A program made the position numbers and the translations under genes. Shown piece by piece: positions 1 to 64,000 of a stretch of 64,000 bases of DNA. This stretch comes from a virus, in the IMG/VR virus record IMGVR_UViG_3300042946_001661, positions 19,589 through 83,588 of that record; one strand, 5' to 3'. Below the pieces are notes generated by a model. That model did no database searches, was not told the DNA's origin, and worked only from the letters and a program-made list of their open reading frames with translations. How positions within the stretch are numbered: position 1 is the stretch's first letter; the number at the start of each line of letters is the position of its first letter.

Positions 1-46
1 CTCCATTAATTTGTCTTGCAACATTAACAATAATATAAGCTTTCAT
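1..46 (-). CDS. Partial CDS, 5' end only
   Basis: An ATG at 46 reads leftward without a stop to the window edge, giving MKAYIIVNVARQING as the first residues. The ATG overlaps the TGA stop of the upstream gene in the ATGA arrangement typical of translationally coupled phage genes. Only 15 codons are visible, so no function can be given. Confidence 0.55.
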   Translation of the reverse strand, partial: MKAYIIVNVARQING

Positions 47-318
47 TCTGGGAACTCCAATTCGTCTTTTTTGTTTAGAGCAATATCTTTTTTATTCTCT
101 TTGGTTATAGTTTTATCTAAGTTAATCAAAAACATATTTAAAGCTTGATGTGGATAGTTTTTAGCTTTTTCTTTAATTTTATTTTTTAAATCATCAGATA
201 TTGTTTTCTTGTCAATTGCTTCAAAAACATTTTTTAATGTTATTTTCCTAAAACTATTTCTTGATGCATTTTGTTGTCCATAAGATAAACTCATATTCAA
301 ATTTTGAGCTTCATTCAT
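43..318 (-). CDS. Small protein of unknown function
   Basis: About 91 residues, mixed charge, largely helical in appearance, with no signal peptide, membrane segment or Cys cluster. I chose the ATG at 318 because it overlaps the stop of the upstream gene by 8 bases and has an AAGGAA element about 12 bases upstream. An in-frame ATG at 342 would give a longer overlap and 99 residues. It sits between two unknown genes read in the same direction and probably shares their transcript. Not recognised. Confidence 0.6.
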   Translation of the reverse strand: MNEAQNLNMSLSYGQQNASRNSFRKITLKNVFEAIDKKTISDDLKNKIKEKAKNYPHQALNMFLINLDKTITKENKKDIALNKKDELEFPE

Positions 319-628
319 TATTTGTTGATTCCTTTTCTTCATCTTTATTTACATCAAATTTATTATATTTTTTAATAAAATTATTATTATTAATATCTCT
401 AAGTATAGAAGAAACACTACTGTTTATAGTTACATCTCCTTGAAAATCTTTAACTGCTGAGGTGTCAACTTTTCTTAATATTTCTTTTTCCAACTTTATT
501 TTTAACTCTGCATCGTCGGGCTCATTTAAAAAATATAGATTACCTGACCCGTAGTCCACCATACAAAAATAATTTTTATTATTAAAAACAACAAGTAATG
601 GTACTAAATATTTAACGGACATTTCCAT
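311..628 (-). CDS. Hypothetical protein, acidic C-terminus
   Basis: About 105 residues. The N-terminal half is rich in beta-type residues (VKYLVPLLVVFNNKNYFCMVDYG) interrupted by Gly-Ser-Gly, and the last 20 residues are Lys/Glu/Asn rich. It is the first gene of a leftward set ending at the window edge, and is divergent from the gene at 652 with only 23 AT-rich bases between the starts. A second ATG at 622 is possible. Function not recognised. Confidence 0.6.
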   Translation of the reverse strand: MEMSVKYLVPLLVVFNNKNYFCMVDYGSGNLYFLNEPDDAELKIKLEKEILRKVDTSAVKDFQGDVTINSSVSSILRDINNNNFIKKYNKFDVNKDEEKESTNNE

Positions 629-651
629 ATAGCTATTAAAGTAATATCAAT

Positions 652-918
652 ATGAATTTTAAAAATTTTTTAAACTTACCAGAAATAGAAAAAGAAGGAG
701 TAATAAAAAAAATAGAAAGGAACAAAAATCCTATATCAATAAAGATTGATGACTCAACAGTTGAAGGAACAGAAGTATTTCTATCTCCTTCAGAGTACAG
801 AAGATATAAAAAAACAGGAAGATTAGAAATTGGATCAAAAGTTAAAATCTATTTACAAAAGCATCCATTAGATCAAGGAAAGGGACCCTTTCAGATATCA
901 AGGGTAAAATTTATATGA
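652..918 (+). CDS. Small conserved-looking phage protein, possible targeting peptide
   Basis: 88 residues. The N-terminus MNFKNFLNLPE resembles the short motif seen at the start of several other proteins in this window (M-x-F-K-x-F-L), which I compare with the T4 capsid-targeting peptide, although here the match is weak. The rest reads like a small beta-barrel: repeated short strands, Ser-Pro-Ser-Glu-Tyr, then GSKVKIYLQKHPLDQGKGPF. There is no Shine-Dalgarno sequence; AT-rich DNA abuts the start. The stop overlaps the ATG of the protease gene (ATGA), so the two are probably co-translated. Confidence 0.6.
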   Translation: MNFKNFLNLPEIEKEGVIKKIERNKNPISIKIDDSTVEGTEVFLSPSEYRRYKKTGRLEIGSKVKIYLQKHPLDQGKGPFQISRVKFI

Positions 919-1652
919 AAATATTTTTATTGATATTTATAGTATTACTTAATACTACAGCTACTTTTGGAGGAACAAGAGATCCAAACACCCCAGATTC
1001 TAAATATCTTGAGTATGGAAAAAAACATAAATGTGTAATTAAAATTACAACTATAACAAAAGAAGATAAAAAAGCATACGGCTCTGCTGTGGCGATAGAT
1101 CCATATTGGGTGCTAACAGCGGCACATCTTGTTAAAGATTCAATTAATGCAAAAATTATTTTAGACAACAAAGAAATAGCTATAGATGAAATATTTATTC
1201 CAGATGAATATGATGAAAAAAAAATAGGACTGTCTGATATAGCTTTATGCAAACTAAATGAAGGTTTAGATTTAAACTTTTATCCAGAATTATATGAAAA
1301 AGAAGATGAAGTTGGAAAAGTTTGCAGCATATCTGGATTTGGTGTTACCGGAACATTTTCTTCAAAAGAAAGAATTGATGATGGAATTAGAAGGGCAGGA
1401 TCTAATCAAATAGATAATATAGAAAAACACCTACTAATATGTACTCCAGGAATAAAAAATAAAACAGAATTAGAATTTTCAATATCTCATGGTGATAGCG
1501 GAGGAGGACTATTTATAGACAGAAAGCTTGCTGGTATAAATTCTTGTGTAATGGCTGCAGATAAAAACCCAAACTCTAGCTATGGTGATGAATGTGGACA
1601 CACAAGAGTCTCAATACACAGGAATTGGATTATAAATATAATTAAAAAATAA
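915..1652 (+). CDS. Secreted trypsin-like serine protease
   Basis: 245 residues. Residues 1-19 form a typical signal peptide (MKIFLLIFIVLLNTTATFG). The chymotrypsin-fold (S1) triad is visible: His in VLTAAHLV near residue 72, Asp in LSDIALCKL near 112, and Ser in HGDSGGGLF near 197. The protein should be exported to the periplasm or outside and cleave peptide bonds. It is not the prohead protease gp21, which has no export signal and a different fold. The upstream neighbour overlaps by 4 bases. Possible roles are cleaving host surface proteins, processing virion parts after release, or lysis support; the sequence does not decide. Confidence 0.85.
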   Translation: MKIFLLIFIVLLNTTATFGGTRDPNTPDSKYLEYGKKHKCVIKITTITKEDKKAYGSAVAIDPYWVLTAAHLVKDSINAKIILDNKEIAIDEIFIPDEYDEKKIGLSDIALCKLNEGLDLNFYPELYEKEDEVGKVCSISGFGVTGTFSSKERIDDGIRRAGSNQIDNIEKHLLICTPGIKNKTELEFSISHGDSGGGLFIDRKLAGINSCVMAADKNPNSSYGDECGHTRVSIHRNWIINIIKK

Positions 1653-1733
1653 ATTATGGAGCACTGTTTGGTATTGATCAGCCAAATTACCAAGGTATAA
1701 AATGCTCAATAACCAAAAAAATAAAAAACTAAG

Positions 1734-1815
1734 CACAAGAGATAGGACTCGAACCTATAGTTGCTTTTGGCGGAAGATTAACAATCTTCTGGGTCTACCA
1801 TTCCCCCACTCTTGT
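1734..1815 (-). tRNA. tRNA with anticodon GUU (Asn), long variable arm
   Basis: The minus strand folds as a full cloverleaf: acceptor ACAAGAG/CTCTTGT, D arm GGG...CCC with GG in the loop, anticodon stem GAAGA/TCTTC with loop TTGTTAA (anticodon GTT), and T arm ATAGG-TTCGAGT-CCTAT. The discriminator is G, as in bacterial tRNA-Asn, and CCA is not encoded. The variable region is about 14 bases (CGCCAAAAGCAACT), a class II size unusual for Asn and more like bacterial tRNA-Tyr. It lies downstream of the IF-3 gene on the same strand. Confidence 0.85.
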
Positions 1816-1888
1816 GTGATTGTAAACTATTAATACTTTCAAAAGCGTCTGAATTTAAAGCTCAAAAAAGCCTGGAAATTTATTTAAA

Positions 1889-2164
1889 TCACTTAGCTCT
1901 ATATTCTCCCCAGACTGCTTCCCATTCATCTGTTTTGGGCATTAACATAGCATCTATGTCAACTTTATCTGGATCTATGCCTGGTCCGTATGGGCTTGGT
2001 GAGTATTCCTTTTGTAGTTTTTTGATCATAGCATCTGCTATGTTGTCGTAATGATTTTGAATTGCAAGATTTATAATCTTATTTGAAAACATCAATGTAA
2101 AAAATATCAAAAAACTAAGAATCAATATAACCCAAACTAATTTTTTATCTAATAAGTCTTTCAT
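1889..2164 (-). CDS. Small membrane-anchored protein
   Basis: 91 residues. Residues 9-31 (LVWVILILSFLIFFTLMF) form one membrane helix, preceded by charged residues, so the C-terminal 60 residues are probably periplasmic. The C-terminal part contains SPYGPGIDPDKVDIDAM, a Pro/Gly/Asp-rich stretch I cannot assign. The start at 2164 has a good ribosome site (AAGGAG 7 bases upstream). It follows the IF-3 gene by 32 bases and is probably in the same transcript. Function unknown. Confidence 0.7.
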   Translation of the reverse strand: MKDLLDKKLVWVILILSFLIFFTLMFSNKIINLAIQNHYDNIADAMIKKLQKEYSPSPYGPGIDPDKVDIDAMLMPKTDEWEAVWGEYRAK

Positions 2165-2196
2165 TTTTTCTCCTTAATAATATTATAGTAGAATGT

Positions 2197-2754
2197 TTAG
2201 TTTTTAGGACAAAGTTTACAAATTATTTGATTTGAGGTAATAAATGGTTTTTTCTCAATTAAAAAAATATCTTCTCCAAGTTTATCTATAAACTTGTTCA
2301 TCAACTCAAATCCTTTTTCTTTATTTGATAATTCTCTATTTGATTTAAATTTTAAAGTTATTTGTAGTTTTTTACCATTTTTTAAAAATTCTTTAGCATG
2401 ATTTATTTTTGTGTTTAAATCGTGTTCTTCTATGCATGATTTAAATCTTATTTCTTTTGATTCTAGTGCTTTTGAATTTTTTTTCTTATCTTTTTCTTTT
2501 ATTTTTTCTTGATATGAGTACTTTTGATAGTCTAGAATATGGCAGACAGGGGGTTTTGCATTAGGTACAATTTCAACTAAATCTAAGCTTTTTTCTTGAG
2601 CAACACGAACAGCAGAATCAAGGCTCATAACTCCAAGTTGCTGTCCCTCAAAAATTACCCTTATAGGGCTGATTTTAATAGCATAATTGATTCTATGCTT
2701 AGGAAGAGGTTTGTTGGAAGAAAACCCAAATTTATTTCTGTACTTGTAACTCAT
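2197..2754 (-). CDS. infC: Translation initiation factor IF-3
   Basis: 185 residues, close to bacterial IF-3, with both domains. The N-domain (about 20-90) contains INYAIKISPIRVIFEGQQLG, LDLVEIVPNAKPPVCHILDY, then the Lys-rich linker. The C-domain (about 103-185) contains KEIRFKSCIEEHDLNTKI and FLKNGKKLQITLKFKSNRE. IF-3 binds the 30S subunit, keeps it apart from 50S, and checks the start codon and initiator tRNA. A phage copy could redirect host ribosomes. There is a TATAAT box about 30 bases upstream of the ATG, and the start is preceded only by A/T bases, without a Shine-Dalgarno sequence. A tRNA and a bS21 gene lie within 3.5 kb on the same strand. Confidence 0.93.
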   Translation of the reverse strand: MSYKYRNKFGFSSNKPLPKHRINYAIKISPIRVIFEGQQLGVMSLDSAVRVAQEKSLDLVEIVPNAKPPVCHILDYQKYSYQEKIKEKDKKKNSKALESKEIRFKSCIEEHDLNTKINHAKEFLKNGKKLQITLKFKSNRELSNKEKGFELMNKFIDKLGEDIFLIEKKPFITSNQIICKLCPKN

Positions 2755-2799
2755 TTATAATAATAAAAGTGTGTTGTTAAAATTATTATAGAGTAAAAG

Positions 2800-3435
2800 C
2801 TAGTAAGTTTCAAGGTTGTTATCCAAAATATTGATAAATATTCCTTCTTTCTCTTCAGGATATTTTCTACTAGAGATGATCTCATCATCTTCGTTTTTTT
2901 CTATAACTTTAAATTCAAGATAATACTCTCCTGGAACCCGTGTGTCATCCAAGAACCAATTGTAAACCAAATAGCTTTCTACTAAAACGTTTTGTTCGAC
3001 CGTTCCATTTAGCTTTATAACATCTTCACGAACTAAGTCGTAAGTCGCACTAGAGTTCATTATTTTTATAATTTTTATATTAGTTCCTTTTTTCCAACTA
3101 GCCGGCGTAGTGCTGAAATAACCTCTAGTTACCATAATGCTGTTGTTTATTATTGTGGAAACCTGCATTAATTCATGATTGGTGCTATTTTTAAACAGAA
3201 TAATATCATCTGGAACAACGGAGCTAAGACCTACGTTATCTGCTAGAAGTATTTCAAACTCACTATCGTCTATATCTTTTTTAAGCTTTGCGTCCGCCCA
3301 CATACTGGCTGTTATTTCTTTACCTGTTAAGTCTATTGGGCTCATATCACAATCATATATTTTAAGCCTAACAGAGGGTTGTGTGCTATTTCTTTTTATA
3401 ATGAAATCATATTCATATTTTTTGCAGTTTGCCAT
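2800..3435 (-). CDS. Probable virion protein, baseplate/tail-fibre type
   Basis: 211 residues, beta-rich. The N-terminal part (RNSTQPSVRLKIYDCD, then DLTGKEITASMWA) and the late GEYYLEFKV look like the immunoglobulin-like N-domain found in phage upper-baseplate proteins, where a linear-polarisation domain is followed by a YYLEF strand. That family link is by pattern only. A TATATATT box lies immediately upstream of the ATG with no Shine-Dalgarno sequence, as at other virion genes here. Confidence 0.55.
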   Translation of the reverse strand: MANCKKYEYDFIIKRNSTQPSVRLKIYDCDMSPIDLTGKEITASMWADAKLKKDIDDSEFEILLADNVGLSSVVPDDIILFKNSTNHELMQVSTIINNSIMVTRGYFSTTPASWKKGTNIKIIKIMNSSATYDLVREDVIKLNGTVEQNVLVESYLVYNWFLDDTRVPGEYYLEFKVIEKNEDDEIISSRKYPEEKEGIFINILDNNLETY

Positions 3436-3449
3436 AATAATATATATTA

Positions 3450-3794
3450 TTATCTATTAACATTTATTTTTCTAATATCTCCAGATATTTTAATCTTACC
3501 AGATTCTAGTTCGGCAAGCATTTCTAAATTTATATTTTTCTTATAAAGAGAATGTAGGAATATCAAATCTTTATATTTTTTTTCAAGTTGCTTGAGCCAC
3601 CTGTTTTGACAACACAAACCTGTGTGGTCTACAAAATTTTTATATTCACCAAAAAATATAAAATATCTTAAAAAACACCTTTGAATTTTTCCTTTAAAGT
3701 ATTTTAAAAGAAACTTTTTATCTTTAGGTATTTCTAAGAATAAAAATCTCATTCCTATAAACAAACAATCATGATCCAAAATAAATTCCCTCAC
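3450..3794 (-). CDS. Hypothetical protein
   Basis: About 114 residues if it begins at the GTG at 3794, overlapping the upstream gene by 26 bases; an ATG at 3752 would avoid the overlap and leave 100 residues. It is rich in aromatic and basic residues in the first half (KKFLLKYFKGKIQRCFLRYF) and has a CCQNRW segment. No recognised domain. Confidence 0.5.
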   Translation of the reverse strand: MREFILDHDCLFIGMRFLFLEIPKDKKFLLKYFKGKIQRCFLRYFIFFGEYKNFVDHTGLCCQNRWLKQLEKKYKDLIFLHSLYKKNINLEMLAELESGKIKISGDIRKINVNR

Positions 3795-4269
3795 AAAACT
3801 CTAAACACAAAATCATCATTCCGCCTGCAAACTGTTGTGGAACCCCAGCTTTGTATAAACTTTTTAATGTTTCATTAACCATTTTAATCTCTTTTGTTAC
3901 ATCTCCGTCTTTTTTTGCTTTATTTATATCTTCTTGAGTTATAACAATGCATTTTTCAAGAGCTTCATATGCTTTTTGAACACCTAATATTATATTAGTA
4001 TTTACAACTGTATAAATTTTATCTTTATTAAATAAACTAGATTTATCTATATTTGTATTAGGATGTGCAGATTTTTCTTCAAAAAATAATTTTATATAGT
4101 ATTCTGCCAGTCCCATAGCATCTTTTCTAAAATCATCAATAGATGATATTTCTATATTTTTTAGCAAATTAATTGCTATTAGTTCTTCTGGTTCGTCTTC
4201 TATTTCATCAAAATCATCAAAATCATCATAATAATCATCTTCGTATTTTTCCATAATTTGTTTTTTCAT
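3769..4269 (-). CDS. Hypothetical protein with acidic N-terminus
   Basis: 166 residues. Residues 8-30 are almost entirely Asp, Glu and Tyr (YEDDYYDDFDDFDEIEDEPE); the remainder is helical with a hydrophobic C-terminal segment (QQFAGGMMILCLEF) that may pack in a core rather than span a membrane. The start at 4269 has AAGGAGC at normal spacing. It is divergent from the candidate spanin gene at 4299. Function unknown. Confidence 0.65.
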   Translation of the reverse strand: MKKQIMEKYEDDYYDDFDDFDEIEDEPEELIAINLLKNIEISSIDDFRKDAMGLAEYYIKLFFEEKSAHPNTNIDKSSLFNKDKIYTVVNTNIILGVQKAYEALEKCIVITQEDINKAKKDGDVTKEIKMVNETLKSLYKAGVPQQFAGGMMILCLEFCEGIYFGS

Positions 4270-4298
4270 TTTTGAAATGCTCCTTAATACATAACTGT

Positions 4299-4760
4299 AT
4301 GTTTAAAAAATTCTTTTTGGTTTTTTTGTTTTTAACTTTATTTTCTGGTTGTGGTGGAAATCTAAGTCCACGAAACAAACAGAATATAAATAATCCTAAC
4401 GGAGATGTTCAGAATAATCAACAAGGGTTTTTGTTGGAATTAGGAAAAATGAGACAAGAAGTCGACATTATAGGAAGCAGATTAAGAGAAGTCCAAGAAG
4501 GTTTGATTAACATAAATTCTGCTATCTCTAGGAATGAAAATTCAGGAATTCAAATTCTACAAGGAGACGGGGCTCTTTTTCTTGTGTTTAGTTGTGTTGC
4601 TCTTGTTTTTATTTTCTATTACAAAAATAGAGAGAACGAAAAACTTCTTAAAACAGTTACAAACAAAATTGCTGAGATTAATGATGAAAATCTAACAAAC
4701 AAAGTAATAGATTCTGTCGAGCCTGCTCAAGCAAGAAAACTTATTAAGATGTTAAAATAG
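4299..4760 (+). CDS. Candidate unimolecular spanin (lipoprotein with C-terminal TM)
   Basis: 153 residues from the ATG at 4299. An N-terminal lipoprotein signal ends in LTLFSGC (lipobox, Cys18), followed by a polar linker, a predicted coiled coil (about 45-80: LLELGKMRQEVDIIGSRLRE), a membrane helix at about 91-108 (ALFLVFSCVALVFIFYY) and a 45-residue charged tail. An outer-membrane lipid anchor plus an inner-membrane helix in one chain is the architecture of u-spanins such as phage T1 gp11, which fuse the two membranes in the last step of lysis. The assignment rests on architecture, not sequence similarity; another membrane-tethered lipoprotein is possible. Confidence 0.5.
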   Translation: MFKKFFLVFLFLTLFSGCGGNLSPRNKQNINNPNGDVQNNQQGFLLELGKMRQEVDIIGSRLREVQEGLININSAISRNENSGIQILQGDGALFLVFSCVALVFIFYYKNRENEKLLKTVTNKIAEINDENLTNKVIDSVEPAQARKLIKMLK

Positions 4761-4774
4761 GCGGCGTCTGGAAT

Positions 4775-4948
4775 TTATTCTGAGGGTTTATTTCTTCTTT
4801 GCAATTCTTTTTTTAGTAGAGACGTTAATCCAGGTTCATTAACTATTTCCATTTCTGGCTTAACTTCTTTGAAGATTGATTCTACTTCTTCTGTGGGTAA
4901 TCCAGCTCTCTTGCTGACTTCTTCTAAATCTTCTTTGGACATTTTCAT
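4775..4948 (-). CDS. Small acidic helical protein
   Basis: 57 residues from the ATG at 4948, which follows a very strong AGGAGG ribosome site; a GTG at 4960 in frame overlaps that site and is less likely. The sequence has the pattern of two or three short helices (SKEDLEEVSKRAGLPTEEV). It is convergent with the candidate spanin gene, 14 bases away. Not recognised. Confidence 0.6.
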   Translation of the reverse strand: MKMSKEDLEEVSKRAGLPTEEVESIFKEVKPEMEIVNEPGLTSLLKKELQRRNKPSE

Positions 4949-4979
4949 TTTGAGCCTCACCTCCTGGGGTCACTCGACT

Positions 4980-5213
4980 CTATCTCAGATAAAAGCCTTC
5001 ACAGTTATCTGCAGTTGGAAGACACAACCTATCCGGTTCTATTTTATTTTTTTCACAAAAATGAAAAAAATCTTTAACTTCTTGGTCTATTAATTGTTTT
5101 TTTAAAGTTTTTTTTAAACAATAATAATTATTATTGTTCTCGCCCAAATATCTGCATGTTTTTGAGTTGTGTCCAGCCAAACAAACTTCATCTATTTGTT
5201 TTTTTGTTAACAT
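4980..5213 (-). CDS. Small Cys-rich protein
   Basis: 77 residues with six Cys (VCLAGHNSKTCRYL, YYCLKK, HFCEKN, LCLPTADNCEGF). The spacing suggests a compact metal-binding or disulphide-bonded unit, but no named family fits. It lies 55 bases downstream of the bS21 gene on the same strand. Function unknown. Confidence 0.6.
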   Translation of the reverse strand: MLTKKQIDEVCLAGHNSKTCRYLGENNNNYYCLKKTLKKQLIDQEVKDFFHFCEKNKIEPDRLCLPTADNCEGFYLR

Positions 5214-5268
5214 TTTTAATAGTCTTATTTGATGAAGCGAATTTTATCAAGGCGTAAGAATTTGTCAA

Positions 5269-5499
5269 TCAAAAATTTTCAGGTTTTGAATTTTTCTTTC
5301 TTATTAAATTCATCTCTTTTTTCTTTCTTCTTCTTTTTTCTCCAGGACTTTCATAAAATTCTCTTTTTTTAACTTCCTGAAGAACTCCGCTATCTGATAT
5401 TACTTTCTTAAAAATATTCAAACCTCTTTTGAACAAATCTTCCTTTTCTCTTTGAGAAAGATTGTGATGACCATCTTCTTTTAATATTCTAATTTTCAT
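5269..5499 (-). CDS. rpsU: Ribosomal protein bS21 homolog
   Basis: 76 residues. Residues about 28-62 match the bS21 core: FKKVISDSGVLQEVKKREFY followed by ESPGEKRRRKKKE, against the bacterial pattern FKR-x(4)-GVL-x-E-x-RRREFYEKP-x(3)-R-x-(K/R)-rich. bS21 sits on the 30S platform near the anti-Shine-Dalgarno end of 16S rRNA and affects mRNA recruitment. Phage-encoded bS21 is known in large and marine phages and is thought to replace the host copy on ribosomes. The start has AGAAGGAG at good spacing. It follows the GT-B-like pair by 27 bases on the same strand. Confidence 0.88.
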   Translation of the reverse strand: MKIRILKEDGHHNLSQREKEDLFKRGLNIFKKVISDSGVLQEVKKREFYESPGEKRRRKKKEMNLIRKKNSKPENF

Positions 5500-5526
5500 T
5501 TAAAGTCTCCTTCTAATAATAGAGTT

Positions 5527-6669
5527 TCATTCTTTTGGAATTTTTATAAATCTTGTTCCAAATTTTTTATTTTTGATTTTTCTAACATCTTCTATAATTA
5601 CTTTTTTATTAAACTCAGATGTTGTGTTCCAAGTATCTCTGTCTAAGTACGGTAAAAAATTCATTAAATTATTTTTAATATTAACAAAAATGTCATTTTT
5701 CCAAGAACTCAAATTTCCATTAACTATACTGTTTGTGAAGTAGAATTGAATTTTATTCGGTGTTTCTATTGCTGTGTAGTTGTATAATTCATTTTCCTTT
5801 GTATTAAAGTATCTTGTTCTCTCATCAAAAATCAAAGATGGTGTTCTTGATAATTTTGATAGCCAAGATAAATCATTAAACAAGTCTAGGGTGCATCCCG
5901 TTAGTCTTATAGAAGATAAAACTTTAGATATATCATATTCATTTACAAATATACAATCTGTTTTATTTGTAAATTCATTTGTTAAATCAAACCCTGTTGG
6001 GTGATTCCATATAACAGGAAAAATATTTTCACTCTTCAAATATTTTATTAATTCTATATAAAAATCCTTATTAGATCTAACTTTTATATTTCTTCCATCC
6101 GCCCAAGAGTTCAAATAAATAGAAGGATGAAGAAAAACCTTATACCCAGAATTTTCATTTATTGACCTGAGGGTGTCTTTTCCTAAGATTGCAGAACTTG
6201 GAATCATAGGAAAGTTTAATATAATATCTTCGTATTCTTTCCAAAATTTTTCTTTAAAACCATTTTTATAATACAAATTAAAAGTGCTCGAATTAATTAC
6301 GTTTCTATAATTTTCATTGAAGCTTCTTAATAATTCTAAATATGTTTTTGATTTATTTTCAAATTCATTTGAATTTTCATAAATATTTTTAAAAAATTTG
6401 AAATCAGATAAACTCCAATACTCGTCTGCCTCTTTAAACAAGTGTGAGAATCCTGGGTAGGAACAGACTATAATATATTTTGAATTTTTTGTTTTATTTT
6501 TATAGTGATCAAATAGTATTGATGAAAAAATAAAAGAATGTTTAAAATCACAAAATATAGGTATAAAAAGAAGATTGTCTAAGTCTGTTGGAACTTTTGA
6601 ATCAAAAAAAACTTCTCTTTTAAAGCCTATTCTTTCTGAGGAAACATTCAAGAAATTAATAGTGTTCAT
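5527..6669 (-). CDS. Putative GT-B glycosyltransferase-like protein 1
   Basis: 380 residues. The overall pattern resembles GT9/heptosyltransferase-like GT-B proteins: an early beta-alpha region with KYIIVCSYPGFSHLFKEADEYW, a central YKVFLHPSIYLNSWADGRNI strand-loop, then IFPVIWNHP and a C-terminal SWLSKLSRTPSLIFDERTRY segment. It aligns by eye with the next gene (ADEYWSL against VDEFWEL), so the two are tandem paralogs. No catalytic residue can be assigned with confidence; a sugar transfer role is inferred. Confidence 0.5.
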   Translation of the reverse strand: MNTINFLNVSSERIGFKREVFFDSKVPTDLDNLLFIPIFCDFKHSFIFSSILFDHYKNKTKNSKYIIVCSYPGFSHLFKEADEYWSLSDFKFFKNIYENSNEFENKSKTYLELLRSFNENYRNVINSSTFNLYYKNGFKEKFWKEYEDIILNFPMIPSSAILGKDTLRSINENSGYKVFLHPSIYLNSWADGRNIKVRSNKDFYIELIKYLKSENIFPVIWNHPTGFDLTNEFTNKTDCIFVNEYDISKVLSSIRLTGCTLDLFNDLSWLSKLSRTPSLIFDERTRYFNTKENELYNYTAIETPNKIQFYFTNSIVNGNLSSWKNDIFVNIKNNLMNFLPYLDRDTWNTTSEFNKKVIIEDVRKIKNKKFGTRFIKIPKE

Positions 6670-6672
6670 AAA

Positions 6673-7791
6673 TCACCAGTTCAACAATCCCTTTTTATCT
6701 AAAGCGTGTTTTACCATATTTTTATCTTCAGTTAAATCTAAAACATAGTCCCAATTATCTTTTTTTATTTCATGTATAGACTTTTCTATAGATAACAAGC
6801 CTTTTTCTGTATCATTTAAAAATGATACATAATTAGATATTATTATCTTTTTTTTGTTAAAATCAGAACTAGCTGCTATTCTACTTCCTTCTTGTCCTCT
6901 AAGAGCCAACTGATCTGCGGATTCTACGAGTATAAAAGGAGTTTTTACAATTGAACTCAATCTTGTCGATGCTGTCCAGAGTTGAATGCTAAACTCTACA
7001 CAACTTAATACAGCCAATGTAAATTCTAAATTTTTTACCATAGCAGTGTTAGAAAAATCAATACAATTTTCCATTTTTAAACTTGATACATTTTCTCCAA
7101 GATAAACAGGAGTAAAATCATTAGAAACCAAAATTTTATTTAATTTATAATAAAAATCTTTAGGTAAATTTCTACCATATGTTTTTCTGTTTCTTGCAAA
7201 AACAGCAACTGCTTTATTTGGAACTATTTTTTTAATTTCATTTAAATAATCTTCTTTTGGTTTTGGAATACTTCTTGAAAATTTTTTATTTTGTATATCT
7301 CCTAATAAAGGAGGGGAGATATTTTTATTACCACATCTTGGACATAAATCAAAAAAAGCATAGCTCGAATGAAAACATTTTTTACAAACATATGTGATTA
7401 AAAAATTGCCAAGATATTGACTTTTAAAAAGTATGCCTATTTTTTTTAGTTCTTTCTCTAATAAATCTATGTTTTTAGACCTAGTCCAAAAAGCATTACA
7501 AGAATCTTTTAACCAATAATCATCTTCTTTTAATTCCCAAAACTCATCAACTAAATGTCTATAAAAATATTCCCTTCCAGTCCATCCAACTAATATTATA
7601 TAATATCCATTAAAAATATTTAATAATTGTGGTATAGAATAATTACAAGCTAAAGTTTCTACTCCCAATTCACAAAAATTAGTAATAATTAAAATCTTAT
7701 CTAGTTTTTTCTTTTTTGTAAATTTATAGACATTAAAACAAAAATTATCTATTTTTTTTTCTTTGATATGCTTGTTTTTAATAAAAAGCAT
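6673..7791 (-). CDS. Putative GT-B glycosyltransferase-like protein 2 with zinc ribbon
   Basis: 372 residues. Similar layout to its downstream paralog (GWTGREYFYRHLVDEFWEL), with an inserted four-Cys zinc ribbon at about 135-157 (VCKKCFHSSYAFFDLCPRCG). The second half, KAVAVFARNRKTYGRNLPKDF, then FTPVYLGENVSSLKMENCID and VKTPFILVESADQLALRGQE, is typical of a GT9-like nucleotide-sugar-binding domain, where a strand is followed by Gly/Glu. It lies 3 bases before its paralog. The phage also encodes HldE, so a heptose-type donor is a reasonable but untested guess. Confidence 0.5.
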   Translation of the reverse strand: MLFIKNKHIKEKKIDNFCFNVYKFTKKKKLDKILIITNFCELGVETLACNYSIPQLLNIFNGYYIILVGWTGREYFYRHLVDEFWELKEDDYWLKDSCNAFWTRSKNIDLLEKELKKIGILFKSQYLGNFLITYVCKKCFHSSYAFFDLCPRCGNKNISPPLLGDIQNKKFSRSIPKPKEDYLNEIKKIVPNKAVAVFARNRKTYGRNLPKDFYYKLNKILVSNDFTPVYLGENVSSLKMENCIDFSNTAMVKNLEFTLAVLSCVEFSIQLWTASTRLSSIVKTPFILVESADQLALRGQEGSRIAASSDFNKKKIIISNYVSFLNDTEKGLLSIEKSIHEIKKDNWDYVLDLTEDKNMVKHALDKKGLLNW

Positions 7792-7797
7792 TTTATA

Positions 7798-8325
7798 TCA
7801 TTTAGGTTCCGGTGTGAATCTTAGTGCACCTATCTGATCGCTAATTTTGTCAATCATAGATGCTACTTTTCCCATCTCTTTTTTAATAGAGTCTAATTCT
7901 TTTTCTTTAACACCCATCGCATGTTTAGATAAAAATTGAACCTCTAAGTCGTATAGTTTTTTCTTCAATTCATTAAGTTTATCTAAACTTTCACCTTCAG
8001 TCCAATCGTCTGTTGGTTTATTTTTTGCATCTCTACCCAAATTTGAATAATCTACTGGGTTGCTACTTTTTGCTACCTTAGATGTTTTATTTTCATTTAA
8101 TAGTTGAGCTTCTGAATAATTTGCAATATCATTCCAATAAGAGACACCATCTTGTTCTGGATCTAATTCTGAATCTTTGATATTAATCTGTCCGAAGAAA
8201 TTAGATTTTCCGTCCTCTATTTCTTTGGGTTTTAGGTCAGACTTTGGAAATAAACCATCTTTTAATGCTTTATCCCATTGTTGTGTCCACTTATCGAACT
8301 GATCTTCCATGTTATTGTTGCTCAT
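7798..8325 (-). CDS. Probable virion-associated protein, unknown
   Basis: 175 residues, hydrophilic, with a Trp-rich N-terminus (FDKWTQQWDKALKDGLFP) and a C-terminal coiled-coil-like segment (DKLNELKKKLYDLEVQFL ... IDKISDQIGAL). The ATG is preceded by GTATATATAATTATT with no Shine-Dalgarno sequence, the arrangement seen before virion-type genes here. Function not recognised. Confidence 0.55.
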   Translation of the reverse strand: MSNNNMEDQFDKWTQQWDKALKDGLFPKSDLKPKEIEDGKSNFFGQINIKDSELDPEQDGVSYWNDIANYSEAQLLNENKTSKVAKSSNPVDYSNLGRDAKNKPTDDWTEGESLDKLNELKKKLYDLEVQFLSKHAMGVKEKELDSIKKEMGKVASMIDKISDQIGALRFTPEPK

Positions 8326-8330
8326 AATAA

Positions 8331-8340
8331 TTATATATAC
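8331..8340 (-). promoter_or_regulatory. TATATATA late-type box
   Basis: On the minus strand this reads GTATATATAA and ends a few bases before the ATG at 8325. No ribosome site fits between box and start, so the mRNA leader would be very short if this is a -10 element. Confidence 0.4.
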
Positions 8341-8354
8341 TTAAGTTTTTAATT

Positions 8355-8792
8355 TTAGCAACCTAAAACTATTCTTAATGTTAAGCTAATCGCTTGTAAA
8401 CTTGAAATTAATACAGGATTTGGGAATTTATAATACCATATTACAGAATCAGAATTATTAACAATATAATATCCATATATTGTACTTTCTACAATATCGC
8501 TGCATCCCCAGACCAGAACTTCATCGTAATAAGAAACAACATCCCCTGATTCTACTGTTGCTGCACTCCAGTTATTCTTATCCAGTTCTTTAGAGGAATA
8601 TCCATCAAAAGTACATTCGGTAAACGACAAATTGTTTTCATTCAAGTTGTTCTTAAACAACTTTATCACATAATCATTACAAGAAAGTAGGCTGTCTAAA
8701 TAGTCCGGCTTTGAACTTGGAACAGGCTGTGCGACTCCTAATATTGGCGTTGGCGTTGGAGTTGGAGTTGGAGTTGGGGTTGGAGTTGACAT
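8355..8792 (-). CDS. Probable virion protein with Thr-Pro repeat N-terminus
   Basis: 145 residues. Residues 3-16 are seven Thr-Pro repeats, encoded by a GGAGTT/GGCGTT DNA repeat, followed by a Pro/Ser linker and a roughly 100-residue beta-rich domain (VESGDVVSYYDEVLVWGC, STIYGYYIVNNSDSVIWYY). A flexible (TP)n stalk plus a small beta domain is common in phage decoration or fibre-like proteins. An exact TATAAATA box lies 6 bases upstream of the ATG. The exact virion role is unknown. Confidence 0.55.
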   Translation of the reverse strand: MSTPTPTPTPTPTPTPILGVAQPVPSSKPDYLDSLLSCNDYVIKLFKNNLNENNLSFTECTFDGYSSKELDKNNWSAATVESGDVVSYYDEVLVWGCSDIVESTIYGYYIVNNSDSVIWYYKFPNPVLISSLQAISLTLRIVLGC

Positions 8793-8798
8793 ATAGTT

Positions 8799-8806
8799 TA
8801 TTTATA
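8799..8806 (-). promoter_or_regulatory. TATAAATA box, T4-late-promoter type
   Basis: The minus strand reads TATAAATA, identical to the T4 late promoter consensus recognised by gp55-type sigma. It is followed by AACTAT and then the ATG of the Thr-Pro repeat protein. Confidence 0.55.
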
Positions 8807-9254
8807 CATTTTCAATAATTTTAGATTTTATTAAAATGTTTTTTTCTTTATCTACAAGATCTTCAGAGTTATATGTTTTTAGAGTTGACCAATGAGGGTC
8901 ATCTTTTGGAATATATTCTTTTTTAGTATAATAAAAAAATTCTGCTATGTATTCGTATTCTTTATTTTCAACTTCATCAACACTCATACCTGAAAGGCGA
9001 TCATGCAAAATTTCTTTTAATACTTTTACCGAATCAATCCATCTGGCTTTTGCCATCTTTTGAATAATAGCAAGAGCTGAATACGCATTGTTTTCTAATG
9101 CATTTATTACATCTTTTTTAAGATCTCCTGGTCCGAATTTTGCTTTTGTTGTATAACATGCAATTACTTCATCTTTGCTAGGTTTATATTTTAAAGAAAC
9201 ATCTTTGAAGTATTCTGAAAAATTACTTTCATCAATTATCAACTCTTTGCTCAT
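8802..9254 (-). CDS. Hypothetical protein downstream of dnaE C-part
   Basis: 150 residues, no membrane or Cys features; the middle is helical (NALENNAYSALAIIQKMAKA). It overlaps the 3' end of the polymerase C-terminal gene by 23 bases and has an AAAAGG ribosome site, so it is probably coupled to it. No known family recognised; a role with the polymerase is only a positional guess. Confidence 0.6.
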   Translation of the reverse strand: MSKELIIDESNFSEYFKDVSLKYKPSKDEVIACYTTKAKFGPGDLKKDVINALENNAYSALAIIQKMAKARWIDSVKVLKEILHDRLSGMSVDEVENKEYEYIAEFFYYTKKEYIPKDDPHWSTLKTYNSEDLVDKEKNILIKSKIIENV

Positions 9255-10929
9255 CTTTTTCCTTTTTTCTAAGAACTACTATTCTGTAGTCGTCTTCTTT
9301 ATTAACAGTACTTTTTTTGAAAAAATTTCTTGGTCCAGTGCTAGCTATTGTGTATGTCTTGAAGCCTTTGCTTGGGGCACTTAATCTTACTCTAAGCAAA
9401 CTTCCAGGAACTAATTCATTTTGAAAATTAGCATAATCATCTTTCCATACATTTATAAGACCTTCATCACAATTACAATCTTCTGCTTTTACCTGATAGT
9501 ATTCTGCCTTTTTACCTTTCTTTTTACTACAAGATATTACCTCTATTTCCACAGGAAGAGTATCTCCAGAATCAGGCTCTAGTGTGTCGAAGGTTAATCC
9601 TCCCCTATAATCCGGACTGTCCTTTACATTACTGTGCCAAGCAAATCCATAATACTTCTTTTCACAGGCTACTAAATCATCAAATTCTTTTTTCAAGTTT
9701 TTATCAATTTTAGAATCATCAATAACAAAACCTTCTAGTCTAGGTTTCTCCAAATCTTCTTTATCTTCATATCTTTTTTTGGCAGTCTGTATCTTGTTAA
9801 TCATTTTACATATGTTTTTCCAAGCATCTTTGTTATTAATAATAAGTTTTAAATATCTCTTTTTCCAATCATCACATGATTTACTGCCAATTTTCAAAGA
9901 ATCTAAATCAATATAGTCTATCTCCCCACTAACTACTTTATTTTTAATAAAATCAGTATTCTCTGCCTCCTTGATCATTGAATAAAGAATCTCTTTATTT
10001 TTTTTTGCTGTATTTGCATACCTTTTTTTTCTATCTTGATTTTTCTTTATATAATCTTTATATTTTTCAGAGAACATAAAAAGAGTGTAAGGATCCGAAT
10101 CGGAGAAGCACCTAAGAGAAAGTAATGGCTTTAATACACTAGAATCTGTTCCGAATCTTTCAACAAAATCTTCAAAGTTTTTATATGGCTGTCTCTTTAC
10201 TATTTCTTTTGCTATAGGCTCTCCTATTCCTTTTATATTAGAAAAACCAAAATAAATATCATCTCCTATAAGGCTGAAGTTTTCTTTAGACAAATTAATA
10301 TCAACAGGCTTTAAATCTATTTTATGCTTAGTTATTTCTTTTCTATATTCTTTAATTTTATCGGCATCATTTTCACATGTTAAAATTGCAGTATAAAACT
10401 CATGAGGAAAATGAGACTTTAAATATAAAAGTCTTGAACTAATATGAGTATAACATACTGCATGACTTTTATTGAAGCCATATTCTGCAAAACTTTCAAT
10501 AAGTTTCCATAAATTTTCTAATTCTTCTTCAGAAGAATCCAAGTTCTTTTTTCCATTATTAATAAATGTTTCTTTGTATTTAATAAACTGTTCTACTTTT
10601 TTCTTACTAATAGCCTTTCTTACAGCTTCAACATCTCTCATTGGAATATTTCCAACCATGTTCAATATTTTCATTACTTGTTCTTGGTATACAATTACCC
10701 CATAAGTATCTTTTAATATTTCGTTTAAAATAGGATGTAATTTATATTCTTCTCTGCCTCTTTTTCTTTCTATGAATCTTTCATGCATTTTACAGTTATG
10801 AACAACAATATCTTGAGCAATAAAATTAGGCTCATCGATATAAAGATCATCTTCAATGATTAAAGAAATATCATAACATTCATCTTCGTCAACTTTTTCT
10901 ATAGAAATTATTTCATCATAATCAATCAT
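9232..10929 (-). CDS. dnaE: DnaE polymerase C-terminal part with split-intein C-half
   Basis: 565 residues. Residues 1-45 are a C-intein ending DIVVHN, followed by Cys46 as the +1 nucleophile. The next 520 residues are the C-part of a family-C DNA polymerase: FIERKRGREEYKLHP, GVIVYQEQVMKI, AVRKAISKKK, FAEYGFNKSHAVCYTH, LKSHFPHEFYTA, a helix-hairpin-helix (FSNIKGIGEPIAKEIVKR) and a C-terminal OB-like region (VEIEVISCSKKKGKKAEYYQ). It must be joined to the product of 11974-13287 by trans-splicing to give RPGPLN-CKMHERF, matching the uninterrupted DnaE pattern RPGP(L/M)-x(3)-M-x(3)-F/Y-I-x-RK. It overlaps the endonuclease gene by 8 bases. Confidence 0.92.
   Translation of the reverse strand: MIDYDEIISIEKVDEDECYDISLIIEDDLYIDEPNFIAQDIVVHNCKMHERFIERKRGREEYKLHPILNEILKDTYGVIVYQEQVMKILNMVGNIPMRDVEAVRKAISKKKVEQFIKYKETFINNGKKNLDSSEEELENLWKLIESFAEYGFNKSHAVCYTHISSRLLYLKSHFPHEFYTAILTCENDADKIKEYRKEITKHKIDLKPVDINLSKENFSLIGDDIYFGFSNIKGIGEPIAKEIVKRQPYKNFEDFVERFGTDSSVLKPLLSLRCFSDSDPYTLFMFSEKYKDYIKKNQDRKKRYANTAKKNKEILYSMIKEAENTDFIKNKVVSGEIDYIDLDSLKIGSKSCDDWKKRYLKLIINNKDAWKNICKMINKIQTAKKRYEDKEDLEKPRLEGFVIDDSKIDKNLKKEFDDLVACEKKYYGFAWHSNVKDSPDYRGGLTFDTLEPDSGDTLPVEIEVISCSKKKGKKAEYYQVKAEDCNCDEGLINVWKDDYANFQNELVPGSLLRVRLSAPSKGFKTYTIASTGPRNFFKKSTVNKEDDYRIVVLRKKEKDEQRVDN
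10795..10929 (-). other. Split intein, C-terminal half
   Basis: 45 residues encoded. Visible features are the block-F-like ECYDISLIIEDDLYI segment and the terminal block G IVVHN, with the catalytic His-Asn pair, immediately followed by Cys. This is enough for asparagine cyclisation and ligation if paired with its N-half. The length of the C-half is in the normal range for split inteins with a natural break near the endonuclease position. Confidence 0.9.
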
Positions 10930-11935
10930 TTTTTATACTTTCAAAAAAATTAATAACCCTTTTGTCGTTGCGAAACTTTTTTCTACTCATGTTACAATCA
11001 TTGAACTGCCAGTAATGAAAAAGAAAATTATTTTCTATCGCATAACTTTCACCAGCCTTTAATTTTGCTTCAGATTTTTCGGCATCAATTTGATAAACAT
11101 ATCCTGATTTTAACTCTACTAAAAATTTTTCATTAATTAAAAAATCCGGAAAATATTTTTTATTTTTGCCGCAATAATTATAAGCAATACAACAAGGTGT
11201 TGCAAACCAAGATTTAACATATGGGGAATCATCTAGTAGTTCGGAGAGCCATAATTCAAGTCTCGATCTAAGAAAAAAATCACAATTCATTTTTTTTGAA
11301 TAGAATGACTTGCCTGTGCTACTAAATACATAGTCAGGATGAACTTTTCGATAATTATTATTACAGTCTTTAGAGCAAAATTTAATTTTAGGTCTTGGCT
11401 TTCCTCCAACCCATATAATAATTTGTTTATCACAAAATGCACAATTACTATATTTGGCTTTGCCTTTAGCCAAAGGGTATAATCTCTGGTAGTCTTCGGG
11501 TGTCCGCTTTTCTCTCAATTGTTTAAGCTTTTCATTCCCGGCAGATGTGAAAGCAAATAATAATTTTTTTCTTTCTTCGGGAGAAACAGATTTAACCTTA
11601 CTAACCCAAGCGTCTGACGCCATTTTAACAACTTTTTTTCTAGTCTCTGGTTTGAGGATATCTCCTTTTTCATATGCTTTTTTCATACGCTCAGATCTAT
11701 TTTTTTTAACATGTGCTTGATTGCTATAATCTTTGACTTTTTTAGCAATTGAAAATACAGTCTCATTAGATTCTTTGGTTTCACCTTTATTCCAAACATC
11801 GGGTATTTGATTTTTATATTCTTCTGTTTGCTCGGGAAACATTTGCAAATACTTCGTTTTTTTAATTTTATGAGACGAGTTTAAATGTCTGTAAAATTTG
11901 TCTGAAATTTCTCTATTGCATAATTTACATATCAT
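10922..11935 (-). CDS. Vsr-like/PD-(D/E)XK homing endonuclease inside the fractured dnaE
   Basis: 337 residues. An N-terminal C2H2-like finger (ICKLCNREISDKFYRHLNSSH) and a basic DNA-binding middle are followed by a Cys4 cluster (CAFCDKQ, FCSKDCNNN). The C-terminal nuclease domain has SRLELWLSELLDD, then YFPDFLI and FLVELKSGY, the D...E-x-K signature of a Vsr-like fold, followed by KAGESYAIENNFLFHYWQ. Free-standing endonucleases of this type are known between the halves of split-intein genes (fractured genes, Dassa and co-workers). The gene sits 38 bases after the N-intein stop and overlaps the C-intein start by 8 bases. It probably spreads the insertion by cutting uninterrupted dnaE. Confidence 0.82.
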   Translation of the reverse strand: MICKLCNREISDKFYRHLNSSHKIKKTKYLQMFPEQTEEYKNQIPDVWNKGETKESNETVFSIAKKVKDYSNQAHVKKNRSERMKKAYEKGDILKPETRKKVVKMASDAWVSKVKSVSPEERKKLLFAFTSAGNEKLKQLREKRTPEDYQRLYPLAKGKAKYSNCAFCDKQIIIWVGGKPRPKIKFCSKDCNNNYRKVHPDYVFSSTGKSFYSKKMNCDFFLRSRLELWLSELLDDSPYVKSWFATPCCIAYNYCGKNKKYFPDFLINEKFLVELKSGYVYQIDAEKSEAKLKAGESYAIENNFLFHYWQFNDCNMSRKKFRNDKRVINFFESIKND

Positions 11936-11973
11936 TGTAGCCTCCAGGACTATTCAATAATATGTAGGAGATT

Positions 11974-13287
11974 TTATTTTAATTTTTTAGCAATTTTTTG
12001 CCCAACAGATAATTTTTCGGCTTCAATAAATTCATCTTTATCGGTAAGGATTTTATGTTCATTTGAACACAAAATTACTTTTCCAGATTTAGTTTTAATT
12101 TTTAATAATTTTTTATAACCAGTTTTTATTAAAATAAATTTTTCAGTATATTTAATTTTCTTTTTTTTACTTAAATAGGCAATTTTATCTAACCCAGGCT
12201 TCAAATCTTTTATTTTTTTATATCCAAGATTTGTATTAACTTTTACATCTTTTTGAAGACAATTCAAAGGACCTGGACGATATAATGATGAGTAGGCAAC
12301 AAGATCTTCAAATCTTGTAACACCACCAGCTTTAGCTAATGATCTAATACCTGGGCTATCAAACTGAAAGATACATTTAAGGTCTCCTTCATTAGCCATT
12401 TCTAGGGATTTTAAATCATTCCTATACTCATCTATGTTGCTCCAATTGCCTTGACCAGGAAATGCACATATTTTATCAATACCTTTTCTATCTTTTATAA
12501 GCTTACAACACTTTGCAATCTGAAGAAGATTACTGATCACAAGCAAATCAAATTTAACAAGTCCTACTGGCTGTAGATCTTGTCCATGAAGACCTTCTAC
12601 CCAAGCACTTGCCTGAGGGCTATCTTTTCTTTTTATAAGAGGAACAAGATCGGTTAAAGGAATAGAGCTTACAATCAAACCTCCAGCATGTATACCTGTC
12701 CCTCTGTTTCTATTAATTAGTTTTTGAGCAGCCTTTGCTATATCTGGGTGTTCTTCGCAGTATTTCTTAAGCATAGGATCAGTTTTCATAGCTGAATCCC
12801 ATGTGAGAACTTTTCCTTCATCATCTTTTGTTTGAAGATTTGTTGTTAAAGCGAGTATTTCTCCTCTTTCTTCTCCGTGAACTCTAACCATATCGATAAG
12901 AGAGGATTTAATACCAAAAGTAGTATAGTTTCCTATATTACAGACATATTGCTCTCCAAATGTTTTAGGAGCCCATTCATTCTTTAAAAAATCACGAACA
13001 GCAGGAATAAAATCCACATCGATATCCGGAGAATCACCTTGTACATAATTTGGATCTTTTTCTATATCAAAATTTGGTACTATTTCTAGTAGCCAACACA
13101 CCAAAAGATTATTTTCATTATCTGGATAATTTACATTTCTGGTCACCATATCTAGAAAGTAATTTTCCTTATTTTGAGAAATTATCTCTTGTTTTTCCCA
13201 TTCTAATCTTTTTTGATATCTTTTATCTTCATACAATCCTTTTTCTTTTAATTTTTCTTCACAAATTTTAAATATGTTTGATTTCAT
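11974..13287 (-). CDS. dnaE: DnaE polymerase central (catalytic) part with split-intein N-half
   Basis: 437 residues. Residues 1-342 are the N-extein with the polymerase active site: GDSPDIDVDF (first two catalytic Asp) near 85-94, and VGLVKFDLLVISNL (third Asp) near 248. Other family motifs are GIHAGGLIVS, CIFQFDSPGI and VAYSSLYRPGPLN. Residues 343-437 are the N-intein starting CLQKDVKV. The first 80 residues contain a second copy of a segment (RYQKRLEWEKQEI ... NYFLDMVTRN) that also appears near the end of the PHP-part gene, and lack the GPGRGSAGGSL motif, which is only in that other gene. No Shine-Dalgarno sequence; TATATAATATAG lies upstream. Confidence 0.92.
   Translation of the reverse strand: MKSNIFKICEEKLKEKGLYEDKRYQKRLEWEKQEIISQNKENYFLDMVTRNVNYPDNENNLLVCWLLEIVPNFDIEKDPNYVQGDSPDIDVDFIPAVRDFLKNEWAPKTFGEQYVCNIGNYTTFGIKSSLIDMVRVHGEERGEILALTTNLQTKDDEGKVLTWDSAMKTDPMLKKYCEEHPDIAKAAQKLINRNRGTGIHAGGLIVSSIPLTDLVPLIKRKDSPQASAWVEGLHGQDLQPVGLVKFDLLVISNLLQIAKCCKLIKDRKGIDKICAFPGQGNWSNIDEYRNDLKSLEMANEGDLKCIFQFDSPGIRSLAKAGGVTRFEDLVAYSSLYRPGPLNCLQKDVKVNTNLGYKKIKDLKPGLDKIAYLSKKKKIKYTEKFILIKTGYKKLLKIKTKSGKVILCSNEHKILTDKDEFIEAEKLSVGQKIAKKLK
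11977..12261 (-). other. Split intein, N-terminal half
   Basis: 95 residues. It begins at Cys1 (block A, CLQKDVKVNTNLGYKKIKDL) directly after RPGPLN, and has a block B SNEHKILTDKDEFIEA with the conserved His in the N/T-x-x-H position. It ends IAKKLK at the stop. Block A and B spacing is normal, so thioester formation should work. The insertion point in the conserved RPGP loop of DnaE differs from the cyanobacterial split DnaE intein site. Confidence 0.9.
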
Positions 13288-13346
13288 AAAAATATTTTTA
13301 TTACTCTATATTATATATAGATTATCTACTCACATCAAGGACATAT

Positions 13347-14441
13347 ATGAAAAAATCAATGAAAAAAGCAATTCTTATTTACAAAGAAGGAAAATCAATA
13401 GAAAAGTCCGCAGCTGAAGCGGAAGTATCTTTTCAAGGACTTCAATATCAACTTAAAAAACTTGGTTTAACAAGAAGTGCCGAAGAAGCCGCTCACAAGA
13501 GCTATACATCAGAGAGTTTAAAAGAAGCATTGAGTCTTTACGAAAATGGAAAAAGTTTAAATGAAGTTAATAAAATAACAAAGGTTTCTCTACACACATT
13601 GAGAAAAGAAATAAAAAGATTAAAAATATCAAAAAAGAAAATTATTAAATATGATCATATATTAGAAAAATCAATAGATTTATACTTATCAGGATTATCC
13701 ACCATAAAGGTAAAAAATATAACTGGTATAGGGCTTGGCAAGTTAACAAAAAATCTTAAAAAAAGAGGGCTTATTCGTAGTAATAAAATAAATTCAAGAA
13801 AATATCATGTAAATTATGATTTTTTTAAAAATATAGATAATGAACACAAAGCGTATTGGCTTGGTTTTATTTATGCTGACGGTTACATTAGCCGAATAAA
13901 TAAAAATAAAAAAATTGGAATATCATTAAACATAAAAGATATGGATCATCTAGAGGTTTTTAAAAAACAAATTAATGCTACATATCCAATAAATATTTAT
14001 AAGTCGAAGTCTTTTGGAGGAGTAGAAATAGAATATTGCAGACTACTTATTACTTCAGATCAATTGTTTGATGATTTAATTGACAAAGGAGTTTTCGAAA
14101 AAAAGACATTAATATTAAAATTTCCAAATGAATCTATAGTTCCAAAAAACTTACAACATCATTTTATAAGAGGATATTTTGATGGTGATGGATCTTTCAA
14201 AAAAAGTAATGGTAAATATTATGTTTTTAATCTATGTGGTACAAAAGAATTTCTACTAAAATGTCAAGAAATACTTCATAAAAATACAAAACTAGAAAAA
14301 AGGCACAAGGATAATAAAAACAACTATAGTTTTTCGATAGGAGGCAGATTACAAGCCAAAAAAATAGGTGATTACTTATACAAGAATGCTACTGTATACT
14401 TAGAAAGAAAATATAACAGATATAAAGAAATGTGTTTTTAA
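13347..14441 (+). CDS. LAGLIDADG homing endonuclease
   Basis: 364 residues. Residues 1-150 hold three repeats of a short helix-turn-helix-like module (for example AAEAEVSFQGLQYQLKKLGL, VNKITKVSLHTLRKEIKRL, VKNITGIGLGKLTKNLKKRG), probably for DNA binding. Two LAGLIDADG motifs follow: YWLGFIYADGYI and HFIRGYFDGDGSF, each with the acidic catalytic residue. The SD is AAGGAC. It is divergent from the dnaE central part (59 bases) and lies in the gap that separates that gene from the PHP part, so it may have caused or exploited that break. The gene is intact. Confidence 0.88.
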   Translation: MKKSMKKAILIYKEGKSIEKSAAEAEVSFQGLQYQLKKLGLTRSAEEAAHKSYTSESLKEALSLYENGKSLNEVNKITKVSLHTLRKEIKRLKISKKKIIKYDHILEKSIDLYLSGLSTIKVKNITGIGLGKLTKNLKKRGLIRSNKINSRKYHVNYDFFKNIDNEHKAYWLGFIYADGYISRINKNKKIGISLNIKDMDHLEVFKKQINATYPINIYKSKSFGGVEIEYCRLLITSDQLFDDLIDKGVFEKKTLILKFPNESIVPKNLQHHFIRGYFDGDGSFKKSNGKYYVFNLCGTKEFLLKCQEILHKNTKLEKRHKDNKNNYSFSIGGRLQAKKIGDYLYKNATVYLERKYNRYKEMCF

Positions 14442-14465
14442 TTAAATAAAATTTTAGTACAGATG

Positions 14466-14473
14466 TATAAATA
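14466..14473 (+). promoter_or_regulatory. TATAAATA box, T4-late-promoter type
   Basis: Exact TATAAATA followed by TAATCAAAGGAG and the ATG of the PspC-domain gene at 14490. Here the leader is long enough to carry a Shine-Dalgarno sequence. Confidence 0.55.
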
Positions 14474-14489
14474 TAATCAAAGGAGTAAA

Positions 14490-14663
14490 ATGAAAGTAGA
14501 CAAGAAAAACGCCATGATTGGCGGAGTCTGTGCTGGTTTGTCGGATTCAACTGGGATACCGACTGCGGTTTTTAGGCTTGCTTTTCTATTTGCATTTTTA
14601 CTTGCTGGGATGGGTCCTATAATTTATATCATTTTATGGATCATGATGCAAACAAAAGAATAA
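14490..14663 (+). CDS. PspC-domain small membrane protein
   Basis: 57 residues from the ATG at 14490, which follows AAAGGAG. The sequence reads KKNAMIGGVCAGLSDSTGIP then AVFRLAFLFAFLLAGMGPII and IYIILWIMM, the compact pattern of the PspC domain (GGVCAGLA-x-D-x-x-G-x-x-x-x-x-V-R). In bacteria PspC is an inner-membrane part of the phage-shock envelope-stress response. A phage copy could block or mimic that response, or protect the membrane before lysis; this is inference. It precedes the acidic repeat gene by 10 bases. Confidence 0.8.
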   Translation: MKVDKKNAMIGGVCAGLSDSTGIPTAVFRLAFLFAFLLAGMGPIIYIILWIMMQTKE

Positions 14664-14673
14664 TGGAGAAAAA

Positions 14674-15621
14674 ATGCCTTTCAAAAAATTTAATGAATTC
14701 TTAAACGAACAAAAGAAAAATAAGAAGACTAAAAAAAGTGATAAAAAGGCATTAGGAATTAGTGGCGATAAGTCTCTTGTTTATAAACCAAAAGTTCATA
14801 AATATGATAAAATTAAAGACAAGGGACTCGGAAATATTGGAGATGAAAAAAACATCTACGAACCAGACACAGGTCCAGAGCTACAGAAAAAAGCTCCAGA
14901 ATGGCATAAAACAAACATTAAAGAATGGTTAAACAAAACAAAAAAATTATCTGTTTCTGAATTTGCAAAAAAAATTCAAGAAGAAAAAAGTGTAAAAGTA
15001 AATATTAATAAAATAAAAAATGCTGAAGATCTTATTGGCAATTTTGTAGAAACATTAAAAAGCAATCCAAAATTAATAGAGGTTGCATCAAGAGAGTTTA
15101 ACAGATCCGGATTACTTGAAGGTTTTATTGTAGAGCTCAGTAAAATAAAAAGATCAAAAAGAATACACGAATCAATTAGTGAGCCTGTTGGGTTTGAAGA
15201 CGAAGAAGGCATGGAAGGCATGGAAGATGAAGAAGGCATGGAAGGCATGGAAGATGAAGAAGGCATGGAAGATGAAGAAGGCATGGAAGATGAAGAAGGC
15301 ATGGAAGACGAAGAAGGCATGGAAGACGAAGAAGGCATGGAAGACGAAGAAGGCATGGAAGACGAAGAAGGCATGGAAGACGAAGAAGGCATGGAAGACG
15401 AAGAAGAAGGTTATAGACGCCATCGTCATCGTCACCATCATCATGACGAAGAAGATGATGAGTTTGGGGACGAAGAAATGGAAGATGAAGATGATAGCGA
15501 AAATTTAGATAGCGATGATCTTGAGGATCATGGTTATAATAAAAACCAAGATATGGAAGATGATTCGCCCCTAGGGAGAAGATCTGGCATGCGTAGGGAT
15601 TATTTTTCAGACGAAATTTAA
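14674..15621 (+). CDS. Acidic repeat protein with capsid-targeting-like N-terminus
   Basis: 315 residues. N-terminus MPFKKFNEFLNEQKK resembles the T4 internal-protein targeting peptide (MKTYQEFIAE), with a possible cleavage after Glu. Residues 1-170 are basic and helical. Residues about 175-246 hold about ten DEEGME repeats; then HRHRHHHHDEEDDE and a further Asp/Glu-rich tail. The SD is GGAG. A basic head plus very acidic tail with a targeting peptide suggests a prohead-core or internal capsid protein, comparable to T4 gp67, but this is by composition only. Confidence 0.65.
   Translation: MPFKKFNEFLNEQKKNKKTKKSDKKALGISGDKSLVYKPKVHKYDKIKDKGLGNIGDEKNIYEPDTGPELQKKAPEWHKTNIKEWLNKTKKLSVSEFAKKIQEEKSVKVNINKIKNAEDLIGNFVETLKSNPKLIEVASREFNRSGLLEGFIVELSKIKRSKRIHESISEPVGFEDEEGMEGMEDEEGMEGMEDEEGMEDEEGMEDEEGMEDEEGMEDEEGMEDEEGMEDEEGMEDEEGMEDEEEGYRRHRHRHHHHDEEDDEFGDEEMEDEDDSENLDSDDLEDHGYNKNQDMEDDSPLGRRSGMRRDYFSDEI
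15199..15411 (+). repeat. 18-bp tandem coding repeat (DEEGME)
   Basis: About ten units of GAYGAAGAAGGCATGGAA in frame; the first two carry an extra GGCATGGAA. Units 2-5 use GAT for Asp, and unit 1 and units 6-10 use GAC, so the array appears to have expanded in blocks. It creates long artificial open frames on both strands. Confidence 0.9.
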
Positions 15622-15655
15622 AAAATAAACAATTAACAATTAACAATTATAATTT

Positions 15656-15835
15656 ATGAAAAGTTTTAAACAATTCAAAGAAGAAAAAGAAAAAGAAGAA
15701 CTAAAAAATAATGATAGGGTAGCAAAAGCTATAAAAATGGGAAATGCCGCGGGCAGTCTTCCACTTAGCTCTCATAAAGAACGAAACGAACGAAGAAAAG
15801 ACAACATCCCGTCGAAGTACTACAAAGGAAAGTGA
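15656..15835 (+). CDS. Small basic internal-protein candidate
   Basis: 59 residues, missed by a 60-residue cut-off. It begins MKSFKQFKEEKEKEELKNN, close to the capsid-targeting-like motif of other genes here, and ends with a Lys/Arg-rich tail (HKERNERRKDNIPSKYYKGK). Three AACAATT repeats and TATAATTT lie directly upstream of the ATG and no Shine-Dalgarno sequence is present. It lies between the acidic repeat gene and the convergent PHP gene. Probably a small packaged protein. Confidence 0.6.
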   Translation: MKSFKQFKEEKEKEELKNNDRVAKAIKMGNAAGSLPLSSHKERNERRKDNIPSKYYKGK

Positions 15836-15849
15836 AATAATTTACTAAA

Positions 15850-17223
15850 TTAATCCTTAAATTCTAAAATCATACTTCTCCCACCTCTAGATTCTGAAAG
15901 AAATCTAGAGAATAGTAAGTCTTCTTTTATAGGATCAACATCCGTTATTCCTAGACAGTAGCATACGAGAGAACCTCCAGCACTCCCTCGACCCGGTCCT
16001 ACTGCATCGCTTCCATCGCCCCATCCTAATATTTCAGGACAAACTCGTCGGGCTTCATCTGTCATCATTTTTTGAATAAGAAAATAACTACTAAATCCTT
16101 TTCTCTTGATTAATGATATCTCTTCTTTTATTCTTGAAGAATATACTTTTGTTTTTGGTAAATTTCTTTTATTAAAACCTTGTACGACCAAATCTCTTAA
16201 TTTGTCATCAGAATTTTCAATATTAGGCAGCTTTAAACTTCTATCGAAGGTCACACCTTTTGCCATTTCGCATATTTTAACTGTATTCTTTTTAGCTTCT
16301 TGAAACAATTCATATGGAATAATATCTTTGTAATCACTTAACCATTTTTCATTAAGCTCTTCTTCACTCTTCATCCAAAGATTAGCATCTTGAAGCTCAA
16401 AAAAATCAACCATTGCATCTTTTTGTTTTGCTTCTTCTATCTCCTTTAAAGTTCTATTTGTTTGAATCATCAACATTAATCTTTGATAATGACTATCTTC
16501 TTTTTTGCAATAATGAACATCACAACTTACGATCAAAGGTAATTTATATCTTTCATGACACTTGATTATAAAAGCGTCATAAGCAAACTGTTTTTTAAAG
16601 TCTAGTAGCATTAATTCTAAATAATAATGCTCTCTACCAAACATTTCCAAATGCTTTTCAAGCATTTGGAATCCAGCTTCTTCTCCACCCTTGTCAAAAG
16701 CTCTACCTATCTCGCTATTATAGCAACAGCTTGTAAAAATAAGACCTTCTCTATGCTTTTTTAATTGTTCGTAATTGACTCTAGGCTTTCTATAGAAGCC
16801 TTTAGTCCAACCCCAACTAGTTAAACGTACTAAATTTTTATAGCCCTCTAAATTGTACGCTATAGCCAGCAAGTGAGGACTAGCTTTAAAAACATCCATC
16901 TCATCTGGAGATAATTCTTTTGTAAAATCTTGAAGATCCTCAAGACCAGAACTTTCTGGTTGTAATGAATTTATATATAATTCTGAAGCAAATATTGGGG
17001 ATAATTTATTTTTATCTTTATGTTTATCACATATCTTATCGCATATTTTAATTTGTCTGGGTACAGCTCCTAACATTCCGTGATCTGAAACTGTTAAGAA
17101 TTTTTGATTAATTTCAACGGCGCGATTACCTGCTTCCTCAACGGTTTGAAAACCATCAAGCAAAGAATAGTCTGTATGGAGGTGAAGATGTTCAAATCCA
17201 ACAATTTCTACCTTATCTTTCAT
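15850..17223 (-). CDS. dnaE: DnaE polymerase N-terminal part: PHP domain and start of palm
   Basis: 457 residues from the ATG at 17223, which overlaps the stop of the gene before it (ATGA); an ATG at 17238 is also in frame. The PHP domain starts FEHLHLHTDYSLLDGFQTVE with metal-binding His residues, then TVSDHGMLGA and ASELYI. The protein runs to the palm motif AVGPGRGSAGGSLVCYCLGI and ends shortly after LLFSRFLSESRGGR with the tail SMILEFKD, just where the catalytic PDIDVDF should follow. That motif is in the gene at 11974-13287. No intein is seen at this break, so the parts would have to associate without splicing. Confidence 0.9.
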   Translation of the reverse strand: MKDKVEIVGFEHLHLHTDYSLLDGFQTVEEAGNRAVEINQKFLTVSDHGMLGAVPRQIKICDKICDKHKDKNKLSPIFASELYINSLQPESSGLEDLQDFTKELSPDEMDVFKASPHLLAIAYNLEGYKNLVRLTSWGWTKGFYRKPRVNYEQLKKHREGLIFTSCCYNSEIGRAFDKGGEEAGFQMLEKHLEMFGREHYYLELMLLDFKKQFAYDAFIIKCHERYKLPLIVSCDVHYCKKEDSHYQRLMLMIQTNRTLKEIEEAKQKDAMVDFFELQDANLWMKSEEELNEKWLSDYKDIIPYELFQEAKKNTVKICEMAKGVTFDRSLKLPNIENSDDKLRDLVVQGFNKRNLPKTKVYSSRIKEEISLIKRKGFSSYFLIQKMMTDEARRVCPEILGWGDGSDAVGPGRGSAGGSLVCYCLGITDVDPIKEDLLFSRFLSESRGGRSMILEFKD

Positions 17224-17405
17224 GCAACAACTTTCCATTCTTTACCAGTAAAAATGTATAACACGTTAAGATTATTGTTAAAATAAAGATCCCCAACTTT
17301 TAAATTTTTTGGAGGTAATCCTACATACACCCCACTATACTGTTTTTTCGAAGTTTTATTTATAAAAGATTCAAATAATTTATTTTTTTCTTTTTTTATA
17401 GCCAT
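17220..17405 (-). CDS. Small phage protein, unknown
   Basis: 61 residues from the ATG at 17405; a longer frame exists but without a better start. The C-terminal part KVGDLYFNNNLNVLYIFTGK followed by EWKVVA is a beta-hairpin pattern found in small virion-associated repeats (G-D-L-x-x-N-x-x-x-x-x-L-Y-x-x-x-G-x-x-W). The stop overlaps the start of the PHP gene. Function unknown. Confidence 0.6.
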   Translation of the reverse strand: MAIKKEKNKLFESFINKTSKKQYSGVYVGLPPKNLKVGDLYFNNNLNVLYIFTGKEWKVVA

Positions 17406-17480
17406 GAATATAATTCTAGCAGAAGGCTGCTGATTTAGCAATCTATTGACTTTTTTAAAAATTTTTGTATCATAAATTAC

Positions 17481-18014
17481 ATGAACAGATTAAAAAATCA
17501 AAGAGCTTATCTTGCAGGAGCTATAGATCGTTGTCCAAATTTAGGAATTGCCTGGAGAGAATCCATAACTCCTTTTTTAAAAGAAAAAGGAGTTACTGTT
17601 TTAAATCCAATGAAAAAATCTATAAATCTTGGCAATGAAACAGGTGAATCTAGAGATCATAGGCTTAAACTTAAAGAGTCTGAAAACTATGATCAACTAA
17701 GTGTTATGATGAAAGAAATAAGAAATATTGATCTTAGAATGGTTGATATAAGTGATTTTTTGATAGTTAATATAGATTTAGATATACACCCATGCGGCAC
17801 CTACGAGGAAATTTTTATAGCAAACAGATCAAAAAAACCAATAATAATTCACATGGAACAAGGAAAAATCAAAACTCCAGACTGGTTATTTGGAACATTA
17901 CCTCATAGCATGTTTTTTTCTACATGGGAAGATATTAAAAAATATTTAACACATGTAGATAGCGAAGAATTTATAGAAACTAAAAACAGATGGAAATTTT
18001 TTAATTTATGTTAG
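17481..18014 (+). CDS. Nucleoside 2-deoxyribosyltransferase-like protein
   Basis: 177 residues. Features of the family are RAYLAGAIDR at the N-terminus, then a Trp-Arg (IAWRESITPFLKEKG), and the conserved VDISDFLIVNIDLDIHPCGT with YEEIFIANRSKKPIIIHMEQ, where the Asp and Glu residues form the nucleoside-binding and catalytic site. The enzyme type moves deoxyribose between bases or hydrolyses deoxynucleotides and may serve nucleotide salvage or base modification. No Shine-Dalgarno sequence is obvious. It overlaps the next gene by 7 bases. Confidence 0.75.
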   Translation: MNRLKNQRAYLAGAIDRCPNLGIAWRESITPFLKEKGVTVLNPMKKSINLGNETGESRDHRLKLKESENYDQLSVMMKEIRNIDLRMVDISDFLIVNIDLDIHPCGTYEEIFIANRSKKPIIIHMEQGKIKTPDWLFGTLPHSMFFSTWEDIKKYLTHVDSEEFIETKNRWKFFNLC

Positions 18015-18280
18015 AATACAGAATAAGTTGTGGACATATTCAAGGAGGTTGGTGTTCAAGCTGTATAGAGCTTTGGAGAGAAGCATATGATAAAGGAAAA
18101 AAAGATGCGTCTATTGCTAAAAAAGGCTATATGTGCAAAACAGAATATGAATGTGAATTAGGAATTGCTTCTGGTGGTTGTAGAGTTTTTTCTAGTATCG
18201 AGGATATCAAGAATCATAAATCGTGTTGGAAAGACTGTGGCATAGTAGAGGTAGAAATCAATTATAAAGGCATATTATAA
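18008..18280 (+). CDS. Small Cys-rich protein
   Basis: 90 residues with nine Cys in pairs (SCGHIQGGWCSSCIELW, YMCKTEYECELG, GGCRVF, SCWKDCG). The first part looks like a small zinc-binding site (C-G-H...C-x-x-C). It is coupled to the transferase gene before it and followed by a strong terminator. Not a recognised family. Confidence 0.65.
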   Translation: MLEYRISCGHIQGGWCSSCIELWREAYDKGKKDASIAKKGYMCKTEYECELGIASGGCRVFSSIEDIKNHKSCWKDCGIVEVEINYKGIL

Positions 18281-18290
18281 TTTTAATAAA

Positions 18291-18325
18291 AAAAAGCACC
18301 CAAAGTTATTTTGGGTGCTTTTTTA
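18291..18325. terminator. Bidirectional rho-independent terminator
   Basis: AAAAAGCACCCAAA and its complement TTTGGGTGCTTTTT flank a short loop, with A and T runs on both sides, so it can stop transcription from either direction. It lies between convergent genes. Confidence 0.9.
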
Positions 18326-18431
18326 TTTTTTCTAATCTAAGTTATTATACAATCAAATTTTTTCTATCACCCCCTTTCTGTGTATTAACTTAAGATTTTT
18401 TCTATTATTATTCATAAATAAACTAAGCTTT

Positions 18432-19064
18432 TTAGCTCCTGTTGGGTTCACATAAAAAATACATACATTCTATCTGACTAGAACAATGAAAACCTGCTAC
18501 CTTAGAAAAGGTGGCATTTAGATAGTTTTCAAATTCTTTAAAATCCCATTCTCTAACGTGAGCGGGATTAATTGGCGGTCCTTGCCAAGACTTTTCTCCA
18601 TAATTCATGAATCTACTTCTTAATATTTCTCTGTCTGGTGTGGATATTACTAAATAATTATAGTCAAAAGAATTAATATATTCAATAAGATTATCTGGAT
18701 CTATTATATGTTCAATTACATCTGCACAGATTATTATATCACATTTCTTATTAAAATTTGGAAAACTTTCTTCTGATTTTCCGCTATTAATCCACTCTCT
18801 ATCTGGATAGTTGTTCTTGAGAAAAGAGAAACATGGTTCAGTTTCAATTCCAATTGTCCAGTTTTTTTCAAAATATTTTATTAATTTATATCCAGAACCA
18901 CAACCTATATCAATTACTGTGTTCAGGCTATTTTCATCTAAAAAACTTTTTGCAAATCTATATACCTCATCTTGAGCTTCATCAGAATAACTTCTATCAT
19001 CATGATGTGTGGGATTAGGATTTATTTTATAATCTTTGTAAATAAAATAATTTTGTTTATTCAT
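18432..19064 (-). CDS. SAM-dependent methyltransferase (class I)
   Basis: 210 residues. Motif I VIDIGCGSGYKLI near residue 52, an acidic loop TIGIETEPCFSF, and the later CADVIEHIIDPDNL segment are typical of the UbiE/Methyltransf_23 class. The substrate is unknown; with HldE, two GT-B-like genes and a FkbM-type enzyme nearby, a sugar or glycan is a reasonable guess. It overlaps the FkbM-type gene start by 4 bases. Confidence 0.8.
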   Translation of the reverse strand: MNKQNYFIYKDYKINPNPTHHDDRSYSDEAQDEVYRFAKSFLDENSLNTVIDIGCGSGYKLIKYFEKNWTIGIETEPCFSFLKNNYPDREWINSGKSEESFPNFNKKCDIIICADVIEHIIDPDNLIEYINSFDYNYLVISTPDREILRSRFMNYGEKSWQGPPINPAHVREWDFKEFENYLNATFSKVAGFHCSSQIECMYFLCEPNRS

Positions 19065-19702
19065 AATGGAAAAAAGTTTGGATTGGTAAAAAAAACATTA
19101 ATTTCATTGAAATTAGAAACATCTATTGGCTCCCAAGTTTCTGGTCTTGGTCCCCAATCACTCGGTGCCATTTTTTCTATAATAAACCCTTTGTCAAACA
19201 TCCATTTTTTAACATCTTCAAGAGTATATTGATCTTTGTATAAGGTATTATTTTTGTAGTTTACAGTCTCCAAGACACCAGCTTTAACAATTTTATAAAA
19301 ATTATTGAGACCAATTAAAACATTTAAATCATGACCTTGTGCATCACAATGAAGCCAATCTATTCTTTTTATATTATTTTCAATTATAAAGTTTTCTAGG
19401 GTTATTACATCTACCTCTATTTTATCTATATTATCTAATTTAACATTATTCCAATTATTTTTTTCATTAATATCTGACAGAGAACTACAATCTTCAGATT
19501 TTAAAATATTAAATGAATGTCTCCCAGAAAAATCACTTACTGCTTTACATGTTAAAGTATAATTAGGCAAATTTTTTATTTTTGAATTAATTATATTACA
19601 AAATCCTGGGTGTGGTTCAAAAGCAAAAACAAAATCGCCATTCATGGCTCTCCATATAGAATCTTCCCCATCATTTGCACCTATATCAAATACTATATTC
19701 AT
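19061..19702 (-). CDS. FkbM-family methyltransferase
   Basis: About 213 residues from the ATG at 19702, 6 bases after the upstream stop. It starts MNIVFDIGANDGEDSIWRA, followed by FVFAFEPHPGF, then VDVITLENFIIENNIKRIDW, HCDAQGHDLNVLIGL and a C-terminal WGPRPETWEP. The order DxGAnxG, EP-x-P, L-x-x-L/F, D-x-x-G-x-E/D is the FkbM pattern. These enzymes methylate hydroxyls of sugars or polyketides. Likely co-expressed with the next methyltransferase gene. Confidence 0.85.
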   Translation of the reverse strand: MNIVFDIGANDGEDSIWRAMNGDFVFAFEPHPGFCNIINSKIKNLPNYTLTCKAVSDFSGRHSFNILKSEDCSSLSDINEKNNWNNVKLDNIDKIEVDVITLENFIIENNIKRIDWLHCDAQGHDLNVLIGLNNFYKIVKAGVLETVNYKNNTLYKDQYTLEDVKKWMFDKGFIIEKMAPSDWGPRPETWEPIDVSNFNEINVFFTNPNFFPL

Positions 19703-19707
19703 ATTAA

Positions 19708-19971
19708 TTAAATTTGATCTTCGCCCAACTTCTGTGTACTGGCTTGGGATTTTTTCCATTGCTCAAATTCTTCATAGATACTCTTAGCTTGATTATCAAG
19801 CTGTTTTAGTTCTTGTTGAGTTTTTTCATAAACTTGCTTAAAAGCTTCTTTTTTCTTTTTCTTTTCAGTATGTATTTCTGCAATTTTTTCAGAAAATTCT
19901 TGAAAATTATCAGTCAAAAGAAATTCTAGTTGCTTGTCAACTTCATCTTTCTTCTTTGGAAGATCTGTCAT
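19708..19971 (-). CDS. Small coiled-coil protein
   Basis: 87 residues, nearly all charged and helical (KKKKKEAFKQVYEKTQQELK), predicted coiled coil over about residues 25-75. The start at 19971 has CAGGAG at good spacing. Downstream of the gene at 19994 on the same strand. Function unknown. Confidence 0.65.
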   Translation of the reverse strand: MTDLPKKKDEVDKQLEFLLTDNFQEFSEKIAEIHTEKKKKKEAFKQVYEKTQQELKQLDNQAKSIYEEFEQWKKSQASTQKLGEDQI

Positions 19972-19993
19972 AGCCTACTCCTGAGTATAGTTG

Positions 19994-20242
19994 TTAGAAA
20001 ATAAAAATTCTACGAACATTAGAATTGTTTATATCATTTATTTTTGGAATCTTCAATGATATATTCATTACTTTGTCTGTTATATCTAATCCAGAATCAA
20101 CTAGTTTTAGTTTGTAAAATATTTTTAATTCATCATCAGACAACATTGACATTAAATCTCCAAACGTTTTATCTTCAGTCCATGTTTCTACTACTTTATT
20201 GTCAATACTATTAAATATATTTATTAAATTTTCAATTTTCAT
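19994..20242 (-). CDS. Small hypothetical protein
   Basis: 82 residues from the ATG at 20242, which starts 4 bases after the stop of the zinc-ribbon gene. A longer open frame upstream is an artefact because it overlaps that gene completely. Helical, with KTFGDLMSMLSDDELKIFYK; no recognised domain. Confidence 0.55.
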   Translation of the reverse strand: MKIENLINIFNSIDNKVVETWTEDKTFGDLMSMLSDDELKIFYKLKLVDSGLDITDKVMNISLKIPKINDINNSNVRRIFIF

Positions 20243-20246
20243 AAAA

Positions 20247-20543
20247 TCAATCTGCTTCTCCATATATGTCTTTAGCAGTTCCCATTTTTGAATTTCTTTC
20301 TGCGATTCTTCGCTCTGTTTTTGCTTTTTCCATATTGTAGCCCGCCCTGTAACTAAAACTATCCCATTTGCTAGTGTCTCCGGGCGATGTAAAAGTTGTT
20401 CCAAAACTTGATGGAATCTTTTCTTTAGATTTACTTCCACAAAATTCACATGCCACACCCTTATATTGATTTTTCGGATCATGACTCGTTAGGACTTCAT
20501 ATCTTTTTTTACATTTCTTACAAGAAAATTCGTAAATTGGAAT
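20247..20543 (-). CDS. FmdB-like zinc-ribbon protein, apparent AUU start
   Basis: 98 residues if translation begins at the ATT at 20543. The N-terminus then reads (M)PIYEFSCKKCKKRYEVL, followed by VACEFCGSKSK: the FmdB zinc ribbon (M-P-I-Y-E-Y-x-C-x-x-C ... C-x-x-C-G). No ATG, GTG or TTG gives this N-terminus, since a stop lies two codons upstream of the ATT. TAGGTG sits at ribosome-site distance. The only ATG in the region (20456) would remove the first Cys pair. Hence an AUU start is the best reading. The rest (SFGTTFTSPGDTSKWDSFSY) is polar. It follows the gene at 20551-20826 by 7 bases. Confidence 0.7.
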   Translation of the reverse strand: MPIYEFSCKKCKKRYEVLTSHDPKNQYKGVACEFCGSKSKEKIPSSFGTTFTSPGDTSKWDSFSYRAGYNMEKAKTERRIAERNSKMGTAKDIYGEAD

Positions 20544-20550
20544 AATTCAC

Positions 20551-20826
20551 CTACTCTTTCATCTCTAGTGTTTCTATTAAAAACTTATATGTGTTTTTAA
20601 TTTTATTTAATTTATATTCTTCTGAATAAAAAAACCAGAAAATATTACTTTTACAAAATTTAAAACATTCAAATAATATTTTTGATTTTAAATTTTGTTC
20701 TAAAATATGAAGATGAAAACCATCAATTGCAGTCTGTTGAGAAAGTATGCTTTCATATTCTCCTTCATCTATAAATCGATCATCATCTTCATATTCATCA
20801 TCATCGTTATCGTCTATAAATCTCAT
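20551..20826 (-). CDS. Hypothetical protein with acidic N-terminus
   Basis: 91 residues. The first 22 residues are Asp/Glu-rich (RFIDDNDDDEYEDDDRFIDE); then aromatic and Lys-rich segments (FKFCKSNIFWFFYSEEY). The ATG overlaps the stop of the upstream gene. Not recognised. Confidence 0.6.
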   Translation of the reverse strand: MRFIDDNDDDEYEDDDRFIDEGEYESILSQQTAIDGFHLHILEQNLKSKILFECFKFCKSNIFWFFYSEEYKLNKIKNTYKFLIETLEMKE

Positions 20827-21338
20827 TTTTTTTTCCTTGTAAAATCGGAATGATCTTTCAGTTTTAAATGTTTTTTAGCAAGAAAGTAAACATGTTTTAA
20901 AAATTGTTTAGGAGTTTTGATGTTTGAATCCAAATACTCTGGAGATATCTGGAATGCAAAGTTTTCTACACTTTCGTCCCAAATTACACAAACAATATCT
21001 TTTTTAGATAATTCTTGTAAAACATTAGAACAAACTCTTATGCTTAAATCTCTAACTATTTGAGAAAATTCTTCAAACTTTATAACTTGTCCTACGTGGG
21101 TTTCATGTATAAAACCTTTAAAAATAACATCCGATTCTTTTTCTGGAAGGAGGTATTTTAACTCATCTTTAAATTTTTTAGTAGCTTTAAACTTATCGTT
21201 ATCTAGATTTGGAAGTTTTTTATTGTTATTAGTGTATATAAAATGCCAATAAGCTATATGTCTTATTTTTTCGTGAACTAAATCGTAGTCGTCTATAACT
21301 ATGACTTTTTCATCTTCCTCATCCTCTTCGTCAAACAT
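20823..21338 (-). CDS. Hypothetical protein
   Basis: 171 residues from the ATG at 21338, which has AAGGAA 10 bases upstream; the open frame extends further but without support. The N-terminus is acidic (MFDEEDEEDEKVIVIDDYD); later FEEFSQIVRDLSIRVC and KKDIVCVIWDESVENFAFQI look like an alpha/beta domain. Unknown role; in the same leftward series as the zincin gene. Confidence 0.6.
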   Translation of the reverse strand: MFDEEDEEDEKVIVIDDYDLVHEKIRHIAYWHFIYTNNNKKLPNLDNDKFKATKKFKDELKYLLPEKESDVIFKGFIHETHVGQVIKFEEFSQIVRDLSIRVCSNVLQELSKKDIVCVIWDESVENFAFQISPEYLDSNIKTPKQFLKHVYFLAKKHLKLKDHSDFTRKKK

Positions 21339-21354
21339 AAAATTTATTTCCTTA

Positions 21355-22011
21355 TCAATTATTAGAGATAATTTTATTAAAATTTTCAGATAATTCTTTA
21401 TAAGGAGCAAAAATTTTATTTTTGTCCAATCCTTTATAAAAAGGTCCATAAATAAAATCAGAAATCAAATAAGCTTGAATTTCATCTTTTAATACTTTTT
21501 TACAATATCCCATTGATAATAAATTTTTACACATATTATTAAATGTTTTTTTATCTATTTTTGATATAATTTTATTTACTTCTTTTTTATAAGAAGAATT
21601 TAAATAATAAAAAGCATGACACATTTCATGTTTATAATCACACTTTTTACTTTCATCTATTCCTATTATGTAAGCTTTTTTATCTTTTATTGTATCTTTA
21701 ATATTATTAATTATTTCTTTAAAAACTTCATCATAAACATTTTCTACTTTGTTCAATTCATAGCAGTTCTCAGCAACCTCTAGAGGAAAGTTGTAACCAG
21801 ACCAATCAAATGGATATGTAAATCCATTATACTCTCTGCTATACCATTCGATGTAGTCCCATATACTAAATATTTTATTTCTAAACTTAAAGTTAGGAGA
21901 TTCATAATATTCTTGAACTCTACAAAATAACATTCCTCTATCATATCTATCTTTTACAGATATCATGAACACACAAGGCTTAACTTGTTTTATTTTAAAT
22001 TTAATTGTCAT
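21355..22011 (-). CDS. Putative zinc metallopeptidase (HExxH)
   Basis: 218 residues. The segment KHEMCHAFYYLNSS near residue 128 carries HExxH, the zinc site of zincins, and DEIQAYLISD about 50 residues later could supply the third ligand Glu. The N-terminal half has a Trp/Tyr-rich region (WDYIEWYSREYNGFTYPFDW). The layout is that of small phage-encoded metallopeptidase-like proteins, but activity is unproven. The ATG overlaps the hldE stop (ATGA). Confidence 0.55.
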   Translation of the reverse strand: MTIKFKIKQVKPCVFMISVKDRYDRGMLFCRVQEYYESPNFKFRNKIFSIWDYIEWYSREYNGFTYPFDWSGYNFPLEVAENCYELNKVENVYDEVFKEIINNIKDTIKDKKAYIIGIDESKKCDYKHEMCHAFYYLNSSYKKEVNKIISKIDKKTFNNMCKNLLSMGYCKKVLKDEIQAYLISDFIYGPFYKGLDKNKIFAPYKELSENFNKIISNN

Positions 22012-23366
22012 AGTAGTTTTATTTTTTCAGTTGTTGATATACATTCTTTTGTAGGACATATAACAACTTCTGAAATTCCATATCCAACAACGTCTTCTGG
22101 TTTATAGTCTCCACCCTTAACTATAGTATCAGGTTTTATTGATTTAATCAAATCTATTGGTGTTTCTTCTTTAAAGCTTAAAATAAAATCTACACATTCT
22201 ATTGATGACAAAATGTCTATCCTGTCATCTAGGCGTAGTATTGGTCTATTTTCACCTTTTAAATTTCTAACACTCTCATCACTATTCAAAGCAACTACAA
22301 GTTTATCTCCTTGAGATTTTGCAAATTTTAAACACTCTATATGTCCGGCTGTTAATCCTGCATCGAAGCAGCCATTTGTAAAAACAAGTTTAAAATCTCT
22401 TTGAGATAACAAATCTTTATCAACAACTTTAGTGTTTAAAATTTTATAAAAATCTAAATATGATAAATTAGAATTATTGTTTTTTGTTACATAAAAATAG
22501 CTTATGTTAAAACTTATTTCTGCTGCTTGGTGTATAGTAAATCCTAAAAGGAGTCCAAGTGTTAAATAGCTTATAAAACAATCTCCTCCTCCAATTACGC
22601 TAACTTTTGATTCTTTTTTTCCACTTTCATATTTAAAAAAATTATTTTCATGATCCATTCCATAAAAACCATTATAGGAATCTGTTATCAGTACATTTTT
22701 ACAGTATAAATTTTCTTTAAAATATTTACATTGTAAAAATGGATCTTTTTGTTTACTTAAACTTAACGCCTCACTTCTATTTGGCTTAAATACATCGCAA
22801 TTTATCCATTTTTCTAGTGGTCCGTGTTTAGGATCTACAATTGATAGTGCATATTTATAATTAATATTATTTGAAAAAACTCCTTTAGAATAATCAGAAA
22901 AAATGCAAGCATCTGCCCCACTATTTTTCAATCTCTTCAATAGTTTGTCTTGATAAAAACCTATATTCTCTATTCCGAAATTATTTTGTTCTACATCCCA
23001 TCTAAACAAAGGAAATGAATTGTTATAAAATCTTTTTTTTCTTGGAATTTTATTTGGATGAGGTATGACTATGCAGCTTTCAACATCTATTTTATTTTTT
23101 ACATATTGTTCGTATGCAAAACCATCAAGAAGACTATAGAACAATACTTTTATATTATTAAAATTTAATAATTGTCTACAAACATTTCCTGCTCCTCCTG
23201 GTAGTATTGTTTCTGGATCATCACTTGCTGTTAAACTTACTGGGATAGGAAACTCTGGGCTGATTCTATTACTCACCACATTATAGTATTCATCAAGAAT
23301 ACTATCTCCGAAAACAGCTATTTTAAGATTAGATTTTCTAAGTTTATTAAAAAATTCTTGAATCAT
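22008..23366 (-). CDS. hldE: HldE-like heptose-7-P kinase / heptose-1-P adenylyltransferase
   Basis: 452 residues (E. coli HldE about 477). Kinase domain 1-310: AVFGDSILDEYY, ILPGGAGNVCRQL, FSDYSKGVF, and VSVIGGGDCFISYL with the catalytic Asp. Cytidylyltransferase-like domain 320-452: FTNGCFDAGLTAGHIECLKF, VVALNSDESVRNLKGENRPI, VKGGDYKPEDVVGYG. The HldE pathway makes ADP-heptose for lipopolysaccharide. In the second domain the normal H-x-G-H is changed to T-A-G-H with one extra residue before it, so adenylyltransferase activity may be altered. The phage likely makes a heptose donor for its own glycosylation. Confidence 0.88.
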   Translation of the reverse strand: MIQEFFNKLRKSNLKIAVFGDSILDEYYNVVSNRISPEFPIPVSLTASDDPETILPGGAGNVCRQLLNFNNIKVLFYSLLDGFAYEQYVKNKIDVESCIVIPHPNKIPRKKRFYNNSFPLFRWDVEQNNFGIENIGFYQDKLLKRLKNSGADACIFSDYSKGVFSNNINYKYALSIVDPKHGPLEKWINCDVFKPNRSEALSLSKQKDPFLQCKYFKENLYCKNVLITDSYNGFYGMDHENNFFKYESGKKESKVSVIGGGDCFISYLTLGLLLGFTIHQAAEISFNISYFYVTKNNNSNLSYLDFYKILNTKVVDKDLLSQRDFKLVFTNGCFDAGLTAGHIECLKFAKSQGDKLVVALNSDESVRNLKGENRPILRLDDRIDILSSIECVDFILSFKEETPIDLIKSIKPDTIVKGGDYKPEDVVGYGISEVVICPTKECISTTEKIKLL

Positions 23367-24016
23367 ATATTCCAGTCTTGATCAAAGCCTCCTAATGCTT
23401 CAGCAACTGTTGGTAGTTGTTCGCAAAAAATTTGCTTACACTCTTTTGCAATAACCATGTGTTCTTTTTGAGTTCCATTTTTTTCTCTAAGCGAGATGTA
23501 TGTTATCCAACTACGAATAGTAGCGTTTGCATAAAGCCTTGTTGGTGTTGCTAAAGGTAAAACAAATCTAGCACACTCTTTGGCTATTCCGTCTTCTATC
23601 ATCCCGTCATATATTGCTTTAGATTTAGCTAGATGTTCTCTGATTTTTGTATTCCATTTTGATTTAATCTCGTCACTTACATCATCTATACTATTTTGAC
23701 GGTTTTTATTATCTTGACTACGTAATTCAAAAAGTGGAATATCATCACACAATAATGTTGTGTCCGAATATCTTTGGCTAAATTCTTGGAAATTCATGCT
23801 TCTATGTCTTAGAATTTGAGCAGCTAATCCTCTTGTTGTGTTAATTTCTAAACACATGTTAGCCATTTCAAATATACTCCAATGTCTATTTTTTATACAA
23901 TAAGATAATAGTTTAGAATAATTTTCATTATCTTGGTTGTTTGGATTGCTTACCCTCGCACAATAAGCCATTATTTTTTCAGCATCGGGAGTTATTGTTT
24001 TAAATTTTACAATCAT
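23363..24016 (-). CDS. thyX: Flavin-dependent thymidylate synthase ThyX
   Basis: 217 residues from the ATG at 24016 (GGAG 6 bases upstream). The ThyX signature RHR-x(7)-S is present as RHRSMNFQEFSQRYSD, with ARFVLPLATPTRLYANATIR and SWITYISLREKNGTQKEHMV for FAD and dUMP binding. It converts dUMP to dTMP using methylene-tetrahydrofolate and FAD. It overlaps hldE by 4 bases and belongs with dut, nrdA and nrdB in the leftward nucleotide-synthesis group. Confidence 0.93.
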   Translation of the reverse strand: MIVKFKTITPDAEKIMAYCARVSNPNNQDNENYSKLLSYCIKNRHWSIFEMANMCLEINTTRGLAAQILRHRSMNFQEFSQRYSDTTLLCDDIPLFELRSQDNKNRQNSIDDVSDEIKSKWNTKIREHLAKSKAIYDGMIEDGIAKECARFVLPLATPTRLYANATIRSWITYISLREKNGTQKEHMVIAKECKQIFCEQLPTVAEALGGFDQDWNI

Positions 24017-24053
24017 TTTTTGCTCCATTGTTAAATGCAATTGTAGCAAAAAA

Positions 24054-24581
24054 TTATATTACGTTCAAAGTTCTTGATCCATCTCCAGCCATAGGTGGGG
24101 CGTTGTAATTATCTACTCCTGTTTCCATTCCTGGATTTACTGGGTCCGCCTCTTTCATATTGGAAGATTGCTTTTTTAAATCATTGTTTATTGAATCTTC
24201 TGGTTTGGGTAGTCCATCTTCTTGCTTTTGGTTAACCTTATTTAAGGTTGATCCCTTTCCAGAAACTAAACTTTCTAGCTCTTTAATACAACTCATTATT
24301 AAAGCTTTTGTGTCTATGTTAAAAGTTGGAGTTTGAGGATCTAAATATTTCATTAGATTTATAGCAATTTTTTGAACAGTTTTTAAATATACAGGATTTG
24401 CTTTTGTTTTTAACAAAGGTCTCATTCTATTTACAACATTCATTAAATAATCATCGGTATCTTTTTTACTCATAACTCCAGAATCTTCATATATTGTTTG
24501 AAGAGCTGTAAGTATGTCTCCAACCTTAACAATAAAATAATTTTCATTATTTTCTTTTAATAAAAATTCTTTAAATCTCAT
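24054..24581 (-). CDS. Candidate internal capsid protein (targeting-like N-terminus)
   Basis: 175 residues. It begins MRFKEFLLKENNENY, close to T4 capsid-targeting peptides with a possible cleavage after LLKE. The middle is helical (VNRMRPLLKTKANPVYLKT); the last 60 residues are Pro/Gly/Asn-rich and disordered. GGTATATATATTTTT directly precedes the ATG and no Shine-Dalgarno sequence is present, though it sits within the dNTP operon. Confidence 0.6.
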   Translation of the reverse strand: MRFKEFLLKENNENYFIVKVGDILTALQTIYEDSGVMSKKDTDDYLMNVVNRMRPLLKTKANPVYLKTVQKIAINLMKYLDPQTPTFNIDTKALIMSCIKELESLVSGKGSTLNKVNQKQEDGLPKPEDSINNDLKKQSSNMKEADPVNPGMETGVDNYNAPPMAGDGSRTLNVI

Positions 24582-24586
24582 AAAAA

Positions 24587-24594
24587 TATATATA
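24587..24594 (-). promoter_or_regulatory. TATATATA late-type box
   Basis: Reads TATATATA on the minus strand, 5 bases upstream of the ATG of the targeting-peptide gene. Lies between dut and this gene, allowing separate late expression inside an otherwise early operon. Confidence 0.45.
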
Positions 24595-24622
24595 CCTACA
24601 GGAATATTTCCTGCCAGGATTT

Positions 24623-25042
24623 TTATTTGCCTGTTGATCCAAAACCACCAGAACCTCTATTTGTTTCTTGTAATTTATCCGATAATTCAAATTCAAAATT
24701 ATAATGTGCTTCAATTATTAATTGAGCTATTTTATCTCCAATATTGACAACATATTCTTTATTATCTGTATTAAATAGTATCACTCCTAATTCTCCTCTA
24801 TAGGAGCTATCGATTACTCCAGCAAGAACATCAATTCCATTTTTAAAAGCAAGTCCAGATCTAGGAGCTATTCTTCCATAATAATTTTCTGGAATTTCTA
24901 TGGATACCCCAGTTTTTACCAATGCTCTTGATAAAGATGGAATTAAAACTTTTTCTACCGAATATAAATCTGCCCCCGCATCTGTTGCGTTTGCCCGACT
25001 TGGAATCTTAGCCAGTTCATGTAGTTTTTTAACTTTTATCAT
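24623..25042 (-). CDS. dut: dUTPase
   Basis: 139 residues, trimeric dUTPase length. All five motifs are visible: DAGADLYS, PRSGLAFKNG, GVIDSSYRGELGVILFN, GDKIAQLI, and the C-terminal RGSGGFGSTG. It hydrolyses dUTP to dUMP, protecting DNA from uracil and feeding ThyX. AAGGAG lies at normal distance from the ATG. Confidence 0.96.
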   Translation of the reverse strand: MIKVKKLHELAKIPSRANATDAGADLYSVEKVLIPSLSRALVKTGVSIEIPENYYGRIAPRSGLAFKNGIDVLAGVIDSSYRGELGVILFNTDNKEYVVNIGDKIAQLIIEAHYNFEFELSDKLQETNRGSGGFGSTGK

Positions 25043-25048
25043 TTTAAA

Positions 25049-25216
25049 TTACTCCTTGTTTAATTTCCGAATCTCTATTGTTTTTTTAAAATCAATTTCA
25101 TGCTTAGCTAAAAGCGAATTAACAACAACGTGATAATTATTTGCAAATGCATACCCTAGTCTATAGCCTTCTATGTGGGCTTGTTTTAATAAATTTTCAA
25201 TTTCTTCTTTATTCAC
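25049..25216 (-). CDS. Small hypothetical protein
   Basis: 55 residues from a GTG at 25216 that overlaps the upstream gene's end by 8 bases and follows TAGGA; an ATG at 25261 would give 70 residues and a long overlap. Contains AHIEGYRLGYAFANNYH. Not recognised; lies immediately upstream of dut. Confidence 0.5.
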   Translation of the reverse strand: MNKEEIENLLKQAHIEGYRLGYAFANNYHVVVNSLLAKHEIDFKKTIEIRKLNKE

Positions 25217-25538
25217 TTTTTTTATTCCTACTCCCTCGTTTCCGGTAGCTCCTTTTATCATTTAACTTTTTATCTAGAAGCATGGTTATATTATACAAAC
25301 CTATACCTGCAAATAAAAATAAAATAGGAATTGTTATCTTCCAAAATATTAAAATATAAATAAAAATCCAAGCTAGTAGTGGGAATTCATCAAGATTTCC
25401 AGCAGCGTCTAGTGTTAGGGCTATAATAGGAAACAAAATAATAAAAGGAAGAACAATATAATTAAAAATTTTTATTAAAAATTTAAAAAACAACCTCAAC
25501 ATTGAAGCTAGATCGGCTATAAAATCAGATAGTTTCAT
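25209..25538 (-). CDS. Membrane protein, two or three TM helices
   Basis: 109 residues with hydrophobic segments at about 25-43 (FNYIVLPFIILFPIIALTL) and 56-83 (LAWIFIYILIFWKITIPILF), and a strongly basic C-terminal tail (DKKLNDKRSYRKRGSRNKK). Its start overlaps the preceding gene by 14 bases. Unknown role in the membrane; possible holin or envelope modulator but there is no sequence proof. Confidence 0.6.
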   Translation of the reverse strand: MKLSDFIADLASMLRLFFKFLIKIFNYIVLPFIILFPIIALTLDAAGNLDEFPLLAWIFIYILIFWKITIPILFLFAGIGLYNITMLLDKKLNDKRSYRKRGSRNKKSE

Positions 25539-26022
25539 TAAAAATTTTCCATTCTTTTAATTTTTGTTTTTTTAATATGTAGTTTAAAGGTCCTCCATGC
25601 CTTAAAAATCTTTTTTCAGCTTGTTTTACCTTATCTTTTGAAGCCCAACCTACAATCTCTACCAATCTTAAATTAATTTCAGGATTATAAGCACAAAGAA
25701 CATAGCCTTGAGCATTCTCATTAAAGTGATGGACTTCCACTCTTAGATAAGGATCATTAAGATATGTGGTAGTTTTTACACTCCATTTTCCATCAGGCAA
25801 ATCAATTCCATCATCTCCATGATTATCAAATATTCTAGTGTCTATTTCAACACCAATACTTTTAGCCACAGCATATTCGCCAGCTAAGCCAATAAAATGA
25901 GCTCTTGCACTTCCTTGCTTTCCTCCATATGTCATAGATCCAAATCTATGTTTTTTTTCATTTCTTTGCTTTGTGATATCTCTAAGAAAATAGAGATCAT
26001 AATTTTTAAGATTAATAATCAT
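25525..26022 (-). CDS. Putative PD-(D/E)XK-type nuclease
   Basis: 165 residues. The layout fits a restriction/resolvase nuclease core: an N-terminal helix with GLAGEYAVAKSIGVEID, then DNHGDDGIDLPDGKWSVKTT, where Asp and Val-Lys form the D...x-x-K site, and VEVHHFNENAQGYVLCAYNP. It starts 3 bases after the nrdA stop, so it is expressed with the nucleotide operon. Could degrade host DNA or process phage DNA; not proven. Confidence 0.5.
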   Translation of the reverse strand: MIINLKNYDLYFLRDITKQRNEKKHRFGSMTYGGKQGSARAHFIGLAGEYAVAKSIGVEIDTRIFDNHGDDGIDLPDGKWSVKTTTYLNDPYLRVEVHHFNENAQGYVLCAYNPEINLRLVEIVGWASKDKVKQAEKRFLRHGGPLNYILKKQKLKEWKIFNETI

Positions 26023-26024
26023 AA

Positions 26025-27680
26025 TTATGATTCACAACTTGAACAGGTTAAAATAGATCTGGCTAATTCTTGGGCTGGGTTTGCACTTCTTTGATAGTAG
26101 AAAGTTTTAATCCCCATCTCCCAACCCTCTATTAATAGGGAATTAACTTCCTTTGGAGGTGTGTTAGGAGGAATCATTAAGTTTAAAGATTGAGACTGGT
26201 CGATGTATTTTTGTCTTTGAGAAGCTTGGATGACTATTTCTTTTTGACTAATTTCTCCAAAAGTCTTAAAAACATCTTTTTCTTCTTGGGTAAGAAAATC
26301 TAAATGTTGTACTGATCCACCTCTAATCAAGATAGTCTTCCATGTATCATCATTATGTTGATCATATTTTTTAAGAATTTCTTTCAAATATGGATTTTTA
26401 TAAGTAAACTTTCCTTTTGCAAGATTTTTAACAAAATAGTTACTATTTAAAGGCTCTATACTGGGGCTTACCTGCCCTAGTATAAAGCTACTTGAAGTTG
26501 TAGGGGCAACAGCCAAAGTGGTCACATTTCGTCTACCATAGCCTTTAAGAAGATCTGGTTCTCCGTATTCCTTAGCCATATCTTCTGTAGCCTTATCTGC
26601 TCTTTGTCTAATAGTTTTCCAAATTTCAACATTAAGAAGCTTGGCTTGCATCGACTCGAATGCAATCATTTTAGATTGCAAAAATGAATGCCAACCTAAA
26701 ACGCCCATCCCTAATGCTCTTTGGTTTTTTGCGAAATTATGGGCAGCCTCCATATATTTCACACCTTCAGTTTTTTGAACAAATTCCTCATTAACAGCAT
26801 CAAGAAAATAAACCAATGTTTCTACAGCATCGGTATCTTTGATTTCATCCCAATGAAGTAAATTAAGACTGGATAAAACACATACAAAAGAGTTGTTTTC
26901 ATCAGATACAAGACTTATTTCAGAGCACAAATTACTACTTTTTATCTTTAGTTTATTATCTTTATAAACTTTTGGTGCTGCTTTGTTTACATTATCAGTA
27001 AACATTATATAAGGATAACCTGTTTCAAATCTTTTCTGTATTACTTTAGCCCAAATTTTTCTTTTGTCTTTGTCTCCATCAACAAGATCTTTCATGAATT
27101 TATCAGTAACAGTAACACCAATACTCATATTTTGAATAGAATGTCCTTCAGATCTAATCTGGAGGAACTCTTCGATATCGGTGTGCTCTACAGGAAGATA
27201 AGCTGCAAAACTTCCTCTGCGTGCTGACCCTTGACTAACTACATTTGCAACCTTGTCAAATATTTCCATAAAATGAACAGCACCACTAGATTCTCCGCCA
27301 ACACTAATAGGAGTCCCTCTGGCTCTTAGATCTCCGAAATATCCGCTGGTTCCTCCTCCTAATTTAGACATCATTCCCACTTCAGCAGTTTTAGTGAGAA
27401 TAGACTCCATAGTATCAGATACATGCGAGTTAAAACAACTTACAGGCAATCCTCTTTTATTTCCAAAATTGGTCCATATTGGTGTTGCAAGACTATAAAA
27501 GCCTTTTGACATATAGTTTTGGAATTTTTCAGAAAATCCTTTTATTTTAAGTATTTTCTCTGCATTGTCTGCTATTTGTTTGATTCTTTCTTCAGGTGAT
27601 ACACCTTCTTCCAGGTAACCTCTTTCGAGAAATAATCGACTATGGGAATTGAGCCAATAATAATCTTTGTTTGCTGTCAT
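26025..27680 (-). CDS. nrdA: Ribonucleotide reductase class I alpha subunit
   Basis: 551 residues, shorter than E. coli or T4 NrdA (about 750) because the N-terminal ATP cone is absent, so it is unlikely to be inhibited by dATP through that domain. Key pieces: LPVSCFNSHVSD, GGGTSGYFGDLRARG, NLCSEI with catalytic Cys and Glu, PTTSSSFILGQVSPSIEP, and the C-terminal redox pair CSSCES. It reduces ribonucleoside diphosphates to deoxy forms with NrdB. TATAAT lies upstream. No intein or intron is seen. Confidence 0.96.
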   Translation of the reverse strand: MTANKDYYWLNSHSRLFLERGYLEEGVSPEERIKQIADNAEKILKIKGFSEKFQNYMSKGFYSLATPIWTNFGNKRGLPVSCFNSHVSDTMESILTKTAEVGMMSKLGGGTSGYFGDLRARGTPISVGGESSGAVHFMEIFDKVANVVSQGSARRGSFAAYLPVEHTDIEEFLQIRSEGHSIQNMSIGVTVTDKFMKDLVDGDKDKRKIWAKVIQKRFETGYPYIMFTDNVNKAAPKVYKDNKLKIKSSNLCSEISLVSDENNSFVCVLSSLNLLHWDEIKDTDAVETLVYFLDAVNEEFVQKTEGVKYMEAAHNFAKNQRALGMGVLGWHSFLQSKMIAFESMQAKLLNVEIWKTIRQRADKATEDMAKEYGEPDLLKGYGRRNVTTLAVAPTTSSSFILGQVSPSIEPLNSNYFVKNLAKGKFTYKNPYLKEILKKYDQHNDDTWKTILIRGGSVQHLDFLTQEEKDVFKTFGEISQKEIVIQASQRQKYIDQSQSLNLMIPPNTPPKEVNSLLIEGWEMGIKTFYYQRSANPAQELARSILTCSSCES

Positions 27681-27725
27681 TTTTGTGCTTTCTGGGTGTT
27701 TTATTATACCGTAGATTATTTAAAA

Positions 27726-28697
27726 TTAAAACAGATCTTCTTCAGAAAAACTTTGAGATTTTTTAGAGTACTCTGTCACTCTTGAATGAAAAAAATCTGT
27801 GGAGTTGTTTCCTAAAACCTGCTCTTCAAACCAAGTTGTTTTTGAAAGCACTTCTTTATCAACATCAAATATTTTATTATAACCAATTTGTTTTAAAGAA
27901 TCATTCATTCTATTTTTCACAAACTCTTTTAATATATTTGAATTTAATTTTTCAGAAACATATCCATTCACAATCCACTCTATTATTTGCATTTCATATT
28001 TTACAGCTTCTTTAGATTCACTTAATATTTTTTCTTCAAGCTCTTTATCAAATAATTCTGGGTGTTCTTTTCTTATTACATTGATGATCTTCATTCCTAT
28101 CATTGCATGAAGATTTTCTTCTCTTGAAGTATATTCTACTTGTTTATTAGTATCCTTTAATAAATTTTTATACCTACCGAACCAACTTATAGTATAAAAC
28201 TGGGAGAAAAGAGCTATATTCTCAACAAATAAAGTGAAAAGTATTAAAGAATAAATAAATTGTTTTTTATTATCTGAGTGGAATCTACGCAGATGTTTTC
28301 TTAGATAATTAACTCTTCCTTTAATAATATCTAATTCTAAAATATTATCAAAAGCATCATCTATTCCAAGAACTTCAAGAAGACGCTCATAAGCATCTCC
28401 ATGAATTACCTCTGTGTTTGCCATAACGTAACCCATATCGTTAATGCTGGGGTGGGGTAGGTTATCACCTAATTTAGCCCAAAACTTCTTAACGCTTATT
28501 TCAAGTTGTCCAATTGTAGCCAAGGCTCTTGTGATTATTTCTCTTTCTTGTTCAGTAAGAGAAACCTTAAAATCTTGTATGTCGCTTTGAAAATTAAATT
28601 CTTTATCTGTCCAGAACCCATTATGCATACTAGCAATAAAATCTTGTGTCCATGGATAATGATCTGGCTTCCTGCTAATTTGTTCGTCGAATATCAT
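27726..28697 (-). CDS. nrdB: Ribonucleotide reductase class I beta subunit
   Basis: 323 residues. Metal ligands are seen in ANTEVIHGDAYERLLE (Glu, His, with a Tyr at the radical-site spacing), LFTLFVENIALFSQFYT and SREENLHAMIGM. It provides the radical for NrdA. CTAGGAG is at the start. It precedes nrdA by 45 bases and follows the gp46 gene after a 132-base gap that contains AT-rich promoter-like sequence. Confidence 0.95.
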   Translation of the reverse strand: MIFDEQISRKPDHYPWTQDFIASMHNGFWTDKEFNFQSDIQDFKVSLTEQEREIITRALATIGQLEISVKKFWAKLGDNLPHPSINDMGYVMANTEVIHGDAYERLLEVLGIDDAFDNILELDIIKGRVNYLRKHLRRFHSDNKKQFIYSLILFTLFVENIALFSQFYTISWFGRYKNLLKDTNKQVEYTSREENLHAMIGMKIINVIRKEHPELFDKELEEKILSESKEAVKYEMQIIEWIVNGYVSEKLNSNILKEFVKNRMNDSLKQIGYNKIFDVDKEVLSKTTWFEEQVLGNNSTDFFHSRVTEYSKKSQSFSEEDLF

Positions 28698-28829
28698 AAT
28701 AAAAATCTCCTAGTTTTTCTCTTAGCAGTTATCTAATGTTCTAAGTGTTAAAAATTTTTTTTATTAATTTTTGCCTTAAAAATAGATATTTTTAACGGTT
28801 CAGGATTATACAATTTTATAAGATTCTGA

Positions 28830-30836
28830 TCAATCGGATGATTTATTTTCATCGACTTCTAGTTTTGATATTCCGTTTTCCATTTTTAATTTAATAGTAT
28901 CACAACCAGAAAGCATGTTTAATAGATCTATATCATGGGTGGTTATAAAAATTTGTCTTTGTTCCGATAGTTCGCAAATCATATTGTATATTCCTTGAAC
29001 TCCCACTGGATCTATGTTAGTCGTAACCTCATCTAAAAAACATAAACTTGGACAAGTGTTGTTGACCAACATCATTATGTGTGCAAAACTTTGACTAACA
29101 GCTAGATTTAGCCTTCTTTTTTGACCCGCACTCATTGTGTAGTAGAAAAATTCTACATTTTCTTCTAAGTTTTTGTGTATGGTTTCTTCTAGTTCGTTAT
29201 TAAATTCAATTTTAATTCTATTGTCGTCCAACACTTGCATCCAGTATTCTAGCCTACTGTTTAATGCTGGAATAATGCTGTCTACGACCCATTTTCTGAT
29301 TCCGGAGTCTCCAAAAGCTTCTGTCCAGAATTCGTAATATGGAATATGCTTTTCTATATCTTTTATGTTTTTTTGTTTTTTTTCTAAATTATCTTTAGAT
29401 TTGTCTAAGTCGTTTTTCAATTCATTTATTATATCTTTGTAGGGACTATTTTCATAAATTTCTTTATACTTTTTAGCTTCCTCTTTCATCAATTCTATTT
29501 CTTTTTCTATTACATTTTTAGAATTATTGGACTCAGGTTCTTTTACAGAACTTAATTTTATAAATTCACTTCTAAGTTTTGATATAGAAGATTCAAGATC
29601 CTTTTCTTTTTTACAAATATCTTTAAAAGAAGTTTCTTTTTCTTTTAAAGATTCGCTTTCCTTAGAAAAATCTAATTCTAAAATATCTTTCAATATTTTA
29701 TCAATTTCAGATTGAATAGACTCATTTGATTTTTCATATTTTTTAATTACACCCTTATAATTTTCTGGGTTTATTTCACCATAACAGTTTTTACAAACTT
29801 GACCTGTCTTGTTGCTTTTTAACAATAATATTTCTTTATTATTTTTTTCAACTTCTGTTGTTTTTACACGCTTATCAAATTCAAGATTTTTTATATTTTC
29901 TTTGTTAGAATTTATTTTTTTATTAAGAGAGTCAATATCAATTTTTAAATTATTCTTTTGCTCAGATATTTTTTTAAACTCTAAACTTTCTGTTTCTATT
30001 TTTTTATTTACTTCTACAGATTTGGACCTAGATACTTGATAATTTTTTAACTCTTCATCATCATTTAAATTTTCAAGTAATTTTTCTTTTTCTTTTATTT
30101 TAGATATTATGTTTTTGATTTCGTTTTGTCTATCTAATTTCCACTTTTTTTCAGTCTGTAAAGAGTTTTCTATTTTATTTTCAATAGATTTATTGTTATT
30201 TAATATTAGTTCATATTCATTAGAAAGTTGTTTTAAATTAGATTTATTTTCTTTTAATAATATCTTACTGTTTTCAAATCTTTGTTTATAAACAGAAAGA
30301 GAAAGTAAATCTTCAATTATTTCTCTTTTTTCGGGAACCGTTGCCTCTAGAAAACAATTTACTTGATCATCGGTAAACACTGAAGTGCTTAAAAATGATT
30401 CATAAGATAAACCTATTATCTCTTCTATTCTTTGTTGTGTGTCCTGACTTTTCCCTTGTGTGTATTCATCCCATTTATCACCATCAAATTCCCATAATTT
30501 AAGATAATCTGGTGATCTTCCTCTTTGAATTTTATATTTATCAAAGACAACTTCGGTCTTGCAACCTTTTTTATAAATGTTGTGAATTACATCATTTTTA
30601 TTAAGTTTTTTTGGATTTTTAATAGTTTTTCCATACAAAGTCCAAACTATTATTTCTTGGATACTACTTTTACCAGAACCATTGCTACTTTCTTTGGTGT
30701 TGGCATCTTTGTAGTCTATATTTTCTCCCTTAATCAATATTATATTTCCTAGTGACTCAAAATCTATTTTTATTCCCTCTGGTCCGAATGGGAGGAAGTT
30801 TTGAGCCGATGCACTTTTAAATTTTAAATTTTTCAT
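28830..30836 (-). CDS. 46: gp46-like SbcC/Rad50 ATPase
   Basis: 668 residues. Walker A SSNGSGKSSIQEI near 50, two long coiled coils around the zinc hook VCKNCYGEI near 347, then ABC signature MSAGQKRRLNLAVSQS, Walker B SLCFLDEVTTNID and ITTHDIDLL. With gp47 it forms the Mre11-Rad50-type nuclease that resects DNA ends for recombination-dependent replication. The start overlaps the gp47 stop by 4 bases. Confidence 0.93.
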   Translation of the reverse strand: MKNLKFKSASAQNFLPFGPEGIKIDFESLGNIILIKGENIDYKDANTKESSNGSGKSSIQEIIVWTLYGKTIKNPKKLNKNDVIHNIYKKGCKTEVVFDKYKIQRGRSPDYLKLWEFDGDKWDEYTQGKSQDTQQRIEEIIGLSYESFLSTSVFTDDQVNCFLEATVPEKREIIEDLLSLSVYKQRFENSKILLKENKSNLKQLSNEYELILNNNKSIENKIENSLQTEKKWKLDRQNEIKNIISKIKEKEKLLENLNDDEELKNYQVSRSKSVEVNKKIETESLEFKKISEQKNNLKIDIDSLNKKINSNKENIKNLEFDKRVKTTEVEKNNKEILLLKSNKTGQVCKNCYGEINPENYKGVIKKYEKSNESIQSEIDKILKDILELDFSKESESLKEKETSFKDICKKEKDLESSISKLRSEFIKLSSVKEPESNNSKNVIEKEIELMKEEAKKYKEIYENSPYKDIINELKNDLDKSKDNLEKKQKNIKDIEKHIPYYEFWTEAFGDSGIRKWVVDSIIPALNSRLEYWMQVLDDNRIKIEFNNELEETIHKNLEENVEFFYYTMSAGQKRRLNLAVSQSFAHIMMLVNNTCPSLCFLDEVTTNIDPVGVQGIYNMICELSEQRQIFITTHDIDLLNMLSGCDTIKLKMENGISKLEVDENKSSD

Positions 30837-31888
30837 TGAACCTTATACTCACAGATTTTTTTACCAATTTTAACAAGCAAGTCTTTGTCTAAACTTACTT
30901 TAGATTGACTAACATATTTCTCAAGCATTTCTTTTTCATCATACACAACATCTTTAATATCTTCTGTAGGTTTGTTTTTCTTGGAAATATTTTGTTTTAT
31001 TTTAAAATCAACTATTTTATTTTCGTTTAACAAATCTTTCTTCAACTTTATTATATCAACATTAGACATATCATCAACGAGAAGGTGTACAAAATTTCCG
31101 TTTAAGTCATACTTTTTAACATCTTCTTTTGTTAATATAAAATGCTTTGGACTAAAATCATTTTTGATATATTTTTTCTTTCTTGTTTTAGAGTCTAACA
31201 ATATTAGATGCTTATCCTCAAAAGCTTCTCCAAAACTTAATTGTAATGGGGAGCCAATATATTCTACTTTAGCATTAACTTTTTGTTCAGAATGAAAATG
31301 TCCTAAAAATACTTGTTCATATTCCATGAAAAGATCAGTGTCTACTGAAACCATATCTCCTTCATGCTCAACAACAATATCGCTAGAATATTTACCTACA
31401 TGCATTTTTGCTTGATTTAAAGCAATATGTCCAATTAAACATTGTTTTTCACCTTCAAGTGAATTTAATGTTTTCAAACTACTTACTGGATTTTGGGTAA
31501 AAGGAAGAAAATCCCAATTTAAACCATCTATTTCGAACCTAGAGGGTTTTGAGATTACTTTAACACCTTTGATTGATGAAAATGGATGGACGCTACTTAT
31601 ATCTGTGTTTTCATAAAACCAAAGATCATGATTTCCAAGTAAAAACCAAATATTAATATTGGTATCTTTTATGCTATTTTTAAGAGTATCATAAGCTCTG
31701 TGGTATGTGTAGATATCAATTTTCTGACGATCATGAAAAAAATCTCCACCAAATAATATATTTTTTACATTATTTTCTTTAGCTACATTAAAGACCCAGG
31801 GTATTATTTTTAAACAATCCTCAAGTCTTTCTAAGCTTTTTTTATGAGGATGAATATGAAGATCGCTAAACAACAATATATTTGCCAT
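30833..31888 (-). CDS. 47: gp47-like SbcD/Mre11 nuclease
   Basis: 351 residues. Calcineurin-like metal motifs in order: FSDLHIHPH, NILFGGDFFHDRQ, FLLGNHDLWF, CLIGHIALNQ, FLGHFHSEQK. The C-terminal capping part is Lys-rich. Partner of the gp46 protein encoded directly downstream. First gene of the leftward group after the small-membrane/late genes. Confidence 0.93.
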   Translation of the reverse strand: MANILLFSDLHIHPHKKSLERLEDCLKIIPWVFNVAKENNVKNILFGGDFFHDRQKIDIYTYHRAYDTLKNSIKDTNINIWFLLGNHDLWFYENTDISSVHPFSSIKGVKVISKPSRFEIDGLNWDFLPFTQNPVSSLKTLNSLEGEKQCLIGHIALNQAKMHVGKYSSDIVVEHEGDMVSVDTDLFMEYEQVFLGHFHSEQKVNAKVEYIGSPLQLSFGEAFEDKHLILLDSKTRKKKYIKNDFSPKHFILTKEDVKKYDLNGNFVHLLVDDMSNVDIIKLKKDLLNENKIVDFKIKQNISKKNKPTEDIKDVVYDEKEMLEKYVSQSKVSLDKDLLVKIGKKICEYKVQ

Positions 31889-31939
31889 GAAATTTTTATA
31901 TCATGTTTCAAACTTAAATTCCAGTATTATTTTTGATCA

Positions 31940-32071
31940 TCATTCTGAAAACATCTTCTCAGCCAACTTGACCCAAAGACAGATCAAATACAGCATTAAC
32001 GGCACCCAAATAGGGACGAGCAATAAAATAACAAACCACCACGGAACACCGAACACAAGAATTGGCATCAT
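31940..32071 (-). CDS. Small membrane protein (43 residues)
   Basis: Begins MMPILVFGVPWWFVILLLVP and continues IWVPLMLYLICLWVKLAEKM, that is one long or two short membrane helices with a basic end. The ATG overlaps the stop of the upstream gene (ATGA) and is preceded by GAGGAGG, a very strong ribosome site. Too short for usual cut-offs. Could be a small holin-like or envelope protein; no family recognised. Confidence 0.65.
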   Translation of the reverse strand: MMPILVFGVPWWFVILLLVPIWVPLMLYLICLWVKLAEKMFSE

Positions 32072-32445
32072 CCCTCCTCATATTCTTTTTGTTTTTGATC
32101 TTTTTGATCTTTTTTATCCTCTTCTTTTGATCCTCCTAAAATTCTTTCTAATACATCCCAAATATTGTTACTTTTCAAACCTTGTGGTTTCATACCAGCA
32201 GCACCAGTTGCACCAGGTCCACCTAAACCACCTAAATCCATTGAAGGTCCACCGGGAGGTCCGCCCATTCCCATAGGTGGTCCTCCACTAAAACCTGGGG
32301 GCGGTCCTCCAGCACCTAAATCAGGAATTGAACCTAAATCTCCTGCGGGAGCGGCTGGGGCTGATCCTCCGGGTGATCCTCCAGATGGAGGAGGTGGAGC
32401 AGCATCTGCTTCTTTTAAAAGTTTGTATTTTGAATATGAAATCAT
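32068..32445 (-). CDS. Pro/Gly-rich candidate internal protein
   Basis: 125 residues from the ATG at 32445. Begins MISYSKYKLLKEADAAPPPP: a targeting-like peptide with possible cleavage after LLKE. Residues 15-85 are Gly/Pro/Ala-rich and probably disordered; the end is Lys/Glu/Asp-rich (KEEDKKDQKDQKQKEYEEG). It is divergent from the gene at 32464 with only 18 bases between start codons, filled by an AT palindrome. No Shine-Dalgarno sequence. Confidence 0.65.
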   Translation of the reverse strand: MISYSKYKLLKEADAAPPPPSGGSPGGSAPAAPAGDLGSIPDLGAGGPPPGFSGGPPMGMGGPPGGPSMDLGGLGGPGATGAAGMKPQGLKSNNIWDVLERILGGSKEEDKKDQKDQKQKEYEEG

Positions 32446-32463
32446 AATAATATATATTATATT
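32446..32463. promoter_or_regulatory. Shared AT-palindrome between two divergent starts
   Basis: The 18 bases AATAATATATATTATATT separate the ATG codons of two divergent targeting-peptide genes and read almost the same on both strands. There is no space for a leader with a ribosome site in either direction. Confidence 0.5.
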
Positions 32464-32871
32464 ATGAAAAGTTTTAAAACTTGGCTTGAAGAAGAACAAC
32501 CAATATCAATTCAACCTGGACTTGTCGGTGGTCCTCTTGACACTCCAAAAAAATCTTGGAGTGGAAAGAAAAAAGAAATAATAAATTTTTGGAAAGCACT
32601 GCCAGAAATGCCATTGTTGGTTACTCCTATTCCTAATATTCATAAAGGATCTACATTCGCTGAGGACGGCATCAGAATTACTGGAAGTCCTAACTATATT
32701 TATAGCGTTTTAACTCGTTTAAAAGATTTTTTACCATTGGAGTCCGATACAACCAAGCTTCAACTTTTGTTTAGAGAATCAGATAAAATTAATCCAAACC
32801 GTCCAAATAAAAAATCTTATGCTTTTTATATACAAGTAAAACAAAGAGGCGGAAAAACCCAGCAATCTTAG
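32464..32871 (+). CDS. Candidate internal capsid protein (targeting-like N-terminus)
   Basis: 135 residues, starting MKSFKTWLEEEQPIS, the closest match here to the T4 capsid-targeting peptide, with possible processing after WLEE. The remainder is one alpha/beta domain (PNYIYSVLTRLKDFLPLESD, YAFYIQVKQRGG), not recognised. Start directly follows the shared AT palindrome. Confidence 0.65.
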   Translation: MKSFKTWLEEEQPISIQPGLVGGPLDTPKKSWSGKKKEIINFWKALPEMPLLVTPIPNIHKGSTFAEDGIRITGSPNYIYSVLTRLKDFLPLESDTTKLQLLFRESDKINPNRPNKKSYAFYIQVKQRGGKTQQS

Positions 32872-32925
32872 TATTTCTATTTTACTCTCAAGAGGCTATA
32901 ATGAGTTTTTTGAGAAAATATTTTT

Positions 32926-33987
32926 ATGATAGAAATAACCAATGAGCAAAAAGATGTCATTAGAGGAGTTTTAAAAGATTTAAAAAACAAACAATACGTC
33001 ACACTGGGTGGTTATGCTGGGACTGGTAAAAGCACAATAATAAACATACTTAAAAACAAATTAAGTAATTTTGCAGTAGGAGCATACACAGGAAAAGCTG
33101 CAAATGTTTTGCGTCTTAAAGGAATGGGTGATGCCAGAACAATTCACAATTTAATTTATTATCCTGTAAAAGAGGAAGAAGAAACCATTTGGCTAAAATG
33201 TCCTTATGTAGAATTTGATGGATTCATAATTGACGAAGCAAGCATGGTCAGCAGAGAGATTCATGAAGATTTAATGAGTTATAGAAAACCAATTATTTAT
33301 ATTGGAGATCATGGACAACTAGAGCCTATCGGAAGCAAATTTAATTTAATGCAAAATCCAGATTATAGACTGGAAACAATCCATAGAAATGCTGGAGATA
33401 TAGCCTATTTTGCCGATCATCTTAGGCAAGGAAACTGTCCTAAGAAATTTGAATCTTCAAATAAAGTTAAAATAATTAATAAATCTATCATAGAAGATGA
33501 TCATTTATTAAAAGCAGAGCAAGTAATATGTGCTTTTAATAAAACAAGAGTTTCAATAAATAATAGGGTTAGAAATTCTCTAAATCTACAAGAAGTAATA
33601 AATATAGGCGAAAAAATAATTTGCCTTAGAAATAATAGAAAGCTACAACTTTTTAATGGAATGCAAGGCATAGTCACAGAGCTTCACAAATTTCATAGAT
33701 TTAGTTTTATATCTGGCGATGCTCTGTACTCTAACATGCTTTATGATTATAATCAATTTGGTAAAGAAAAGAATGAGTTTGAATTTTTAAGTGATGAAAA
33801 TCCTTTTGATTATGCTTATGCTATCACAACACACAAGAGTCAAGGCGATAGCTTTAATTCAGTGATAGTTTTTGAAGAAAAATGCGACAAATGGTGCCAT
33901 AAAAGATGGAGTTATACGGCAGCAAGCAGAGCGAAAAAATTACTTATTTGGGCAATTTCAGAAAGATATAAACCGAGTTATTTATGA
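32926..33987 (+). CDS. dda: Dda-like SF1 DNA helicase
   Basis: 353 residues. Motif I GGYAGTGKSTIINIL, Ia TGKAANVLRLKG, motif II GFIIDEASMVS, motif III YIGDHGQLEPIG, and C-terminal motifs AITTHKSQGDSF and YTAASRAKKLL. Same layout as T4 Dda, a 5'-3' helicase acting at origins and in displacing proteins from DNA. A TATAAT box lies about 25 bases upstream. Its stop overlaps the uvsW start by 4 bases. Confidence 0.92.
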   Translation: MIEITNEQKDVIRGVLKDLKNKQYVTLGGYAGTGKSTIINILKNKLSNFAVGAYTGKAANVLRLKGMGDARTIHNLIYYPVKEEEETIWLKCPYVEFDGFIIDEASMVSREIHEDLMSYRKPIIYIGDHGQLEPIGSKFNLMQNPDYRLETIHRNAGDIAYFADHLRQGNCPKKFESSNKVKIINKSIIEDDHLLKAEQVICAFNKTRVSINNRVRNSLNLQEVINIGEKIICLRNNRKLQLFNGMQGIVTELHKFHRFSFISGDALYSNMLYDYNQFGKEKNEFEFLSDENPFDYAYAITTHKSQGDSFNSVIVFEEKCDKWCHKRWSYTAASRAKKLLIWAISERYKPSYL

Positions 33988-35399
33988 CAAAACTTATTTT
34001 ACAAAATGATTTTAGCTACCTAGTTTCAGAAGACAATAGTTTAAAAAGTTTGCTATCTAGTAGTTTGAAATTTAGAGAAAAAAATTATTTTCATAACAGA
34101 AGATATAAAATGAAAATATGGGATGGATATGTAGATTTCTTTCAAAAAGAAAATGGAAAGTTTCTTACTGGGTTGCTTCCAGAAATTAAAGCAGTTCTTA
34201 AAAAGAAAGATATAAACTATGAAATAGAAGACAAAAGAACAAAAATAAATTTTTTATATGACTCTGTTGATAATAAGTTCGGCAGTAGGTGGGTTAAAAA
34301 TAAAAAAATAGATTTATATGATTATCAAGTCGATTTTATAAATCAAGTTATAAAACATAATAGAGGAGTAATATTTGCTCCTACGAGCAGTGGCAAGTCT
34401 GCCACTATGGTTGGAATACTTAAAACAATAATACCCGGAACTAAAATTTTAGTTTTGCAAAACAGACTTAGTCTAGCTGTACAAAACTATGAAGAGATAT
34501 GTAATTGGGGCTTTGAAAATGTTGGAAGATTGTGGTCAGGAAAAAATGAACCCAATATAATAACAGTGGCTAATGTTCAGAGTATAATAAAAATAGAAAA
34601 ACAACTTTCTGATGTTGAAGTTTTAATTGTTGATGAAATTCACGATATGATGAGTAAACTTCCAAAGGCGGTCTATAGGCGATTAAAAAATTGTTCTGTT
34701 CGTGTTGCGATGAGTGCAACTCCATTCAAATTTGGAGAAACAGATAAAGTCCAAAAATATTATGTTAAGGGATTTTTTGGACCTGTTTTAAAAACAACAA
34801 CAACAGAAAACGGTATTCTTACTACTCAAGAATTGCAAAATAGAAATATTTTATCAAAAAGTAAATGTATATTTTATGAAATAAATGATCCTAAAGATAT
34901 ACAATACGATATATATATCGATGCTGTTACTCGTGGAATAGCTGAAAATCACAACTTCCACAAAATTGTTAAAAATTTAGTTAGTTCTTTAAGTGGAAGA
35001 ACGTTAGTTCTTGTCGATAGAATTGCCCATGGAGATATGTTAAAAACTTTAATGCCCGACAGTATTTGGGTTCAAGGTAAAGATAATATAAAAACAAGAA
35101 AAGAAGCAATAGAAATATTAAAAAAGAGTAAAACCGACGTAACCATTTTAGCAACACAACAAATTTTTAATACTGGCGTTAGTTTCTTTTGTCATAATTT
35201 AATCAATGCTGCTGGTGGTCAAGCAGATCACATGATAGTTCAAAGAATGGGAAGAGGACTAAGAACAGCAGATGATAAAGAAATATTGAATTACTTCGAC
35301 TTTTTATTTAGAACAAATAAATATTTGGAAAAACACAGCGAAAAAAGAATAAAAATTCTAAGAAAAGAAGGACATGAGGTAGAGATTAAAAGCTTATGA
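33984..35399 (+). CDS. uvsW: UvsW-like SF2 helicase
   Basis: 471 residues. An N-terminal substrate domain (FREKNYFHNRRYKMKIWDGY) is followed by IDLYDYQVDFINQV, Walker A APTSSGKSATM, DEIHDMM, VAMSATPFKF, and motif VI IVQRMGRGLRTAD. It unwinds R-loops and branched DNA, turning origin-based replication into recombination-based replication in T4. Co-translated with dda and the gene downstream (4-base overlaps on both sides). Confidence 0.93.
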   Translation: MTKLILQNDFSYLVSEDNSLKSLLSSSLKFREKNYFHNRRYKMKIWDGYVDFFQKENGKFLTGLLPEIKAVLKKKDINYEIEDKRTKINFLYDSVDNKFGSRWVKNKKIDLYDYQVDFINQVIKHNRGVIFAPTSSGKSATMVGILKTIIPGTKILVLQNRLSLAVQNYEEICNWGFENVGRLWSGKNEPNIITVANVQSIIKIEKQLSDVEVLIVDEIHDMMSKLPKAVYRRLKNCSVRVAMSATPFKFGETDKVQKYYVKGFFGPVLKTTTTENGILTTQELQNRNILSKSKCIFYEINDPKDIQYDIYIDAVTRGIAENHNFHKIVKNLVSSLSGRTLVLVDRIAHGDMLKTLMPDSIWVQGKDNIKTRKEAIEILKKSKTDVTILATQQIFNTGVSFFCHNLINAAGGQADHMIVQRMGRGLRTADDKEILNYFDFLFRTNKYLEKHSEKRIKILRKEGHEVEIKSL

Positions 35400-35791
35400 A
35401 ACTCGACACAACATCAAGAGATAGTGATGAAAAGCTCCCAGAATGGGCAGTAATGTATTTTAACCAAGAAAGAGTTGTAGAATACCTTATAATACCTTGT
35501 ATTGATGGTCTTGGAAATGAATTTTTTGCAGCTGGAGCTACTATGAGAATAGGAAGAAAAGAAAGAAGTCGTACTGATTACGATACCATGCCAGGCAGTG
35601 ATTCCATCAAGTTTTTAAGCAAATTAAGACATAAGTCAAAAGAGAATGCAATATTAGAAATTGAAGAACATATAATATCTTACAGAGAAAAAGATGTTAA
35701 GCCTAAAACAAAAGAAATAGAAAAAGTTTCAATATCTGATTTTAAATCAAAAAAATTAAAACTTTTAACTTTTGAAAATCAATCTAGCTAA
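35396..35791 (+). CDS. Hypothetical protein coupled to uvsW
   Basis: 131 residues. Features EWAVMYFNQERVVEYLIIPC and AAGATMRIGRKERSRTDYDT; Lys-rich C-terminal third. It overlaps uvsW by 4 bases and converges with the next gene (8-base overlap of stops). No family recognised. Confidence 0.65.
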   Translation: MKLDTTSRDSDEKLPEWAVMYFNQERVVEYLIIPCIDGLGNEFFAAGATMRIGRKERSRTDYDTMPGSDSIKFLSKLRHKSKENAILEIEEHIISYREKDVKPKTKEIEKVSISDFKSKKLKLLTFENQSS

Positions 35792-36038
35792 CAGCTCTAA
35801 CTAAATCCCCCACAGTTTGATTGTTAGATAATATTACTTTTTCTAAACTATCTTTTGCTATATCAGATAACTCATCATAAAAATTACTATCTTTTATTTT
35901 TCTTAATAAACTTTTCTTGTTAAAGGTGTCTAGAGCCATCGATAATCCTTGATTTTTATCTAGATCTAGGTAGCTTATAAAAAAATCTTTATTTTTATCA
36001 AATTCTTTGTCTTCCACCCATAATTTAAATCTTTTCAT
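35784..36038 (-). CDS. Candidate internal capsid protein (targeting-like N-terminus)
   Basis: 84 residues from the ATG at 36038. Starts MKRFKLWVEDKEFDKNKDF, with helical segments after it. The open frame continues upstream but the internal ATG is chosen because it restores the common N-terminal motif and lies 19 bases from the divergent start at 36058. Function otherwise unknown. Confidence 0.6.
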   Translation of the reverse strand: MKRFKLWVEDKEFDKNKDFFISYLDLDKNQGLSMALDTFNKKSLLRKIKDSNFYDELSDIAKDSLEKVILSNNQTVGDLVRAVS

Positions 36039-36057
36039 ATTAATATATATAAAATAT
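36039..36057. promoter_or_regulatory. Shared AT-rich box between two divergent starts
   Basis: ATTAATATATATAAAATAT is all that separates two divergent start codons. It holds TATATATA-type boxes on both strands and no ribosome site, like the 32446-32463 site. Confidence 0.5.
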
Positions 36058-36864
36058 ATGGAAAATAAATTAGAGTTTAACAATTGGTATAAATTACAAG
36101 AATATGCAGACTATGGATTCTCGGATATTTCAACGAGAATAATAGAAAAAGATACAAATTTTAAACCTAAGATTACAAATGTAATGTTTAAAGTTGACGA
36201 ATTCTTAGATAGACTAACTCAAATATTGAACGGAGAAAGTAAAAAAATAGTAAGAAAATGGGCTGAAGAGATAATTTGGACAGATAATAATCATTTAATG
36301 GAAACAAATGTAAACCCATTTGGATCTCTTAGGATAACAACAAGAAAGTATATCAAAGATTTAAATGGAGATGTTACACCAATTTGTAAAGATGTTTTTG
36401 ATATAGATGAAAAACATAACGGAAAAGAATATGATATAGCAGAAGTTCTTTATGAACGAATTAAAAAAATAAGACAACAAAATTTTGACTATCCATTGAA
36501 AGAATATAAAGATATTGAAAATTTAGCAGTAAACTTATATAAAGCATGTTTAAATGAATATCCTTCATATATTATGTTTCCAAAAGGTCTTAAAAAAATA
36601 AAAGAAAATTATTATAAAGTATTTTTTGAATTTAAAGGATCTGGTGCCGGAGCACCCGGTAGTATTAGGGCAGAGCAGTTTAATATAGATTTAGCATTTG
36701 ATGAAAATAAAGGTTTACTGAAGTGCTGGGGCTATAACATAGATAGCCCGATGAAACAAAGATTGTTTATAGCACAGCCTAGTGAATGGTATGAATATTT
36801 TTCTCCAAAAGAAGATAAAAATAAAATCATAAAATGCATAATCAAAACACTGATGACATATTAA
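36058..36864 (+). CDS. Phage protein, possible internal protein
   Basis: 268 residues from the ATG at 36058; an upstream in-frame start is unlikely because it lies inside the divergent gene. N-terminus MENKLEFNNWYKLQEYAD resembles a longer version of the targeting-like motif. The domain after it has WAEEIIWTDNNHLMETNVNP and EFKGSGAGAPGSIRAEQFNI, unknown to me. A soluble alpha/beta protein. Confidence 0.6.
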   Translation: MENKLEFNNWYKLQEYADYGFSDISTRIIEKDTNFKPKITNVMFKVDEFLDRLTQILNGESKKIVRKWAEEIIWTDNNHLMETNVNPFGSLRITTRKYIKDLNGDVTPICKDVFDIDEKHNGKEYDIAEVLYERIKKIRQQNFDYPLKEYKDIENLAVNLYKACLNEYPSYIMFPKGLKKIKENYYKVFFEFKGSGAGAPGSIRAEQFNIDLAFDENKGLLKCWGYNIDSPMKQRLFIAQPSEWYEYFSPKEDKNKIIKCIIKTLMTY

Positions 36865-36865
36865 T

Positions 36866-37342
36866 ATGAAAAATTATTTAAATAAATTTTTTCCGATAGT
36901 TGTTGTTATTTTACTCATCGCTATTCAAAATAAACAAAATTATTATAAAATAGAGAATAAAAAAGAAAATCAAAATATAAACATAAGTGAAACATATTTG
37001 AGCTTAGAAGAAGCCAAAGTTGCATCAAAAGAACTTAAAAAAGATATACTTATAATATTTGAAACAGAATGGTGTGGAACTTGTAGAAAATTTAAAGAAA
37101 GTGTTTTTGATACAAAAGAATTAGAAAAATATATTGTATGTTTTTTAGATATAGATAAAGAAAAAGAATTAGCGGATTCTTATATAGTTAAAAGTTTACC
37201 TTATTATGTAATTGTTAATAGTGATGGCATTGTAAAAAAAAGAGGTAGTGGATATAAGTCAAAAATTATATTTTTAAATTGGCTAAATAATAAGACTTTT
37301 AAAAACAACTTCTCTACTAGGAGCCATATCAATGGAAAATGA
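36866..37342 (+). CDS. Membrane-anchored thioredoxin-like protein
   Basis: 158 residues. Residues 5-20 (LNKFFPIVVVILLIAI) form a membrane anchor; the rest is a thioredoxin fold with TEWCGTCRKFKESVF (CGTC active site) and the cis-Pro loop SLPYYVIVNSDG. The active site is likely periplasmic, where it could reduce or isomerise disulphides in host or phage envelope proteins. It is 1 base after the preceding stop. Confidence 0.82.
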   Translation: MKNYLNKFFPIVVVILLIAIQNKQNYYKIENKKENQNINISETYLSLEEAKVASKELKKDILIIFETEWCGTCRKFKESVFDTKELEKYIVCFLDIDKEKELADSYIVKSLPYYVIVNSDGIVKKRGSGYKSKIIFLNWLNNKTFKNNFSTRSHINGK

Positions 37343-37429
37343 ATAATTTTCTATTGATATTGTTTTTATTATTTCAAAACTCAACTCTATGTTTAGCTGA
37401 TAGTCGCAGCTTGAAACTATTTCAATCAT
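37283..37429 (-). CDS. Small hypothetical protein
   Basis: 48 residues from the ATG at 37429, overlapping the stop of the upstream gene by 8 bases and preceded by ACAGGAG at ideal distance. It overlaps the end of the thioredoxin gene by 60 bases on the opposite strand. Sequence MIEIVSSCDYQLNIELSFEI is not recognised. Support is mainly the ribosome site. Confidence 0.4.
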   Translation of the reverse strand: MIEIVSSCDYQLNIELSFEIIKTISIENYSFSIDMAPSREVVFKSLII

Positions 37430-38135
37430 TTTTTTCTCCTGTAAATGGTGATTCTTTAAATATTTTAAAATACAACTCTTTAATTCTATCATTGGTTCTT
37501 TCTAAATACAAGATAGGATCTATTTTAAAATTTTTTCTAATGTATTCATAGTCATAATTGTTGTTAATATTTTTATTTAATATTATAAAATATGGATTTA
37601 TTTTTCTAAGATTAAACCAAACGATAATACTTTCTATATTTGCTTTTAAACTTTCTTCATCTATATTTTCAATATTATCTTTTAAAAAGTCTTTAGTATT
37701 ATTTAATTCTTTTTCTAGTTTATATAAATTTGGAAAAGAAACATAAGTATTGACACTATCATTTTTAGTTTTTATTAACCTAATCTTGTATGCCTGCCAT
37801 CTTTTCCAAGCTTTATCCCCACATATACAATTTGCATCAACTACTAATTCTCTATTGTATTTTTGAGATAAATATTTTAATATTATAAGCTGTGCTCTTA
37901 TGTAGTTTTCATAGTTTTTTTCTTCTAGCGGATTTTCTCTTTGTAATTTGTAACAATACCGGAAAATTGTAAGACTTCTTGGATCTTTATTTTCATTAAA
38001 TTTACCATGACGCATATCAGGAAATATTTTTCTTATATTTATAATCCAATAATAATAAAGAGTCAACGCTCTTATTTCTTGTTTATCTTCTATATTATAT
38101 TTTTTAATTATATTAAAAATATAGTTTTCAGACAT
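37422..38135 (-). CDS. Hypothetical protein, Lys/Asn-rich helical
   Basis: 237 residues, no membrane segment. Helical with aromatic residues (LTLYYYWIINIRKIFPDMRH) and a CICGDKAWKRWQAYKIRL segment in the middle. It is divergent from the primase-like gene with a 74-base gap holding promoters. Not recognised. Confidence 0.65.
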   Translation of the reverse strand: MSENYIFNIIKKYNIEDKQEIRALTLYYYWIINIRKIFPDMRHGKFNENKDPRSLTIFRYCYKLQRENPLEEKNYENYIRAQLIILKYLSQKYNRELVVDANCICGDKAWKRWQAYKIRLIKTKNDSVNTYVSFPNLYKLEKELNNTKDFLKDNIENIDEESLKANIESIIVWFNLRKINPYFIILNKNINNNYDYEYIRKNFKIDPILYLERTNDRIKELYFKIFKESPFTGEKND

Positions 38136-38171
38136 AAACTATCATAGCAAAGAAAAAAACTTTTTACAATA

Positions 38172-38200
38172 TTGCTGAAAGTTGAAAAATTCACTATATT
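38172..38200 (+). promoter_or_regulatory. Sigma70-like promoter of the replication block
   Basis: TTGCTG at 38172, 17-base spacer, TATATT ending at 38200. The ATG of the primase-like gene begins at 38210, so a transcript starting about 7 bases after the box would have almost no leader. Confidence 0.5.
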
Positions 38201-38209
38201 AGTAGCAAC

Positions 38210-39493
38210 ATGCCTAAAAAAGAATCAGTAGAAATAATTTGGCTTAAAGAAAGAATAAGCCGAATAGCCTATGGAGAAAAAACAGACGTAGGCATAAGAC
38301 CAAACATTTCAAAAAAATTATTAATAAAAAATAATAAACTTCTAATTAGAAGACTTCCAAATAAAAAAATTCTAGAGCATGTGGAGAATAAAAACACAGT
38401 ATATTATTATGGGAATGGAAAAACTAATAGCGAAGAAACATTAGTGATGATAGATGTAGATGTTCAAAAAAAGAATAATTTAGGAAGTACTCAAGGTGCT
38501 TTAGATTTCATAAATCACTTAAAAACAAAGTTTCCAAAATTATATTATGAATCATCAACAAATGGAAAAGGTATTCATGCATATTTTATACTAAAAAAAC
38601 CAAACATCAGTGCAAGAACAGTCAATAAAACACTTAAAAATTTTGAAAATTGGCTTAAAAAAGAAGCGGAAGAGACGAAAGCAGATATTGAAATAGTAGA
38701 AATAAAAGGATTGTGTCCCGAAATATTATATAAAGAAAATAAAATAACAAATATAAAATATGGAACTCTTGCAAAAATTCCAAGAAATCTTAATGTATTA
38801 TCTTCTATGGATAATCAATTTTTATCTATAAAAGATATAGAAAAAGAATACAGTGTTGAAATAAAGATTAAAAATAAAAAAGAAGGAAGCATATCAAACA
38901 AACTATTTTCGGAAGAAGATATTAAAAAATTAGATAAATATAAAGAGATATTCAAAGATCTTACCGATAATCATAAATTAAAAGCAAGGAATCATGTAGT
39001 TACAGAAGATGATTTTGCTATAGCACTATTAATACTTCTTTTTATAAATAAAAATCCTAATAAAGATGGATCTATACCTACAGAAAGAGTTAAACAATTA
39101 TGGATAAGTTTATTTAAATTTAATAATGTTAAAAGAAACTGGAATCATCATAGATGGAAGGTAATTAGAGATTTATTATCTATGAAAAACTTAATTGATT
39201 GGACTGATAACAAGTATGAATTTGGTAACAAATTAAACAATCAAAAAGGAGTAGCATGTAAATGGAGTTTATCAAATAAATTGCTTAGAAAAGTAAATAA
39301 CCTAGTGTCAGACGCCCATGATGCCCAAAAGACAGAGAGAGCATCCTTGATGGACACTAATATTACAATAATAGATAAAACAAAAGAAGATAATAGGTAT
39401 TTAACACCTATTTTGAGATTTTTAAGAACAATTAATTATGAAGATATGCTTACAAGGATGTTTTCTAGAATGGAAACACTGTGTACAGTTTAA
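38210..39493 (+). CDS. AEP-like primase (PrimPol type)
   Basis: 427 residues. The N-terminal half has the archaeo-eukaryotic primase pattern: VMIDVDVQ (Asp82-x-Asp84), then YYESSTNGKGIHAYFIL with the G-K-G-I-H motif (His123), and an acidic ADIEIVEI about 35 residues later for the third metal ligand. The C-terminal half (RWKVIRDLLSMKNLID) looks like a winged-helix or helical accessory domain. Such enzymes make primers for replication. The gene opens the rightward block with PolA, helicase, SSB and UvsX. The call rests on motif pattern. Confidence 0.6.
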   Translation: MPKKESVEIIWLKERISRIAYGEKTDVGIRPNISKKLLIKNNKLLIRRLPNKKILEHVENKNTVYYYGNGKTNSEETLVMIDVDVQKKNNLGSTQGALDFINHLKTKFPKLYYESSTNGKGIHAYFILKKPNISARTVNKTLKNFENWLKKEAEETKADIEIVEIKGLCPEILYKENKITNIKYGTLAKIPRNLNVLSSMDNQFLSIKDIEKEYSVEIKIKNKKEGSISNKLFSEEDIKKLDKYKEIFKDLTDNHKLKARNHVVTEDDFAIALLILLFINKNPNKDGSIPTERVKQLWISLFKFNNVKRNWNHHRWKVIRDLLSMKNLIDWTDNKYEFGNKLNNQKGVACKWSLSNKLLRKVNNLVSDAHDAQKTERASLMDTNITIIDKTKEDNRYLTPILRFLRTINYEDMLTRMFSRMETLCTV

Positions 39494-39508
39494 TTTTAAC
39501 AGAACAAT

Positions 39509-39536
39509 TTGTTTCAGACCGAAAATCTTGTATAGT
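39509..39536 (+). promoter_or_regulatory. Sigma70-like promoter before polA
   Basis: TTGTTT, 16-base spacer, TATAGT ending at 39536, with the ATG at 39545. Again the leader would be about 2 bases if this box is used. Confidence 0.45.
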
Positions 39537-39544
39537 TTAAAACA

Positions 39545-40837
39545 ATGTTAGAAGAAGAACTATTAAAGTATTTATCCGAGATATCCTCAGATAACACTAT
39601 TTATATAAAAACAGACCCAGAATACATAGACTTTACAGATAAAAATTTTCAATTTAATATAGAAATATATTCAAGAAGTAAAAAGCTTACAAAACTAGTG
39701 GACAACAGTAATTTCGATACACTTAACAGCATTTTGAAAGTTGCGTTATTTTTAAATAATAAAAAAATAATAACTTGGAATATAAAAAATTACTTTAGTT
39801 ACTATAAAAACAAAACAGGTAAAGATTTAGACACTGAGTGTCAGATATTGGATTTAAAAATACTGGAAAGATTATGTGGTATTTATTCTGAAAAGGCTCC
39901 CATCTCTTTTAAAGAGGCTATAGAGAGGTTTTCTGTGATATACCCATCTAAGTGGAGTAGAATAAGCAATTTGTATAAAGAAATTTACTGTCCTTTATTT
40001 TTAAAAGTTATTCCATCGATAGAAAACAAAGGAATAGTAGACATAGAAGAAAGAAATATAAAATACTGTTACTACGAGATAGAAGGGCAAGAGAACGGTA
40101 GGTTAAGTTCTTTTAATTGTTTTAAAAATGGATTTATGCCATTAAATTTAAAAAAAGAAGATAAACAAAAATATAGACCGTTAAATCAAGATGATTTATT
40201 TTTACTTTTCGATTACAAAAATATGGAAGTCAGTGTTTTAGAATATTTAACTAAAGACAAGGCTTTGAAAGATGTTTTAAATGAAGGGGATGATTTTTAT
40301 GAATCTTTGTATAAAAAGATAATAAACCCTAATAATTTCGATCAAGAAAAAAGAAAAAAAATGAAAATGATTTTTTTACCTTTCATATATGGAGCTGGAA
40401 TTAAAAAAATCAGCGAATCATGTAAAATAGAATCTTCTAAGGTTGAAGTTATTACAAAAAGAATAAAAGAAACATTCCCAAAAACTTTTACATGGTTGGA
40501 TAATTTTTCTAAAAATAATCAAGATGGGTATTATATAAATACTTTTGGAAAAATAAGAAAAATTGATCAATCCTACAAAAGTATTAATTTTATAGTACAG
40601 TCTACTGCAAGCATATTCTGCTTAGATAAACTCATAGATTTATATTATGTTTATAAAAAGTCTATGTGTTTTTATGTTCACGATGCTTATTGTTTATATT
40701 CAAGTAAAAAAGAACTTGAATCAAACATAGAAATGATTAAAAATATCCTTTTACAAGATAGCAAGTTTTTGAATAATATTCATTTAAGTGTTAGTTGTAA
40801 ATACGGAGAAAATTTGAATGAAATGAAAGAATTTTAA
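39545..40837 (+). CDS. Short family-A DNA polymerase
   Basis: 430 residues, so much shorter than E. coli PolA. Residues 60-115 (NNKKIITWNIKNYFSYYKNK ... DLKILERLCG) look like a degenerate 3'-5' exonuclease-type domain. The polymerase core has GQENGRLSSF, motif A FLLFDYKNMEVSVLE (Asp223), motif B RKKMKMIFLPFIYGAG, and motif C CFYVHDAYCLY (His379, Asp380), where the usual Glu after Asp is Ala. It probably fills gaps or matures fragments next to the DnaE polymerase. It is followed by a good ribosome site for the next gene. Confidence 0.85.
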   Translation: MLEEELLKYLSEISSDNTIYIKTDPEYIDFTDKNFQFNIEIYSRSKKLTKLVDNSNFDTLNSILKVALFLNNKKIITWNIKNYFSYYKNKTGKDLDTECQILDLKILERLCGIYSEKAPISFKEAIERFSVIYPSKWSRISNLYKEIYCPLFLKVIPSIENKGIVDIEERNIKYCYYEIEGQENGRLSSFNCFKNGFMPLNLKKEDKQKYRPLNQDDLFLLFDYKNMEVSVLEYLTKDKALKDVLNEGDDFYESLYKKIINPNNFDQEKRKKMKMIFLPFIYGAGIKKISESCKIESSKVEVITKRIKETFPKTFTWLDNFSKNNQDGYYINTFGKIRKIDQSYKSINFIVQSTASIFCLDKLIDLYYVYKKSMCFYVHDAYCLYSSKKELESNIEMIKNILLQDSKFLNNIHLSVSCKYGENLNEMKEF

Positions 40838-40848
40838 AAGGAGAAAAA

Positions 40849-41406
40849 ATGAAAGATATTTGCAATAACTTCCCAATAACAAACATAGAGTATTATGAAT
40901 TAAATAAGAAGTTTGGAAAATTATGTTACTACGCAGCACATCAATTAAAGAAAAAAAATTCTAGGAACAACGTAGCAGAAGATATTGAAGATATTAATCA
41001 AGAATTACAAATGTCAATTATAAGAGCTGGATCATATTATAAAAGACAAGTCTATATAGAAAAATGTATTAAATTAAGTAAAATTTATGTTAAAAGTTTA
41101 TTCGCTAGTAAGGTCGTGGAAAGCTTAGATACTTTGTGGGAAAATAGAACCAAGCATGGAGCGAATAGACAGAAATTCGGTGATTATCAAGAATTTATAT
41201 TAGAAAAAATAGTAAAAGACTGCATCCCAGAAGAAAACAGACCTAATAAAGAAGATGTTTTAAAAATTGACTGTAAATTTTCCACATACTGTAAAGCTAT
41301 TGTTTGGAATGGTCAAAAATCTATGGGTAAAAAAATAACTAAAGAAAAAAACATAAGATCCGGTCTATGTAGCTTGAGTGAGTATGATTATTTGGTTACT
41401 GGTTGA
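40849..41406 (+). CDS. Possible sigma-factor-like protein
   Basis: 185 residues. KLCYYAAHQLKKKNSRNN followed by EDIEDINQELQMSIIRAGSY has the look of sigma region 2 (acidic E-D-I-x-Q-E before a helix with A-G-x-x-Y), and FSTYCKAIVWNGQKSMGKKI could be a DNA-binding helix. Size equals T4 gp55, the late sigma. A late sigma is expected because TATAAATA boxes are present elsewhere in the window. The match is weak and could be chance. AAAAGGAG precedes the ATG. Confidence 0.35.
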   Translation: MKDICNNFPITNIEYYELNKKFGKLCYYAAHQLKKKNSRNNVAEDIEDINQELQMSIIRAGSYYKRQVYIEKCIKLSKIYVKSLFASKVVESLDTLWENRTKHGANRQKFGDYQEFILEKIVKDCIPEENRPNKEDVLKIDCKFSTYCKAIVWNGQKSMGKKITKEKNIRSGLCSLSEYDYLVTG

Positions 41407-41457
41407 TAAAAATTCCTTTTTGCTATAGAATAGCCTAAACACTTAAAATAAAGCAAA

Positions 41458-43026
41458 ATGACAGAACTCACAAAAGATGAACAAAATCGCTTGGCTCAGA
41501 TTATTTCTGAAGAAGATAATAATCAAATATCAAAGTTTAGTTGGGACGACAGCTTCCAAACCAGATTAGTTGGAATGCTTTTGACGGATAGATATTTTTT
41601 AGTTCAATCTCTTGATAAAGTAAAACCAAATTACTTTTCTAAAGAAATACATGTTCAAATAGTTAACTTTCTTTATTCATATTTTGATAAGTATAAAACT
41701 TTACCTGAAAAATGGTTCTTAAAGGAAGAAATTTCCAAAGAATATAAAGACAGAGCAGCAGAAATTCAAATAGCGTCACTTGCTGAAATTGAAAAAGTGT
41801 ACGACTTCTATATCCCAGGAGTAGACACGAGAGAAGCACTAATAGATAAAATAACTTATTTTGCAAAGGTTCAATCTGTTAAAATCGCATTTCATAAATG
41901 TTTGGATAAAATGACTAAAGCCCCTGAAGATGAGGCTACTTGGAATTATATTTATGATCAAATGAGACAGACAATGCTCATAGATAGAAATTATGAGCCT
42001 GGATTTGAATATTTTAAAAATATCGAAGAAATGTTTGAAAGGATGAAAAAAACATATGAAGGTGTGGATACCTTCACAACAGGCTTTGCTGGCATAGATG
42101 ATGCTTTAACTGGAGGTGGCTTACAAATAGGAAATATCGGAGCTTGGATAGCACTCCCAGGTACAGGTAAATCTCTTGCTATGTGTCGAGCTTCTGTTGA
42201 AAATGTAAAAAGGGGAAAAAAGGTTCTCTACATAACAATGGAGATGGACGAGCTAGGAATAAGCCAGAGATTTACAAGCCAATGGGTTAAATGTGATATT
42301 AATGATTTAATGAGCAACAAGCAAAGAATTATAAGTCATGTAGAAGCTTTTAAAGAAGATAAATTAGATTCTAATATGCTTATAGTAAAACAATTTCCAG
42401 GCGGAACAATGGACGTCAATGGAATCAAAGCATACTATGCTCAATTAGTAATGAGAGGATTCAAACCAGATTTACTTGTTGTTGATTATGTTGGCGAAAT
42501 GAAAGATGACCCTAGCTTACAAAAATATGAAAGTGCATATAGAATATTAAGAGATTTAAGAGCATTTGGTATAGAACAAAAACACTGCACAATAACATGT
42601 GTTCAGCCAAACTCAAGTGCGAGCAAGCTTGACCAAGGGCAATATATTGATGAAAGTAACATAGGAACAAGCTTTGATCAGTTTAAACCTTTAGATTGTT
42701 TCTGGAGCATCAATCAACAACCAATTGAAAAAGATGCAGGTGTAGCTAGATTGTTTGTTATAAAACATAGAAATGGAAAAAGCCGTTTTCCATTATATGT
42801 TAATTTTGATTATGAAATGGGAACTCTGGATATAAATGAAATAAGCCACGAGTCATATAAACAAAAAATGAACCTTGTAAATCAAAAGAAATCTGATACA
42901 ATAATGGACAACAAAGATTCTATTACAAAAGATTCAAATAGTAAAGGTAAAGGTAAAGGTAAAAAAGGAAAAAGTAAAATTCTTTTTGACCCAACAGATG
43001 AATCTAACATTGACACATTTGAATAA
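41458..43026 (+). CDS. 41: Replicative DnaB/gp41-type helicase
   Basis: 522 residues. An N-terminal helical domain (about 25-150) leads to the RecA-like motor: GFAGIDDALTGGGLQIGNIG, Walker A ALPGTGKSLAM, KVLYITMEMDELG, Walker B DLLVVDYVGEM, and ITCVQPNSSASK with HRNGKSRF. C-terminal tail of Lys-Gly repeats (GKGKGKKGKGK pattern). It unwinds the fork 5'-3' and should pair with the DnaE polymerase and primase. Confidence 0.93.
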   Translation: MTELTKDEQNRLAQIISEEDNNQISKFSWDDSFQTRLVGMLLTDRYFLVQSLDKVKPNYFSKEIHVQIVNFLYSYFDKYKTLPEKWFLKEEISKEYKDRAAEIQIASLAEIEKVYDFYIPGVDTREALIDKITYFAKVQSVKIAFHKCLDKMTKAPEDEATWNYIYDQMRQTMLIDRNYEPGFEYFKNIEEMFERMKKTYEGVDTFTTGFAGIDDALTGGGLQIGNIGAWIALPGTGKSLAMCRASVENVKRGKKVLYITMEMDELGISQRFTSQWVKCDINDLMSNKQRIISHVEAFKEDKLDSNMLIVKQFPGGTMDVNGIKAYYAQLVMRGFKPDLLVVDYVGEMKDDPSLQKYESAYRILRDLRAFGIEQKHCTITCVQPNSSASKLDQGQYIDESNIGTSFDQFKPLDCFWSINQQPIEKDAGVARLFVIKHRNGKSRFPLYVNFDYEMGTLDINEISHESYKQKMNLVNQKKSDTIMDNKDSITKDSNSKGKGKGKKGKSKILFDPTDESNIDTFE

Positions 43027-43038
43027 AAAGGAAAAACT

Positions 43039-43509
43039 ATGAACGCACCAATTGATGTTGTTAAAGTTAATGTTAATGGTAAAGAGGTAACTCTTGATGC
43101 AAAAAATATGGAATTTTCAGATAATACTCTTAATGAGTATATGGAAAATGAGTACGGATGGGTAGATTATTTTGGAAAACAATTAGAACACGCTCAGAAA
43201 GAAAGATTAGATGCGGAAATAGATGCAGAAGCTATTTTTAGTCAAAAATATATAGAGGCTAAAGACGAGGGCGGAACAGAGCAATATGCAAAAGCAAAAG
43301 CTAATGCTAATCCAGATGTTATTTCTGCAAAGAAAAAAGTTGTTGAACTGATAGAAGTTGTAGGACAAATAAAAGCTCATCTAAAGGCGTGGGATAGAAA
43401 TCATGATAATGCTCAAAATCGTGGTTATACCCTAAGAAAAGAAATAGATAAGCTTAACAAAGATGTTTATAAAATGTCTGATATTGATCGTTTTGTATCT
43501 GAGGCATGA
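43039..43509 (+). CDS. UvsY-like recombination mediator candidate
   Basis: 156 residues, helical. The central part (YFGKQLEHAQKERLDAEIDA, NPDVISAKKKVVELIEVVGQ) and NRGYTLRKEI fits the T4 UvsY layout, a helical protein that loads UvsX on gp32-covered ssDNA, with its A-E-x-x...V-x-x-A...G-(F/Y)-x-(I/L)-(K/R) pattern. Both UvsX and gp32-like genes lie downstream in the same block. Pattern-based, so moderate confidence. Confidence 0.5.
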   Translation: MNAPIDVVKVNVNGKEVTLDAKNMEFSDNTLNEYMENEYGWVDYFGKQLEHAQKERLDAEIDAEAIFSQKYIEAKDEGGTEQYAKAKANANPDVISAKKKVVELIEVVGQIKAHLKAWDRNHDNAQNRGYTLRKEIDKLNKDVYKMSDIDRFVSEA

Positions 43510-44087
43510 CCATGATCTATAAGATAGACCCAGACAATTGTACAGATTTCAGTCTAGATAAAAATGGATTAGAGCTCCATATTTTATTCTGGATATTTGC
43601 AGCTGGAAAGAATGGACACACAGCATCAAGGTGCTTAAACAACATTCTTCAAGAGTATAGTAGAAAAACAAATTTAGAAAGTCCGTTTGATATTTTTAAA
43701 AATATAGAAGATTTGCCTCAAGAGTTAAAGAAATTTGGAGTAGGTTGCTTTAACAATAAAAGTAAGTGTGTAAAAAATTTAATAAGTAAAAATTTTGATT
43801 TATCAAAATGTACTATCGAAGATTTAGAAAGTGTTTGGGGGCTTGGACCAAAAAGTGTTAGGTGCTTCTTGATACACACGAGAAAAAATCAACAGCTTGC
43901 CGGTCTAGATAGACATGTTTTAAGATATCTATCAGAACTAGGTTATAAAGTTCCTAAGTCTACTCCCAATAAAAAACAATATTTAGAAATTGAAAAAATA
44001 TTTATTGAATTGGCAAAAAGTGTCGGTAAGACCATAAGTGAATTTGATTTAGAAATATGGACGAAATACAGAAAAAAGACCGCATGA
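43506..44087 (+). CDS. HhH-GPD DNA glycosylase / endonuclease III-like
   Basis: 193 residues. The helix-hairpin-helix ESVWGLGPKSVRCFL and the catalytic Asp in QLAGLDRHVLRYLSELG match the Nth/OGG1 superfamily; no FeS Cys cluster is visible at the end. It removes damaged or unusual bases. Its ATG overlaps the stop of the previous gene (ATGA). Confidence 0.8.
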   Translation: MTMIYKIDPDNCTDFSLDKNGLELHILFWIFAAGKNGHTASRCLNNILQEYSRKTNLESPFDIFKNIEDLPQELKKFGVGCFNNKSKCVKNLISKNFDLSKCTIEDLESVWGLGPKSVRCFLIHTRKNQQLAGLDRHVLRYLSELGYKVPKSTPNKKQYLEIEKIFIELAKSVGKTISEFDLEIWTKYRKKTA

Positions 44088-44524
44088 AACCCAGAGATGT
44101 TCCAAGCTGGGACGAATATTTTTTAGATTTATGTAAAGTAGTAAGTACTAGAAGTAAAGATCCATCTACACAACATGGATCTGTAATAGTGGATAATCAA
44201 AACAGAATTGTAAGTACCGGATACAACGGATCCTCTAGATATATAGATGATAATTATATTGATTGGTCCCGCCCTGCAAAATACCACTTACTCATACACG
44301 CAGAGGAAAATAGCTTGTGGTCAGCAGAAAAAAGAAATTTAGAAGGTTGTATTATTTATGTTACTGGAAAGCCTTGCAGTGGTTGTATGTTGAGGATCTC
44401 ACACAGTGGAATAAAAAGAGTTGTTTACGGAAATAGATCTAGTGTATGTGTTGATGAAAAAGATTGGGAAAGAAGTTTGTATATTGCGAATATCTCAAAT
44501 ATAAAGTTAGAAGAAAGATGTTAG
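44084..44524 (+). CDS. cd: dCMP deaminase
   Basis: 146 residues from the ATG at 44084, which overlaps the upstream stop (ATGA); an ATG at 44057 is also in frame. Zinc site in LIHAEENSLW (His-Ala-Glu) and GKPCSGCMLRI (PC-x-x-C). It converts dCMP to dUMP for ThyX, completing the pyrimidine route with dut and NrdAB. The N-terminal PSWDEYFLDLC is typical of the family. Confidence 0.93.
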   Translation: MKPRDVPSWDEYFLDLCKVVSTRSKDPSTQHGSVIVDNQNRIVSTGYNGSSRYIDDNYIDWSRPAKYHLLIHAEENSLWSAEKRNLEGCIIYVTGKPCSGCMLRISHSGIKRVVYGNRSSVCVDEKDWERSLYIANISNIKLEERC

Positions 44525-45120
44525 ACTTACTAGAAAATGATCTAAAAAAATCTTTAATTACAACTAAAGTATTAACAAGTAATTTTAAATTTATTGATGA
44601 GGCGAGCAAAAAAAGCCACGCTTATAACGATAGTTTATATATACCTTTTTATTACCATCTTGGAAAATATTTAACACCCACTTCACTAATAGAAATTGGT
44701 GTTGATTTAGGTTTTATAAGTAGTTGTTTTTTAAAATCTTGTAAAACTGTAGAATATTGTTTTGGGTTTCAATCCAAAACAGAAATAAATTGGGATAAAA
44801 GTTTATATTTTTCAAATATTAAAAAAAATTATAAAAAGAAGATAGAAACATATTATGGAGATTTTCTTGATAAGTCTTTTTTAGAAAATGTAGAAAATAA
44901 AAAATTTGATATTGCTATTATAAGCATAAAAGACAATTACGATAAACTTTTTGCTCTTTGTGATTTTATATATTTAAATTTAAACAAAAATGGATATATG
45001 GTTTTTGATCACATAAAAAACAATAAAAGTAAAGAAATATTTTTTAATATTGCAAATGGATATAAAAAAGAATATAAAGTGTTTGAAACAAGAAACGGAA
45101 CAGGAGTTATAAAAAAATAA
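44518..45120 (+). CDS. Class I methyltransferase-like protein
   Basis: 200 residues from the ATG at 44518, 7 bases before the deaminase stop. TSLIEIGVDLGFISSCFLKS is a motif I-like segment, followed by YYGDFLDKSF, FDIAIISIKDNYDKLF, YMVFDHIKNN. This is the layout of Methyltransf_24-like phage proteins, though the usual E-G-x-x-D pieces are degenerate. Substrate unknown. Confidence 0.55.
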   Translation: MLDLLENDLKKSLITTKVLTSNFKFIDEASKKSHAYNDSLYIPFYYHLGKYLTPTSLIEIGVDLGFISSCFLKSCKTVEYCFGFQSKTEINWDKSLYFSNIKKNYKKKIETYYGDFLDKSFLENVENKKFDIAIISIKDNYDKLFALCDFIYLNLNKNGYMVFDHIKNNKSKEIFFNIANGYKKEYKVFETRNGTGVIKK

Positions 45121-45773
45121 TGGGATATGAAATAACTTTTTACTACAAGGAAAAAGACAAGGAAACCGGAGAATACAACGAATCAGGAACTTTTAAGAAA
45201 AGGGTTGGAGATCCTTATGAAGATACTCCAATTGAAAATTTAGCAAGTGTTATTTTACGACAATTAGCAAGAAGAGATGTTTTCGTAGAAAATGTTGAAA
45301 TATTTGAAATAACAAAGAAAAAAATAAATTTTAAAGAATCAAAAAGCGGAATAGTAATAAAAAATAAAAAATTTGGATTAGATGATTCTTTTGAAGTAAA
45401 GGCAGAAAGTGAGGATGCTCCTACTATTAATAATGTTGTTGAAATAGAAACTTTTACCAATAATGCTCCCCGCATACCTATTAGGAAAATGGCATATGTC
45501 CCAGAGCCTCAACAACATATAAAATTATTGAAATCTGGAGTTAAATTAACACCAAATAAGTCTTATGATATATTTAAAATTCAAAAACATCCAACCATTG
45601 ATACAATGGAAGTTTATCGTATAGTAGATGATAATGGAAAAGAAAAAGACGTTTCAGATGAGTGTTTTGTTCCAAATGCTCAATTGGAAGCTGACACAAA
45701 CGATTTTGGACTAAGCGATGATGGCTTAAATTGGAACGGTGCCATAAACACGAACATTCCTTCAATAAGGTGA
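45120..45773 (+). CDS. Conserved-looking phage protein, unknown
   Basis: 217 residues. N-terminal beta strands (GYEITFYYKEKDKETGEYNE, GTFKKRVGDPYEDTPIENLA) then a linker rich in Lys and a second domain (VKLTPNKSYDIFKIQKHPTI, YRIVDDNGKEKDVSDECF). Start overlaps the previous stop by 1 base. Position between deaminase and SSB suggests a DNA-metabolism role; nothing more can be said. Confidence 0.65.
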   Translation: MGYEITFYYKEKDKETGEYNESGTFKKRVGDPYEDTPIENLASVILRQLARRDVFVENVEIFEITKKKINFKESKSGIVIKNKKFGLDDSFEVKAESEDAPTINNVVEIETFTNNAPRIPIRKMAYVPEPQQHIKLLKSGVKLTPNKSYDIFKIQKHPTIDTMEVYRIVDDNGKEKDVSDECFVPNAQLEADTNDFGLSDDGLNWNGAINTNIPSIR

Positions 45774-45778
45774 TAAAA

Positions 45779-46153
45779 ATGACAACCAAAAAACAAAAAG
45801 ATAGAAAAAAACAAAAAAGAAAAAATATTGCAAAAATTAGAGTTTTAGCAAGAAGAAAACAGTTGAGAGAAACTCTTAAAAAAGAAAGACAAGATCAATT
45901 AAGATTTGAAACTGAATATGAATTAAAAAATGGTAAAGAACAGCCTTTTGTTAAAAATATAGACCCAGAGAAAGAGAGAATTAAAAATGAAAACATAAAG
46001 AAAAAACTAGAGCATAACATGAAGATTGTCGAAGCTCTCGAACAGGAATATTTAGCCGAGGAGCAAAAAAGACTTGAGGCTCAAGAAAAATTAAACAAAA
46101 AAGAAGAAAATTTGGAAAAAAAATCAGAAAACGATATTGATTCAGAAAAATAG
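45779..46153 (+). CDS. Highly charged coiled-coil protein
   Basis: 124 residues from the ATG at 45779 (AAGGTG at normal distance). Strongly basic N-terminal half (KKQKDRKKQKRKNIAKIRVL) and acidic-basic coiled-coil C-terminal half. Could bind nucleic acid; not recognised. Confidence 0.65.
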   Translation: MTTKKQKDRKKQKRKNIAKIRVLARRKQLRETLKKERQDQLRFETEYELKNGKEQPFVKNIDPEKERIKNENIKKKLEHNMKIVEALEQEYLAEEQKRLEAQEKLNKKEENLEKKSENDIDSEK

Positions 46154-46206
46154 TTTTGTATAATGTAAGTATTAGGGTGTTACCAGCTAAACTAGGAGAT
46201 TTAAAA

Positions 46207-47190
46207 ATGGCAAATTACGAAGCCTTGGATATTAGTGAACTTGAGCTTGAGAGTGCAAGAGTTAATTCAAAGAACACAGGACAGGAAAATTCTACAAACT
46301 ATGTCCGTATGCCTAGCGGACAAGGTACTGGCGAAGGAAATTCTTTTCTAACAATTAGACTTCTTCCTCGCCGTAAGGGGCAACCATTATTTTGTGCTGT
46401 TAAGTATCACATGCTGAAAGATGGCAATGGCAACAAGCGTGTGTTCTTTAGTCCAAAAGAATTGGTTAAAGATGAGAAGGGTCGCCCAAAGTGGGTAGGA
46501 GAAAATACAATAATAGATAAATATTTAAGAGATCTTTGGGCAAAGAGTGAAAAAGCTCCAGAAAAAGAAAGACAAGAACTACAGGCTCAGTACAGAGAGT
46601 TAAAGGGTATTGAAAGATACTATTACAACGCCTTAGTTCGTCAAGAAAAAGATCCCAAGACTGGCGAGATAATTAAAAACGTTGGTCCAAAGATTTTTAG
46701 TTGTGGAAAAACTATTCATTCTATGATTGTGAGAGCAATTGTAGGCGATAAAGCTGCTGGAGAGGAACCACTTGGAGACGTTACTAATCCCAAGAACGGC
46801 AGAGACTTTAGAGTAGTCAAAAAGTTAAATGGAGAATATCCTAACTACGATCTTTCTAAGTTTCTTGATTCATCACCTTTGGGTGATCCCGAAGAAATCA
46901 ATGGTTGGCTTGACAATCTAAACGATCTGCAGGCAATCAGAGTTGTTAAAAGCGAAGATGAGCTTAAGCATGCTCTTAAAGTTCATCTTGGAATTATTCA
47001 AGAAATGAATCAAGAGGATGATGGATATGACTCAAGCGAGTTTTCATCTCCATCTAAAACGACCTCTAAACCTGCCCAAAAATCTGCTCCAAAAGATCTA
47101 GGACTTGACTCTGTATCTTCTTCAACTGTTGTTGATGAAGAAGAGGTTATGGCTGATGATGAATTCTTAAAAGAAATTGATGATCTATAA
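46207..47190 (+). CDS. 32: gp32-like single-stranded DNA-binding protein
   Basis: 327 residues from the ATG at 46207 (TAGGAG 9 bases upstream). The core (NSFLTIRLLPRRKGQPLFCA, FFSPKELVKDEKGRPKWVG, RYYYNALV) is beta-rich with many basic/aromatic residues, and the C-terminus is an acidic Ser/Glu/Asp tail (DEEEVMADDEFLKEIDDL) as in T4 gp32, which recruits partner proteins. Followed by a strong terminator, so it can be expressed at high level. Position just before UvsX supports the call. Confidence 0.82.
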   Translation: MANYEALDISELELESARVNSKNTGQENSTNYVRMPSGQGTGEGNSFLTIRLLPRRKGQPLFCAVKYHMLKDGNGNKRVFFSPKELVKDEKGRPKWVGENTIIDKYLRDLWAKSEKAPEKERQELQAQYRELKGIERYYYNALVRQEKDPKTGEIIKNVGPKIFSCGKTIHSMIVRAIVGDKAAGEEPLGDVTNPKNGRDFRVVKKLNGEYPNYDLSKFLDSSPLGDPEEINGWLDNLNDLQAIRVVKSEDELKHALKVHLGIIQEMNQEDDGYDSSEFSSPSKTTSKPAQKSAPKDLGLDSVSSSTVVDEEEVMADDEFLKEIDDL

Positions 47191-47214
47191 TTTTGTGTGG
47201 TGATGCCCCGTGAC

Positions 47215-47258
47215 AACCCTGCAGCTCAATTTAAAAAGTTGGGCTGCAGGGTTTTTTT
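47215..47258 (+). terminator. Rho-independent terminator after SSB gene
   Basis: AACCCTGCAGCTCAA pairs with TTGGGCTGCAGGGTT and is followed by seven T. It separates the gp32-like and uvsX genes. Confidence 0.93.
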
Positions 47259-47279
47259 AAAAAAAAAGGAAATTTAAAC

Positions 47280-48503
47280 ATGGCAAGAAAAAAAATATCA
47301 GTATCAAACGACTCGCTTGATGATCTTTTTAAGGAAATAGCCGAAGAAACTGGCGGAGATGTATTGGATAAAATAGATAGTGTAAACTATTTTGTAGACA
47401 CAGGAAGCCTAGCATTAAATTATATTTGTAGCGGTAAGTTTATTGATGGTGGAATACCTGGCGGAAAATTAACAGAGATTTATGGACCATCAAGTTCTGC
47501 CAAAAGCTTATTTGGCAATAACATTCTTTATGGTTGCCAAAAGATGGGAGGCATACCCGTTCTTCTTGATTGTGAAAATAGTGCAAATAAAGAATTTATT
47601 AAAAAAGCAAGTCATTGTGACTTAAACAGGGTCTTAAGATATACTCCTCAATCTCTTGAAGAAGTTTTTTCTAAGATGTACTCTCTCATAGAAAAAATTA
47701 GAAAGAAAGACCCAGACAGACCAATTGTTATAGTCTACGATAGCATTGGAGTTTCTCCAAGTGCAAGAGAATTAAGAGAAGTTGATCTCCCAGAGAATTA
47801 TGACAAAGCTACATACAAAAGAATTGTAGGTGGCAATGAGCAGCCCGGTGAAAGAGCTAAAATATGTTCTCGTGAATTAAGAAAGCTTAATAGTGTTATG
47901 GAAAAGACCGGAGCAACTGTAATAATTCTAAATCAAACAAGAGAAAAGATAGGAATAATGTTCGGCAATCCAGAAACGACTGCCGGAGGAGGAAATGCTC
48001 TCCCATTCTATGCCAGTTGTAGAATTAGACCACAGACTCAAAAGAAAATAGAGAAGAAGATAACTGCAAAGAAAAGCAAGATTCTTGGAGTTAACATTAA
48101 ATTGAAGAATGTTAAAAACAAGACTCACAGACCGTTTGTTGAGTCAGAGGGAATTCAACTTCTTTTTGAAAAAGGAATAAACCCCCTTAGCGGTCTACTT
48201 AGCTGTCTTATGGAAGATGATAGATTAGAAGCTAAAGGGGCAGGAAACTTTATTATCAAAGAAAAATATTTGGGAGAAGACAAAGAAGATAATAAGTTTA
48301 AAGCTAGCCTAGATAGAAATGAAATGCCACTAGAAGTCCTACTTAACCATCCAGCATTAATTAACGCAGAAAGTAGAGAGCAGGTTGAAAATTATTTTGC
48401 TCCATACATGGACGCAATTAATTTTGAGATATCTGGAGATGTTGTGGAAGTAGAGTCATCAGAAGAAGACGATGATTTAATTGATGCTGAAATAAACGGT
48501 TAA
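47280..48503 (+). CDS. uvsX: UvsX/RecA-like recombinase
   Basis: 407 residues. GGIPGGKLTEIYGPSSSAKS holds Walker A (G-P-S-S-S-A-K-S); then PVLLDCENSANKEF, IVIVYDSIGVSP, VIILNQTREKIGIMFG and ETTAGGGNALPFYAS for the L2/ATP region. The C-terminus is acidic. It forms the recombination filament on SSB-covered DNA. AAAAAGGAA precedes the start; flanked by terminators on both sides. Confidence 0.93.
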   Translation: MARKKISVSNDSLDDLFKEIAEETGGDVLDKIDSVNYFVDTGSLALNYICSGKFIDGGIPGGKLTEIYGPSSSAKSLFGNNILYGCQKMGGIPVLLDCENSANKEFIKKASHCDLNRVLRYTPQSLEEVFSKMYSLIEKIRKKDPDRPIVIVYDSIGVSPSARELREVDLPENYDKATYKRIVGGNEQPGERAKICSRELRKLNSVMEKTGATVIILNQTREKIGIMFGNPETTAGGGNALPFYASCRIRPQTQKKIEKKITAKKSKILGVNIKLKNVKNKTHRPFVESEGIQLLFEKGINPLSGLLSCLMEDDRLEAKGAGNFIIKEKYLGEDKEDNKFKASLDRNEMPLEVLLNHPALINAESREQVENYFAPYMDAINFEISGDVVEVESSEEDDDLIDAEING

Positions 48504-48521
48504 ATAACTAATAAGTTTATA

Positions 48522-48564
48522 AAAAAAATACAGCCTTGTTTTTTAAGCAAGGCTGTATTTTTTT
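48522..48564. terminator. Bidirectional terminator after uvsX
   Basis: ATACAGCCTTG and CAAGGCTGTAT form an 11-bp stem with A and T runs on both flanks, serving uvsX and the convergent small gene. Confidence 0.93.
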
Positions 48565-48570
48565 ATAAAT

Positions 48571-48765
48571 TCACTTTTTCCCGCCTTTTAGCTTAAATAA
48601 AGCATCAGCGGCAATTGGTAAGAAGTAAGAATCTGGATACTGTGTTCTTACGTAAGCATCAGGGTAAGCCCATGTTGCTATTCCGCCTCTTTTTGTTTTT
48701 TCATCAATAACAAAAACAGGTAGTTCTTTTTTGTTGTTCGAGCAATAATCAATAAAACTCTTCAT
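48571..48765 (-). CDS. Small protein of unknown function
   Basis: 64 residues: MKSFIDYCSNNKKELPVFVI then DEKTKRGGIATWAYPDAYVR and a Lys-rich end. N-terminus only loosely resembles the targeting-like peptides. AGAGGTAAC lies upstream as ribosome site. Convergent with uvsX. Confidence 0.6.
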   Translation of the reverse strand: MKSFIDYCSNNKKELPVFVIDEKTKRGGIATWAYPDAYVRTQYPDSYFLPIAADALFKLKGGKK

Positions 48766-48849
48766 AGTTTTGTTACCTCTTTATTTGCAGGTCTGCAAAA
48801 TATCTATTCTTATATATTAAAAAATGTGTAAAAATAATCTAGAATTTTG

Positions 48850-48877
48850 TTGAATGAACAAATTTTATTGCTATAAT
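48850..48877 (+). promoter_or_regulatory. Sigma70-like promoter in a 212-base gap
   Basis: TTGAAT, 16-base spacer, TATAAT. It reads toward the gene at 48978 and leaves a leader of about 95 bases, AT-rich with no clear fold. Apart from this promoter I see nothing else in the gap 48766-48977. Confidence 0.55.
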
Positions 48878-48977
48878 ACATCTTATCAAACGAGCAATAA
48901 AAATAAAAAGTAATTAAAAATAAGTGTATTTTTTTAATTCTTTTTAAAAATAAAAACTCAAAAACAAAGGATTTGTC

Positions 48978-49271
48978 ATGACTAATCTTAATGTTCAGGT
49001 CACAAATAAGAAGAGCAGCAATATTAATTATTTTGAGGCAACTGTAGGCGTAGACGGTCTTCGTCCAACTAAGTTGGAGAGAAAGGCTGATGGTAGCACG
49101 TTATTTACAACAAGATCTGCACTGATCACGGCAGCCAAGAATATAGCTAAGAAGCTAGGATACACAAACGTTAAAATCACAGAAGATGGAACATCTATGG
49201 TTAAGCGTGCAAGCAAGTCTATTCCACCAAAAATGACCAAAAAGAAGTCTTTAACACTTTGCAAGAGTTGA
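48978..49271 (+). CDS. Small basic protein of unknown function
   Basis: 97 residues: NYFEATVGVDGLRPTKLERK, RSALITAAKNIAKKLGYTNV and a Lys-rich end. Looks like a small alpha/beta protein with a helix of regular Ala/Lys. Codon use is richer in GC than its neighbours. Own promoter, ribosome site AAAGGA and terminator, so it is a single-gene unit probably expressed strongly. Confidence 0.7.
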   Translation: MTNLNVQVTNKKSSNINYFEATVGVDGLRPTKLERKADGSTLFTTRSALITAAKNIAKKLGYTNVKITEDGTSMVKRASKSIPPKMTKKKSLTLCKS

Positions 49272-49297
49272 ATCTAAAACTAAATAGTTAGTTTTAA

Positions 49298-49328
49298 AAC
49301 CCTCCTGATTTTCAGGAGGGTTTTTTTA
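49298..49328 (+). terminator. Rho-independent terminator
   Basis: AACCCTCCTGA pairs with TCAGGAGGGTT, followed by a T run. Ends the unit at 48978-49271. Confidence 0.93.
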
Positions 49329-49338
49329 TTTACACACA

Positions 49339-49350
49339 TATATAATATAG
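49339..49350 (+). promoter_or_regulatory. TATATAATATAG late-type box
   Basis: Lies 31 bases before the ATG at 49381, which has its own AAAGGAG. This is a case where the AT box is used with a normal leader. Confidence 0.4.
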
Positions 49351-49380
49351 GTAATTTTATTTTAATTAAAGGAGTTAAAC

Positions 49381-49587
49381 ATGGGATGCGGATGTGGAAA
49401 AAACGCCAGTAGACCAACACGAGCAGTAGCAAAAACCCCAGGTGTAATTAGGGCTAATGTGCCTCCAAGAACACAACAAGCCAATGTAACACCCAGAAAA
49501 CCTCCAAGTATTTCTGGTCTATCTGTTAACCGAGCGGCAGTCAATAAACAAAGACAAGAGGCTATTAAAAAGTCTTTGGGTAAATAA
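49381..49587 (+). CDS. Small basic protein with Cys-Gly N-terminus
   Basis: 68 residues, starting MGCGCGKNASRPTRAVAKTP and then Pro/Arg/Asn-rich, with a basic helix at the end (NKQRQEAIKKSLGK). Disordered and positively charged, so a packaged or DNA-binding role is possible. AAAGGAG lies before the ATG. Not recognised. Confidence 0.7.
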   Translation: MGCGCGKNASRPTRAVAKTPGVIRANVPPRTQQANVTPRKPPSISGLSVNRAAVNKQRQEAIKKSLGK

Positions 49588-49593
49588 TTTTGT

Positions 49594-50193
49594 TTATTTT
49601 GGAGTCATTTTATTTAAAACTCTATAGTGATTAGGAATTTTAAAAATGCTTTCATCAAAATCTTTGATGAAAGCATTTTTTATTTTAAAAACTATTGTTA
49701 ATTTTTCTTCAATAAATTGAAATTTAATAGTATTGTTGGGTAAAATTGTAGCTGTTGATATTAATTTGCTCCCTCTGTGTAGGCTATAAACTTCTCCTTT
49801 TTTATCTATATTTTTAAAAACACTCAACATCCAACTTGGATTATAACAATCCTTCATAACTAAATTCATATCAGACACATCAGAATAAAAAAGAGTGTTT
49901 TCTTCTTCTTTTTTGGACCAATACCAGAAGTATTTTTCATTACATCCTACATCTATTTTTTTTTCTGAAACAATATAAAGAAATATTCTAAATTTATTAT
50001 TTTCTAAAAACATACGACCATCTAGGTTTTTTTTAAATAATCCTAAGCTTATTTCACAATTTATTGATAGTTCTTTTTTGTCTTTAGAATTAATTAAAAT
50101 TTGATTTTTAGATGTTTCTATTTCTTTTTTTATATTATTTGTTAAATAAAATAAGAAAAATATTATTAAAAATAAACAAATTTTTTTAATCAT
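49594..50193 (-). CDS. Exported or membrane-anchored protein, LolA-like look
   Basis: 199 residues from the ATG at 50193. Residues 4-18 (KICLFLIIFFLFYLT) form a signal or anchor. The rest is beta-rich (LDGRMFLENNKFRIFLYIVS, NEKYFWYWSKKEEENTLFYS) and reminds of LolA-type lipoprotein carriers by strand pattern only. A TATATATA box is just upstream. A 17-bp hairpin lies near its 3' end. Function unknown. Confidence 0.6.
   Translation of the reverse strand: MIKKICLFLIIFFLFYLTNNIKKEIETSKNQILINSKDKKELSINCEISLGLFKKNLDGRMFLENNKFRIFLYIVSEKKIDVGCNEKYFWYWSKKEEENTLFYSDVSDMNLVMKDCYNPSWMLSVFKNIDKKGEVYSLHRGSKLISTATILPNNTIKFQFIEEKLTIVFKIKNAFIKDFDESIFKIPNHYRVLNKMTPK
49643..49679. terminator. 17-bp hairpin inside the 3' end of a coding gene
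   Basis: AAAATGCTTTCATCAAA and its exact complement flank a 3-base loop, followed by T runs. It lies within the minus-strand gene 49594-50193 but about 55 bases after the plus-strand gene 49381-49587, for which it can act as terminator. Confidence 0.7.
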
Positions 50194-50197
50194 TGAT

Positions 50198-50212
50198 GAT
50201 ATATATAATATC
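50198..50212 (-). promoter_or_regulatory. TATATATA late-type box
   Basis: Minus-strand GATATTATATATATC ends 4 bases before the ATG at 50193, with no ribosome site. Confidence 0.4.
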
Positions 50213-50240
50213 AAACTTTAACTTTTAAAAGAGGTTTAAT

Positions 50241-51320
50241 ATGCTTAGTTATAAAGATTGGAAATCATTAAACGAGTCGGTTTTTAGTTCTTTTTCTTTA
50301 GGTTTATCTCAACCTCAATCTTTAGGAGTTTCTTCAAATGGTGTTGAAGGAATAGATCTTGAAGAAGCAAGAAGAAAGAAAAAAGTTAAAGTAGACGTTA
50401 CAGGTGACGGTGAAACAGTCCCACCAGCTAGCAAAGCAGATGAACCAGGTTCAAAAAAAGAATGTGGCTGCAGTAAGAGTTGCAAAGCATGCAAATCATG
50501 CAAAGGAATGTTTTCTGATGAAGATGATGTAGATTTAGAAAAAGTTAAGGCTAAAAAAGACGAAGAAGATGAAGACGAAGACATGGAAGATGAGGATAAT
50601 GAAGACGAAGAAGACATGGAAGATGAAGACGATGAAGACGATGAAGACGAAGATGAAGACATGGAAGATGAAGACGATGAAGACGAAGACGAAGACATGG
50701 AAGATGAGGACAATGAAGATGAGGACGAAGGGGATATGAAAGAAAAGCCTAAATTTTTAAAAGGCGGGCAGAAAAAGCTAGACGTTGATGGCGATGGTAA
50801 AATAACTGGAAAAGATTTTAAAATATTAAGAAAAAAATCTGATAAAAAGAAAAAGAAAAAGAAAAAGAATGAGTCAACAGACTCTATTGAAGTTTCTGCT
50901 GAAAAAGAGTGGATGGGAAGCATAATTGGACAAATGGGAAATCCAACCGTCAAACACTTTAGTGGATTATCAGATGAGCCCGGTCCAGGTGAAGTTGGGT
51001 TTGCTCCAAACAGCAGAATATCTGATAACTTTACTTCTTATGAAGAATTATTTGAATCTAAAAAATCTAAAAAAGAAGATTCTGATGATGACTCCGATGA
51101 AGAAAAGGACTCAGATTCTGATGATTCAAGCGACGATTCAGATGATATGAAGTCAATGGCTGAAAAATGCATGAAAGAATGCTTTGGAAAAAAACCAAAT
51201 GCTTCTTTTAAAGACTGCAAAGATCATTTAAAGAAAAACAAAGAAACATCAAAATACAAACTTTCATTAAAAGAATATTTAGTTTGCAAAAAGAAATATA
51301 GCAAAAAGAAAAGTAAATGA
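50241..51320 (+). CDS. Acidic protein with targeting-like N-terminus, Cys cluster and EF-hand-like loop
   Basis: 359 residues. Starts MLSYKDWKSLNESVFSSFSL (possible cleavage after SLNE). A Cys cluster ECGCSKSCKACKSCKG lies near residue 74, followed by about 75 residues of Asp/Glu-Met repeats, then LDVDGDGKITGKDFKIL (one EF-hand/dockerin-type calcium loop), a Lys run, and a second acidic region. C-terminus CMKECFGKKP...CKDHLKK and basic. Likely prohead-core or internal protein. GAGG lies before the ATG. Coupled with the next gene (ATGA). Confidence 0.7.
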   Translation: MLSYKDWKSLNESVFSSFSLGLSQPQSLGVSSNGVEGIDLEEARRKKKVKVDVTGDGETVPPASKADEPGSKKECGCSKSCKACKSCKGMFSDEDDVDLEKVKAKKDEEDEDEDMEDEDNEDEEDMEDEDDEDDEDEDEDMEDEDDEDEDEDMEDEDNEDEDEGDMKEKPKFLKGGQKKLDVDGDGKITGKDFKILRKKSDKKKKKKKKNESTDSIEVSAEKEWMGSIIGQMGNPTVKHFSGLSDEPGPGEVGFAPNSRISDNFTSYEELFESKKSKKEDSDDDSDEEKDSDSDDSSDDSDDMKSMAEKCMKECFGKKPNASFKDCKDHLKKNKETSKYKLSLKEYLVCKKKYSKKKSK

Positions 51321-51514
51321 TAAGTTTTAAGAAATGGTTAGAAGTTGTTGCCGCTGCACCCGCTGTAGCTTCAGCGGCAACAACTTCTGCTTCAGTTTCA
51401 GGTAGCCCTGGAGCTACAACCTCAAAAGATATAGCACCATTTTTACGTCCAGTAGGATCTAATGTTGTAAGAAGACAATATCCTTTTAGAAAAAAGCGTA
51501 AAAAAAATAAATAA
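51317..51514 (+). CDS. Small Ala-rich internal-protein candidate
   Basis: 65 residues. Starts MISFKKWLEVVAAAPAVASA, then Ser/Thr/Ala-rich, ending RKKRKKNK. The targeting-like peptide followed by a flexible basic chain fits a packaged peptide. ATG overlaps the stop of the acidic gene. Confidence 0.7.
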   Translation: MISFKKWLEVVAAAPAVASAATTSASVSGSPGATTSKDIAPFLRPVGSNVVRRQYPFRKKRKKNK

Positions 51515-51564
51515 TCAGACAAAGAAAATGATAATTTTTTAGTTGCTATAAAATAAAATAAAAT

Positions 51565-51798
51565 TTAATTTTCCATCTCTTTTTTAAGTATTTCCCTACA
51601 CTTTTGCATAGTTTCCTCCAGCTCCTTAGGTTTACAATTTAATAATCTGCACGCACCAGACTTATTTAATCTTCCTTTTTTAGTATATACTTTATTTTCA
51701 TTTAATAATAAAGCATCTATTACTTTTCCAAACCCACTATCTATTAATTTTTGAAGCAATTCTTGTCTTTCTATTAATTCCAAAAAACTAGATTTCAT
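51565..51798 (-). CDS. Small helical phage protein
   Basis: 77 residues: LELIERQELLQKLIDSGFGK and GRLNKSGACRLLNCKPKELE. The last part resembles a helix-turn-helix (N-K-S-G-A-C-R-L-L-N-C-K-P), so DNA binding is possible. AAAGGAAG before the ATG. Not a named family. Confidence 0.6.
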   Translation of the reverse strand: MKSSFLELIERQELLQKLIDSGFGKVIDALLLNENKVYTKKGRLNKSGACRLLNCKPKELEETMQKCREILKKEMEN

Positions 51799-51858
51799 TA
51801 ATAACTTCCTTTTGTTTGTGTAATTTTAATTATAACAAATTATTTTTATTAAGTCAAA

Positions 51859-52482
51859 TTAAGGCAATTCATAAGGCTTGGTATCAGAGGTAAGCTCTCG
51901 TGTTTTTACTTCAGATTTTTCACATGGATGTTCTATAAAATAAGCCCTATCATATCTTAACTGTAATTCTATAGTTAGGATATCGCTACTGCCAAAGTCC
52001 AGATCTCCAAAATCAATAGATATTGGCCATACATTTTCTAGTTTCCATTCTTCAACGATATTTCCTATTCCATCGTATAAATCTATTGAACATCCTCTCT
52101 TGAAAGCTGCTGCATCTCTATTATTGATTACACTAGGGTTCCAATAAACTTCGTTTTCACTAACTTGATATATTTTTTTAACCCATTGAATTACAGGATT
52201 AAATCTTGTTTTAATATCATATAAAGTTAAGCTTATTGGTTTCCACTCAGGTTTTCCTGGAAAATATATTGTTTCTGTAACGTGCTGTGCATCTATTTCT
52301 TTAAAAGACAAGCTAGGTCTTCCGCTTTTTCCAGGAGGTAATATAGGGGAAGTCGAGTCTGAGCCTCCACAAACACCTTTAATATTAAACATCCATCTAT
52401 ATTTTCTTTTGAAAAAAATGTCGCTACCGAGCAGATTTTTATTTCCATAATTAAAACCCATTCCGACTTCTGATCTATTCAT
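51859..52482 (-). CDS. 19: Tail tube protein paralog 2 (gp19 family)
   Basis: 207 residues. FFKRKYRWMFNIKGVCGGSD, RPSLSFKEIDAQ, then IYFPGKPEWKPISLTLYDI, and NVWPISIDFGDLDFGSSDIL with TIELQLRYDRAYF follow the same order as the neighbouring gp19-like gene. Tail-tube proteins stack as hexamers inside the sheath. The gap to the neighbour holds a terminator, so the two genes are separately expressed. It may cap the tube or form a special ring. Confidence 0.8.
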   Translation of the reverse strand: MNRSEVGMGFNYGNKNLLGSDIFFKRKYRWMFNIKGVCGGSDSTSPILPPGKSGRPSLSFKEIDAQHVTETIYFPGKPEWKPISLTLYDIKTRFNPVIQWVKKIYQVSENEVYWNPSVINNRDAAAFKRGCSIDLYDGIGNIVEEWKLENVWPISIDFGDLDFGSSDILTIELQLRYDRAYFIEHPCEKSEVKTRELTSDTKPYELP

Positions 52483-52507
52483 ATACTTATTTAGTAAATA
52501 AATATAA

Positions 52508-52543
52508 AAAAAAACGCAGAACCTTTCGATTCTGCGTTTTTTT
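52508..52543. terminator. Bidirectional terminator between tube paralogs
   Basis: AAAACGCAGAA and TTCTGCGTTTT flank an 8-base loop, with A and T runs outside. Confidence 0.93.
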
Positions 52544-52564
52544 AATTAGACTTTTTTTTAAATA

Positions 52565-53149
52565 TCAACCACCACAACCAGCAATTGGACATGCACCTAT
52601 TGGATTCATGCATGATCCAGGTACGTATTGAGCAGTTGAATATCTTAATGTCATTTCAATCTCAACAATATCACTGCTATCGTAACCTAAATCTCCAAAG
52701 TTAATACTGGTTGGCCAAACCATACCAAGATTCCAAGTTTCTGCTATCTGTCCAATGCCATCGTATAAGTTTAAAACAGCATTTGCTCCCCATCCACTGC
52801 CTCCTCTTTGACCGGTTCCTCTAATAGATGACTGTCTTAAAAGGACTGGATTATCAAATTCATAAATTGTTCTTAACCAAGAATACAATATAGAGATATC
52901 TTCACCTCCAGAAACCATATCATAATAGTTTACTGTCATGGTTTCCCAGTTACCCTTGCCTGGTATCCACATTCTACCATGCATAAAGTCTATCTGGGTT
53001 TCTTCTATGTTTAGTTGAGGTCTGCTTGATATCTTAACTAAGTTTTCTGGAACATTTCCACATGGAGTTTGTAGAGAAAATGTCCATCTATATTTTCTTT
53101 TATAAAATGAGTTGCTATTAGCATGTATTCCTAAGCCCATTGGTACCAT
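52565..53149 (-). CDS. 19: Tail tube protein (gp19 family)
   Basis: 194 residues. FYKRKYRWTFSLQTPCGNVP, RPQLNIEETQIDF, RMWIPGKGNWETMTVNYYDM, ETWNLGMVWPTSINFGDLGY and EIEMTLRYSTAQY match the T4 gp19-type tube fold. C-terminal Cys/Gly tail (CPIAGCGG). AAGGAG precedes the ATG. It follows the sheath gene by 33 bases, the normal sheath-tube order. Confidence 0.85.
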   Translation of the reverse strand: MVPMGLGIHANSNSFYKRKYRWTFSLQTPCGNVPENLVKISSRPQLNIEETQIDFMHGRMWIPGKGNWETMTVNYYDMVSGGEDISILYSWLRTIYEFDNPVLLRQSSIRGTGQRGGSGWGANAVLNLYDGIGQIAETWNLGMVWPTSINFGDLGYDSSDIVEIEMTLRYSTAQYVPGSCMNPIGACPIAGCGG

Positions 53150-53182
53150 TTTAAATTCTCCTTAAAAATTATTTATTTATCA

Positions 53183-55606
53183 TCAAAGTGTATCTGCGTT
53201 TTCTGAAAAGCTTCCAGTTCTATGGATGCTAAATTCAATAAATATAAATTCTGCTGCACGGGTAGGTTGTATTCCTATTCTTGCTCTAAATTCATTTCTA
53301 TCAATAACATCTGGAGTGTTCAATTCAGCATCAGCTTTTATTACAAAGTCTGTAATTCCTCTGCCAACTTGAACCTCTTGTAATATTCCACCAGCAACAG
53401 AAATAAATCTATTTCTGAATACTTCATCGTTAGGTTCAAATAACAAGTTTCTACTAGCAACTTTAATTCTTTTCTCTACATAAAGCATCATTCTTCTTAC
53501 GTTGACTCTATCTAAAGCAGTAGGTCTTCTTTGAAGTGTCTTTTGACCAAATATTAAGAAACCTTGTGTGTCTACAAACTGAATAATAGGATTTACACAA
53601 TTTCTGTTTCCATACATCTGATCTCGCTCTTCAAGTGTTGGTCTGTCATAAACATCAAGAACATTAGATACAACGCCTCTGGTTGTTCCGGCAGGAGCAA
53701 ACCAAGGAGCAGATATATTGTCGCTATTTGCTATTGTTGCAAGAACTGATCCGCTTGGCGGAACCCAGACATCAAGCTTGTTGAATGTGTCCCTAATCTT
53801 CAACCATGGCCAATACAGTGCCGCAAAATCACTATCAAATCTATTGCTGTTTAGTGGATGAACACCATTTTGCCACTGAACTATTTCTTTTACTGTAAGT
53901 CCAAAAGGAGGATCTATTATAGCCATGCAATCTGTTCTAACATTTTGACAAAGATTAATTAAAGCTTCAACAACATCTGTGCTACCATGACCAGGAACAG
54001 CAATTAAGTCGATATCTACTTGCTCTGGTTCACTTAAGGAATAAATTCCGGTATATCCTATGTCATTTCCAATTAAAAGTTCATCTTGTCTCTCAGGATC
54101 AGAGGGTATTCCATCTGATCCTCCACTAAGACTGTAAACTCCATTTAATGGAGAATATGTCAAAGAATCTAGAGGAGGAGAGTCCACATCTGTCATATCG
54201 CTAACTCGTATGTAGTCAGAAACCTGAGATATATAAGATTCTACATAAAATCTACTAGCAGGATCTTTTGTTAGACTTCCCCAAGATTCTACTTGAACTC
54301 CATTGTTATAAACTTGTAATGAAAAGTTGTTTTCTTCTGTATTGTTTATTACTTTGACTTGGGTTCTGTTACCTTCAATTCCAGTACTATCAGCATAAAC
54401 TCTAAAGGTTATTTGAGACATATTAGTGTTGTCTAATCCTACAACTATTCCACCTACATCAGCATCGGTAGCGGCAGGATTTCCATCAATATCAACAGCA
54501 CTAGATTTAACAGGACTGACTCCAGATTTTGTACTTGTATCTATTGCAAATACTTCAAGAGCTGCTGTTCCATTTGACTTAACTCTTAATCTAGCATTTC
54601 TTCCATAGCTGTCAGTTCTTATGGATAGATAATCTAATCCACTAATGTTAACGCTTTCTGCTGTCCAACCTCCTGGCAACTCGCCAGTTCCACCTTCATC
54701 TGGTATTTTTTGATCATTAAGACTTGTAACTATGCTGGTTAGAGTTACTGCTGAAGTGTTATCAAACTCAGATAAATCTAAAACTTGAACAATACCATCT
54801 ATAGATGCAACCCCTGACCCGTCTACTATTAACTGCATTGTTAATCCTGAAAGTCCTGTGAAATCAAAAGTTTCATTAGCCCCAGAACCATACTTTACAT
54901 TTGAAGCAACAGCCGATGCTTGAGTCATGCCTGTGCCTAAACCTGTAATTGAAGACGCTCCGCCATAGATAGAATCTTTTACAGAAACTAATTCAAGGCT
55001 TGCATCTGGACCATAAGCCCAAACTGTTTTTACAGAAATATAGTTGTCTGTACCATCATTGCTTGCGAAGAAAATAATTCCATCGACAACAGTATCTAGC
55101 TGATCATTTAAGACTGTTGCAAGTTCATTTGCGGTATAAGTATCAGCAGGAACTACAAGTGTTTTAGAGGCAAGCGTACCGTTTAATCTCCATTTAAAGA
55201 AACCATCGTTAGCAAAAACATAATTTTCTTCAACTTTTGATACTATTTCGACAACACTTCCTGCACTTGGAATATCAACATAAGCAGTTTCTGCTATCTC
55301 ATCACTAACAGCATTATCTTCTGCAACTCTAACTACATAAAGTTGGTTAGAAACATTAAGATACTGTTCAGCAGCATAAATTAAAAATGGATCACTAACA
55401 TCTGGATGAGGATATCCAAAAATTGTATGTAACTGCCTTACACTGGTAACCAGAGTAGGAGTGTTTATAGGACCTTTACTAGCAAAACCTACAAGAGCTC
55501 CCCTGTGAGTTGAAGGTGTAGATGCAATATAACTTAAATCTTTTTCAGCTATTCTTACACTAGGACTGATTGTGTTGGAAGGTGGAAATCCCCGTAAAAT
55601 TGCCAT
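53183..55606 (-). CDS. 18: Tail sheath protein (gp18)
   Basis: 807 residues. The start MAILRGFPPSNTISPSVRIA, with RGALVGFASKGPINTPTLVT and FLIYAAEQYLNVSNQLYVVR, and the C-terminal RRMMLYVEKRIKVASRNLLF and QPTRAAEFIFIEFSI match contractile sheath proteins. It is longer than T4 gp18 (659), with beta-rich insertions in the middle that form the outer domains. GGGAG before the ATG. Confidence 0.95.
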   Translation of the reverse strand: MAILRGFPPSNTISPSVRIAEKDLSYIASTPSTHRGALVGFASKGPINTPTLVTSVRQLHTIFGYPHPDVSDPFLIYAAEQYLNVSNQLYVVRVAEDNAVSDEIAETAYVDIPSAGSVVEIVSKVEENYVFANDGFFKWRLNGTLASKTLVVPADTYTANELATVLNDQLDTVVDGIIFFASNDGTDNYISVKTVWAYGPDASLELVSVKDSIYGGASSITGLGTGMTQASAVASNVKYGSGANETFDFTGLSGLTMQLIVDGSGVASIDGIVQVLDLSEFDNTSAVTLTSIVTSLNDQKIPDEGGTGELPGGWTAESVNISGLDYLSIRTDSYGRNARLRVKSNGTAALEVFAIDTSTKSGVSPVKSSAVDIDGNPAATDADVGGIVVGLDNTNMSQITFRVYADSTGIEGNRTQVKVINNTEENNFSLQVYNNGVQVESWGSLTKDPASRFYVESYISQVSDYIRVSDMTDVDSPPLDSLTYSPLNGVYSLSGGSDGIPSDPERQDELLIGNDIGYTGIYSLSEPEQVDIDLIAVPGHGSTDVVEALINLCQNVRTDCMAIIDPPFGLTVKEIVQWQNGVHPLNSNRFDSDFAALYWPWLKIRDTFNKLDVWVPPSGSVLATIANSDNISAPWFAPAGTTRGVVSNVLDVYDRPTLEERDQMYGNRNCVNPIIQFVDTQGFLIFGQKTLQRRPTALDRVNVRRMMLYVEKRIKVASRNLLFEPNDEVFRNRFISVAGGILQEVQVGRGITDFVIKADAELNTPDVIDRNEFRARIGIQPTRAAEFIFIEFSIHRTGSFSENADTL

Positions 55607-55608
55607 TT

Positions 55609-55821
55609 TTATGCTCCCTTTATATCTAAAATTTTTGTAGTGATGAACCCTTGTTTCTCTGCTCTAAGTATATAGTCTGTTGACCTCTCTTCTTCGAGCA
55701 AGAAAATATTTTTTCCTGAACCAATTCCGGGTATGTTTAAAACTGTAAACGAACCGGGAGCCTTCCTTGCCTTAACAACTAGTTGCATTGGAAATTTTTT
55801 TCTATTTGTTATTTCTAACAC
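55609..55821 (-). CDS. Small protein before the sheath gene
   Basis: 70 residues from a GTG at 55821 (AAGGAG 5 bases upstream), overlapping the gp15-like gene end by 7 bases. LEITNRKKFPMQLVVKARKA then FTVLNIPGIGSGKNIFLLEE look like a small beta domain. Probably virion-associated. Not recognised. Confidence 0.65.
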   Translation of the reverse strand: MLEITNRKKFPMQLVVKARKAPGSFTVLNIPGIGSGKNIFLLEEERSTDYILRAEKQGFITTKILDIKGA

Positions 55822-56762
55822 TTATTCTCCTTAACCGTTTCTTCTATTCTGTTTATTATCTCTTTTATATCTTCTTCTTTTAATCCTTCTGTCAACTCTA
55901 CTCTCGTTGTTAGAATTGATTTTTTTCTTACAATTGGTTGAGGTATAAACGATTCGGCTGTTAAATTAAATTGAAACTTAACAACTCTAATCGCTTGATT
56001 GCCAGGTTCTATCTCAAGATTATTAGCAATTGAATCTAATTTTACTTGAATTTCCCAAACAACACCTCTAACCTTTATATATGCAAAAGGGCTAAATTTT
56101 AAAATTATTTGCTCTAATATTTGGTTCATATCTTCTATATACATGGTCCAAGCATATAGAGAATAACTTATATCTACTGGTATTCCTTTCGCAACTCCAA
56201 GTATTGTATCTCTTTCGTGCTTTTCTTTAATTGTTCTTCCTGGTTTTCCATCTAATCTTAAATCTCTTGCATAATCTAAAGCTTTGTGATAAACATATCT
56301 TCCTTGATTAAATTGATAGTCTTGACTATGTATTGCTAATATAGGAAGTCTAATTCTGTCAACAACTAATGAATTGTCTTTTCTTACATTATCTTGAACT
56401 ATAGCAGCCACTGCTTTTTCTTGTGATCCCCAAATTATAGGAACTCTGTGAGCTTTTCCATCTTCATCTAAAACAACTATATCTTTAAATAAATCCATAA
56501 CAGCTTCATCTGTTCCTCTTAAGGACTTACTATATCTGTATATTGTATTGAAGTTTGTTCCATCATTTAAAATATGACCCGTTTGCATAGGATCACCAAG
56601 ATTGCTTTTTCCAAGATTTGTTTTTTCATTTCTAAAACTGTCTTCTAAAAAATCAAGACTATCTGGTGATGTATTACAACCTTCTGGTGTTGTTTTATTT
56701 TCTTGAAAATTAAATCCTTTTTCGTTACAATCTACAAGGCTTTTTTCAGGATGATTTTTCAT
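55815..56762 (-). CDS. 15: gp15-like tail sheath stabiliser
   Basis: 315 residues from the ATG at 56762. The core follows T4 gp15: DLFKDIVVLDEDGKAHRVPI with IWGSQEKA, then RIRLPILAIHSQDYQFNQGR, ISYSLYAWTMYIEDMNQILE with QIILKFSPF, and VKFQFNLTAESFIPQP. gp15 ends the sheath and joins the tail to the neck. The N-terminal 70 residues (Asn/Lys-rich) are extra. The start lies 10 bases from a divergent start at 56773. Confidence 0.72.
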   Translation of the reverse strand: MKNHPEKSLVDCNEKGFNFQENKTTPEGCNTSPDSLDFLEDSFRNEKTNLGKSNLGDPMQTGHILNDGTNFNTIYRYSKSLRGTDEAVMDLFKDIVVLDEDGKAHRVPIIWGSQEKAVAAIVQDNVRKDNSLVVDRIRLPILAIHSQDYQFNQGRYVYHKALDYARDLRLDGKPGRTIKEKHERDTILGVAKGIPVDISYSLYAWTMYIEDMNQILEQIILKFSPFAYIKVRGVVWEIQVKLDSIANNLEIEPGNQAIRVVKFQFNLTAESFIPQPIVRKKSILTTRVELTEGLKEEDIKEIINRIEETVKENKC

Positions 56763-56772
56763 AATATTATAT
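56763..56772. promoter_or_regulatory. 10-base AT spacer between divergent starts
   Basis: AATATTATAT is the whole interval between two ATG codons. The TATA-type boxes of each gene must overlap the other gene's first codons, and no ribosome site is present. Confidence 0.4.
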
Positions 56773-57609
56773 ATGAGTAACTTTGAATTAAAGTGGAGAA
56801 GTTTTTTTAATGGAAAAGAATTTCCACCTTCAAGAACAAAATTGCAAATACCAGGCTGGGCTGGAACTAGTGACCGTGGAAACGGATCTTCTCCACAACC
56901 TTGGCACTGTCTTCCTTTTGTAGAAGCAAGCACATATGGAGTGGAGCTGTTATATCCATTTGAAACTGAATGCATTGTCAGAACTATAAATGGAGAGACA
57001 GTTTTTGAAGGAGATTTTAGCGAAGAAGAAAAAAAATATAATCATCCTATGCCTCCTTTTATGTCTTTTTCTAAAGGGCATTTTGGATTTACTTCAAGCT
57101 TTGATTTACAACCTCCTCCAAATCATATTATAAGAATTGAGCCGCATCCTAAGTATTACACCGATGAAACTTGGACAACGCCTTTGCCTGTTGCTGGGCA
57201 CATTCAAGGTGAGTGGTGGTCAAAAATATTTTTCATTGTATTCAAACAACCCCCAGCAGGAGGTTTCTATAGGTTTAAAAAAGGTGAACCATATGCTCAA
57301 ATTTTAATTTTACCTAAAAAAGTTAATTATGAAATAACAGAAATGACAGAATTAGAAAAAGAAAAAAGATCATCTTTAGAATCTAATATTTCAAAATACA
57401 AAAAATATTTTTGTAAAAAATGGAAAGATGATAAAGATAATACATTTGATAATAAATATAAAGTTTTAAGCAAAATGTTTAACAAAGAAGGAATAAAAGG
57501 TATAAATAGTATTGTCGAGAATTGTTCGGACAGAGAAAGCCGAAATAAAAAAAATATAAAATTATTTAAATATAAGAAGCATGAAACTAATAAAAATAGA
57601 AAAAAATAA
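56773..57609 (+). CDS. Conserved-looking phage protein, unknown
   Basis: 278 residues. PWHCLPFVEASTYGVELLYP, then RIEPHPKYYTDETW, GEWWSKIFFIVFKQPPAGGF and KGEPYAQILILPKKVNYEIT are ordered as in the DUF6065-type phage proteins (recognised by pattern only). The last 60 residues are Lys/Asn-rich. No Shine-Dalgarno sequence. Probably expressed late because of the AT box and the divergent gp15-like gene. Confidence 0.6.
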   Translation: MSNFELKWRSFFNGKEFPPSRTKLQIPGWAGTSDRGNGSSPQPWHCLPFVEASTYGVELLYPFETECIVRTINGETVFEGDFSEEEKKYNHPMPPFMSFSKGHFGFTSSFDLQPPPNHIIRIEPHPKYYTDETWTTPLPVAGHIQGEWWSKIFFIVFKQPPAGGFYRFKKGEPYAQILILPKKVNYEITEMTELEKEKRSSLESNISKYKKYFCKKWKDDKDNTFDNKYKVLSKMFNKEGIKGINSIVENCSDRESRNKKNIKLFKYKKHETNKNRKK

Positions 57610-57703
57610 AACTAAAAGAAAAGTGCAAGTAGTAATATTTGAGCCTACTTTATTTAAAAAGCCAAAATTTCCTTTTATTCTAATTAAAAATAAAATTAAA
57701 TAA
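57581..57703 (+). CDS. Possible short basic protein
   Basis: 40 residues: MKLIKIEKNKTKRKVQVVIF, then KKPKFPFILIKNKIK. It starts inside the end of the previous gene and stops 8 bases into the convergent gene's end. No clear ribosome site, so it may not be translated. Confidence 0.3.
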   Translation: MKLIKIEKNKTKRKVQVVIFEPTLFKKPKFPFILIKNKIK

Positions 57704-58229
57704 TTTTAAAATCTTGTTTTGGTTGAGGAATTTTTCCTTCATTTGTAGTAACACTTTCTTGAAACTTCTGTGATACTAATTGAATGTGAAGAACGCCCCA
57801 TTGTTTAAATTCTGCAAGATTTCTTTGGATGATAACCCAGTTTTCTTGTAAGTGAGGAGTATACAACCTAGACCCTATTTTCGGAGCATGTCCAATTGCT
57901 TTTAAAACTGCCTGGTAATTCATTTCAAAAATTTGCTCATCTGGAGCATCTATCCCAAACTGATTCACATAATTCTGACTGGCTGCCGGCTCATAATATC
58001 CCCAAAGTTGTACCGGGGTTGGGGAAAATATCTTGCCTCTGTCTTCGAGATAAAGTGGATCAACTGTAGCCGATTGAATAAACACTTCATAATAAAATAT
58101 TGGAATTCCTCCTCTTTGAATTGCTTCTTGATCCCAGCTATCATAAAGAGTGAATTGAGGATCCGCAGGATCAAATAACTGATAACTTCCTGATACGCAA
58201 AAAGGAGTTCCATCTGATTTTTTTATCAT
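57696..58229 (-). CDS. Candidate neck / head-tail connector protein
   Basis: 177 residues. MIKKSDGTPFCVSGSYQLFD at the N-terminus, then IPIFYYEVFIQSATVDPLYL, PVQLWGYYEP and the C-terminal APKIGSRLYTPHLQENWVII with WGVLHIQLVSQKF. The late strand-turn (P-K-I-G-x-x-L-Y-x-P then a W/I strand) resembles neck proteins of T4-like marine phages. TATATAAT box before the ATG, no ribosome site. Called by pattern and by position next to gp15. Confidence 0.5.
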   Translation of the reverse strand: MIKKSDGTPFCVSGSYQLFDPADPQFTLYDSWDQEAIQRGGIPIFYYEVFIQSATVDPLYLEDRGKIFSPTPVQLWGYYEPAASQNYVNQFGIDAPDEQIFEMNYQAVLKAIGHAPKIGSRLYTPHLQENWVIIQRNLAEFKQWGVLHIQLVSQKFQESVTTNEGKIPQPKQDFKII

Positions 58230-58233
58230 ACTA

Positions 58234-58244
58234 TTATATATTAA
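58234..58244 (-). promoter_or_regulatory. TATATAA late-type box
   Basis: Minus-strand TTAATATATAA lies 4 bases before the ATG at 58229 (AGT between box and start). Confidence 0.4.
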
Positions 58245-58258
58245 TTATATTTAATCTT

Positions 58259-58666
58259 TTAAAAAACTCCAAGATTAGCCGTTATAGCAACACTGCCACC
58301 GGCAGGAGGAAGTTCATAAGGACCGTCAGAAAATCTTTCAAGCCAATACAAGTATTCTACCGAATCTATTTCCACGGTAACATAATAACCATAGATTACA
58401 GCAAGTTCTTCTATTACAAATACTTGTTCAGGACAACTTGCAGAGGTCACACCAGACAAAGTATCCACAGTCCAGTCTGAGTTTGATAAAATGATTTCAT
58501 GGTATCCTCCAAAATCTGCTTCTTCTAAATCATCTAGTATAGAGTTTTTTGTTGGAACAAAATCATTTTTAAAAAGCTTTAATTTTTGAGTAACAGAACT
58601 TGTTTTTTTTCCAAAAATAAGTTCTAAGAACAATCTATTTGATATTGTCGGTATTACAATAGCCAT
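58259..58666 (-). CDS. Probable virion structural protein
   Basis: 135 residues. NRLFLELIFGKKTSSVTQKL, LKLFKNDFVPTK, EADFGGYHEIIL and a late beta segment (VEIDSVEYLYWLERFSDGPY) form the pattern of small phage structural proteins where L-K-L-F-x-N-D-x-x-P is followed by F-x-G-Y. AAGAGAAAT before the ATG. It lies between the neck-like gene and the divergent 58707 gene. Confidence 0.6.
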   Translation of the reverse strand: MAIVIPTISNRLFLELIFGKKTSSVTQKLKLFKNDFVPTKNSILDDLEEADFGGYHEIILSNSDWTVDTLSGVTSASCPEQVFVIEELAVIYGYYVTVEIDSVEYLYWLERFSDGPYELPPAGGSVAITANLGVF

Positions 58667-58692
58667 ATTTCTCTTTCAATATAATTTACACT

Positions 58693-58702
58693 AATATATA
58701 TT
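58693..58702 (+). promoter_or_regulatory. AATATATATT late-type box
   Basis: Palindromic, 4 bases before the ATG at 58707; no ribosome site for that gene. Confidence 0.4.
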
Positions 58703-58706
58703 GATT

Positions 58707-59273
58707 ATGGTAATAAAAAAGAAAGACGGCAGCTTTTATAAAATATCAGGACCAAATCCGCTAATGAATGATCAAGATTTATGGAAAGACTATAAAAAAC
58801 ATAATTTCGATTGGTTGCCTGAAGTTGTTAAAGATGGAACATTTTTAAATGTAATAAAAGAGCAAAATATTATAAAAGAAAAAAAGTATGACGAAAAACA
58901 AGAAGAAAAAGCTATTGAATTAGAAAAATCTGTAGAATTAGAACAAAAGCCAATCAAAAATGAAAATATTAAAAAATACAATTCAATTCCCTGCTTCTGC
59001 CTACCAGCAAAAACTACTGAAAAAAAAGATGATTTATACGATGAGTCTTTTAAAAGAACACAATATTTAGAAAAATTTTTAACAGAAATAGTAATCTTGG
59101 ATAAAGATGATCTATATATAAAAATTTGGTGCAATGATCAGCTAACTGAAAAATCTATAATATTTCCTAAAAATAAAGATAAAAGATGGTGGAAAATTAT
59201 AGAGGTTTCATCTGCCCCAACAGGTTACTATTATCTAGGATCAACTTCAGACTATACCCCATCTTTTGAGTGA
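58707..59273 (+). CDS. Phage protein sharing the N-terminus of the neck-like protein
   Basis: 188 residues. MVIKKKDGSFYKISGPNPLM parallels MIKKSDGTPFCVSGSYQLFD of the 57696 gene (I-K-K-x-D-G-x-x-x-x-x-S-G), suggesting a common docking or assembly peptide. Middle is Lys/Glu-rich; C-terminal KRWWKIIEVSSAPTGYYYLG is a beta part. Converges with the small gene at 59252 (22-base overlap). Confidence 0.6.
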   Translation: MVIKKKDGSFYKISGPNPLMNDQDLWKDYKKHNFDWLPEVVKDGTFLNVIKEQNIIKEKKYDEKQEEKAIELEKSVELEQKPIKNENIKKYNSIPCFCLPAKTTEKKDDLYDESFKRTQYLEKFLTEIVILDKDDLYIKIWCNDQLTEKSIIFPKNKDKRWWKIIEVSSAPTGYYYLGSTSDYTPSFE

Positions 59274-59518
59274 TCTGCTGTTACCTTAACCTGATAGCCT
59301 AATTCTTCAAACTTTTTTTTATGGTCATCTACACACTTAAGATATGCAACTTCATAAATATCAGCTACAAATTGATTTAAATCTTTAATATCTTTTTCTG
59401 TTACTGTATAATGAAGTATTCGATCCAGCAGATTCTCATTTCTACTAAATCTTTCTTTTAATATTTCAAATATATTTTTTTTAATATAGTGGTTTCTTTG
59501 ATTTTGTAAAAAATCCAT
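59252..59518 (-). CDS. Small helical protein
   Basis: 88 residues: FEILKERFSRNENLLDRILH then VADIYEVAYLKCVDDHKKKF. CAAGGT 6 bases before the ATG, inside the end of the 1331-residue gene, so coupled to it. Unknown. Confidence 0.6.
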   Translation of the reverse strand: MDFLQNQRNHYIKKNIFEILKERFSRNENLLDRILHYTVTEKDIKDLNQFVADIYEVAYLKCVDDHKKKFEELGYQVKVTADHSKDGV

Positions 59519-59521
59519 AAA

Positions 59522-62500
59522 TTAACCTTGCATACTCTTAAATAACGCAGCTTTTAGACTTGGTATAGCTCTAGAAAATATTGTTATATTCTTTTCTATA
59601 TCTTCTTTTTCTTTTTCCGAAAGACTTAATTTATCTTTATTTTCAATGAAAACTTTGCTAAGGTCTTTTATATTTTTATCTATTCTATCGAAAAAAGAAT
59701 GTACTGGGAATTTAAGATCCTTAGATAATCTTGAAACGCCACCTAGTTTTATTGCAATAAATTTTTGAATTGTTAGTTGATCTTTATTTGTATGATGACT
59801 AAGATATACAAGCAACTCTCTGATTAATCTAGCCCAATAAACTATAGGTTTCTCCATTGCGGTTTTCTTAACAGGCATTATAGGTGCCACATAACTAGTT
59901 TTTTGAAACCAATTTTTTCTTCTTTCTTTATATTCTTCATCGGTTTCATCTTTACTGACCCCAGGACCTCTGCCTTTTGCAGTAAAAGGTCTTGGAGTTA
60001 TTTTTACCTGTGGGTCTTCTTTTATAATATCATTTATTTGATTGAAGATTATTTTTAAATCTTCTATTTTTGTTAATATCACGTTTTCGATAGTTTCTTT
60101 TGTGTCAAAAGAAACAGAAGTTACAATTATATTTTCTTTTTCTAACAATTGTTTTTTTGCATTGTCATATAGACTCGATACTTTTTCACGAGTTGCTTCA
60201 TTTGATTTATTGAAATAATATAGAATTGTTTTATAGCTATCAGTAGACTTGTCGCTAGTAGAGTTATTAAAACTATTCAGAGCTAGATCATAAAAATCTC
60301 CCCAAAATGAAAGTAGATTATTTTTTTCATCTTCAAGATTATCTTCAATTGCATCAAAGACTTTTTTGTTTGTCTTAATGGATCCTGATAAAAGATTGCT
60401 CACAGAATCTAAAAGTTTAGAATATTTATAAATATAATGTTCTATGCTATCTTCTTGTTCTATCCCTTCTGAAGGATTTGCTCTCCACCCAAATCTTAAT
60501 AAGGCAACCCTAGAGCCATCTTGGGCACGTCTTATAAAAGGATTTTTCTTATCTATAAATATTAGTTTTAGTATGTCTTTACTATTAGAATCTAGAGGAT
60601 CGATATCTAGTTCATTGGATTTTTGGGCACTAACGACACCTTGTCCTGTTCTCTTTTTTCTAAATACTTGTTTTATTTCATCTTCTTCATCTTCATATTC
60701 ATCGGACGATAGACCACTTCGGTTGACTGTTCCTTTTTGTGCTATTTTCCCAAGAATTCCAGCGGCAGCAATTCTTCTGGCTTCTGGGGACCATAGTGTT
60801 GGACTTGATGCTTCCTTAACAAACTCAGCAGCAATTTCATCATGTATGTCTTGAAACTTTTTAGGTTTTAGGTATTTTGCTTTAATTCCTTCGTCCAATT
60901 CATTTCCACCATACATTTTTCTTAGAAGAAACAATTTCATTCCTTCTACAATATCATCCCATCCTTCTATTTGATCTCTTGCTCTGCTATCATCTTTTGA
61001 TTTCTCTATCTCATAGTAGGCTTCTTTTGCTTCATTTATTTTAAATTCTTTTATTAGTATAAAATTGTTTAAGTTAATAGACTCTAACTGTTTTTTACCG
61101 TCTAAATCTAACTCAGCTTTATTAAAAATATCATATACATAAAACTTCATCGGATTTACTGTTTCTTTTTCTGGTTTTTTTTCTGGATTTTTTTCAAATA
61201 TTTTATCTATTATTTGCCAGGTACTGGCATCTATTAATGTTCCCCCTCTTGGATTAATAATAGTAGTTGGCTGACTACCTCTTTGATTCCTTGAGAATAT
61301 TTTATAATATCCTATCATTGTTCTTATTTCTTGAGGAGAACTAGGCATAGACATAGATGATCTTGGTCTGTGTCCTGGGACTACTGATCCTTTTTCTCTT
61401 GTATACCTGTCTGCTTTGTGATATTGAACAACGGGGGCAGCATCTCCTTTTTCTCCCAAAATACTACTGCTCCTAGAAGTTGTAGTCTTTCTACTTTCTG
61501 CTTCTTTTTGGCTCTTTATTATTTTAATTAATTTAATTAACTTTTGTTTAAAATCTCCAATATCTAGATTTTTATATTTAGGATCTTTTTCTATTGTGTT
61601 CAATAAAGACTCTAGCTCTTCATCATCTTCTAAGTTAACAGCTCTTAATTCTTCGTATGAACTTACACTATCTTGTATATCTTTTTTTGTTTTATCTATA
61701 TCTTCTAACTCTTCTGGACTTAGTATTTTTATAGGCATGACAAAAGATCCCGGATTTAGTAGAGGGAAAGAACGAGTTCCATTTTCATCCGTAACAGTCA
61801 CATGCGGAAGTATTATAGGAGGATTTTCTCCTCCTACTAAAATTTCTTTTGTATCTTTATCTACTTTATAGGGCAATCTTCCAGTTTTTATAAATCTTTC
61901 CCAATCTTCTTCACCAATAATAGTTTTTAGTTCATCTCTATCTTTATCATCGAGTAAAGACAGCTCTTTTTTTCTGAGTTCAGCATCTTTCTCAGGATCC
62001 CCAGTTTCTATGTGGGATAGTATTTTAGGACCAGACACGTCAAGTTTTTCTATTGCATCTGTAGCTCTTAATTTCGAAAAATAACTAGAAAACATATCTT
62101 TTAATCTTCTTATTTTTCTTACGTTTTCAAATTTGGTAATATTTCTAAGTGTTGCTACTCCTATTTTATTGTCTTCTTTTTTTGCATAGTCTTTAACTTC
62201 TTTATCATATAGTTTTTTGTCAGATGCACCATAAACTGTTCCATGAAATATTTTTTTAAGATCCTTCTCTATCTTATTCGCATCCTCCACTCTAGCATCA
62301 GGATTGTTTAGAATGCTTTTAACTAACCAAACCCCACTATTAATTTCTTCCATTTCTTTTTCTGGATCTAAACTACCTTCAAGTATTTCTTTTGCTTTAT
62401 CATCATACCAATTTATATCAGAATTATTTGATATAAATTTTGCTATTTGGTTGTAAAACTTTCTTTGAAATACATCAAAAATAAAAGTATCTTTGTATCT

Positions 62501-63517
62501 TTTTATTTTTCCCATTTTAGATCTTATTACTTTATATTTTACTTCATGCGAATGATCAGGAGCATCAGAGGGCAAATCTCCAGAACCAGCCTCGTTTGGA
62601 AGGTGTCTTTGATAATTTAAAGACATAAGTCTAGTTAATGAATCTCTTATTCCAGTGCTTTTAGGAAAATAGTATCCGCTACTATCGAAACCATATGTAG
62701 TTTCTTTTTCTGGTTTTCCCTCTTCGTTTTTTGTTATTATCGTTTTTCTACGAGGAAGTGATAGATCAAATCCATATTTTCCTTTATTTTCAAAACTCAT
62801 ATCTTTTTTATAAACTTTACTTAGATTAACTAGTTTTGTTTTTAGATTATGTGTTTCACCCTCGGTTGTCTCTAGTTTTTGTATTAGTCTATTAATATAG
62901 AATTTTATATTACCACCGCCAACCACAGGATATTTTTCTTCATCTCCGCCCTTTACATAGATTACTACTCTTTTAATAATATCAAATATTAAATTTCTTA
63001 TAGTTTTGTAATTATCTTTACTGCCACCAGGAGTAACGCTTTCTATATCATATCTTTCAAAAAAATCATTAATCCAACGTTTTCTTTCTAAAGATTCTTT
63101 TTCATCTACAGAACCAACTGGATTTCCATAAGAGTCATACTTATTACTTAGTTTTAATAAAAATTCTTTAAACTGATTAACGTTATTTTCATCTATGTTG
63201 AACTTTGTAGATTTCTTAAAACCCCTAACATTTTTAGTAGGAGTTTTTACTACTTTCAAAAAACCACTCTCCTTAGAAGCATCTATCATCTCTCTTATTA
63301 TTTTATTTCTGATATTTTCTCTATTTTTAAGAAGCTCCCATGTTTTCATATATCTTGCTTTTAATGCATCTTCCCAATATTTTTGGTCTATTTGATACAA
63401 GAAGTCTAAATCTTCGTAATCATAGAGAATTGGTTTTTCTGAGTGCCATCCACGATACGCCTCTAGCAACATTTTAAAATTACAATTTTTATCAAAGAAT
63501 TCTTTAAAGTTATACAT
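59522..63517 (-). CDS. Very large candidate internal/ejected protein (1331 residues)
   Basis: 1331 residues, charged, Lys/Glu/Asp-rich, mainly helical with disordered linkers. N-terminus MYNFKEFFDKNCNFKMLLEA contains a targeting-like start and LLEA as possible cleavage site. I see no nuclease, polymerase, lysozyme or protease motif. Segments such as RGWHSEKPILYDYEDLDFLY and TLIDASTWQIIDKIFE have no known match for me. A large protein of this kind with a capsid signal could be packaged and ejected with DNA, or could be a structural core protein. AAGGATAAA before the ATG, and TATATATATA further upstream. Confidence 0.7.
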   Translation of the reverse strand: MYNFKEFFDKNCNFKMLLEAYRGWHSEKPILYDYEDLDFLYQIDQKYWEDALKARYMKTWELLKNRENIRNKIIREMIDASKESGFLKVVKTPTKNVRGFKKSTKFNIDENNVNQFKEFLLKLSNKYDSYGNPVGSVDEKESLERKRWINDFFERYDIESVTPGGSKDNYKTIRNLIFDIIKRVVIYVKGGDEEKYPVVGGGNIKFYINRLIQKLETTEGETHNLKTKLVNLSKVYKKDMSFENKGKYGFDLSLPRRKTIITKNEEGKPEKETTYGFDSSGYYFPKSTGIRDSLTRLMSLNYQRHLPNEAGSGDLPSDAPDHSHEVKYKVIRSKMGKIKRYKDTFIFDVFQRKFYNQIAKFISNNSDINWYDDKAKEILEGSLDPEKEMEEINSGVWLVKSILNNPDARVEDANKIEKDLKKIFHGTVYGASDKKLYDKEVKDYAKKEDNKIGVATLRNITKFENVRKIRRLKDMFSSYFSKLRATDAIEKLDVSGPKILSHIETGDPEKDAELRKKELSLLDDKDRDELKTIIGEEDWERFIKTGRLPYKVDKDTKEILVGGENPPIILPHVTVTDENGTRSFPLLNPGSFVMPIKILSPEELEDIDKTKKDIQDSVSSYEELRAVNLEDDEELESLLNTIEKDPKYKNLDIGDFKQKLIKLIKIIKSQKEAESRKTTTSRSSSILGEKGDAAPVVQYHKADRYTREKGSVVPGHRPRSSMSMPSSPQEIRTMIGYYKIFSRNQRGSQPTTIINPRGGTLIDASTWQIIDKIFEKNPEKKPEKETVNPMKFYVYDIFNKAELDLDGKKQLESINLNNFILIKEFKINEAKEAYYEIEKSKDDSRARDQIEGWDDIVEGMKLFLLRKMYGGNELDEGIKAKYLKPKKFQDIHDEIAAEFVKEASSPTLWSPEARRIAAAGILGKIAQKGTVNRSGLSSDEYEDEEDEIKQVFRKKRTGQGVVSAQKSNELDIDPLDSNSKDILKLIFIDKKNPFIRRAQDGSRVALLRFGWRANPSEGIEQEDSIEHYIYKYSKLLDSVSNLLSGSIKTNKKVFDAIEDNLEDEKNNLLSFWGDFYDLALNSFNNSTSDKSTDSYKTILYYFNKSNEATREKVSSLYDNAKKQLLEKENIIVTSVSFDTKETIENVILTKIEDLKIIFNQINDIIKEDPQVKITPRPFTAKGRGPGVSKDETDEEYKERRKNWFQKTSYVAPIMPVKKTAMEKPIVYWARLIRELLVYLSHHTNKDQLTIQKFIAIKLGGVSRLSKDLKFPVHSFFDRIDKNIKDLSKVFIENKDKLSLSEKEKEDIEKNITIFSRAIPSLKAALFKSMQG

Positions 63518-63537
63518 TTTGAATTTATCCTTGTATT

Positions 63538-63554
63538 TTATATATATATATTAT
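63538..63554. promoter_or_regulatory. TA-repeat box between divergent virion genes
   Basis: TTATATATATATATTAT, with the ATG at 63555 following directly and the leftward 1331-residue gene starting at 63517 with its own ribosome site. Confidence 0.45.
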
Positions 63555-64000
63555 ATGGCTAATATTTTAGAAATACCGAGACCTTCACAAAATGCAAATT
63601 GTCAAAGTAGTGCACCATGCGGACAATTGCTTGGACCTACGGATCCGTTGTGTAAAATAGCACCAAGAAAAAACCGAGAAAAAGTCAGAGAACAGATAAA
63701 AGATTATGTCCTTCTAATGCTAGGAGCCCCAGTAGTATCAATAGAGCTAGATGAACAGCAGTTAGATGGAGCTATTGATTTTGCTTTACAAATATTTGAA
63801 GATTACGCACCCAGAGAGTATTATCAATGGTATGTTTTTAATACAGTTCCAGGTCAAACAATATATGAAATGCCTTGTGACATAGGAATGATAAGAGAAG
63901 TAGCATACAAGCAAACAGCTCAATATGCATTTAGTGCATCTGATTTGGGAGGAGTAATACCTCTTGAATATATGGGAGCAGGTGCATATGGTAGTATTGC
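63555..64000 (+). CDS. Partial virion structural protein
   Basis: 148 residues up to the window edge, still open. Starts MANILEIPRPSQNANCQSSA; then KNREKVREQIKDYVLLMLGA, SIELDEQQLDGAIDFALQIF, EDYAPREYYQWYVFNTVPGQ, MPCDIGMIREVAYK. This is the N-terminal layout of a family of virion proteins in T4-like marine phages (helical start, D-x-x-I-x-x-A, then Y-x-(I/V)-P-x-x-I). Exact role unknown. No ribosome site; TA box abuts the ATG. Confidence 0.65.
   Translation, partial: MANILEIPRPSQNANCQSSAPCGQLLGPTDPLCKIAPRKNREKVREQIKDYVLLMLGAPVVSIELDEQQLDGAIDFALQIFEDYAPREYYQWYVFNTVPGQTIYEMPCDIGMIREVAYKQTAQYAFSASDLGGVIPLEYMGAGAYGSI

Follow-up and report, generated by a model that had tools for sequence, protein, structure and literature searches.

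Late-promoter-like TATA boxes at the start codons of a T4-superfamily phage and its relatives

Does a phage that encodes both a translation initiation factor and a ribosomal protein use them to choose among its messages, and why do many of its genes start directly behind a TATA box? We analyzed a window of 64,000 nucleotides from a viral record (G000; 83.6 kb, 116 genes counted, 30% GC) together with relatives of this phage, all of which are members of the T4 superfamily. An earlier note on this DNA had proposed that phage IF-3 and bS21 switch translation from Shine-Dalgarno (SD)-led early messages to SD-less late ones, and had ascribed SD-less genes, IF-3, bS21 and an AUU start to this one cause. 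Both gene assignments hold. IF-3 (185 aa; minus strand, 2197–2754) contains the IF3_N (5.5e-25) and IF3_C (5.2e-21) domains and matches phrog_9787 and PDB IF-3 chains, whereas bS21 (76 aa; minus strand, 5269–5499; SD GAAGGAG) matches phrog_21469, PDB bS21 chains and, over the cut-off, the Ribosomal_S21 family PF01165. SD-less genes with a TATA box just before the ATG likewise form a real class that exceeds chance expectation, comprising ten window genes plus gene 8355–8792, but within positions 1734–5499, for which they had been described, a properly spaced box precedes one of nine called genes. This gene (2800–3435, minus strand; box at 3440–3447) is followed on its strand by IF-3, which lacks an SD and has no box at the proper spacing. 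Good SDs in the same range precede genes 1889, 3769, 4775 and bS21; a tRNA-Asn lies at 1733–1815.

Two favored distances between box and start codon

Genes were called from the first ATG of each open reading frame, a first GTG or TTG being replaced by an ATG within 75 nt, with the caller blind to the box. Boxes were counted as exact 7-mers (ATATATA or TATATAT) and termed near when ending 4–9 nt, or far when ending 16–45 nt, before the start codon; because exact 7-mers overlook degenerate boxes, such as those preceding the tail-tube and gp15 genes of G008, the near-box counts are too low. Motif EM was applied to five records, and the controls T4 and Mosig were searched with the exact motif. Pooled over five records, with orthologs making the counts non-independent, 7-mer matches to the TATATATA-type box are bimodal before start codons, with 110 near, 87 far and 4 in the nearly empty zone 10–15 nt upstream. 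Bimodal placement was seen again in 37 other loci and two later records, the gap being less empty in G016 (counts 20, 4, 36). The A of the ATG lies 5–7 nt past the box in 48 of 56 near cases, and far boxes carry a G at +6, the spot at which near boxes have the start codon, in 32 of 87 cases (baseline 10.5%, p=7e-11).

TATA strings are common in a genome of 30% GC, and chance must be weighed for this reason. We regard its probability as negligible and reject it: 14 of the 116 genes of G000 have a near-positioned box compared with a mean of 3.3 under random rotation of upstream sequences, 0 of 1000 rotations reach 14, and the rotation test likewise gave 0/1000 in each of five records. A relative with 48.5% GC has TATATA at 16 genes (1.15 expected), and known T4-like phages of 33–41% GC lack the near peak.

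The two box positions differ in SD usage. Across seven records, SD matches of at least 5 nt precede none of 71 near-box genes and 39 of 65 far-box genes (p=5e-17), a contrast that is partly forced since a near box occupies the place of the SD; 4-nt matches persist in 8/71 near-box genes, and 26/65 far-box genes have no match of at least 5 nt. Orthologs of the gp13 neck gene occur in both arrangements, near-box in G002 and G008, far-box with an SD in G011 and G012.

Within the window, exact 7-mer near boxes on the minus strand belong to genes 7798–8325 (box at 8332–8339), 24054–24581 (24586–24594) and 57696–58229 (58235–58241), in addition to gene 2800–3435 described above. The remaining six near-box genes involve shared boxes. 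A single palindromic box (32450–32457) in an 18-bp divergent gap is near for both 32068–32445 (minus) and 32464–32871 (plus), and a single box (36043–36051) in a 19-bp divergent gap is near for both 35784–36038 (minus) and 36058–36864 (plus). Two further boxes are near on one side and far on the other: that at 50199–50207 is near for 49594–50193 (minus) and far for 50241–51320 (plus; SD AAGAGG), and that at 58694–58701 is near for 58707–59273 (plus) and far for the head-protein gene 58259–58666 (minus). Other far boxes lie at 49338–49344 (plus strand, gene 49381–49587, SD AAAGGAG), at 63539–63551 (minus strand, gene 59522–63517, 1331 aa, SD AAGGA) and at 13312–13319, between a DNA polymerase piece (11974–13287, minus), which carries it as a far box, and an endonuclease gene (13347–14441, plus).

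Likeness to T4 late promoters

T4 late promoters have a box whose first base lies at -13 and no -35 element, and a variant consensus is known for Aeh1 (excerpts of PMC2988020). If transcription starts at the AUG, the box-to-AUG spacing observed here equals that of T4 late promoters. Further points of likeness are the single TATA box in the -10 position with no -35, a gp55-type sigma, and boxes on head and neck genes, namely gp13 (4/4 orthologs) and the phrog_240 head protein (5/5). Boxes precede 9 of 39 virion entries and 0 of 35 replication entries (p=0.0026), the exact box being absent from capsid, sheath, portal, protease and terminase genes. Unlike in T4, the consensus is of the TATATATA type, one base off TATAAATA, and the box often sits on the start codon and is common to divergent genes. 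T4's own TATAAATA was rejected as the main element, its one near case in G000 being at 8799–8806 (minus strand), ending at -7 of gene 8355–8792.

A gp55-type sigma (phrog_234) was detected in 9 of 12 records with weak similarity (E 4.6e-8 to 3.9e-5), and the homologs have conserved NNK and domain-2-like blocks; a PDB search with them returned 3 matches at E up to 10, with a sigma factor at 1.9. No gp55 was found in G000, G003, G004, G016 and G017; G000, judged by synteny with G002, ends before its place. The T4-type clamp-binding tail is absent from the four gp55 homologs inspected (4/4), and, other than in T4, neither gp33 (phrog_254, 0/12 records) nor gp45 (phrog_223, 0/6) was found, although divergence could hide homologs. 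A search for the host via a sheath profile in bacterial genomes gave 78 pattern matches, 0 confirmed.

Boxes concentrate at divergent junctions, where a single box can serve two genes: the upstream neighbor is divergent for 46/70 near-box, 50/64 far-box and 196/720 no-box genes. Because the box is nearly palindromic and lies mostly between divergent genes, one box could fire both ways, with the AUG of one or both flanking genes falling at +1, and back-to-back genes would then fit gaps of 11–21 bp.

We consider it probable (roughly 0.78), judging from sequence, that the boxes are phage promoters working like T4 late promoters and that the near ones give leaderless or near-leaderless mRNAs. The TATATATA-type box would most likely be read by the phage gp55-type sigma on host RNA polymerase, with transcription predicted to start 5–7 nt past the box. 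A near box should then yield a leaderless or near-leaderless mRNA read from its 5'-terminal AUG, and a far box an ordinary SD leader. The resemblance of TATATA to a -10 box would also suit a host-type sigma promoter located on start codons by happenstance; this is unlikely, as no column exceeds 0.3 bits in the region 20–45 nt upstream of the box end, where a conserved -35 was sought, the same element is common to records spanning 30 to 48.5% GC, and a late-type sigma of phage origin is available. SD-less initiation is generally helped by A/U-rich start regions, and 12 of 70 near-box genes lie less than 20 nt behind a same-strand gene, where a promoter is unneeded; both points fit a box acting in translation, as an unstructured A/U stretch for ribosome binding at SD-less starts on longer transcripts. 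Such a role appears quite unlikely for an element that SD-led genes also carry, 16–45 nt upstream and separated by a gap from the near position, and that is strongly biased to divergent junctions, marked by a G at +6 when far, and retained by gp13 whether near or far.

IF-3, bS21 and the AUU start

The proposed early-to-late switch draws on the joint occurrence of IF-3, bS21, SD-less genes and an AUU start, on the pairing of IF-3 with bS21 in each of the five records in which IF-3 was seen (G000, G001, G008, G016, G017), and on the order of a near-box gene followed by IF-3, which is kept in G000, G008 and G017, the box being far in G016. In other phages, bS21 is expressed together with structural genes, and a late-infection preference for phage messages through phage bS21 is proposed (excerpts of PMC9723584). 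Nevertheless, SD matches of at least 5 nt precede 17 of 39 virion genes and 7 of 35 replication genes (five records), so virion genes use an SD at least as often, among them tail sheath (53183, AGGGAG) and tail tube (52565, AAGGAG). The early/late SD contrast is rejected on these counts; as to the ordinary SDs ascribed to replication genes, SSB (46207) has one and the DnaB-like helicase (41458) does not. Moreover, the same box layout is equally present in G002, G011 and G012, possibly fragment records, in which IF-3 and bS21 were not found, and IF-3 is listed as inhibiting leaderless translation in the excerpted text of PMC9031893. Taken together, these three lines do not show that translation passes from SD-led messages early to SD-less ones late, and a switch driven by IF-3 and bS21 is very improbable; a single cause for all four facts does not hold as stated. 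The box layout does not need phage IF-3 or bS21, whose presence is rejected as its cause, and their role, if any, is separate. Compared with the bS21-encoding phages treated in those parts of PMC9723584, with which this phage shares a bS21 gene, bS21 is here unlinked to the leaderless layout, IF-3 is added and SDs are in use.

The AUU start itself is upheld. It belongs to an FmdB-like zinc-ribbon gene (20247–20543, minus strand; codon at 20541–20543; SD AGGTG) with an in-frame stop just upstream and the N-terminus PIYEF.C..C, which we take to be of FmdB type, and is common to G008. AUU is thus found in two IF-3-bearing phages and ATG in three relative contigs, of which L148 and L149 are apparently identical at this locus; a pattern search did not recover the gene from G002, G011, G012, G016 and G017, so the comparison rests on these few phages. 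In this very small sample, AUU starts and phage IF-3 occur together, and the AUU start is a separate lead. The infC gene has an AUU start and IF-3 autoregulation (excerpt of PMC9410913); the likeness lies in an AUU start codon in an IF-3-making genome, whereas the AUU gene here is not infC but an FmdB-like zinc ribbon. A scheme that joins all parts seems rather unlikely as a whole: late promoter and start codon would have merged in this clade; a gp55 sigma without the clamp-binding tail would read the palindromic box, which would make leaderless mRNAs both ways; and in IF-3-bearing members IF-3, encoded just behind such a box gene, would tune message choice, repressing the regulator that starts with AUU and shifting the balance between leaderless and SD-led messages.

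Leaderless and SD-led messages from one element

The known T4-like phages that were checked show the near-start-codon layout seldom or not at all: in T4, Melnitz-1 and S-RIM8, TATAAATA stands at leader distance, and Mosig has 3 near versus 12 far. Searches of an open-access library turned up no description of T4-type late promoters fused to start codons. Leaderless mRNAs of bacteria and archaea similarly have a promoter box that ends about 6 nt before the ATG and no SD, whereas the predicted leaderless messages here are phage-wide, depend on a viral late-type promoter and coexist with SD-led genes that carry the same box. Should transcription start where the boxes place it, a shift in the position of one promoter element would leave a large share of the box-driven messages in this clade leaderless, side by side with SD-led messages from that element. 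The occurrence of gp13 with a near box or with a far box and SD would then offer a natural series on what is gained or lost by dropping the leader, and on how ribosomes, IF-3 and bS21 treat leaderless messages during infection. The box also provides a sequence rule by which T4-like phages that have not been cultivated can be annotated for promoters and start codons.

Box placement before start codons

With gene calling blind to promoters, TATATA-type and AAGGAG-type strings rank at or near the top of the upstream k-mers in 5/5 records examined, namely that of this phage (G000) and those of its relatives G002, G008, G011 and G012; in G012 (48.5% GC), TATATA lies upstream of 16 genes vs 1.15 expected. 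The ATATATA/TATATAT 7-mer (box) ends 4–9 nt before the start codon (near box) in 33, 25, 22, 20 and 10 cases in G000, G002, G008, G011 and G012, respectively, 10–15 nt before it in 1, 2, 1, 0 and 0, and 16–45 nt before it (far box) in 22, 22, 18, 13 and 12. Random rotation of upstream sequences reached the near count in 0/1000 trials for each of the five, and in 1/1000 and 13/1000 for G016 and G017, two records added later. Thirty-seven further loci, with 274 of 446 called genes kept after removing duplicates and genes also present in the five records, hold 29 7-mers at 4–9 nt, 6 at 10–15 nt and 40 at 16–45 nt.

Divergent junctions account for 46/70 near boxes, 50/64 far boxes and 196/720 genes without a box. 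Following far boxes, A occupies position +5 in 55% and G position +6 in 32/87 (10.5% baseline), a mark counted in favor of a promoter because no start codon lies at that spot. The A of ATG falls 5–7 nt after the box in 48/56 near cases, which matches T4 late spacing (PMC2988020). Single boxes serve both divergent genes across gaps of 11 to 21 bp (18 and 19 bp in G000, 19 and 21 in G002, 11 and 18 in G011, 17 in G012); divergent pairs at most 45 bp apart number 0/6 in T4 and 1/3 in the phage Mosig.

Shine-Dalgarno (SD) matches of at least 5 nt precede 0/71 near-box, 39/65 far-box and 193/727 other genes in seven records, a near–far contrast that is partly forced because the near box occupies the SD place. 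Between −30 and −13, such matches occur in 0/71 near-box genes vs 48/727 others; weak 4-nt matches occur in 8/71 near-box genes.

Relation to T4 late promoters

The record (83,588 bases, the window being bases 19589–83588) belongs to a T4-superfamily phage distant from cultured members, judged by its split gp43-like polymerase and its gp41-, gp32-, UvsX-, gp46/47-, NrdAB- and gp18-like proteins. The polymerase (9232–17238) comprises three genes (15850–17238, 11974–13287 and 9232–10929), with an endonuclease gene (13347–14441) and a further ORF (10922–11935) between the pieces; G008 has one larger piece (875 aa) where this phage has two.

A gp55-type late sigma was found in 9/12 records. That of G002 lies three genes past the point where the G000 record ends, and the adjoining G002 genes are about 75–98% identical to those of G000. 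Box genes include gp13 neck (4/4 orthologs), a head protein (5/5) and one tail-tube gene in G017. Two consecutive tail-tube-like genes lie at 51859–52482 and 52565–53149 in the window. Exact boxes precede 9/39 virion and 0/35 replication entries. The box thus appears to behave like a T4 late promoter. We do not class it as a proven member of that system, because gp55 similarity is weak, the homologs of G002 (61971–62474), G008 (22531–23031), G011 (19538–20077) and G012 (73754–74284) lack the T4-type C-terminal clamp-binding tail, family searches of the records matched neither gp33 nor gp45, gp55 was not found in G016 and G017, and the exact box is absent from capsid, sheath, portal, protease and terminase genes.

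Initiation factors and start codons

The earlier note proposed that phage IF-3 and bS21 switch translation from SD-led early to SD-independent late genes. Both genes are real, and a tRNA-Asn gene (1733–1815) adjoins the IF-3 region. Such a switch would make virion genes SD-poor and replication genes SD-rich; SD matches of at least 5 nt show the opposite (17/39 virion and 7/35 replication entries). It would also make the layout depend on IF-3/bS21, yet G002, G011 and G012, records that may be fragments, share the layout with no detected copy of either factor. IF-3 is moreover listed as an inhibitor of leaderless translation, although low levels can help (PMC9031893). The switch as stated is rejected. 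In its favor, the gene immediately ahead of IF-3 has a near box in G000, G008 and G017 (a far box in G016), so that IF-3 may itself be translated from a near-box message, as far as gene order indicates.

The AUU start at 20543 (20541–20543) is upheld for an FmdB-like zinc-ribbon gene, in-frame stops excluding other usual starts. The G008 counterpart (near 69084, + strand) shares it, with the same exclusion, and both phages carry IF-3. Three related contigs (14–43 kb each) start this gene with ATG, and IF-3 was not found in them. IF-3 discriminates against AUU starts (PMC9410913). With two AUU phages vs three ATG contigs, a small sample, the pairing of AUU start and phage IF-3 is a lead only.

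Near boxes in other T4-like phages

Neither leaderless mRNAs nor T4 late promoters are new in themselves; in the open-access literature searched, we found no report of a T4-type promoter placed systematically on start codons, or of one box for two leaderless divergent genes. LIS04, SagM-GXN1 and NCTB, other phages with related sheaths, have no near TATAAATA and no gp55 family match. Near TATAAATA is rare in four known T4-likes (T4 0, Mosig 3, Melnitz-1 1, S-RIM8 0). The T4-type WATAAATA lies 4–9 nt before called starts in Mosig (L075–L077; 60990, 89375, 94129 and 106113) and Melnitz-1 (60418), and such near boxes are possible rare leaderless cases in marine T4-like phages.

Follow-up and report, generated by a model that had tools for sequence, protein, structure and literature searches.

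Phage-encoded translation initiation factor IF3 with an altered codon-contacting loop in a clade of huge-phage relatives with predicted leaderless late promoters

Introduction

Initiation factor IF3 keeps the ribosomal subunits apart and proofreads start codons. It is reported to discriminate against leaderless mRNAs: raised IF3 inhibits these messages, and they are favoured in infC mutants whose codon selection is relaxed (PMC9031893). In 30S complexes of T. thermophilus, the C-domain of IF3 touches the start codon via Arg91, Arg123, Gly124, Arg125, and Arg159 (PMC5037330). Ribosomal protein bS21 is located next to the anti-Shine–Dalgarno (anti-SD) region, and 70S ribosomes containing phage bS21 have been observed (PMC9723584). 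The late promoter of phage T4 consists of TATAAATA at positions −13 to −6 relative to the site where transcription begins (PMC1524935).

Phage-borne IF3 itself is known, having been reported in huge phages (Al-Shayeb 2020; PMC7162821) and in jumbo phages (Iyer 2021; PMC7824862), in agreement with the first-pass annotation of the DNA analyzed here. The rarity that the same annotation ascribed to the phage gene is overstated, since a single pattern scan of IMG/VR returned 28 loci (with a pattern from a smaller alignment, the six-phage IF3 alignment being too divergent) and several GenBank phages carry IF3. Some 'phage' IF3s in databases are host DNA, such as that of Vibrio p16 with thrS-infC-L35-L20. 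The deposited 'phage' IF-3 at positions 25817–26317 of MK672802 belongs to a thrS-infC-L35-L20 operon of the host, so that counts of phage IF3 call for caution. Full-length phage-borne IF3 is likewise present in the jumbo phages Atu_ph07, Phosso, Vibrio 2.275.O, and XaC1, where it lies beside or near topoisomerase II genes (in 2.275.O also adjoining bS21) and has a normal glycine in the codon-contacting loop. Here, we describe an IF3 from a different phage lineage; what is added is a clade with a conserved gene order, a remodelled IF3 loop, and predicted leaderless late promoters. Neither such a loop in a phage clade nor such promoters were found in the open-access literature.

Results

Identity and structure of the phage IF3

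The window, by which we mean the whole analyzed stretch of 64,000 nucleotides, covers bases 19,589–83,588 of an 83,588-base virus record that is itself a fragment. The only IF3 copy of the record is an intact infC-like gene at window positions 2197–2754 on the minus strand, encoding 185 residues. E. coli infC starts with AUU. Such a start, with the autoregulation that goes with it in E. coli, was considered and rejected for the phage gene, which begins with ATG directly after an in-frame TAA and has no Shine–Dalgarno (SD) sequence. The product has the same two domains and linker as bacterial IF3 (E. coli InfC, T. thermophilus 5lmn, and G. stearothermophilus 5me0), with an N-terminal domain of residues 22–89 (2488–2691, minus strand; Pfam IF3_N, 5.5e-25) and a C-terminal domain of residues 98–184 (2203–2463, minus strand; IF3_C, 5.2e-21). 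It scores 153.4 bits against the NCBIfam infC equivalog TIGR00168 (cut-off, 60), matches PHROG_9787 'translation initiation factor' (2.6e-42), and keeps 32 of the 35 near-invariant columns, defined as at least 90% conserved among 76 bacterial IF3s (bacteria, 30–35; shuffle mean, about 2). An AF2 model built from 22 viral sequences has a mean pLDDT of 89.8, with high confidence in both domains, and single-domain TM-scores (target-normalised) of 0.89 to both 1tif and 1tig; its strong structural matches are IF3 structures only, and the nearest solved relatives of the protein are all IF3. Altogether, these data confirm a true full-length IF3 with both domains and the linker, as first annotated, and exclude a chance resemblance; the protein is probably functional. 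The segment PNAKPPVC in the N-terminal domain, singled out in the first-pass annotation, is indeed present, but its weight as a distinctive mark was overstated: it is an ordinary IF3 motif and no sign of a special phage form, because Geobacillus IF3 (5me0) has exactly the same residues.

Alteration of the codon-contacting loop

The bacterial R-G-R loop of the C-terminal domain is replaced in the window IF3 by Lys137-Ser138-Asn139-Arg140 (2335–2346, minus strand), with one extra residue. The residues equivalent by alignment to the T. thermophilus contacts (PMC5037330) are Lys105, Lys137, Ser138 (plus the extra Asn139), Arg140, and Asn175, so that only the last Arg of the R-G-R loop, a usual IF3 feature outside the formal TIGR00168 family definition, is kept. 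The loop glycine (Gly124 in T. thermophilus) is Gly in 77/77 bacteria and in all 11 other phage IF3s, but in nine of the ten members of the window clade it is either substituted or has an extra residue after it. It is replaced by Ser, Arg, or Lys in the window, in the uncultured phage LR756511 (locus L005; loop KRR, as against KSNR in the window), and in contigs L019, L020, L023, and L024; an extra residue follows this position in L018, L126, and L128, the window having both the substitution and the insert, and only L022 retains the plain form. A one-residue insert with the Gly kept also occurs in L096 and L099, which are bacterial and represent one lineage. Two positions that are basic or conserved in IF3 are altered as well, R66 (His72 in the window) and the hairpin Arg (R168 in E. 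coli; Asn175 in the window); the position of T. thermophilus Arg159, likewise Asn175 in the window, varies among bacteria too. The alignment thus shows that the loop predicted to touch the start codon has been remodelled in the window clade.

Gene neighbourhood and relatives

The record carries a tail sheath, a tail tube, and a sheath stabilizer, i.e. a contractile tail, together with genes for replication and repair (T4-like UvsX, Dda, a DnaB-type helicase, SSB, and SbcCD) and nucleotide metabolism (class I RNR, ThyX, and dUTPase). The window has one tRNA gene, tRNA-Asn, adjoined by a gene for a trypsin-like serine protease with an N-terminal signal-like segment (915–1652, plus strand). Sugar-nucleotide genes for an HldE-like heptose kinase/adenylyltransferase and a dTDP-rhamnose epimerase, located at 22008–23366 (minus strand) of the window and at 11451–11960 (minus strand) of locus L003, suggest a Gram-negative host surface as the target. 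Another IMG/VR contig matches the record at 100% identity across 15.7 kb, a stretch that contains the IF3 gene; this contig may not be an independent sample.

The IF3 gene closes a minus-strand run composed of the pieces of PolIII alpha (DnaE), two unclassified genes (5527–7791), the gene for a 76-residue bS21 (5269–5499; PF01165, 5.9e-12), small genes, and a tail-protein-like gene (2800–3435; phrog_6284, 4.6e-6). The last, which stands beside IF3 across the clade, lies directly upstream at a distance of 45 nt, and the two genes may form an operon. The DnaE region at 9232–13287 (minus strand) looks like a gene interrupted by a split intein: the part at 11974–13287 ends in an intein N-terminal region after ...LYRPGPLN/C, and that at 9232–10929 begins with an intein C-terminal portion ending ...VVHN/C, with a gene of weak TnsA-like nuclease match (10922–11935) between them. 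A second break (13347–17238) separates the N-terminal DnaE part (15850–17238) by plus-strand genes including one for a LAGLIDADG protein (13347–14441). The DnaE stretch compared in LR756511 has no such intein insert.

LR756511 is 595 kb in length, and we take it to belong to the huge-phage study of Al-Shayeb et al. 2020. Its IF3 is 41% identical to that of the window, and the two genomes are collinear at 29–51% identity over DnaE, 6673–7791, 5527–6669, 4980–5213, 3769–4269, 3450–3794, 2800–3435, and IF3. They differ in that LR756511 has a peptide deformylase in the place of bS21, and a three-domain TPP enzyme of the acetolactate-synthase type between the tail-like gene and IF3 (L005, 18325–19974; also in L126, 12471–14018), which the window lacks there. 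LR756511 also has a tmRNA gene (tag ANPEFAMAA; L005, 4901–5253) about 15 kb from IF3. Among the IMG/VR contigs L018–L024, which carry IF3 and the tail-like gene, L019 and L023 also have bS21, homologues of which were found in L126, L128, and L129 as well. The gene order is collinear with the window in L019, L023, L024, L126, and L128, and the whole block is common to L126/L127 and L128 (up to 381 kb), contigs found through bS21. The conserved order of the clade is DnaE, two unclassified genes, bS21 (or peptide deformylase), the tail-like gene, and IF3. The gene therefore belongs to a true phage genome with huge-phage relatives.

In the IF3 phylogeny, an analysis proposed in the first-pass annotation and run here, the eight IF3s of the window group form a phage-only clade with 94/89 support, recovered in 98% of bootstrap trees. 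This clade is separate from the bacterial IF3s and from those of two or more further phage lineages, of which one is close to Bacteroidota. The IF3s of Atu_ph07 and Phosso do not group with it in this tree or in an additional one, nor do those of 2.275.O and XaC1 in the additional tree. Two Planctomycete-labelled MAGs near the phage clade in a quick tree (L096 and L099) were checked as possible phage contigs, and at least L099 is cellular, because its IF3 follows thrS. No close bacterial donor of the window IF3 was found among 80 bacterial loci gathered by pattern, and its acquisition by the phage lineage accordingly looks old.

T4-late-type elements and predicted leaderless starts

An SD scan of the phage genes revealed many starts without an SD, some with ATATATA just before the ATG. 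In the window record, TA[AT]ATA starts at −14 to −10 in 17 of the 111 genes (expected, 1.2; p about 1e-14), only one of which has an SD, while SD sites are present at 40/111 genes overall. The same holds for LR756511 (19/325 genes; expected, 0.96; p, 8e-19; SD in three) and L018–L024 (8/123; expected, 0.41; p, 1e-8; SD in none). In controls run with the same ORF caller, the numbers of elements at −14 to −10 were 0 (T4), 0 (KVP40), 0 (NCTB), 1 (P-SSM2), and 0/114 (Atu_ph07, Phosso, 2.275.O, and XaC1), and TA[AT]ATA was instead enriched at −40 to −20. AT-rich phages of the Bacteroidota type show a weaker enrichment, to be read with care. The spacing is not universal in the group, as no such element was found at 57 genes in the sampled stretches of L126, L128, and L129 (about 16 kb each for L126 and L128).

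At individual genes, the T4-late-type element TATATATT (3439–3446, minus strand) lies 3 nt before the ATG of the tail-like gene 2800–3435, TATATATA (8332–8339, minus strand) precedes the gene 7798–8325, and the exact T4 late consensus TATAAATA (8799–8806, minus strand; PMC1524935) lies 14 nt before the ATG of the gene 8355–8792. What is enriched is TATATATT/TA[AT]ATA at a constant distance from the ATG, with the TATATATT variant dominating; exact TATAAATA is not enriched across the whole record (28 versus 26 expected). T4 late promoters likewise have the core TA[AT]ATA upstream of genes, but there TATAAATA mostly starts 22–36 nt before the ATG, whereas the core in the window lies 10–14 nt before it, leaving no leader. 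With the T4 late spacing of −13 to −6, a core starting at −11 would put the transcription start on the A of the ATG. Some of the genes of this phage are thus predicted to be transcribed as leaderless mRNAs. The element preceding the tail-like gene is kept before its orthologues in LR756511 and L020, and is predicted to mark the leaderless start of a unit that may include IF3.

The gene 7798–8325 is informative as to the nature of the element, which stands directly before the ATG in the window and L019; in L126/L128/L129, TATATA is found some 32 nt upstream of the orthologue, and GGAGG (an SD) lies in between. This comparison points to a promoter whose leader was lost in the window's lineage, and makes it less likely that the motif is a translation signal. 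An artefact arising from TAA stops inside the motif was rejected, because TATATA contains no stop codon, the motif is out of frame at most positions, and the peak is absent from the controls.

Discussion

From family membership and residue conservation, we infer that the phage IF3 would most likely take the place of the host factor on the host 30S subunit late in infection, keep 30S and 50S apart, and take over start-site checking. Vertical descent would have maintained it in a lineage of huge T4-like phages with contractile tails. The changed codon-facing loop, together with the neighbouring bS21, may allow the phage to re-tune initiation, and the most likely purpose would be the passage of leaderless messages, because part of the phage genes appear leaderless; a relaxed loop could spare these mRNAs while competing with those of the host. 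The first-pass suggestion that a phage IF3 could change which mRNAs a host ribosome accepts thus gains some strength from the altered loop and from the promoter arrangement that predicts leaderless mRNAs. We put this reading, in which an IF3 directed at the ribosome takes over from that of the host late in infection and is possibly tuned for leaderless phage mRNAs, slightly above an even chance. Against such tuning, the link between IF3 and the leaderless-type spacing is loose: the former occurs without the latter in Atu_ph07, Phosso, 2.275.O, and XaC1, and L126/L128 have the loop insert without the spacing in the stretches sampled. A complete IF3 could just as well suppress the translation of leaderless mRNAs. 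A stronger form, in which T4-type late promoters have moved onto the start codon and the remodelled IF3 and bS21 make the host ribosome accept leaderless mRNAs as a switch of initiation mode, appears rather improbable.

The main rival is a plain extra dose, namely a phage IF3 equal to that of the host that raises its level for initiation or ribosome recycling late in infection, with neutral drift of the loop and unrelated promoters. The core columns, kept as in bacteria, and the occurrence of IF3 in phages with normally led genes agree with this possibility, but a change or insert at the loop Gly throughout most of the clade exceeds the drift expected while the rest of the core is kept; we regard the extra dose as doubtful, though a serious contender. 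A dominant IF3 variant might otherwise serve host shut-off by sequestering 30S or blocking 70S formation on host leaders: 30S binding is plausible given the intact linker and both domains, and His72 and Asn175 replace the usual R66 and R168, but the phage needs the ribosome too and has SD sites at many of its own genes, which makes an anti-host factor quite unlikely. Finally, host origin of the gene through mis-assembly or mis-binning of the contig, for which the host operons among database 'phage' IF3s set a precedent, is extremely improbable here, as thrS, rpmI, and rplT are absent beside the window IF3, tail and replication genes lie on the same record, and the IF3 falls in a phage-only clade; the synteny with LR756511 and further virus contigs led us to reject host contamination.

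Since 2020 it has been proposed that phage-borne translation factors redirect the ribosome, but a concrete molecular handle was lacking. Two such handles are provided here, a defined loop that can be exchanged and a group of genes, predicted to be leaderless, that can be assayed. If the proposed role of the phage IF3 is true, this would be a virus that changes the initiation mode of the bacterial ribosome, and its IF3 would be a natural variant with which to examine the rejection of leaderless mRNA by this factor.

What the first reader, a model, noticed from the sequence alone, without database searches (positions are those of the whole stretch)
9232..13287. Fractured DnaE gene: split intein with a Vsr-like endonuclease gene between the halves
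Seen directly: the gene at 11974-13287 ends in an N-intein that starts at Cys directly after RPGPLN, and the gene at 9232-10929 begins with a 45-residue C-intein ending HN before Cys. Joining the exteins restores the continuous DnaE RPGP loop. Between them sits a 337-residue Vsr-like endonuclease with PDF...VELK, 38 bases from one half and overlapping the other by 8. Known: fractured genes with split inteins and Vsr-like enzymes were described from metagenomes (Dassa and co-workers), with the fast-splicing gp41-1 and NrdJ-1 inteins. Inference: an active replisome needs this trans-splice, so the intein may be a very fast one, and its insertion in the RPGP loop of DnaE could be a new site.
Basis: partly seen in the sequence, partly recalled or inferred. 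Interest (0 to 1): 0.82.

Follow-up and report, generated by a model that had tools for sequence, protein, structure and literature searches.

The report
Split-intein phage DnaE with nested endonuclease
In an uncultured T4-like phage the gene for a DNA polymerase (DnaE) is cut in two by a split intein, a protein element that should splice the halves together, with a mobile DNA-cutting enzyme gene parked between them; the layout is a known kind, but this host-gene site, this nuclease type and the cargo and neighbouring inserts in related phages look new.

Summary
In detail: p2 (11974-13287 -) ends in a 95-residue N-intein after RPGPLN, p3 (9232-10929 -) starts with a 45-residue C-intein before Cys, and a 337-residue endonuclease gene lies between (38-base gap, 8-base overlap). 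A second assembly (99.9% DNA identity) and three diverged phage lineages keep the layout. About 28 related lineages are uninterrupted at this residue pair. So it is a fractured gene with a split intein plus a homing-endonuclease gene. The intein resembles gp41-1. Each occupied lineage has an empty nearest sampled relative (at least four gains or losses), and one close occupied/empty pair differs in a sharply bounded tract at the intein sites: a mobile element. Two corrections. The nuclease is TnsA/phage-gp4-type PD-(D/E)XK, not Vsr/EDxHD by sequence. DnaE is in three genes: PHP plus the GPGRGS palm segment is a separate gene (15850-17238 -), an intein-free fission shared by the clade. "Very fast" splicing and essentiality are unsupported; the virus also has a PolA. 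In relatives the gap also holds a NaeI-like nuclease plus a DNA methylase (L143), and a second site (FNK|SHA) holds inteins with an out-of-frame, overprinted EDxHD/Vsr-like endonuclease. New variant of a known kind; splicing and cutting are untested.

The parts
12262..13287 (-). p2 extein: DnaE palm (PDIDVDF, KFDLL) to first part of fingers, ends RPGPLN (342 aa); residues 1-84 are a palm N-part copy lacking GPGRGS
11974..12261 (-). N-intein, 95 aa, Cys1, block B CSNEH, plus stop codon
   Evidence: TIGR01445 above cut-off; Pfam Intein_splicing below cut-off; joined intein vs gp41-1 E=1.3e-4
10922..11935 (-). free-standing homing-endonuclease gene, 337 aa: N-terminal zinc-finger-like and NUMOD3-like stretch, CxxC/CxxxC, C-terminal TnsA-type PD-(D/E)XK (E227, D264, E274, K276); GGAGG ribosome-binding site
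10795..10929 (-). C-intein, 45 aa, ends VVHN; start overlaps the HEG stop by 8 bases
9232..10794 (-). p3 extein: rest of DnaE fingers, HhH, C-terminal part; Cys+1 (520 aa)
15850..17238 (-). p1: PHP domain + palm segment with GPGRGSAGG of the same polymerase, separate gene without intein (462 aa)
   Evidence: phrog_405 residues 37-439; Pfam PHP; separate in the clade, fused in L001

Best explanation
A bifunctional intein in the DnaE fingers domain has come apart at the usual endonuclease position. Its N-half is fused to p2, its C-half to p3, and its endonuclease has become an independent gene with its own start between them. Inferred steps: the halves associate, Cys1 and Cys+1 do the acyl shifts, Asn cyclises at VVHN, and DnaE is joined as RPGPLN-CKMHER; the 862-residue product works with the separately encoded PHP/GPGRGS subunit. 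At the DNA level the endonuclease is inferred to cut intein-free dnaE alleles of co-infecting phages at or near this codon pair, so that repair copies intein, nuclease gene and a short stretch of flank.
For: Intein signals on both halves; C1, block B His, His-Asn and Cys+1 kept wherever they can be seen in the four lineages. The split cuts a single folded Pfam domain, and about 28 lineages keep p2 and p3 fused at exactly this point. The halves and HEG still differ most at third codon positions. Mobility: occupied lineages are scattered, starred branches force at least 4 gains/losses; L003 and its close empty relative L006 differ by 14/31 bases next to the site against 15/269 beyond it (p=2e-8), with the tract ending 3 bases past the second intein site; L143/L042 shows a similar dip downstream. 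Nuclease domain: pLDDT 91, TnsA E=1e-4, catalytic residues invariant in 22 relatives.
Against: No splicing, expression or cutting data. Intein and HEG have diverged about as much as the exteins between lineages, so no recent long-range jump is visible. The direction of the L003/L006 exchange is unresolved: the pattern also fits replacement by an empty segment in L006. Block F lacks the usual His.
Confidence: 0.83

Rival explanations
1. The halves work as two associated chains; the intein parts serve only as a docking module and no peptide bond is formed.
For: The same polymerase already tolerates an intein-free fission between p1 and p2, and split-intein halves bind tightly in general (own knowledge).
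Against: Catalytic residues C1, block B His, HN and Cys+1 are kept in diverged lineages; the cut is inside one domain.
Confidence: 0.08
2. The element has killed DnaE in this virus; another polymerase (PolA family, 39545-40837 +) replicates the genome.
For: A family-A polymerase is present.
Against: No stop or frameshift in any DnaE part; codon-position differences show constraint; same layout in four lineages.
Confidence: 0.05
3. The nuclease gene is a free-standing passenger that does not target this site (for example a derivative of the phage head-completion nuclease).
For: Its nuclease domain is homologous to a phage protein (phrog_218 head closure) present in most clade records.
Against: Full-length homologues were found only between these intein halves, in four lineages, and never without the intein; it carries extra zinc-finger/NUMOD-like parts typical of homing enzymes.
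Confidence: 0.12
4. Assembly or sequencing error creating the stop codons.
For: Metagenomic record.
Against: Second assembly identical over the locus and three diverged copies.
Confidence: 0.01

Closest known systems
Fractured genes of Dassa et al. 2009 (gp41-1, NrdJ-1, IMPDH-1, NrdA-2; NAR 37:2560; text not held here, known from citing papers PMC12350094, PMC7090010)
   Same: Host gene cut into two ORFs by a split intein with a free-standing endonuclease gene between; the joined intein is closest in the PDB to gp41-1
   Different: Host gene is DnaE; the endonuclease is TnsA/gp4-type PD-(D/E)XK and not EDxHD/Vsr by sequence; host polymerase additionally has a third gene
Split PolB of Pseudomonas jumbo phage MIJ3 (PMC6892783)
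   Same: Phage replicative polymerase fractured by a split intein with an endonuclease gene between the halves
   Different: Family-B polymerase, HNH endonuclease
Cyanobacterial split DnaE intein (Ssp/Npu DnaE)
   Same: Split intein in DnaE
   Different: Other insertion site (about 105 residues downstream, FAEY|C, own knowledge), no endonuclease gene between, halves far apart in the genome (own knowledge)
ShiLan element with hidden out-of-frame HNH (PMC11855218)
   Same: Relevant to the second site in relatives (L020-L022, L146): endonuclease overprinted out of frame with the host frame open
   Different: ShiLan has no splicing domain; here the host frame encodes recognisable intein ends

Membership tests
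Fractured gene with split intein | Two adjacent ORFs carry N- and C-exteins of one protein, each fused to one intein half | tested here: met
   uninterrupted relatives
Fractured gene with split intein | Free-standing endonuclease gene between the halves | tested here: met
Fractured gene with split intein | Halves trans-splice | not testable with these tools
   needs expression
Vsr-like / EDxHD homing endonucleases | Vsr/DUF559-type catalytic domain | tested here: not met
   no Vsr/DUF559 hit; TnsA_N and DUF7487 match instead; catalytic set E..PD..ExK. Fold: TnsA E=1e-4 first, I-Bth0305I E=0.11, TM(target) 0.61, so same superfamily, other branch
PD-(D/E)XK nuclease, TnsA / phage head-completion branch | alpha-beta core with E, PD, ExK invariant | tested here: met
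Intein, class 1 | Cys1, block B His, C-terminal His-Asn, Cys/Ser/Thr +1 | tested here: met
Homing endonuclease | Cuts the element-free allele | not testable with these tools
   indirect only: patchy distribution and bounded exchange tract
Cyanobacterial split DnaE intein | Insertion FAEY|CFNKSH | tested here: not met
   window site lies at RPGPLN|C, 105 residues upstream (reference site from own knowledge)

The most novel reading that the evidence does not exclude
One phage polymerase gene family shows several stages of intein-nuclease life at once: split intein with a separate nuclease gene, the same gap enlarged with a restriction nuclease and methylase (L143), cis-inteins whose nuclease is overprinted out of frame (L020-L022, L146), their relics (L003, L014), and a LAGLIDADG-fractured copy (L030). 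The gap between split-intein halves would be a neutral cargo slot in which further selfish genes accumulate, their host gene being kept functional by trans-splicing.
Probability: 0.45. Interest if true: 0.8.

Novelty: new variant of a known kind. Interest (0 to 1): 0.62.

Why it matters
It gives a natural system with occupied and empty alleles for testing how a nested endonuclease leaves an intein and how a replicative polymerase survives being cut. It offers an uncharacterised split intein family at a new-looking DnaE position and a TnsA-type homing nuclease. The cargo (restriction nuclease plus methylase between intein halves) and the overprinted nucleases at the neighbouring site make open questions on mobile-element stacking directly testable.

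Tried and rejected
Vsr-like label: rejected on HMM and motif evidence. RNA intron between the exons: no Rfam intron in the window, and intein motifs explain both ends. Artefact: rejected by L002 and three diverged copies. First fold of the full nuclease with 3 sequences was poor (pLDDT 57; PDB matches not significant); replaced by the domain with 22 sequences. Bacterial genome scans with nuclease and C-intein alignments found nothing. GenBank phage search with the nuclease found nothing. A circular-shift test of the L003/L006 mismatch cluster was not significant because the downstream tract is also divergent; the one-sided upstream test is. Literature for an earlier intein at RPGP found nothing, but the open library is incomplete and the Dassa paper is not held.

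Full report
What is there. On the minus strand lie p2 (11974-13287), an endonuclease gene (10922-11935) and p3 (9232-10929), in three different frames. p2 matches DnaE palm and the first part of the fingers domain, then an N-intein; p3 starts with a C-intein and goes on with the rest of the fingers domain (Pfam fingers model 4-107 and 82-165). Joining the exteins gives ...YRPGPLN-CKMHERF..., which aligns along Taq and E. coli Pol III alpha (E=7.5e-72 and 7e-61). The joined 140-residue intein is closest in the PDB to gp41-1 (E=1.3e-4).

Not an artefact. An independent IMG/VR assembly (L002) is 99.9% identical, with 18 gap bases and no mismatches over 17.3 kb. L003/L023, L029 (contig starts inside the nuclease gene) and L143 carry the same order: p2-N-intein, nuclease, C-intein-p3. 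Protein identity to the window is 41-51% for the N-intein, 68-78% for the C-intein and 52-65% for the nuclease.

The empty site. About 28 distinct related lineages have p2 and p3 as one ORF across this exact residue pair; +1 is Met in most of them, Ser, Gly, Ala or Val in some, and Cys in L007. No cis-intein was seen at this site.

The polymerase is in three genes. PHROG 405 positions 37-439, 441-708 and 683-1055 fall to p1 (15850-17238 -), p2 and p3. p1 carries PHP and GPGRGSAGG. p2 begins with a second, GPGRGS-less copy of the palm segment before PDIDVDF. This p1/p2 break has no intein and is shared by the clade, while L001 (a 595-kb phage) has one ORF. The virus also has a family-A polymerase, ribonucleotide reductase, DnaB, RecA, gp32-like and T4-type tail genes.

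The nuclease. Full length it matches DUF7487 and, weakly, TnsA_N and PHROG 218 head closure. Most clade records have a separate 209-281-residue protein (phrog_218 in the member scanned) whose domain aligns with the nuclease domain; S-K, RS..E, PD and ExK are invariant or nearly so in 22 sequences. A profile of these finds TnsA entries (E=1e-8) and phage endonuclease I. The modelled domain (pLDDT 91) matches TnsA (E=1e-4) before the EDxHD homing enzyme I-Bth0305I (E=0.11), and viral NUMOD-bearing endonucleases and head-completion nucleases. So 'Vsr-like' holds only at superfamily level.

Mobility. On the extein tree the four occupied lineages are scattered, each with an empty lineage as or next to its nearest relative; supported branches force at least four gains or losses. 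L003 and L006 are about 94% identical in DNA up to 29 bases before the site; then 14 of 31 bases differ (Fisher p=2e-8; codons are not independent, so the figure is nominal). The divergent tract runs through the 327-base extein stretch to 3 bases past the second intein site FNK|SHA, after which identity is 95% again. L143 against L042 shows a dip over about 170 bases downstream. This is what homing with flank co-conversion predicts, but for L003/L006 the reverse, replacement by an empty segment in L006, fits as well. Intein and nuclease have diverged about as far as the exteins, so the element is old in this clade.

Mechanism. Shown: the anatomy, retained catalytic residues, constraint on codon positions, patchy distribution and bounded exchange tracts. 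Inferred: trans-splicing, assembly with p1, cleavage of empty alleles. Translation signals fit: the nuclease has GGAGG; p3 overlaps its stop by 8 bases, suggesting coupling.

Relatives extend the picture. L143 holds, between nuclease and C-intein, a 177-residue gene matching NaeI (Pfam E=6.5e-21; PDB 1ev7 E=1.3e-7, only the endonuclease half) and a DNA methylase (PHROG 56, E=5.6e-9): a possible restriction-modification pair inside the fracture. At the second site FNK|SHA, inteins of L020, L021, L022 and L146 contain 290-341-codon ORFs, offset by one base from the intein frame, with zinc-finger-like repeats and a VDF..IEVDGxxHF nuclease motif of EDxHD/DUF559 look (L146 DUF559 E=0.003, below cut-off). 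The nuclease frame is the more conserved (58% against 40%), yet the intein frame has no stop in any of the four, against about 18 expected under synonymous permutation (0 of 2000). L014 and L003 keep shortened relics. L030 is fractured at this site with a LAGLIDADG gene between. A hidden out-of-frame nuclease is known from ShiLan (PMC11855218), but there without splicing domains.

Known versus new. Fractured genes with split inteins are known (Dassa 2009, via PMC12350094 and PMC7090010), including a phage PolB with HNH (PMC6892783). New here, as far as could be checked: DnaE as host at RPGPLN|C, a TnsA-type nuclease in this role, the three-gene polymerase, the cargo in L143 and the overprinted inteins next door. 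Verdict: new variant of a known kind, well supported in anatomy, untested in biochemistry.

Noticed in passing
L020:9685-10677 +, L021:9652-10521 +, L022:9592-10614 +, L146:5148-6113 +: Inteins at DnaE FNK|SHA carry an endonuclease ORF (zinc fingers + EDxHD/Vsr-like motif) overprinted out of frame inside the intein reading frame, which stays free of stops (0 of 2000 synonymous permutations as open in each of the four). Possibly a new intein architecture.
   Followed up: partly
L143:2679-3984 +: Between the nuclease gene and the C-intein of a fractured DnaE sit a NaeI-like restriction nuclease gene (177 aa, endonuclease half only) and a DNA methylase gene (268 aa).
   Followed up: partly
window 15850-17238 - and 13035-13287 -: Clade-wide, intein-free fission of DnaE inside the palm: p1 has PHP and GPGRGS, p2 starts with a duplicated palm segment without GPGRGS. 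How the active site is assembled is unknown.
   Followed up: partly
L030:4972-9299 +: DnaE fractured at FNK|SHA with intein halves and a LAGLIDADG endonuclease gene between them.
   Followed up: partly
L029:8043-10397 - and L022:324-2948 +: p1 also carries cis-inteins with LAGLIDADG-like regions, in L029 inside the GPGRG|S loop.
   Followed up: no
window 13347-14441 +: LAGLIDADG endonuclease gene with HTH repeats between p1 and p2 on the other strand, also in L004 (79%).
   Followed up: no
window 14976-15392: EEGMED tandem repeat coding region with overlapping ORFs on both strands; the window and L002 differ only by 18 gap bases over 17 kb, probably here.
   Followed up: no
L146:3011-6679 +: Distant DnaE with a cis mini-intein in the HAGG motif whose C-terminal part is 59% identical to the window's C-intein: a possible cis relative of the split intein.
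   Followed up: no
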